Origin: a virus
Virus record (IMG/VR): IMGVR_UViG_3300044646_001493
Span: 1-20,389 of that record
Length of the DNA stretch: 20,389 bases
Reading direction: 5' to 3' (one strand)
The position numbers and the translations under genes were made by a program. The notes under the pieces were generated by a model, which was not told where the DNA came from, did not search any database, and saw nothing but the letters and a program-made list of their open reading frames with translations. Shown here piece after piece: positions 1-20,389 of the stretch (position 1 is the first letter of the stretch; each line of letters begins with the position of its first letter).

Positions 1-587
1 AATATAGGAAAAGGTCCAGCAACTTTATTAGTGCCCACGACTCCGTCTAGCTTTACTTCAGGTACTTGGTGTATACTATAACCGGCGTTATATGCTCGAA
101 TACAAAAGTCTATATCTTCTCCGCAACCCGGGGTAAAGGTTTCATCAAGTAAGCCGACTTTATTTATTACTTCTCTTTTTATAGCTGCGCAAAAGAAAAG
201 TACCCAAGGCTTATGGCCTTGATATCGCTTAATGAGTCCGGTTACACCTGCTTTAGGATGATTATAAAAAGGCTCAAGAAGTTGGTCAAGCCAAGTCTTA
301 TCAAATAAAACCGTATCGTTGTTGAGTAATATTACGTAATCTCCAGTGGCTGCTGAAAGTCCCATATTAACCGCCTTAGGATACCCTAAAGGGTCATGCC
401 ATTGAATCATGTGAAAATGCTTATTTTTAAATTCTATATCAAAAAGTACTTTTGTATAATCTGTACAGCCATTAGACACTACAATAACTTCTCCGTCAGT
501 TAAATCGGTATTATCTTTAATACTTTTAAGACATTTACTGAGAAGATCCCAACGATTGAGTGTAGGTATTACTATAGAAAATTTCAT
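1..587 (-). CDS. Family 2 glycosyltransferase, C-terminus cut by window edge
   Basis: The 195 visible codons read as a GT-A fold glycosyltransferase of family 2, which would move a sugar from a nucleotide-sugar donor to a glycan or protein. Visible: the N-terminal strand MKFSIVIPTLNR; VSNGCTD near residues 38-43; the metal/donor-binding DXD-like motif NNDT at 89-92 after a hydrophobic YVILL strand; and GCGEDIDFCIRA at 155-166, typical of the acceptor/catalytic segment of rhamnosyl- and galactosyltransferase-like GT2 enzymes. The ATG at 587 overlaps the TGA of the upstream gene as ATGA, so translation is probably coupled; no Shine-Dalgarno is visible. The reading frame is still open at base 1, so the C-terminus is missing. 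The target is unknown; phage virion proteins or host surface glycans are possible. Confidence 0.9.
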   Translation of the reverse strand, partial: MKFSIVIPTLNRWDLLSKCLKSIKDNTDLTDGEVIVVSNGCTDYTKVLFDIEFKNKHFHMIQWHDPLGYPKAVNMGLSAATGDYVILLNNDTVLFDKTWLDQLLEPFYNHPKAGVTGLIKRYQGHKPWVLFFCAAIKREVINKVGLLDETFTPGCGEDIDFCIRAYNAGYSIHQVPEVKLDGVVGTNKVAGPFPI

Positions 588-1162
588 AGCTTGTGGGAAA
601 TTTTATGAAAAAAATTCCCTAACTTATAACAAGTAGTATACCAAACTCTATGCGAGAACCATCGATAAGGTCTAGTATGACAAAAATATTTGTTATACCA
701 AATATTTTTTAGTCTTTCTGTTTCTTCTAGCCACTGTTTTTCCCTCTGTCGCCGCTCTGTGTTATCGGTCTTATCGAATTTAAAAAGCTCAATTTTGTCT
801 ACATTTCCTTTTGTAAATGTAGCTTTAAACTCTACCCAACAGTCCCATTTGTCATTAACATCTTTAATGAATTCATAAAAATACACTTCCCCGTGATGCT
901 CGACTGGGGAGAGATATGGATCATTTCTTTCTATATGTCCTAGTCTACCGAGCCAATTTTTGGACTTAGCATCTCCCTCTACGTACACTTCTGACTTATA
1001 GTATTGTCTATAAAGTTTGCGATCCTGTATAATATATGTTTCTAATACACATTCTAAATCTTTAGTTTGAAAAGTTAGATTATTTTTATCTAAACCAAGC
1101 GCAATCATTTCTTCCGAAAAAGGAAGCTGATCGGATACACTGATATTGTCGAACATTCCCAT
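584..1162 (-). CDS. MGMFD-type conserved phage protein of unknown function (192 aa)
   Basis: I recognise the shape of this protein, not its function. It starts MGMFDNI, has FQTKDLEC at about residues 31-38, then a Tyr-rich middle, GEVYFYEF near 91-98 and WVEFKATFTKGNVDKIELF near 109-127. This layout (MGMFD start, QTKD segment, an F/Y-rich strand, then a W-E-x-A-x-F-x-x-G strand) recurs in many phage and bacterial hypothetical proteins that I recall. The C-terminal 55 residues are basic and aromatic (RRQREKQWLEE, then HTRPYRWFSHRVWY) and look like an added tail. No signal peptide or membrane helix is apparent. It is the first gene of a two-gene minus-strand unit with the glycosyltransferase, which it overlaps by four bases. 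No Shine-Dalgarno is seen before the ATG; a second in-frame ATG lies two codons further in. Confidence 0.75.
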   Translation of the reverse strand: MGMFDNISVSDQLPFSEEMIALGLDKNNLTFQTKDLECVLETYIIQDRKLYRQYYKSEVYVEGDAKSKNWLGRLGHIERNDPYLSPVEHHGEVYFYEFIKDVNDKWDCWVEFKATFTKGNVDKIELFKFDKTDNTERRQREKQWLEETERLKNIWYNKYFCHTRPYRWFSHRVWYTTCYKLGNFFHKISHKL

Positions 1163-1175
1163 GTAAATATGTTAG

Positions 1176-1181
1176 TATAAT
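1176..1181 (+). promoter_or_regulatory. Possible -10 box in a 46-bp divergent promoter region
   Basis: The stretch 1163-1208 separates two divergently read genes and must hold the start signals for both. On the plus strand it contains a perfect TATAAT at 1176-1181, 27 bases before the ATG at 1209, and a TAAATAT box at 1164-1170. No matching -35 hexamer is seen at normal spacing, so activation by a phage or host factor, or a late-type promoter, would be needed. This is only a motif match. Confidence 0.35.
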
Positions 1182-1208
1182 TCTAGAAGAAATCAATAAG
1201 TAATATCA

Positions 1209-1544
1209 ATGTATTCGAATCAAAACAGTAAATTATTAAAATTGTATACTTTGCTTAAAGAAGATAATGATACTGTTTCAGGTTTAGGGGGAGATTTTGT
1301 AGTAGAAGACAAAGCAGCTCTTGATTGGAAACAAGTAGGATTGTATGAGCCGGATACCCCTATTGAAACTAAACAAACTGAAATTGCTTTAAAAGAGCTT
1401 GAATCCATTCTTAATAAATTTGATACAAATTTAGAACTATGGCGTAAAAAGTATGCAAAACTTGGTGCTTTTGATACAGTTTCAAGAGAGCAGTTAGGGC
1501 AGTTTATTGCCAAGTCTAGATTAAACTTAACCAGGTTAGACTAA
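1209..1544 (+). CDS. Hypothetical protein, 111 aa, coupled to the downstream enzyme
   Basis: I do not recognise this protein. It is 111 residues, mixed charge, with no Cys, no membrane segment and no signal peptide. The N-terminal part (MYSNQNSKLLKLYTLLKEDN) looks helical; a Gly-rich turn GLGGDF sits near 25-30; the C-terminal half (about 57-111) is a strongly predicted helical hairpin with regularly spaced Leu, Ile and Lys. Its stop codon shares an A with the next start codon (TAATG at 1542-1546), so the two products are likely made in step and may interact. The antisense strand also has an open frame here, but the plus frame fits the operon. No clear Shine-Dalgarno is present before 1209. 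Confidence 0.75.
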   Translation: MYSNQNSKLLKLYTLLKEDNDTVSGLGGDFVVEDKAALDWKQVGLYEPDTPIETKQTEIALKELESILNKFDTNLELWRKKYAKLGAFDTVSREQLGQFIAKSRLNLTRLD

Positions 1545-3205
1545 TGAATTTCCAACGATTTTTTATCTTAAACGAAGGCGGAGCAGGTGGCCACATGGCT
1601 CATCCGTTTGATAATGATGGAGTTAACACCGGTCAAGATTTAATAGATCTTTTTAATAGAACGGTACGGTTTCTTAGCAAAAATCCCGCCCCATTAAAAA
1701 TAGACGGTGCCAATGCAAGTGTACGGTTAATTACTACCCCTGCAGGTACTAAACAATTTGCATTATATAGAGGGGCTAAAAAAGACGTAAAAGAAGGAAT
1801 TACTATAGATAAACTTGCTGAACGGTTTTCTGAATCTCCAGGTATGGTTAAGCTTGGTACTCAAGTATTGACTATATTTAATGAGTCTTTACTTAACACT
1901 ACTGAAGAGCTCAGAAGATTAGGTTTATATAATGACCCGTTTGTATTTTTTAATACTGAGTTTGTGAGTGGCAGTACAAACGTAATAGGTTATAAAAATA
2001 ACTTTTTAGCTATACATTTAGTTGAAAAAATTATAGAGAAAAAAAGCCTTATAAAAGGCTCCGTAAGTTATACTAGTCAAAAAATACCTTATAACAAAGA
2101 GGTCTTAGAGCAATATGTAGAAAAAGTAAATGCAGTTGCTGAAAAATATAATTTTAAAGTTATACATCAAATACCAGCTCAACTAGTTAACCCGCCTGAT
2201 TTTAATAAAGTTTTACAAAGCTCTCTTACTATAAACAATGAAGAGAAATCTTTAAAAGATTGGCTAGAGCGAACAATTAACCCGCTTAATAAATCAGTAC
2301 ATTTAAAATCTAATAAAACTATAGCAGCAAATAACCAAGGACTTTATTTAGACGTTATTGAAAGACAAGCTCAAATAGGGGATTTAGTAGATGCTAAAGA
2401 CATACCTGCAGCTATAAACGGTATAGTTTTTTGGCACGCAACCCGTTTACTCGGAAAAGAAATACTAGATAATATAACTTCTGAATTAGGGCCTGGCTCA
2501 ACTCAAGAAGGTATAGTAATAAATTCTAAAAAAGTAGCTCCTATTATTTTTAAAATTACCGGTGATTTCTTTATACGCAACCAATTAAGCCCATTCAAGA
2601 AAGTTGGTAAACCACCAAGTAAAGTAGTAGTAATTTACCCGGGTAGATTTCAACCATTTCATTTAGGCCATGCTTCAGTTTATAATAGTTTAAGAAAACA
2701 ATTTCCAGGTGCAGATGTTATTATAGCTACATCTGATAAAGTTGATCCTATAGATTCTCCTTTTACGTTTGATGAACGCAAAAAAATGATAGTAGCGAGT
2801 AATGTAAACGGGACCGCTGTTCAAAAAGCTACTAATCCTTATCTTGCCAAAGAAATATTAGCTGAATATGATCCAAGTGGCACTATAGCTATATTTGCAG
2901 TAGGCGCTAAAGATATGACTGGTCCTGGCGCACGTTTTAAATTCGGACTTAAAAAAGACGGTAATCCAACTTATTATCAACCTTTTAAAGCAGTTAACGA
3001 TTGCGTTACTTTAGATAAACACGGTTATATAGTCACGGCCCCGACTATGTCTTTTAAGGTTTTGGGTAAACCGATTACAGGTGCATCAGAAGTTCGTGAA
3101 ATGTGGAGAAGTTCAGATGCAAATAAAAGAAAACAAATTATAGTAGATCTTTACGGAAAATTTGTACCGGAATTGTATAACTTGTTTACTATTAAAATAA
3201 AATAA
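1544..3205 (+). CDS. Fusion of a ligase-like KxDG domain and an HxGH nucleotidyltransferase domain (553 aa)
   Basis: Two enzyme domains can be read. The C-terminal part (about 358-553) is a cytidylyltransferase/NMNAT-like Rossmann fold: VVVIYPGRFQPFHLGHASVY carries the HxGH nucleotide-binding motif at 373-376, and KPITGASEVREMW (509-521) matches the second signature (iSxTxxR type) that binds the triphosphate. Such enzymes join a nucleotide to a phosphate substrate. The N-terminal part (about 1-345) has features of covalent nucleotidyltransferases (RNA/DNA ligases): LKIDGANAS with candidate nucleophile Lys52, FFNTEFV near 135-141 (motif III-like), QEGIVI at 321-326 (motif IV-like) and FKITGDFF at 336-343 (motif V-like Lys337). 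I recall similar proteins from T4-like marine phages, where the N-terminal part is usually unassigned. Substrate is unknown; RNA repair or NAD metabolism are possible. Starts at the TAATG overlap with the gene before it. Confidence 0.85.
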   Translation: MNFQRFFILNEGGAGGHMAHPFDNDGVNTGQDLIDLFNRTVRFLSKNPAPLKIDGANASVRLITTPAGTKQFALYRGAKKDVKEGITIDKLAERFSESPGMVKLGTQVLTIFNESLLNTTEELRRLGLYNDPFVFFNTEFVSGSTNVIGYKNNFLAIHLVEKIIEKKSLIKGSVSYTSQKIPYNKEVLEQYVEKVNAVAEKYNFKVIHQIPAQLVNPPDFNKVLQSSLTINNEEKSLKDWLERTINPLNKSVHLKSNKTIAANNQGLYLDVIERQAQIGDLVDAKDIPAAINGIVFWHATRLLGKEILDNITSELGPGSTQEGIVINSKKVAPIIFKITGDFFIRNQLSPFKKVGKPPSKVVVIYPGRFQPFHLGHASVYNSLRKQFPGADVIIATSDKVDPIDSPFTFDERKKMIVASNVNGTAVQKATNPYLAKEILAEYDPSGTIAIFAVGAKDMTGPGARFKFGLKKDGNPTYYQPFKAVNDCVTLDKHGYIVTAPTMSFKVLGKPITGASEVREMWRSSDANKRKQIIVDLYGKFVPELYNLFTIKIK

Positions 3206-3218
3206 TTTTTTTTATTTT
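3194..3218. terminator. Weak A/T-only hairpin between convergent genes
   Basis: Bases 3194-3202 (AAAATAAAA) and 3210-3218 (TTTTATTTT) are perfect inverted repeats around a 7-base loop that includes the TAA of the plus-strand gene. A T-run follows on the plus strand. It sits in the 21-base gap between two converging genes, where a bidirectional terminator would be expected. With only A-T pairs the stem is weak, so this may be mere A/T richness. Confidence 0.3.
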
Positions 3219-3226
3219 TTAAAGCA

Positions 3227-3868
3227 TTACATACCCGCTAGTAAAAAGGCGTCAAAGCTTCCGGCCGCGGCTCCGCCTTGTACCCCTTGCGCACCTTGGG
3301 CGCCACCAGCACCCGCCGCCCCTTGAGCTCCTTGTGCTCCAGCTGCACCTTGCGCACCAGCAGCACCTTGATTACCTTGGTTGCCTTGATTACCTTGTGC
3401 ACCCTTAATTCCTGAATAGCCGGATATACCGGAATAACCAGATACACCCTGTACACCAGTAGCACCCTGGGCCCCTGCTGCACCTTGAGCTCCAGCTGTA
3501 CCTTGAGCACCGTTTGAACCATTAGCGCCTTGATTACCCTGAGCACCTTTAACACCAGAATAACCTGATATACCGGAGTAGCCGGATGCCCCTTGAGCAC
3601 CACCGCCACCAGTAGCCCCTTGAGCACCTTGAGCACCGGCTGCGCCTTGCGCGCCAACAGCTCCTTGAGCTCCGGTAGCGCCTTGATTACCTTGATTACC
3701 TTGGTTGCCTTGATTACCTTGAGGACCAACTACAGCTGTGCCGTTAATTCTAAACGCCCCGGTTACATTAACATCTCCTGAAACATTGAGAGCATAAGTT
3801 GTAGGTAAGCGGCCTATACCTACGTATGCTCCTGAAACTACTAAGGTATTAGCATTATATCTGCCCAT
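3227..3868 (-). CDS. Short collagen-like fibre, C-terminal part of a frameshifted gene (213 aa)
   Basis: Residues 1-47 (MGRYNANTLVVSGAYVGIGR, then LNVSGDVNVTGAFRINGTAV) look like the beta-structured stalk seen in phage tail fibres. From residue 48 to about 198 it is uninterrupted Gly-X-Y, about 50 triplets, mostly GNQ, GAQ and GAA, with two GYSGISGYSG inserts. It ends in GSFDAFLLAGM and lacks the globular C-terminal domain of the giant fibre upstream. The start chosen is the ATG at 3868, which overlaps the preceding stop as TAATG; a GTG at 3874 is also in frame. Six codons of conserved-looking fibre sequence (SDDRVV) lie in frame just upstream of this ATG, which indicates that this and the next entry were one gene of about 300 codons. 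Probably a virion fibre. Confidence 0.75.
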   Translation of the reverse strand: MGRYNANTLVVSGAYVGIGRLPTTYALNVSGDVNVTGAFRINGTAVVGPQGNQGNQGNQGNQGATGAQGAVGAQGAAGAQGAQGATGGGGAQGASGYSGISGYSGVKGAQGNQGANGSNGAQGTAGAQGAAGAQGATGVQGVSGYSGISGYSGIKGAQGNQGNQGNQGAAGAQGAAGAQGAQGAAGAGGAQGAQGVQGGAAAGSFDAFLLAGM

Positions 3869-4128
3869 TACCACTCTATCATCGCTAATACTTCTAAAAT
3901 AGGTAAGCCAGATTGATCGCTTACAGCCATTAATGAGCCGCTAAGAGAATCGGAAATACTGAATAAGCTACCAGCGGTGCCCATAAAAGCTACCTGGCCT
4001 TCAGGAAGCACAACTAAATAGATAGAAGATGCCGATGGGGTAAGGTTATTACCTGCAGACAAGCCTACGAAGTTAATCAGTGGATTACTTGTAGTATTGC
4101 GATTTGGCGTGATGATAATATCTGGCAT
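3868..4128 (-). CDS. N-terminal part of the frameshifted tail-fibre gene (86 aa)
   Basis: The sequence through residue 80 reads like a module found in phage fibres: PLINFVGL, then SIYLVVLPEGQVAFMG, then GSLFSISDSLSGSLMAVSDQ, then LPILEV. After residue 80 the frame gives LAMIEW and stops. Adding one T at 3887-3888 (GTATTAGC to GTATTTAGC) would continue it as LEVFSDDRVVMGRYN into the next frame, giving a smooth 300-aa fibre protein with a collagen-like tail. I therefore read it as the front half of a broken or re-coded gene. The ATG has no Shine-Dalgarno but lies 5 nt after a TAAATAT box. It follows the 405-aa LamG gene by 16 bases. Confidence 0.75.
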   Translation of the reverse strand: MPDIIITPNRNTTSNPLINFVGLSAGNNLTPSASSIYLVVLPEGQVAFMGTAGSLFSISDSLSGSLMAVSDQSGLPILEVLAMIEW

Positions 4129-4133
4129 TGTTA

Positions 4134-4142
4134 ATATTTATT
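4134..4142 (-). promoter_or_regulatory. TAAATAT / T4-late-promoter-like box
   Basis: On the minus strand 4142-4135 reads AATAAATA, a 7 of 8 match to the T4 late promoter TATAAATA, and 4140-4134 reads TAAATAT. Only 5-6 nt separate it from the ATG at 4128. If it works as a T4 late promoter, the transcript would begin within a base or two of the start codon. Confidence 0.45.
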
Positions 4143-4144
4143 CT

Positions 4145-5362
4145 TTAAAGGTTGAATCGTGATCTTGTAGAGTTAAAGTTTTGAAGTACTTCAGAAGGAG
4201 TTAATGCACGATTATATACTTTTACTATAGCTAAAGATCCATTATAGTAAAACCCTCTAGAACCATTATACCCACCATACACCCCAATTGATGAACCATT
4301 AGTGTTAGTACTAATTGTACCTGCTTGGGTATCCGAATTTACAAGTCTACCGTTTACATACAATCTTCTTACTCCACTGGTATAAGTACCAACTACTTGA
4401 GCCCACTGAGATGTAGATATAAAACTTGCAGCAGATGTAGATAAAGTTACAGTACTTCCAACATTTTGACGCCAAAAAATATTTGTGCCTTCTTGAAACA
4501 AACTATATTGAGTATTGACTTGACCTTTTTCAAACCAGAATCCGTTTTGATTAAGACTGTTTGTCTTTACCCAAACTTCAACAGTTGGTGTTTGGGTATT
4601 TAATGCCGAATTTTCCGGGGATATAATATAACTAGAACTCCCGTTAAAGGTAATACTACCATCAGTGCCAAAAACAGTATTAGTTAGATCAAAAGTATTG
4701 CTACCAGCAAGATCTTTAAGACAGGTAGTGACCCCGCGGTTTATTCCTATTTCTGGCCATTTTAAAGGATTTAACCCCGTGTAGTTACCTTTAAGTAATG
4801 CTACTTTTGCAATAGCAATTCTATCTGTAAAAGTACTATATCTATAATAAAAAGAATATAATATTAATCTATTTGTTGTAGCCTGGGTAGTAAAAGTACC
4901 CCATGCCCAGTACCAACCACTACCTAAATTTGATCGGTTAGAGTCGCTAAAAATTCCTGACTCAGTTAGATACGTGTTAGTATTATATTCATAACGATAC
5001 AAGTAGTTAGGGTGAGTATAACCACTTTGACTAAAATATAATATACCGTATGTGTATAAAGTTGAACCAGTTATACCGGTTGTTATATTACCATAATCAA
5101 ATAGACTCGGACAGCACCATGAAGATTGAGCAGAATAATTATTTTGAGCTACACAGTTACTAACAGTAGTAGATAACTGTAACCCGGGCACGTAGTCTGT
5201 AGAAGTACTTCCTGTAAAAGCATAACCTGTACCGGTTCCTGTAGTAATGCTAATTTGAGATGCAAAATTCTGTAAAGGTGGCCCTACATAACTTTTAATG
5301 TTATTAGTGTCTATGTAAAGTACTAAACCGTCGGTTACTGCATTTAAATTACCGGTAGCCAT
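4145..5362 (-). CDS. LamG-fold adhesin with an inserted beta-sandwich domain (405 aa)
   Basis: The protein opens with the same segment as its two shorter relatives (VTDGLVLYIDTNNIKSY, 9-25) and closes with the same one (VYNRALTPSEVLQNFNSTR, 382-400). Residues about 216-395 form a laminin G-like/concanavalin A-like jellyroll: FNGSSSYI (239-246), VEVWVKT (261-267), WAQVVGTY (320-327), RLYVNGRLV (333-341), SIGVYGG (358-364). Unlike the relatives, about 190 residues (27-215) separate the first strand from the rest. That insert (YGILYFSQSG, YLYRYEYNT, GSGWYWAWGTFT, RIAIAKVALLKG) looks like a carbohydrate-binding beta-sandwich (CBM4/9- or discoidin-like). Likely a virion receptor- or glycan-binding protein. 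Its ATG is one base after the stop of the 81-aa gene; no Shine-Dalgarno is visible, suggesting coupling. Confidence 0.8.
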   Translation of the reverse strand: MATGNLNAVTDGLVLYIDTNNIKSYVGPPLQNFASQISITTGTGTGYAFTGSTSTDYVPGLQLSTTVSNCVAQNNYSAQSSWCCPSLFDYGNITTGITGSTLYTYGILYFSQSGYTHPNYLYRYEYNTNTYLTESGIFSDSNRSNLGSGWYWAWGTFTTQATTNRLILYSFYYRYSTFTDRIAIAKVALLKGNYTGLNPLKWPEIGINRGVTTCLKDLAGSNTFDLTNTVFGTDGSITFNGSSSYIISPENSALNTQTPTVEVWVKTNSLNQNGFWFEKGQVNTQYSLFQEGTNIFWRQNVGSTVTLSTSAASFISTSQWAQVVGTYTSGVRRLYVNGRLVNSDTQAGTISTNTNGSSIGVYGGYNGSRGFYYNGSLAIVKVYNRALTPSEVLQNFNSTRSRFNL

Positions 5363-5363
5363 A

Positions 5364-5609
5364 TTAAAAAGGTATTTGAGAAGACCAGTTTTCGTCTTTT
5401 AAAAAATTTTGAATGTCGTTATAATTATATTCTTGAGACTTACTTGCAAGAGTCTTTACACTTTCCGGCATATTACCTGTGTATTTTAAATAGCTTTTTC
5501 CGGGAGTTACACTTGATGTTCTAACAGGATCAGCTGAAAAAACTAAAAGTTCATTAATATCAACTTTATTAATTTCAGTACTATCAAAAATTATATAGAT
5601 AAAAGTCAT
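5364..5609 (-). CDS. Small protein between LamG genes (81 aa)
   Basis: An 81-residue soluble protein beginning with a hydrophobic strand (MTFIYIIFDSTEINKVDINELLVFSAD) and ending with a helical stretch and an aromatic tail (YNYNDIQNFLKDENWSS). I recall small proteins of this style next to fibre genes in T4-like marine phages but cannot name a function. It could be a fibre assembly helper or a minor virion part. It overlaps the LamG gene before it by ATGA (5606-5609) and is followed one base after its stop by the next LamG start, so it is translated as part of a tight three-gene run. Confidence 0.65.
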   Translation of the reverse strand: MTFIYIIFDSTEINKVDINELLVFSADPVRTSSVTPGKSYLKYTGNMPESVKTLASKSQEYNYNDIQNFLKDENWSSQIPF

Positions 5610-6322
5610 AAACTATATTTTGCTCTTGAAGCGTTAAAGTTTTGTAGTACTTCTGACCCGGTTAACTGTCGGTTATATATTTTAGTACTTGCAATATAGC
5701 CTAACCATCGCGAATTAGTAGCTTCATGGCCAATACCTATTTGACCAGTAACAGACGGATTTGTACTAGGTATAGAGGTTATAGCTCTATACGCGCGCTG
5801 TCTTCCATTAAAATATATAGTTGATGATTCACCGCTACTCCAGGTTACTGCATAATGACCCCAAGAGCTAACAGGGTGTACCGTTGACCAGCTACTTACT
5901 GTATTATCGAGATTACAACAGCCGGAACCATCACCTAACCGAAAATATAAAACAGAACCACTACTCCATACTCCAAGCCAGAGCCAGTCAACGGCATTAG
6001 ACGTAGTAGTTGATCTATTTATAATTAAACCATTACCGTCACTCCAACTAGTCGGGTATGCCCACATTTCAATAGTACCGGTAGTTTTTGGAAAATTAGT
6101 TAAAGAAAATATCATACCGTCACTATTACCTGCAGTGCCATTAAAAAAGCTACCACCTTCTTTAGTATTATACGTATAGGTAGCTGATACAGTAACATTC
6201 ATATTACTCCGGCTTATGTCAGTCCATGTTGTACCGGTACCCGGGTAGCTCTTAGAGTTAGCAGCGTCTACATACATTACTAAGTTATTAGTTGTAACTT
6301 TGGGGCCGTTATAGTAGCTCAT
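5606..6322 (-). CDS. LamG-fold lectin-like virion protein (238 aa)
   Basis: One laminin G-like/ConA-like jellyroll fills the protein. Visible: LVMYVDAANSKSYPGTGTTW (14-33), TIEMWAYP (83-90), WGHYAVTW (154-161), TIYFNGRQRAYR (168-179), IGIGHE (195-200), YIASTKIYNRQLTGSEVLQNFN (209-230). Such domains bind sugars or proteins and are common in phage fibres. A Cys pair (135-136) lies in a loop, as does a Cys pair in the longer relative. Its start and end segments match both neighbours, so the three genes are paralogues. The spacer before it carries AGAGGTAGGT, with the nearest AGGT 10 nt from the ATG, an acceptable ribosome site. It ends overlapping the 81-aa gene. Confidence 0.8.
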   Translation of the reverse strand: MSYYNGPKVTTNNLVMYVDAANSKSYPGTGTTWTDISRSNMNVTVSATYTYNTKEGGSFFNGTAGNSDGMIFSLTNFPKTTGTIEMWAYPTSWSDGNGLIINRSTTTSNAVDWLWLGVWSSGSVLYFRLGDGSGCCNLDNTVSSWSTVHPVSSWGHYAVTWSSGESSTIYFNGRQRAYRAITSIPSTNPSVTGQIGIGHEATNSRWLGYIASTKIYNRQLTGSEVLQNFNASRAKYSL

Positions 6323-6341
6323 GTTAAATTATACCTACCTC

Positions 6342-7046
6342 TTATAGACCGAACCTTCCTTTTGTTGCGTTAAAGTTTTGACGTATTTCAGCGGGAGTTA
6401 ATGCTCTGCTGTATAAGGATACCTGGGAAATGTTTCCTTTAAAATATTTGTCACTTGCAGTCGCAGGGTCAGTCGGTCTTCCTAAAAAGCTCTGAGCTGG
6501 GTTTCTGTCTGTCGTTAATGTATCTATGGACGTTGATGTAGTCGCTACTTGAACTGCGTTTACAAAATATCTTTTATACCCTCCGGTTACACTATAGACA
6601 GCAGTAATAAAATTCCATTTATTAAGAGTTAAATAATCTATTGATAAATCGTTATTACGCGCCCCTGTAGTTCCAGTTGATGTGTCTCGAGTATACCAGA
6701 TACTAGTAATTATGTTAAATTGCCACCACTCTCCCGGGCTATATCCTTCAGCGAATAAACTGCCATTATTACCTGATTGAGTCGGATAGACATACATTGC
6801 TACGGTTAATTCTGATCTACCAGCTAATATTGCCGTACTAAAAGATACGTAATCGTCAACCCCGTCAAATGCAACGCTTCCGCCTCCAGTGCTACTAAAA
6901 GTCGCTCCAGTTAAGGTACCATTGTATCCGTTTCTACTTATATCAGTCCAAGTAGTACCGGTACCGGGGTAGCTTTTAGGATTACCTGCATCTAAGCAAA
7001 GCGCTAATCCATCTGTTACTATCTTAGGGGAGTAATACGTACTCAT
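6342..7046 (-). CDS. LamG-fold lectin-like virion protein (234 aa)
   Basis: Second small laminin G-like jellyroll protein: DGLALCLDAGNPKSYPGTGT (12-31), GSVAFDGVDDYVSF (56-69), LTVAMYVYPTQ (80-90), WNFITAVY (144-151), KRYFVNAVQV (158-167), SFLGRP (186-191), GNISQVSLYSRALTPAEIRQ (204-223). The FDGVDDYV signature is classic for this family. The gene starts one base after the stop of the giant fibre. Its ribosome site, GGAGGT at 7052-7057 with a 5-nt spacer, is the strongest in the window and lies inside the last codons of that fibre gene, which implies expression from the same transcript. Likely role: receptor or glycan binding on the tail or its fibres. Confidence 0.85.
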   Translation of the reverse strand: MSTYYSPKIVTDGLALCLDAGNPKSYPGTGTTWTDISRNGYNGTLTGATFSSTGGGSVAFDGVDDYVSFSTAILAGRSELTVAMYVYPTQSGNNGSLFAEGYSPGEWWQFNIITSIWYTRDTSTGTTGARNNDLSIDYLTLNKWNFITAVYSVTGGYKRYFVNAVQVATTSTSIDTLTTDRNPAQSFLGRPTDPATASDKYFKGNISQVSLYSRALTPAEIRQNFNATKGRFGL

Positions 7047-7047
7047 A

Positions 7048-7536
7048 CTATACCTCCGTTTCTAGTTTTGGTATATCTTTACGTTCTGCTTGTACAAAGA
7101 AGTAACAGTCTATAGAGCTATTTATTAAGTTATCGTTTTTAATTACTATTTGATTACTGCTTACACTTACCACTACGAGTTTTTGAAATGCATTTGCTGG
7201 TGTAAGTTGTACTGTAAGAGTATTTTCGTCGATAAGCTTAGCCCAATATTCTGGAAGTTCAATTATGTTAGTTGTAGTTTTACCACGGATAAATACAGAA
7301 TGTTCAGGCCCTTCAATTACACCGTATACTAACTTCTTACCAGGCTTTGTTGGGTGATCAATTACGAATGACTTAGTAGTAGCAGCAAATGAACCGCTAA
7401 CTTCAAGTTTGTATGCAGCTCCTTGGGTACCAATACCCACGTTAGTACCGTTATCAAATATCTGGCTGTTACCGAGAGCGGTACCAGAAGTAAATTTAGC
7501 TACAAAGTTTGTAGTACCAGTAGCATTAGCATTACC
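7048..7536 (-). other. C-terminal beta domain of the giant fibre
   Basis: Residues 2916-3077 leave the Gly-X-Y pattern. The first part (TNFVAKFTSGTALGNSQIFD, NVGIGT, YKLEVSGSF) is a beta stalk. The remainder (FVIDHPTKPGKKLVYGVIEG, VFIRGKTTTNIIELPEYW, LTVQLTPA, VVVSVSSNQIVIKND, CYFFVQAERKD) matches my recollection of a common distal domain of T4-like and other phage fibres. It is likely the trimerising tip or receptor-contact end. No catalytic intramolecular chaperone (S74-type) motif is visible. Confidence 0.7.
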
Positions 7537-10500
7537 TTGTACACCCTGAACACCTTGTACGCCTTGAGCTCCTGCAGCCCCTTGGTTACCTTGATTGCCC
7601 TGATTACCTTGATTGCCTTGTGCTCCAGTTGCACCTTTAGCACCGGAGTAACCAGATATACCAGAATAACCAGACACACCTTGTACACCGGTAGCACCTT
7701 GTGCCCCAGCTGCCCCTTGAGCTCCAGCTGCACCTTGAGCGCCTGCAGCACCTTGTGCGCCATTAGTACCAGCAGCGCCCTGAGCGCCGGCAGCACCTTG
7801 TGCGCCATTAGTACCAGCAGCACCTTGATTACCCTGCGCACCAGTAGCACCTTTGGCTCCTGAATAGCCAGATATACCTGAATAGCCAGAAATACCAGAA
7901 TAACCAGACACACCCTGTACACCGGTAGCACCCTGGGCCCCTGCTGCACCTTGAGCTCCAGCTGTACCTTGGGCACCTGCAGTCCCTTGAGCTCCATTAC
8001 TACCAGCGGCGCCCTGGGCACCATTACTACCGGCTGCGCCTTGTGCTCCAGCTGCGCCTTGATTGCCTTGATTACCTTGATTGCCTTGGGCCCCTTGATA
8101 ACCAGAGTAGCCAGATACCCCCTGTACCCCTTGGGCTCCTTGATTGCCTTGGTTGCCTTGGTTGCCTTGAGCGCCAGTAGCTCCTTTAACACCTGAGTAG
8201 CCAGATATACCGCTAAAGCCGCTATAGCCTGATATACCAGAGTAACCACTAATACCAGAATAACCTGATACACCTTGTACACCAGTAGCTCCTTGTTGAC
8301 CCGCAGCCCCTTGAGTGCCTGTTGCTCCTTGTAAACCAGTAACGCCTTGTACGCCTTGAACCCCTTGGTAACCGGAATAACCAGAAACACCTTGAGCCCC
8401 TACAGCCCCTTGGTTACCTTGATTGCCTTGATTGCCTTGGTTGCCTTGTGCGCCGGTTGCACCTTTAGCTCCTGAGTAACCAGATATACCAGAATAACCA
8501 GATATACCAGAATAACCAGAAACACCTTGTACCCCGGTTGCGCCTTGATTGCCCTGGTTACCTTGGTTACCCTGTACTCCTTGTACCCCTTGGAAGCCTT
8601 GATATCCTGAATAACCAGAAACACCTTGTACACCGGTCGCGCCTTGATTGCCTTGGTTACCTTGGTTACCTTGTGCACCAGTTGCGCCTTTAGCACCGGA
8701 GTAACCAGATATACCTGAGTAACCAGATATACCGGAGTACCCACTTATGCCTGAATATCCCGATACACCCTGTACACCGGCACCACCTTGCGCGCCAGCA
8801 GCGCCTTGATTGCCCTGGTTACCTTGATTGCCTTGAACGCCCTGTACACCTTGAAACCCCTGATAACCAGAATACCCTGACACGCCTTGTACACCGGTTG
8901 CACCTTGATTGCCTTGGTTACCTTGATTGCCTTGGTTACCTTGGTTACCCTGGCTACCTTGTACTCCCTGAAAGCCTTGATAACCTGAATAACCCGATCT
9001 ACCGCTATAGCCACTTATGCCGGAATAACCAGAAATACCAGAATAACCGCTTATACCGCTAAAGCCGCTATAACCACTAAAGCCGCTAAAACCACTATAA
9101 CCAGAAATACCGGAGTAGCCTGATATGCCAGAGTAACCTGAAAGACCTTGTACCCCTTGTACTCCCTGGAAGCCTTGATAACCTGAATAACCCGATCTAC
9201 CGCTATAGCCACTTATGCCGGAATAACCGCTTATACCGCTATAACCGCTAAAGCCGGAAATACCGGAGTAACCGCTAAAGCCAGAATAACCGCTTATGCC
9301 AGAATAACCTGATACACCCTGTACACCGGTAGCGCCTTGGTTACCCTGGTTACCTTGATTGCCTTGTACGCCTTGTACGCCTTGGAAACCTTGGTAGCCA
9401 GAATAGCCTGAAGCCGAAACAGCCCCTTGAAAACCGCTATAGCCTGAGATACCAGAATAACCGCTTATACCAGAATAACCAGAAGCCCCTTGTACACCTT
9501 GAGCACCTTGATAACCACTATATCCCGAAAAACCAGAATAGCCTGATGCAGCTGCGGCACCTTGAAAACCACTGTAGCCGCTTATGCCGCTATAACCGCT
9601 ATAGCCTTGATAACCACTATAACCACTTCTGCCAGAATAGCCACTAAAACCAGAAATGCCAGAATAGCCACTAATACCAGAAATGCCAGAATAGCCACTA
9701 ATACCACTATAGCCGCTTACCCCTGAAAAACCGCTAATACCTGAGTATCCAGAATAACCGCTAATACCGCTATAGCCGCTAAAACCAGAAATGCCTGAGT
9801 AACCACTAATACCTGAGTAACCACTAAAACCAGAAATACCGCTATAGCCGCTTATGCCTGAATAACCTGAAGCTCCTTGTACTCCTTGTACACCTTGAAA
9901 CCCTTGATAGCCACTATAACCACTTCTGCCGGAATACCCTGATATACCGGAATACCCTGAAACTCCCTGTACTCCTTGTACCCCTTGAAACCCTTGATAG
10001 CCACTATAACCACTTCTGCCGGAATACCCTGATACGCCTTGTACTCCTTGTACGCCTTGGAAGCCTTGGTAACCTGATACACCGGAATAACCACTAATAC
10101 CGCTATAACCTGATGTACCGGAATAGCCTGATACGCCTTGGACCCCTTGTATGCCTTGTACGCCTTGTACACCTTGAAAGCCTTGATAACCTGAATAGCC
10201 TGATACACCTTGTACTCCAGTAGCGCCTTGGTTGCCTTGGTTGCCTTGATTGCCTTGATTGCCTTGAGCTCCTTGATAACCTGAGTAGCCAGATCTACCA
10301 GAATAACCAGATATACCGGAGTAGCCACTAATACCACTATAGCCTGATATACCCGAGTAACCGCTAATACCTGATATACCAGAGTAACCGCTAATGCCTG
10401 AGTAACCGCTTACGCCTGAAAAACCGATAATACCTGAATAACCAGAATAGCCTGATATACCCGAGTAACCGCTAATACCTGATATACCAGAGTAACCACT

Positions 10501-13500
10501 ATTACCACTATAACCAGACACGCCCTGTACACCTTGTACACCTTGGAAGCCTTGATACCCACTGTAACCAGAAATACCTGAATACCCTGAGGCCCCTTGT
10601 ACTCCTTGGAAGCCTTGATAGCCTGATATACCAGAGTAGCCGCTAATACCGGAATAACCAGAAATACCGGAATAACCAGAAGCACCTTGGACGCCTTGAA
10701 CGCCTTGGACTCCTTGAAACCCTTGATAGCCACTATAACCACTTCTGCCAGAGTAACCAGAATAACCTGATATACCAGAATAACCGCTAAAACCACTATA
10801 ACCAGAAATACCAGAATAACCACTTATACCACTATAACCACTCCAACCACTAAAGCCGCTAATACCTGAATAACCACTAATACCGCTAAAGCCTGAGTAG
10901 CCACTAATACCTGAATACCCTGAAGGTCCAGAATAACCGCTTACGCCAGAATAGCCAGAATAGCCGCTAATGCCAGAATAACCACTTATGCCTGAGTAAC
11001 CGGAATAGCCGCTATAACCCGAAACACCGCTGAACCCGCTTATACCACTATAACCCGAAACACCGCTGAACCCGCTTATACCAGAGTAACCTGAATACCC
11101 TGAAATACCACTATAACCTGAGATGCCGCTATAACCGGAAACCCCGGAACCAGAATAGCCGCTAATGCCTGAATAACCTGAGAACCCTGATATACCGGAA
11201 TACCCTGATATACCGGAATAGCCTGACCGGCCTGAATAACCACTAGTACCGCTGAACCCTGAATAACCACTATACCCACTAATACCGGAATAACCACTAA
11301 TACCAGAATAACCACTGAACCCGCTTATACCAGAATAACCTGAAATGCCTGAGTAACCTGAAGGACCGGAATAACCTGAGTAGCCTGAAGGCCCGGAATA
11401 ACCACTTATACCTGAGGGACCTGAATAGCCGCTGTACCCGGACTCACCATAAGCAATTAATGCCGCTGTAAAATACGTACCGGTGCCGGCACTGTTAATA
11501 TTTTGTCCTGCTGACGCGCCTGTAAAGGCGGTCACTTCTACGTAATCAGTAGACCCATTAAAGTAAACTATTGTCGATAAAGATTGTCCTCGACCGTTAG
11601 TAGTATTGACTGGATCTTGCTGAATTGCTAGTTGAGTGGTTCCGTTCTTTTTTAACTGAATATTATTTTGTTCAGTATTGTCCACCCCTGCTTCCCACCA
11701 AACAGAAACATTTACAGCATAATAACCAGCAACGGTTGGCTGAAACTTATTAGAAGCAAACCAGTTACGCGGGTCAAAGTCGTCTGCAAACGTAACAACA
11801 GTATCAATAGCAGAACTAATACTTTGTGTACCGCCTTGTTTAGTGGCGCGGACCACATACGTGCTCGGTGTCAACATACCACCGTCTTGACCTGAATAAC
11901 CACTTATACCTGAATAACCGCTAATACCGGAATAGCCACTATACCCGGAAATACCACTATATCCGCTAGACCCTGAGTAACCACTAATACCGCTATAGCC
12001 AGAATGTCCCGATGTACCGGAATAACCGCTAATACCAGAATAACCGCTTATACCTGAGTAGCCTGATACACCGCTAAAGCCGCTAAAGCCTGATATGCCA
12101 CTATAGCCTGAAATGCCAGAGTAACCACTTATGCCGCTATAACCACTATAGCCTGAAATGCCGGAGTAACCACTAATGCCTGAGTAACCACTAATGCCTG
12201 AATAACCCGATATACCTGAATAGCCACTAATACCTGAATAACCGCTAATACCGGAATAGCCAGAGTACCCACTTACACCAGCACCTGAATAACCCGAATA
12301 ACCTGATGTACCTGTAGCTCCTCTATAAATACCTGTAGAGATATTACTGTAGTGGTCAGTGCCCTCGTAATATACTCTTACCGTTCTAGTTTGATTTTGA
12401 GGGCATTCAGCAGTAACTTTTAATACTAATCTATCAGTTATATCTAAAACTTTGGCGATCGCAATAGTATAATTGGCGACCGAAAGGACTGGATTATTGA
12501 TATCTGTGTTAGTTAAAAAGTAGCTAAGAGCAGAAAGAAGAAGAGTTTCTGTACCCCCTGTAGTGCGGCTATAGACAGAATATGTAAGACGAACATCTCC
12601 AGCATGGCTTACGTAGTACCAAGTATTAAACTGCCAGGTACCAGCTGGTATTTGCGTTGCACCTGGTTCTCCAATTGGAGTAACTTGATCAATAAAATTA
12701 ACTGCCGTCTGAGTAAACGTTGTTGTGAAGAACGTTTCTGCATCAGAGTCAGGGGCTATATCTAATACAGAGTACCCAGCTGCGCTTAAATCAGAAGCAC
12801 TATTAGTGTAATAATAAGTTACACCCACTGCAGGTGCACCACTGAAGCCGCTAAAACCGCTAAAACCACTATAACCAGATATACCTGAATAGCCAGAAGT
12901 ACCACTATAGCCACTATAACCACTAATGCCTGAATAGCCTGAAAATCCGCTAATGCCTGAGTAACCGCTTATGCCACTATAACCAGAATAACCGCTTATA
13001 CCGCTATAACCAGAAATACCACTATATCCGGAATAGCCACTGTAGCCACTAATACCGCTATAACCGGAAATACCTGAGTAACCACTAAAGCCGCTAATAC
13101 CTGAATAACCGCTAATACCAGAATAACCGCTAATACCAGAATAACCGCTAATACCTGAGGAACCAGAGTAGCCGCTTATACCTGAATAGCCTGAGTAACC
13201 ACTAATGCCTGAGTAGCCTGAATAACCGCTAATGCCTGAATAACCAGAGTAGCCGCTGGTACCTGAATAGCCGCTAGTACCTGAATAACCGCTGATACCG
13301 CTATACCCGCTGGTACCGGAATAGCCACTAAAACCAGAGATACCGCTATAACCTGAGTAGCCTGATTCCCCAGAGTAACCACTTATACCCGAATAGCCGC
13401 TAATGCCTGAATAACCGCTGATACCTGAGTAGCCCGAAATGCCTGAGTAGCCTGAATAACCACTAATACCAGAGTAACCGCTTATGCCCGAATAACCGCT

Positions 13501-16281
13501 AATGCCACTATAGCCTGATACTCCAGAACCAGAGTATCCGCTTATGCCGCTATAACCACTAAAACCAGAAATGCCGGAATAACCCGAAATGCCGGAATAC
13601 CCTGAATAGCCCGAAATACCTGAATAGCCTGATATACCAGAGTAGCCTGATTCGCCAGAATAACCCGAAACACCACTAAACCCGCTTATACCACTGTAAC
13701 CAGAAACACCACTATAGCCACTAATACCGCTATAGCCTGAGTACCCTGATTCTCCGCTAAAACCACTTATACCTGAGTACCCAGAAAAACCTGAATACCC
13801 AGATATACCGCTATAGCCGCTAGGGCCTGAATACCCACTTTCTCCGCTGTAGCCGCTATAACCACTTATACCTGAGTAGCCACTTATACCCGAATAACCG
13901 GAATAGCCTGATATACCACTATAACCCGATACCCCGCTATAACCCGATATGCCACTATAACCGCTATAACCAGATGGGCCACTATAACCACTGTAACCAC
14001 TTATACCAGAATATCCTGAAATGCCTGAGTAACCGGAGTACCCGCTGTCTCCACTTATACCCGAATAACCGGAATAACCACTAATACCGGAATAACCACT
14101 AATACCAGAATAACCTGATACACCTGAATAACCGCTTATGCCTGAATCTCCGCTATAACCGGAAATGCCTGAGTAGCCACTAAAACCGGAAAAGCCAGAA
14201 TAACCGCTTATGCCGCTATAGCCACTAAAACCAGAAATGCCTGAGTAGCCTGAATAACCGCTAATGCCTGAATAGCCTGATATACCTGAATAGCCTGATA
14301 TACCAGAATAACCACTTATGCCTGAATCTCCACTATAGCCGGAAGTACCTGAATAGCCGCTATAGCCACTAATACCGCTATAACCGCTAATGCCTTCATC
14401 CCCGCTTATACCGGAGTAGCCTGAGTAACCCGATATACCTGAATAACCTGAGTAGCCGCTAATACCTGAATAACCAGATAAACCAGAGTAGCCGCTTATA
14501 CCAGAGTCTCCACTGTAACCTGATATACCACTGTAGCCGCTAAAGCTACTGTAGCCTGAGTACCCCGATATACCGGAGTAACCAGAGTAGCCACTTATAC
14601 CCGAATAACCGCTTATACCGCTATAGCCAGAATAACCAGAGTAGCCGCTAATACCTGAATAACCTGAGTCTCCACTATAACCGCTTATACCGCTGTAACC
14701 ACTAAAACCAGAAATGCCTGAGTAGCCTGATATACCTGAGTAACCACTAAAACCAGAAATACCACTATAACCACTATAACCGCTGATACCGGAATAGCCT
14801 GAATAGCCACTAATACCAGAATAACCTGAGTACCCGCTGATACCAGAATAACCGCTTAAGCCTGAATAGCCAGACGTACCACTATATCCCGAAGTACCGC
14901 TATAACCTGAATAACCTGAAATACCGCTGAACCCACTTATACCGCTATACCCGGAATAGCCGCTTATGCCTGAAAAGCCACTAAAACCGCTAATACCCGA
15001 ATAACCAGAATAGCCTGAATACCCACTAATACCGCTGTACCCTGAGTAGCCTGAAAACCCGCTAATGCCTGAGTAACCGCTTATGCCTGAGTAACCGCTT
15101 ATGCCTGAATAACCAGACGCAGATGTTGCACCTACGGCACCGCTGTAGCCGCTAATACCTGAGTAACCACTATAGCCACTGATACCACTGTATCCCGAAA
15201 TACCAGAATACCCCGATATACCTGAATCACCGCTATAGCCAGAAATACCAGAATAACCACTTATACCAGAATAACCAGATGCTGATACCGCGCCTACTGC
15301 CCCAGAATAACCTGAATAACCACTAAAGCCGGATGCACCACTATAACCTGAAATACCAGAATTTCCGCTATAGCCAGAAATACCAGAGTAACCACTGATA
15401 CCACTATAACCACTAATACCTGAATAACCGCTTATGCCGGAGTCTCCGCTATAACCGGAAATACCGCTGTAACCACTAAAACCAGAAATGCCTGAGTAGC
15501 CACTAACACCTGAGTAGCCGCTAGTACCTGAATAACCGCTAATACCACTGTAGCCGGAATAACCAGAGTACCCGCTGATACCTGAATAACCAGAAACACC
15601 TGAGTAACCACTAATACCACTATAACCACTAGGGCCAGAATAACCTGAAATACCTGAATAGCCGCTATAGCCTGAAATACCGCTGTAACCACTAATACCA
15701 GAATCCCCACTATAGCCTGAAATACCGCTATAGCCTGAAATACCAGAATAGCCTGACAGGCCTGAATAACCGCTATAACCACTTATGCCAGAATAACCGG
15801 AATAACCACTAATGCCAGAATAGCCACTTATGCCTGAGTAACCAGACGCTGCGCTGTAGCCAGAATAACCCGATGGCCCACTATAACCGGAATGCCCTGA
15901 ATAACCACTATAACCACTAATACCAGAATAGCCGCTTTCGCCTGAATAGCCTGAGTAACCACTATAACCAGAAACTCCAGATCCTGAATAACCGCTTATG
16001 CCGCTGTAACCACTTACCCCGGAATACCCTGAGGCGGATGTTGAACCTTGCGCGCCTGAGTAACCCGAATAACCTGACTCTCCTGCGCCTGAATATCCCG
16101 AATAACCTGAATTTCCATCTCTCCCTACAATACCTGCTGCCGAAAGAGCACTTAATGCTGTACTATATGAACTGTAAGTTCCGTCCCCGTTATTTCTTTC
16201 TAGAAATATTAAATCGGGTAACGTCGGCGTTACTTGTGGTAACTCGTGCGGAAAAATCAGTGTAGGGTCGTTAGCGGCCAT
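7048..16281 (-). CDS. Giant collagen-like fibre with two internal globular islands (3,077 aa)
   Basis: A single open frame. Residues 1-52 are a non-repetitive head (PQVTPTLPDLIFLERNN), probably the virion anchor. Then come three Gly-X-Y shafts (53-1147, 1321-1466, 1612-2915; about 2,545 residues), two islands (1148-1320 and 1467-1611) and a C-terminal beta domain (2916-3077). Third-position Ser dominates (GYS, GIS, GFS); from about residue 1850 Gln joins (GFQ, GVQ, GNQ, GAQ). Pro is rare. The C-terminus (IGTQGAAYKLEVSGSF, IDHPTKPGKKLVYGVIEGPE, then FVQAERKD) resembles a domain that ends many phage fibres. By collagen geometry (about 0.29 nm per residue) a full triple helix would be near 730 nm. 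No Shine-Dalgarno is present; a TAAATAT box lies 8 nt before the ATG. Presumed role: long host-attachment fibre. Confidence 0.9.
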   Translation of the reverse strand: MAANDPTLIFPHELPQVTPTLPDLIFLERNNGDGTYSSYSTALSALSAAGIVGRDGNSGYSGYSGAGESGYSGYSGAQGSTSASGYSGVSGYSGISGYSGSGVSGYSGYSGYSGESGYSGISGYSGYSGHSGYSGPSGYSGYSAASGYSGISGYSGISGYSGYSGISGYSGYSGLSGYSGISGYSGISGYSGDSGISGYSGISGYSGYSGISGYSGPSGYSGISGYSGVSGYSGISGYSGYSGYSGISGYSGTSGYSGVSGYSGISGFSGYSGISGYSGDSGISGYSGISGYSGISGYSGISGYSGNSGISGYSGASGFSGYSGYSGAVGAVSASGYSGISGYSGISGYSGDSGISGYSGISGYSGISGYSGYSGISGYSGAVGATSASGYSGISGYSGISGYSGISGFSGYSGYSGISGYSGYSGYSGISGFSGFSGISGYSGYSGISGFSGISGYSGYSGTSGYSGTSGYSGLSGYSGISGYSGYSGISGYSGYSGISGYSGYSGISGFSGYSGISGYSGISGFSGYSGISGYSGDSGYSGISGYSGYSGYSGISGYSGISGYSGYSGISGYSGYSSFSGYSGISGYSGDSGISGYSGLSGYSGISGYSGYSGISGYSGYSGISGDEGISGYSGISGYSGYSGTSGYSGDSGISGYSGISGYSGISGYSGISGYSGYSGISGFSGYSGISGYSGFSGFSGYSGISGYSGDSGISGYSGVSGYSGISGYSGISGYSGYSGISGDSGYSGYSGISGYSGISGYSGYSGPSGYSGYSGISGYSGVSGYSGISGYSGYSGISGYSGISGYSGYSGESGYSGPSGYSGISGYSGFSGYSGISGFSGESGYSGYSGISGYSGVSGYSGISGFSGVSGYSGESGYSGISGYSGISGYSGYSGISGYSGISGFSGYSGISGYSGSGVSGYSGISGYSGISGYSGISGYSGYSGISGYSGISGYSGISGYSGISGYSGESGYSGYSGISGFSGYSGTSGYSGISGYSGTSGYSGTSGYSGYSGISGYSGYSGISGYSGYSGISGYSGSSGISGYSGISGYSGISGYSGISGFSGYSGISGYSGISGYSGYSGYSGISGYSGISGYSGYSGISGYSGISGFSGYSGISGYSGYSGTSGYSGISGYSGFSGFSGFSGAPAVGVTYYYTNSASDLSAAGYSVLDIAPDSDAETFFTTTFTQTAVNFIDQVTPIGEPGATQIPAGTWQFNTWYYVSHAGDVRLTYSVYSRTTGGTETLLLSALSYFLTNTDINNPVLSVANYTIAIAKVLDITDRLVLKVTAECPQNQTRTVRVYYEGTDHYSNISTGIYRGATGTSGYSGYSGAGVSGYSGYSGISGYSGISGYSGISGYSGISGYSGISGYSGISGYSGYSGISGYSGISGYSGISGFSGFSGVSGYSGISGYSGISGYSGTSGHSGYSGISGYSGSSGYSGISGYSGYSGISGYSGISGYSGQDGGMLTPSTYVVRATKQGGTQSISSAIDTVVTFADDFDPRNWFASNKFQPTVAGYYAVNVSVWWEAGVDNTEQNNIQLKKNGTTQLAIQQDPVNTTNGRGQSLSTIVYFNGSTDYVEVTAFTGASAGQNINSAGTGTYFTAALIAYGESGYSGYSGPSGISGYSGPSGYSGYSGPSGYSGISGYSGISGFSGYSGISGYSGISGYSGYSGFSGTSGYSGRSGYSGISGYSGISGFSGYSGISGYSGSGVSGYSGISGYSGISGYSGYSGISGFSGVSGYSGISGFSGVSGYSGYSGYSGISGYSGISGYSGYSGVSGYSGPSGYSGISGYSGFSGISGYSGISGFSGWSGYSGISGYSGISGYSGFSGYSGISGYSGYSGRSGYSGYQGFQGVQGVQGVQGASGYSGISGYSGISGYSGISGYQGFQGVQGASGYSGISGYSGYQGFQGVQGVQGVSGYSGNSGYSGISGISGYSGISGYSGYSGIIGFSGVSGYSGISGYSGISGISGYSGISGYSGISGYSGISGYSGRSGYSGYQGAQGNQGNQGNQGNQGATGVQGVSGYSGYQGFQGVQGVQGIQGVQGVSGYSGTSGYSGISGYSGVSGYQGFQGVQGVQGVSGYSGRSGYSGYQGFQGVQGVQGVSGYSGISGYSGRSGYSGYQGFQGVQGVQGASGYSGISGYSGISGFSGYSGISGYSGISGFSGYSGISGYSGYSGISGFSGVSGYSGISGYSGISGISGYSGISGFSGYSGRSGYSGYQGYSGYSGISGYSGFQGAAAASGYSGFSGYSGYQGAQGVQGASGYSGISGYSGISGYSGFQGAVSASGYSGYQGFQGVQGVQGNQGNQGNQGATGVQGVSGYSGISGYSGFSGYSGISGFSGYSGISGYSGISGYSGRSGYSGYQGFQGVQGVQGLSGYSGISGYSGISGYSGFSGFSGYSGFSGISGYSGISGYSGISGYSGRSGYSGYQGFQGVQGSQGNQGNQGNQGNQGNQGATGVQGVSGYSGYQGFQGVQGVQGNQGNQGNQGAAGAQGGAGVQGVSGYSGISGYSGISGYSGISGYSGAKGATGAQGNQGNQGNQGATGVQGVSGYSGYQGFQGVQGVQGNQGNQGNQGATGVQGVSGYSGISGYSGISGYSGAKGATGAQGNQGNQGNQGNQGAVGAQGVSGYSGYQGVQGVQGVTGLQGATGTQGAAGQQGATGVQGVSGYSGISGYSGISGYSGFSGISGYSGVKGATGAQGNQGNQGNQGAQGVQGVSGYSGYQGAQGNQGNQGNQGAAGAQGAAGSNGAQGAAGSNGAQGTAGAQGTAGAQGAAGAQGATGVQGVSGYSGISGYSGISGYSGAKGATGAQGNQGAAGTNGAQGAAGAQGAAGTNGAQGAAGAQGAAGAQGAAGAQGATGVQGVSGYSGISGYSGAKGATGAQGNQGNQGNQGNQGAAGAQGVQGVQGVQGNANATGTTNFVAKFTSGTALGNSQIFDNGTNVGIGTQGAAYKLEVSGSFAATTKSFVIDHPTKPGKKLVYGVIEGPEHSVFIRGKTTTNIIELPEYWAKLIDENTLTVQLTPANAFQKLVVVSVSSNQIVIKNDNLINSSIDCYFFVQAERKDIPKLETEV
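8960..9228 (-). repeat. Long DNA repeat pair inside shaft C, 198 bases apart
   Basis: Bases 8960-9030 and 9158-9228 are 71-nt copies that differ at one position (AAAG versus GAAG on the plus strand). The offset of 198 bases equals 66 codons or 22 triplets, so the frame is kept. Given how varied the synonymous codons are elsewhere, this points to a recent in-frame duplication or unequal exchange. Confidence 0.85.
9893..10034 (-). repeat. Exact 52-nt DNA repeat pair inside shaft C, with a third partial copy
   Basis: Bases 9893-9944 and 9983-10034 are identical over 52 nt at an offset of 90 bases (30 codons, 10 triplets). The first 38 nt occur again at 10712-10749. All copies encode the Arg-containing GRSGYSGYQGFQG module, so this module seems to be the unit most recently copied. 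Confidence 0.85.
11449..11883 (-). other. C1q/TNF-like island in the giant fibre (residues 1467-1611)
   Basis: About 145 non-collagen residues flanked by Gly-X-Y on both sides. The pattern VVRATKQGGTQ, VVTFADDFDPRNWF, KFQPTVAGYYAVNVSVWWEA, IQLKKNGTTQLAIQQ, STIVYFNGSTDYVEVTAF and GTYFTAALIAYG matches the C1q/TNF-like jellyroll. The phrase F-x-P-x-x-A-G-Y-Y-x-V is its most recognisable strand. These domains trimerise and often cap collagen-like stalks; here it lies in mid-shaft. Fold assignment is by eye. Confidence 0.65.
11884..12321 (-). repeat. Gly-X-Y shaft B of the giant fibre (residues 1321-1466)
   Basis: About 146 residues of GYS/GIS-type triplets linking the two globular islands. There is one two-residue register break (GYSGAGVSGYSG) just after the first island. 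No Gln-type triplets except the closing GQD. Confidence 0.85.
12322..12840 (-). other. Beta-rich island in the giant fibre (residues 1148-1320)
   Basis: About 173 non-repetitive residues between shafts A and B. Visible strands: VTYYYTNSASDL, GTWQFNTWYYVSH, VRLTYSVYSRTTGGTETLLL, DRLVLKVTAECP, TVRVYYEGTDHYSNI. I recall the closing pattern (Y-x-E-G-T-x-H-Y-S) and the P-A-G-T-W-x-F strand from structural proteins of other phages, but cannot name the family. Likely a beta-sandwich side domain or receptor module. Confidence 0.55.
12841..16125 (-). repeat. Gly-X-Y shaft A of the giant fibre (residues 53-1147)
   Basis: About 1,095 residues, nearly all GYS, GIS and GFS with rare GTS, GPS, GDS, GES, GVS and GLS. 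Breaks are few: two-residue steps (GAGES, GSGVS) that shift register, and glycine-free triplets such as SAS, AAS and SFS. All six serine codons occur in the third position. The repeat is a protein repeat, not an exact DNA tandem. Confidence 0.9.
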
Positions 16282-16289
16282 GAATATAG

Positions 16290-16298
16290 ATATTTATT
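16290..16298 (-). promoter_or_regulatory. T4-late-promoter-like box before the giant fibre gene
   Basis: The minus strand reads AATAAATA at 16298-16291, 7 of 8 with the T4 late consensus TATAAATA, and TAAATAT at 16296-16290, 8 nt before the ATG at 16281. It lies in the 29-base gap after the neck gene, so the giant fibre could have its own late promoter. A leader of only a few bases would follow. Confidence 0.5.
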
Positions 16299-16310
16299 AT
16301 TGCAAGCTGT

Positions 16311-17366
16311 TTAACAGGCTCCTGAAGGTGGTAAAATTAATAGTGAACTTAATGCCGGGTTTCCGGATAGTAAGGCTGCTAAAAGGGATAGCTGAGCGGT
16401 ATTTGCAGCTGCAATAGATGCAGCTTGAACCGGCGCATAATTGCTTGGACTTTGTACAACTACATACGTATTTGTTGCAGAAGCGCCTAAAGCACCTACT
16501 GTTGCGCCTGAAGTATTTGCAACCCCAATAAAGTTTACTATAGTATTTGTATCTTCGTAATCCCCATAAACATCGGTATTAGATTGAGTATTTTCATTAT
16601 AGTTAAATACCTCTGCAGAATCTTTATCTACAAACTGGGTATATTCTTTAGTTTCTATAACCTTTGGTAGATTATTAACTTGGCCGTCAAATTTATTATC
16701 ATAAACTTGATCCATAAGTTCTTCACGTGGTGCATCAAGTTCATAATTAAAGTCAAAGCGTTTAGCTTTTATCATCCAAATATAGTGACCTAAAAGTTGA
16801 TTGTTTTCGCCGCCCATTTCGTCAACACGCTCTGTTATTTCAAAAACTTTACCACTACGGCCGCCGGGTCTAGTGCGCCCATACTCTGCAAGTTCTATTA
16901 AATCCCCAGCTTTAGGTTCGTAGTTAGCTGCAGAAAGAACTCCGCTAATAGCTGTTACTACGCTGGTAAATGTTGCGATAGGAATAATTGCAGTTAGATC
17001 TGCTTCTCCTTGTAATCCAAATTTGCTTAATACTACATTATCATTACTTAAAGTAAGAGCAATTACCATTGGTAATGGGGTAGAATAACGCACCAGCGGC
17101 ATTTCTCCATAAATGAAATCATGGGCAGATAAATTGTATCCGTTTATATAAAAATTTATTTCCTGACCGTATATACGAATTTGCTCGTTCCACCAGTTCT
17201 GCCAAAGCTGTCTTTCTGAATTTGTATTATCAACATCTAGATAACGAAATCCAGTAGTGCCGTATACACAATTATATCCACCGCTTAGCTGTGGGCCTAC
17301 ATCATCAGTTCCAGGCGCCACATATGGTCCTGTATCGGTACAGTATTTTGACAAATAGCTAGCCAT
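16311..17366 (-). CDS. 14: T4 gp14-like neck (head completion) protein, 351 aa
   Basis: Residues 50-215 read like T4-family gp14, which with gp13 closes the filled head and receives the tail. Visible: SERQLWQNWWNEQIRIYGQEINFYI (split here as 50-67 and 68-74), LSKFGLQGEADLTAI (113-127), PKAGDLIEL (151-159), KVFEITERV (173-181), and LLGHYIWMIKAKRFDFNYEL (191-210), where family members have a Q/L-G-x-x-Y-x-x-K-x-x-x-F-x-Y pattern. The C-terminal 65 residues (from about 285) are Ala/Ser/Leu-rich and end in SGAC, which looks like an extension. The gene is separated from terminase by an opposite-strand gene, whereas in T4 genes 13-17 run together. No Shine-Dalgarno; a TAAATAT box lies 5 nt before the ATG. 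The fibre gene follows 29 bases downstream. Confidence 0.7.
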   Translation of the reverse strand: MASYLSKYCTDTGPYVAPGTDDVGPQLSGGYNCVYGTTGFRYLDVDNTNSERQLWQNWWNEQIRIYGQEINFYINGYNLSAHDFIYGEMPLVRYSTPLPMVIALTLSNDNVVLSKFGLQGEADLTAIIPIATFTSVVTAISGVLSAANYEPKAGDLIELAEYGRTRPGGRSGKVFEITERVDEMGGENNQLLGHYIWMIKAKRFDFNYELDAPREELMDQVYDNKFDGQVNNLPKVIETKEYTQFVDKDSAEVFNYNENTQSNTDVYGDYEDTNTIVNFIGVANTSGATVGALGASATNTYVVVQSPSNYAPVQAASIAAANTAQLSLLAALLSGNPALSSLLILPPSGAC

Positions 17367-17371
17367 TAAAA

Positions 17372-17378
17372 ATATTTA
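17372..17378 (-). promoter_or_regulatory. TAAATAT box before the neck gene
   Basis: The minus strand reads TAAATAT at 17378-17372, with a 5-nt spacer (TTTTA) before the ATG at 17366. It lies in a 56-base divergent region shared with the plus-strand gene at 17423. Confidence 0.4.
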
Positions 17379-17379
17379 C

Positions 17380-17416
17380 TATAAATCATAGAAATAAAGC
17401 CAGATAAACTAAATAT
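17380..17416 (+). promoter_or_regulatory. Late-promoter-like boxes before the acidic protein gene
   Basis: Two candidate elements face right: TATAAATC at 17380-17387 (7 of 8 with T4 late TATAAATA), 35 nt before the ATG at 17423, and TAAATAT at 17410-17416, 6 nt before it. The first would give a normal leader of about 30 nt. No Shine-Dalgarno is visible in that leader. Confidence 0.45.
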
Positions 17417-17422
17417 ATTTAA

Positions 17423-18475
17423 ATGAAGCTAAAAGATTTATCTAGCCTAGGTGACATATATTCCAATATTGCAATTAACAGTAAGCCTGTTGAAACTATA
17501 ATTGAACAAAGACAGGATATTCTTCTAACAGACGCAACGCAGTATCTTCCAGAGAATAAACAAGTTAAACCTGGCTCAGCTCTTGGTGGTGGTCCAGGCG
17601 CAAAAGGAGATGAAGTACATTTAGCTAAAAAGACTGGCCCTGAAGGATTAAAAGGAAATCAATTTGAAAAGGTTTCAAAAAAACAAGATCCAGGTACAGA
17701 TAAGAGCAAAATGAAAAAAGAAGAAGGAGAAGAGACTGCTGAAACTTCTGAAGACACAGACAAAAAAGAAGATTCAAAAGAAAACGTACACGAGGATGAT
17801 GCAGCAAAAAATACTACTCCTAAAGAAAAAGTACGGGAATCTGCAGGGGAGAATAATAAATATAATTACAAACCAAAATTTACTATGTCAAAATTAAAAT
17901 TCGACCAATTGTACGAAGACGCTATTAAGCGTATTCCTTTCACAGAAGACGCAGATGCTGATATGGGTGCAGATGCCGGTGTTCCACCAGCTGACGACGT
18001 AGCAGCGGATGCCGATACCGGCGACGATATGGGTGGTGAAGAAACATCCGAAGTAACAATTACTCTTGACCGCGAAACCGCTCAGAAGCTACATGACCTA
18101 TTAATGGCTCAGCTAGGTGGCGGTGCTGGTGGAGAAGATGAAATGGCAGGCGGCGAAGGTCCAGCTGATGCAGAAGGTATGGAGAATATGGGCGAAGAAG
18201 GCGAGCACGAAGCTCCAATCGAAGAAGAAGTAGAAGCCCAAGATCTCGGCCATGCAGGTGTAGGTTCTGGTGCTAAGTCAGAACAGCTTCATGACAAAGC
18301 AAAGATCAAGACCGTAAGTGATCTTAAGGTCGTAAAGGGTACAGCCGACAAGGGCACCCTCAAGAACGAGCCACAGCCAAAAGAAGAAAAAGGCAATAAT
18401 GCCGCTCTTCAAGGCAAGAACAATAAGGTAGGCTCTGGTACAGTTGCAACTACCGGTAAAAAAGCTTTCGAATAA
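17423..18475 (+). CDS. Acidic low-complexity protein, possible scaffold or other virion protein (350 aa)
   Basis: The protein has no Cys and no Trp. An N-terminal segment (MKLKDLSSLGDIYSNIAINS) may be a docking helix. Residues 50-145 are charged and disordered (Gly/Lys, then Glu/Asp/Lys runs). At 150-173 KPKFTMSKLKFDQLYEDAIK and following look structured. Residues 174-270 are strongly acidic and Gly-rich, interrupted by EVTITLDRETAQKLHDLLMAQL (210-231, a strand plus amphipathic helix). The tail (280-350) is basic. This style resembles phage prohead core or scaffolding proteins, but I cannot match it to a named T4 gene. The 3' two-thirds, from about 17940, uses more C- and G-ending codons (GGC, GCC, ATC, AAG) than its neighbours, as highly expressed phage genes do. 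A strong terminator follows the stop. Confidence 0.75.
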   Translation: MKLKDLSSLGDIYSNIAINSKPVETIIEQRQDILLTDATQYLPENKQVKPGSALGGGPGAKGDEVHLAKKTGPEGLKGNQFEKVSKKQDPGTDKSKMKKEEGEETAETSEDTDKKEDSKENVHEDDAAKNTTPKEKVRESAGENNKYNYKPKFTMSKLKFDQLYEDAIKRIPFTEDADADMGADAGVPPADDVAADADTGDDMGGEETSEVTITLDRETAQKLHDLLMAQLGGGAGGEDEMAGGEGPADAEGMENMGEEGEHEAPIEEEVEAQDLGHAGVGSGAKSEQLHDKAKIKTVSDLKVVKGTADKGTLKNEPQPKEEKGNNAALQGKNNKVGSGTVATTGKKAFE

Positions 18476-18497
18476 GACATAGTAAGCTTTTAGAATT

Positions 18498-18526
18498 AAA
18501 CCCGTTGAGCAATCAACGGGTTTTTT
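18498..18526 (+). terminator. Strong intrinsic terminator with a GCAA loop
   Basis: An 11-bp perfect stem (18498-18508 AAACCCGTTGA with 18513-18523 TCAACGGGTTT) encloses a GCAA tetraloop (GNRA type) and runs into TTTTTTATTTT. It lies 23 bases past the stop of the acidic protein gene and just beyond the stop of terminase on the other strand. On the minus strand the U-tract is shorter (TTTAATT), so termination there should be weaker. Confidence 0.92.
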
Positions 18527-18529
18527 ATT

Positions 18530-20302
18530 TTACGAAATAAAACCGTAAGAAGGTCCGTTAGAATTATTAATACCTAACGGACGCCACCCTTGACCAATTA
18601 GTTCATCTACATCCCCATTTGTTTTATTATTACTACCTATAAAAGCGGGGTTACGAACTGTACCCAATGTATCTTGTTTACCTTTTCCAAATCGATTATA
18701 AAGTTCTTCTTGTTTAGGAATTCTAGCTTCAGCTACTTCATATGGGTCCCAATTTAAAGGTAAAATTTTAAGAGGTTTACCGTTACTATCTTTTTCTAGT
18801 ATTTCGTAAAACTGTTCTATAACTTTAGTATCTAGTACAAATAGAGCCCAGATAAGAGCTTCAACTCTATCGTCTAAATAGCGGTCAGATTGTTTTTTCC
18901 ATACCCCGTTAGGTTGACGAACATAAGTTTTAAACTCATTAATAGTTTTCTTGTCGTAAATTTTAAGCGTACGAAGAGTACTCATCCAGTAACGCAAATT
19001 AGACATACCGTTAAATTTACTATTAGTGTGAGAGTATATTCCCAGGCGAGAATCTTTTTCTACCTTGTCAGTATAGGTGCCCATACTAGGGGTATATTTT
19101 ACAATAGATTCATAATTGTGGGTATGTACTAAAGCATCAACAACTTGCGCACCACAATTATTACGTTCAATTAATAATGGTGGACGTCCCCATTCATGAG
19201 CAATTTCTACTAGACGACCGGCAAAATTAAACGGGTCTAGTTTATTATTAGCATATACAGCTACTTGTTCTATATTAATTAAATCGGTTATATCAAGTAC
19301 TTGTATAGTAGAATTGGCACGGCTTATGCCCTCCCCTACGTCAACCCCTATAGCGTAAAAATGTTTTTCCTGTCTTGGTTTCCAAATTTGATAGCATCCG
19401 TCTTCGCTTTCTAATATTGGATCTGGAGCTGACTTTTCAAACTCTTCCATTTGATCTTTATCAAGAGCATTTTCTCCTGCAGCTCTAAATTCGTTTCCAT
19501 ATTCTTGATTAAATGCATCTACAGAACCGAGAGCCTTAACAGTCATTTCTTTCCATTTTTCGTCTCTACCCGGCACTTCCCACCAGTCAACTCTTTCATT
19601 ATGCCAACCGTTACTATTATCTAAAGAATCGGTATAAATGTTATAAAACAGATTACCCACCCCATTTGGGGTTGAAAGCATAAAGATTTTAGATTTTTTC
19701 GAAGATGTAATGACCGGGAATACCGACTCCCAGAAATCGTTCATAAATTCTGCAGGAATGAATGCAGCTTCGTCAATAAGAAGACAATTAATAGATTCAC
19801 CTCTAGCTGCGTCAGAAGTAGTGGTACTAATACCAATAGAACTACCATTAGCTAGTTCCATACCTTCTTTAGCATAGTTTACAACACCTGGCTTTAAAAA
19901 GTTAGGTAGCATTTCATATGCCAACCGAATACGTTTAAATATATTCTTTGCAGTACCTTCTTTATTAGCTATCAACAGTACTCTATAGTCATCATTAAAA
20001 CAAATCATCCAAAGAGCAAATATAGTAAGAATAGTAGTTTTACCAATTTGTCTAGAAGCTAATACTACGTTAAATCTATTTTCTACTAGAGCTTTTAATA
20101 TACGTTTTTGATACGGATAAAGTTTAATAGGCTGTTTACCTTCATCTAGATTAACTATATAAAAGAAGCGAGAGAAATGTAAGATAGATTTTCTAGCTCT
20201 TTCTAGATCTTCTACCATTTCTGGAGTCCACTCAAATTGAGTTTCCGGTACTGGCAGATTCTTATTACCTAGATAAAAAGTTTGCTCTTTAGATTTTGGC
20301 AT
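18530..20302 (-). CDS. 17: Terminase large subunit, T4 gp17 type (590 aa)
   Basis: The DNA packaging motor and headful nuclease. The ATPase half has Walker A SRQIGKTT (83-90, close to SRQLGKTT of T4 gp17), Walker B LLIDEAAF (174-181) with catalytic Glu178, and the coupling motif STPNG (210-214). The nuclease half has the RNase H-like acidic triad: Asp321 in GVDVGEG, Glu379 in LLIERNNCG, and Asp477/Asp478 in YLDDRVEALIWA. An N-terminal stretch (residues 22-50) precedes the adenine-binding region around YPYQKRIL (62-69). Length is normal for the family (T4 gp17 is 610 aa) and all key residues are present, so it should be active. The C-terminal 60 residues are Gly/Asn-rich, the likely portal-contact tail. 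No strong Shine-Dalgarno precedes the ATG. No small terminase is visible next to it. Confidence 0.97.
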   Translation of the reverse strand: MPKSKEQTFYLGNKNLPVPETQFEWTPEMVEDLERARKSILHFSRFFYIVNLDEGKQPIKLYPYQKRILKALVENRFNVVLASRQIGKTTILTIFALWMICFNDDYRVLLIANKEGTAKNIFKRIRLAYEMLPNFLKPGVVNYAKEGMELANGSSIGISTTTSDAARGESINCLLIDEAAFIPAEFMNDFWESVFPVITSSKKSKIFMLSTPNGVGNLFYNIYTDSLDNSNGWHNERVDWWEVPGRDEKWKEMTVKALGSVDAFNQEYGNEFRAAGENALDKDQMEEFEKSAPDPILESEDGCYQIWKPRQEKHFYAIGVDVGEGISRANSTIQVLDITDLINIEQVAVYANNKLDPFNFAGRLVEIAHEWGRPPLLIERNNCGAQVVDALVHTHNYESIVKYTPSMGTYTDKVEKDSRLGIYSHTNSKFNGMSNLRYWMSTLRTLKIYDKKTINEFKTYVRQPNGVWKKQSDRYLDDRVEALIWALFVLDTKVIEQFYEILEKDSNGKPLKILPLNWDPYEVAEARIPKQEELYNRFGKGKQDTLGTVRNPAFIGSNNKTNGDVDELIGQGWRPLGINNSNGPSYGFIS

Positions 20303-20323
20303 CTTTGTATACTTACAATTGAT

Positions 20324-20330
20324 TAAATAT
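20324..20330 (+). promoter_or_regulatory. TAAATAT box in the right-end divergent region
   Basis: The plus strand reads TAAATAT at 20324-20330, followed by TATAAACTA. It is 21 nt before a plus-strand ATG at 20352. It sits upstream of terminase as well, but in the wrong orientation for it. Weak evidence alone; listed because the same box precedes four other starts. Confidence 0.25.
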
Positions 20331-20351
20331 TATAAACTATTAAATTATATT

Positions 20352-20389
20352 ATGCTCTTTAAGCCTAATCGTATTACATTACCCACTAT
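20352..20389 (+). CDS. Possible start of a plus-strand gene leaving the window
   Basis: An ATG at 20352 opens a frame with no stop to the window end (MLFKPNRITLPT). Only 12 codons are visible, so neither its reality nor its function can be judged. It would be divergent from terminase across a 49-base gap, and an A/T-rich region with TAAATAT precedes it. Confidence 0.3.
   Translation, partial: MLFKPNRITLPT

Follow-up and report, generated by a model that had tools for sequence, protein, structure and literature searches.

A virus sequence of 20,389 bases, a single IMG/VR record that we refer to in its entirety as the window, encodes a 3,077-amino acid collagen-like protein that is probably a very long thin fiber for reaching bacteria. 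From its domains, gene neighborhood and variation among relatives, we infer with modest confidence that it forms a trimeric, hinged collagen-like fiber of a T4-type phage, anchored at the neck rather than the baseplate, whose far end would meet host glycans together with LamG proteins. It represents a large phage family that maintains a strict Gly frame over hundreds of triplets, with proline and charge nearly dropped.

A giant collagen-like gene beside the neck gene of a T4-type phage

The fiber gene (7048–16281, minus strand) starts with ATG and, as the original prediction stated, takes up 45% of the window. The genes around it and the segments of its product are as follows.

3–587, minus: glycosyltransferase family 2 (GT2) gene, truncated at the edge of the window (product of 230 aa in contig L082; Glycos_transf_2, E 1.2e-23)
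3227–4128, minus: small collagen-like gene (86 + 215 aa in the window; one 300-aa ORF in L082)
4145–5362, 5606–6322 and 6342–7046, minus: three LamG_3 (concanavalin A-like) proteins (Pfam Laminin_G_3)
5364–5609, minus: 81-aa protein within the LamG cluster (4145–7046)
7051–7527, minus: fiber C-terminal domain, residues 2919–3077 (PHROG matches, 44-sequence alignment, isolates)
7528–11448, minus: distal Gly-X-Y array, residues 1612–2918, GYS/GIS passing into GVQ, GNQ, GAQ and GAT
11449–11874, minus: D2, weakly C1q-like at the family level, residues 1470–1611 (family profile against PDB; Pfam)
11875–12321, minus: middle Gly-X-Y block, residues 1321–1469
12322–12831, minus: D1, predicted jelly-roll beta-sandwich, residues 1151–1320 (AlphaFold2 and fold matches)
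12832–16134, minus: proximal Gly-X-Y array, residues 50–1150, mainly GYS/GIS with short interruptions
16126–16281, minus: COLn, residues 1–52, an N-terminal module (about 50 aa) conserved in the gene adjoining the neck gene at 13 related loci
16311–17366, minus: neck protein of gp14 type, head closure Hc2 (PHROG 679, E 2.6e-10; cyanophage gp14)
18530–20302, minus: T4-type large terminase (Terminase_6N, E 1e-18; phrog_5989, E 1.6e-50)

The terminase places the phage as T4-type. The order terminase (minus), p350 (plus), gp14-type neck (minus), fiber (minus), LamG (minus) is kept in relatives, with the LamG genes lying beyond contig reach in several of them; LamG genes come after the fiber gene in relatives too, and also in Flavobacterium phage immuto (MW353175). 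The LamG_3 proteins and the 81-aa protein are possible tip or receptor-binding proteins. The split in the small collagen gene reflects either a sequencing or assembly error or a real frameshift, L082 being otherwise near-identical to the window around it. The window also encodes a 553-aa protein (1544–3205, plus strand) with a cytidylyltransferase-like domain at residues 364–456 and no Pfam match in its first 350 residues. The identification as a collagen-like phage fiber is supported by Pfam Collagen, PHROG tail-fiber matches, selection on Gly, virion-structural neighbors, a fiber-type C-terminus and the adjoining LamG genes.

A search of GTDB with the pattern GYSGISGYSG returned 23 stretches, mostly single matches. 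Dense arrays of this type were seen on three contigs from metagenome-assembled genomes (L363, L369 and L383, assigned to Nitrosotalea, Omnitrophota and Nitrospirae); these may be phage contigs that were binned wrongly, or they may point to the host, and given the possible mis-binning we claim no host.

An interrupted Gly-X-Y array with two internal folded domains

The chain contains 842 strict Gly-X-Y triplets (2,526 residues, where about 2,545 had been predicted) in 15 runs of at least four triplets; 300 residue-shuffled versions average 62 triplets and never exceed 104. Pfam Collagen scores 1,108 bits over 15 stretches. Two folded domains and 12 short interruptions break the array, leaving longest blocks of 209, 176 and 113 triplets. 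Two types of interruption recur: in-phase replacement of Gly, as SAS, AAS or SFS ahead of GYSG, and a phase shift by two residues, as in GSGVSG and similar sequences. If fully triple-helical, the triplets would span 842 x 3 x 0.286 nm = 722 nm, so the 730 nm originally proposed is a fair upper bound, but the array is divided into blocks. A full helix would measure up to about 720 nm plus domains, with hinges making the reach shorter and variable.

Five residues account for the X position in 87% of triplets (Tyr 344, Ile 188, Ala 72, Val 71, Phe 57), and 48% of X residues are aromatic. At Y, Ser (643) or Gln (137) occurs in 93%. The Pro/Hyp- or charge-rich X and Y positions usual in collagens, a feature that is not strictly defining, are absent: Pro occupies 9 of 1,684 X and Y positions (0.5%) and charged residues 1.9%. 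The GYS array nevertheless continues in phase into the ordinary phage-collagen triplets GNQ, GAQ and GAT. Ile follows Ile at successive X positions three times where 42 are expected, and Tyr and Ile tend to alternate, a pattern that may stem from how the repeat expanded or from a preference of the structure.

D1 is confidently modeled as a jelly roll (AlphaFold2 pLDDT 91.8, pTM 0.88). Its fold resembles domains of phage proteins labeled collagen triple helix repeat (TM 0.82–0.84) as well as the jelly roll at the C-terminus of CocE-type esterases. It also matches a protein of a giant virus, Solivirus, at TM 0.85 and, more weakly, a betafusellovirus end-filament protein, making this a domain common to very different viruses. 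A TNF/C1q fold was considered for D1 and rejected; such matches rank under the CocE-type jelly roll with low TM, and we claim "jelly roll" alone.

The C1q domain tops trimeric collagens of animals. For D2, the family profile matches C1q chains in PDB weakly (E 0.0025 to 0.04); Pfam C1q is matched by 8 of 42 family members and BclA_C (PF18573) by 4 of 42. The weakness of the match, and the fact that the window's own copy falls below the Pfam model, count against a C1q-like assignment, which we make weakly and at the family level. To that extent D2 would supply, in part, the trimerizing domains that had been proposed. Searching PDB with the single sequence of D1 or of D2 returned nothing, and profiles were needed.

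The C-terminal domain matches phrog_28536 (E 3e-31) and phrog_17490 (E 1e-30) and recurs at the ends of phage fiber proteins in a 44-sequence alignment. Its model has a mean pLDDT of 72, and PDB searches gave chance-level matches for the single sequence and nothing below E 0.02, so we assign it no fold. Pfam found no Peptidase_S74 in the C-terminal 163 residues, and neither Pfam nor PHROG matched a fibritin/foldon (T4 Wac whisker) domain in the chain.

A fiber family that varies in length and swaps its proximal part together with the neck tail

Far from being a singleton, the protein is among the longest of a neck-adjacent family that shares a 50-aa N-terminus and ranges from 353 to 3,371 aa. 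In 13 related loci, COLn is present in the gene that follows the neck gene. Twelve are complete, at 353, 355, 672, 689, 699, 982, 1,334, 1,475, 1,930, 2,057, 2,306 and 3,371 aa; in the thirteenth, L038, the contig end cuts the fiber gene. Giant collagens differing in X chemistry were also seen in L162 (5627–15739; 3,371 aa), L250 (3,275 codons), L095 (2–10396; more than 3,465 aa, with Thr at Y) and the more distant L190 (5816–17782; 3,989 aa, 1,026 triplets, with an uninterrupted run of 563), so that other phages hold longer ones. Six relatives (L015, L018, L024, L030, L052 and L058) have a short COLn gene with further collagen genes in a row, these extra genes bearing two other N-terminal types, PYGIQPVNPVPVD... 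and ...FVYQAVQGPIG...; it is as if one giant gene stands in for a set of smaller ones.

Comparison of L038, a sister strain, with the window revealed at least 99% identity at 16.7–19.9 kb and 10.8–12.7 kb, flanking a region of about 70% identity that is about 750 bp longer in L038. This cassette (window 12832–16450; L038 2515–9842) comprises the variable C-terminal tail of the neck protein, COLn and the proximal array, and it has been exchanged between distant lineages. L162 shares 91% of the neck core and 39% of the neck tail with the window, yet its neck core is 67%, its tail 90% and its COLn 92% identical to the more distant L034. Joint swapping of the neck tail and the fiber N-terminus is as expected if the two are in contact, and together with synteny it leads us to favor a neck anchor over the baseplate, with COLn as the proposed docking module. 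Against this, adjacency (linkage) alone could explain the joint swapping, and some relatives have the fiber gene without the neck tail. The presence of the tail showed no clear correlation with fiber length.

The same triple-helical protein might instead be a conventional baseplate-attached tail or side fiber, with neck adjacency a matter of gene order only. We regard this as rather unlikely while taking it seriously: the PHROG matches carry a tail fiber label, the immuto cluster with the same C-terminus and LamG is annotated as tail fiber-like and precedes lysozyme and tail sheath genes, and in phiM12 a tail fiber gene directly precedes gp13 and gp14. Within the lineage studied here, however, the neck-fiber gene pair is constant and the fiber N-terminus co-varies with the neck protein tail.

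Selection maintains Gly and Y-position Ser

Codons were compared by aligning the window to L038, L162 and L089. Of 1,092 aligned Gly sites, 1.4% had the residue replaced, against 6.9% for Y and 30% for X, with synonymous change at about half of Gly and Y sites; because the repeat alignment is noisy and the comparisons overlap, these ratios count more than any p-value. Gly is under purifying selection, and the ranking is the pattern that a triple helix, with Gly inside and X most exposed, would give. At 188 of 929 Ser-Ser sites the Y codon has moved from one Ser codon family to the other (TCN and AGY) and still encodes Ser, indicating that the residue is maintained and not a DNA repeat.

A nearly proline- and charge-free composition

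The odd composition noted in the original prediction (Ser/Gln at Y; Tyr, Ile and Phe at X; rare Pro) is confirmed and turns out to be shared by the family. In a set of 182 distinct phage Gly-X-Y proteins with 30,874 triplets in total, the median Pro content of X and Y is 0.4%, the median charged content 3.3%, and Ser, Thr, Asn or Gln fills a median of 94% of Y positions. The corresponding medians are 0.7%, 3.4% and 93% in the 79 proteins found via terminase, D2 or the C-terminus rather than the GYS pattern. Residues at X differ by lineage: Tyr/Ile in the window, Leu/Ile/Thr in L190, Thr/Ser in L175 and Ala/Ser/Phe in L095. Both known stabilizers, Pro and charge, are thus nearly absent as a family trait, whereas the viral collagens tabulated earlier carry Pro at 22% of X positions and charged residues at more than 40% of both X and Y positions (PMC3368898).

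This chemistry argues against a triple helix, aromatic X residues being among the most destabilizing in short host-guest peptides (PMC12862961). With Pro and charge near absent and Tyr and Ser abundant, the chain could adopt a different Gly-rich structure, for instance a polyglycine-II bundle, or remain a flexible tether of the [S/G]Y[S/G] type, perhaps capable of self-association. We consider this unlikely. A disordered tether needs no Gly at exact every-third spacing, yet Gly is the most conserved position, the phase is unbroken over as many as 209 triplets in the window and 563 in L190, and ordinary collagen triplets follow in the same phase. Moreover, bacterial collagens without hydroxyproline melt at 36–39 C when their length exceeds about 150 residues, and sequence then matters little (PMC7824840); length may therefore offset weak triplets in the collagen helix that we favor.

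The GT2 gene lies 6.5 kb downstream of the fiber gene, its product a hypothetical modifier. Among records of at least 60 kb, GT2 occurs in 20 of 22 collagen-rich (at least 10 first-look candidates) and 7 of 18 collagen-poor ones (Fisher p 7e-4), a comparison of related records retrieved in different ways and of a gene common in large phages, for which reason we treat glycosylation as hypothetical. Its proximity and co-occurrence make glycosylation of Y-position Ser a testable way in which the phage helix might be stabilized. More broadly, we tentatively propose, short of an even chance, that phages hold a distinct chemical class of collagen, nearly Pro- and charge-free, with X aromatic, beta-branched or small and Y small and polar, mainly Ser. 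Its triple helices might run to hundreds of nanometers and be stabilized unlike known collagens: side chains that are aromatic or hydrophobic might pack together, hydration might contribute at low temperature, or co-encoded glycosyltransferases might add O-linked sugars to Ser/Thr at Y.

The assembled length

Because Gly, Ser and Tyr codons are mixed, no 61-mer occurs twice in the fiber gene, whose longest exact repeat is 59 bp. Three contigs match the window near-identically: L082 at 1–9,271 (99.99%), L038 at 10,785–12,879 (99.8%) and L012 at 13,931–20,093 (100%). Mis-assembly exaggerating the length of the fiber is very improbable: although the source is a metagenome contig, other contigs terminate within the array, and two stretches (9,272–10,784 and 12,880–13,930; 1.5 and 1.05 kb) have no near-identical match in a second contig, the k-mer uniqueness and independent contigs argue against a collapsed array, the frame stays open over 9.2 kb, and the complete genes of L162 (3,371 aa) and L190 (3,989 aa) make a product of this size class credible.

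A model for the fiber and its relation to known collagens

In the arrangement we favor, the gene product would be the subunit of a homotrimeric virion fiber whose conserved N-terminus docks on the neck region, where the gp14-type protein encoded alongside would sit. Three chains would wind into a nearly Pro-free triple helix whose longest block has 209 triplets, with hinges at the short recurrent interruptions and at D1 and the C1q-like D2; these two putative jelly-roll domains may help keep the chains in register. At the far end, the C-terminal domain would contact host surface glycans, probably together with the LamG proteins. Acting as a long, flexible tether, the fiber would make the first contact, and its length would be tuned by gain, loss and swapping of repeats.

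Collagen stability is usually ascribed to proline and hydroxyproline, with charge pairs as the bacterial substitute. Pro-free phage collagens, many with aromatic residues at X, are widespread and test these usual rules: either the long-chain triple helix tolerates far wider chemistry, or there is an undescribed mode of modification or packing. A Gly-X-Y phage fiber is already known in kind, and a 2022 review still gives phage collagens as about 18 residues long (PMC8968730). In a literature search outside subscription journals, we found no description of the size range, of a whole family nearly lacking Pro and charge, of aromatic residues at X or of the neck linkage, and nothing on the GYSGYSG repeat.

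The closest known parallels are EPclA and EPclB, side-tail proteins of E. coli O157:H7 prophages that likewise place a Gly-X-Y stalk between folded end domains and are phage fiber proteins made without prolyl hydroxylase; purified EPclA, which has no hydroxyproline, forms a trimeric triple helix (PMC3368898). Their stalks carry 48% Pro and 36% Asp/Glu at X and 31% Arg/Lys at Y and lack aromatics (no Tyr, Phe or Trp; PMC3368898), in contrast to the 0.5% Pro, 1.9% charge and 48% aromatic X seen here. Pfam found no EPcl-type N- or C-terminal domain or Ala/Ser coiled coil in the 3,077-aa chain, in which the array adjoins COLn. The immuto fiber protein has a C-terminal domain 54% identical to that of the window, followed by LamG proteins, and unlike our chain has no Gly-X-Y array.

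Outside phages, C1q and related proteins also join a collagen stalk to a C1q-like jelly roll, but in the phage this domain is internal, matches weakly in sequence and accompanies a stalk of other composition. BclA-type Bacillus collagens likewise combine a Gly-X-Y filament, a C1q-like head and small polar residues at Y. BclA itself belongs to the spore surface, has Pro at X and is not a phage fiber. It is glycosylated (PMC8968730). Glycosylated annelid cuticle collagens, which we take as no more than a lead, are very long, with Thr-rich Y positions and stabilization by sugars instead of hydroxyproline; they are animal proteins, and glycosylation of the phage fiber is hypothetical. The T4 tail measures about 100 nm and the T4 long fibers about 145 nm; if our interpretation is true, these phages would carry fibers several times the length of a T4-type tail, varying about tenfold at one locus.
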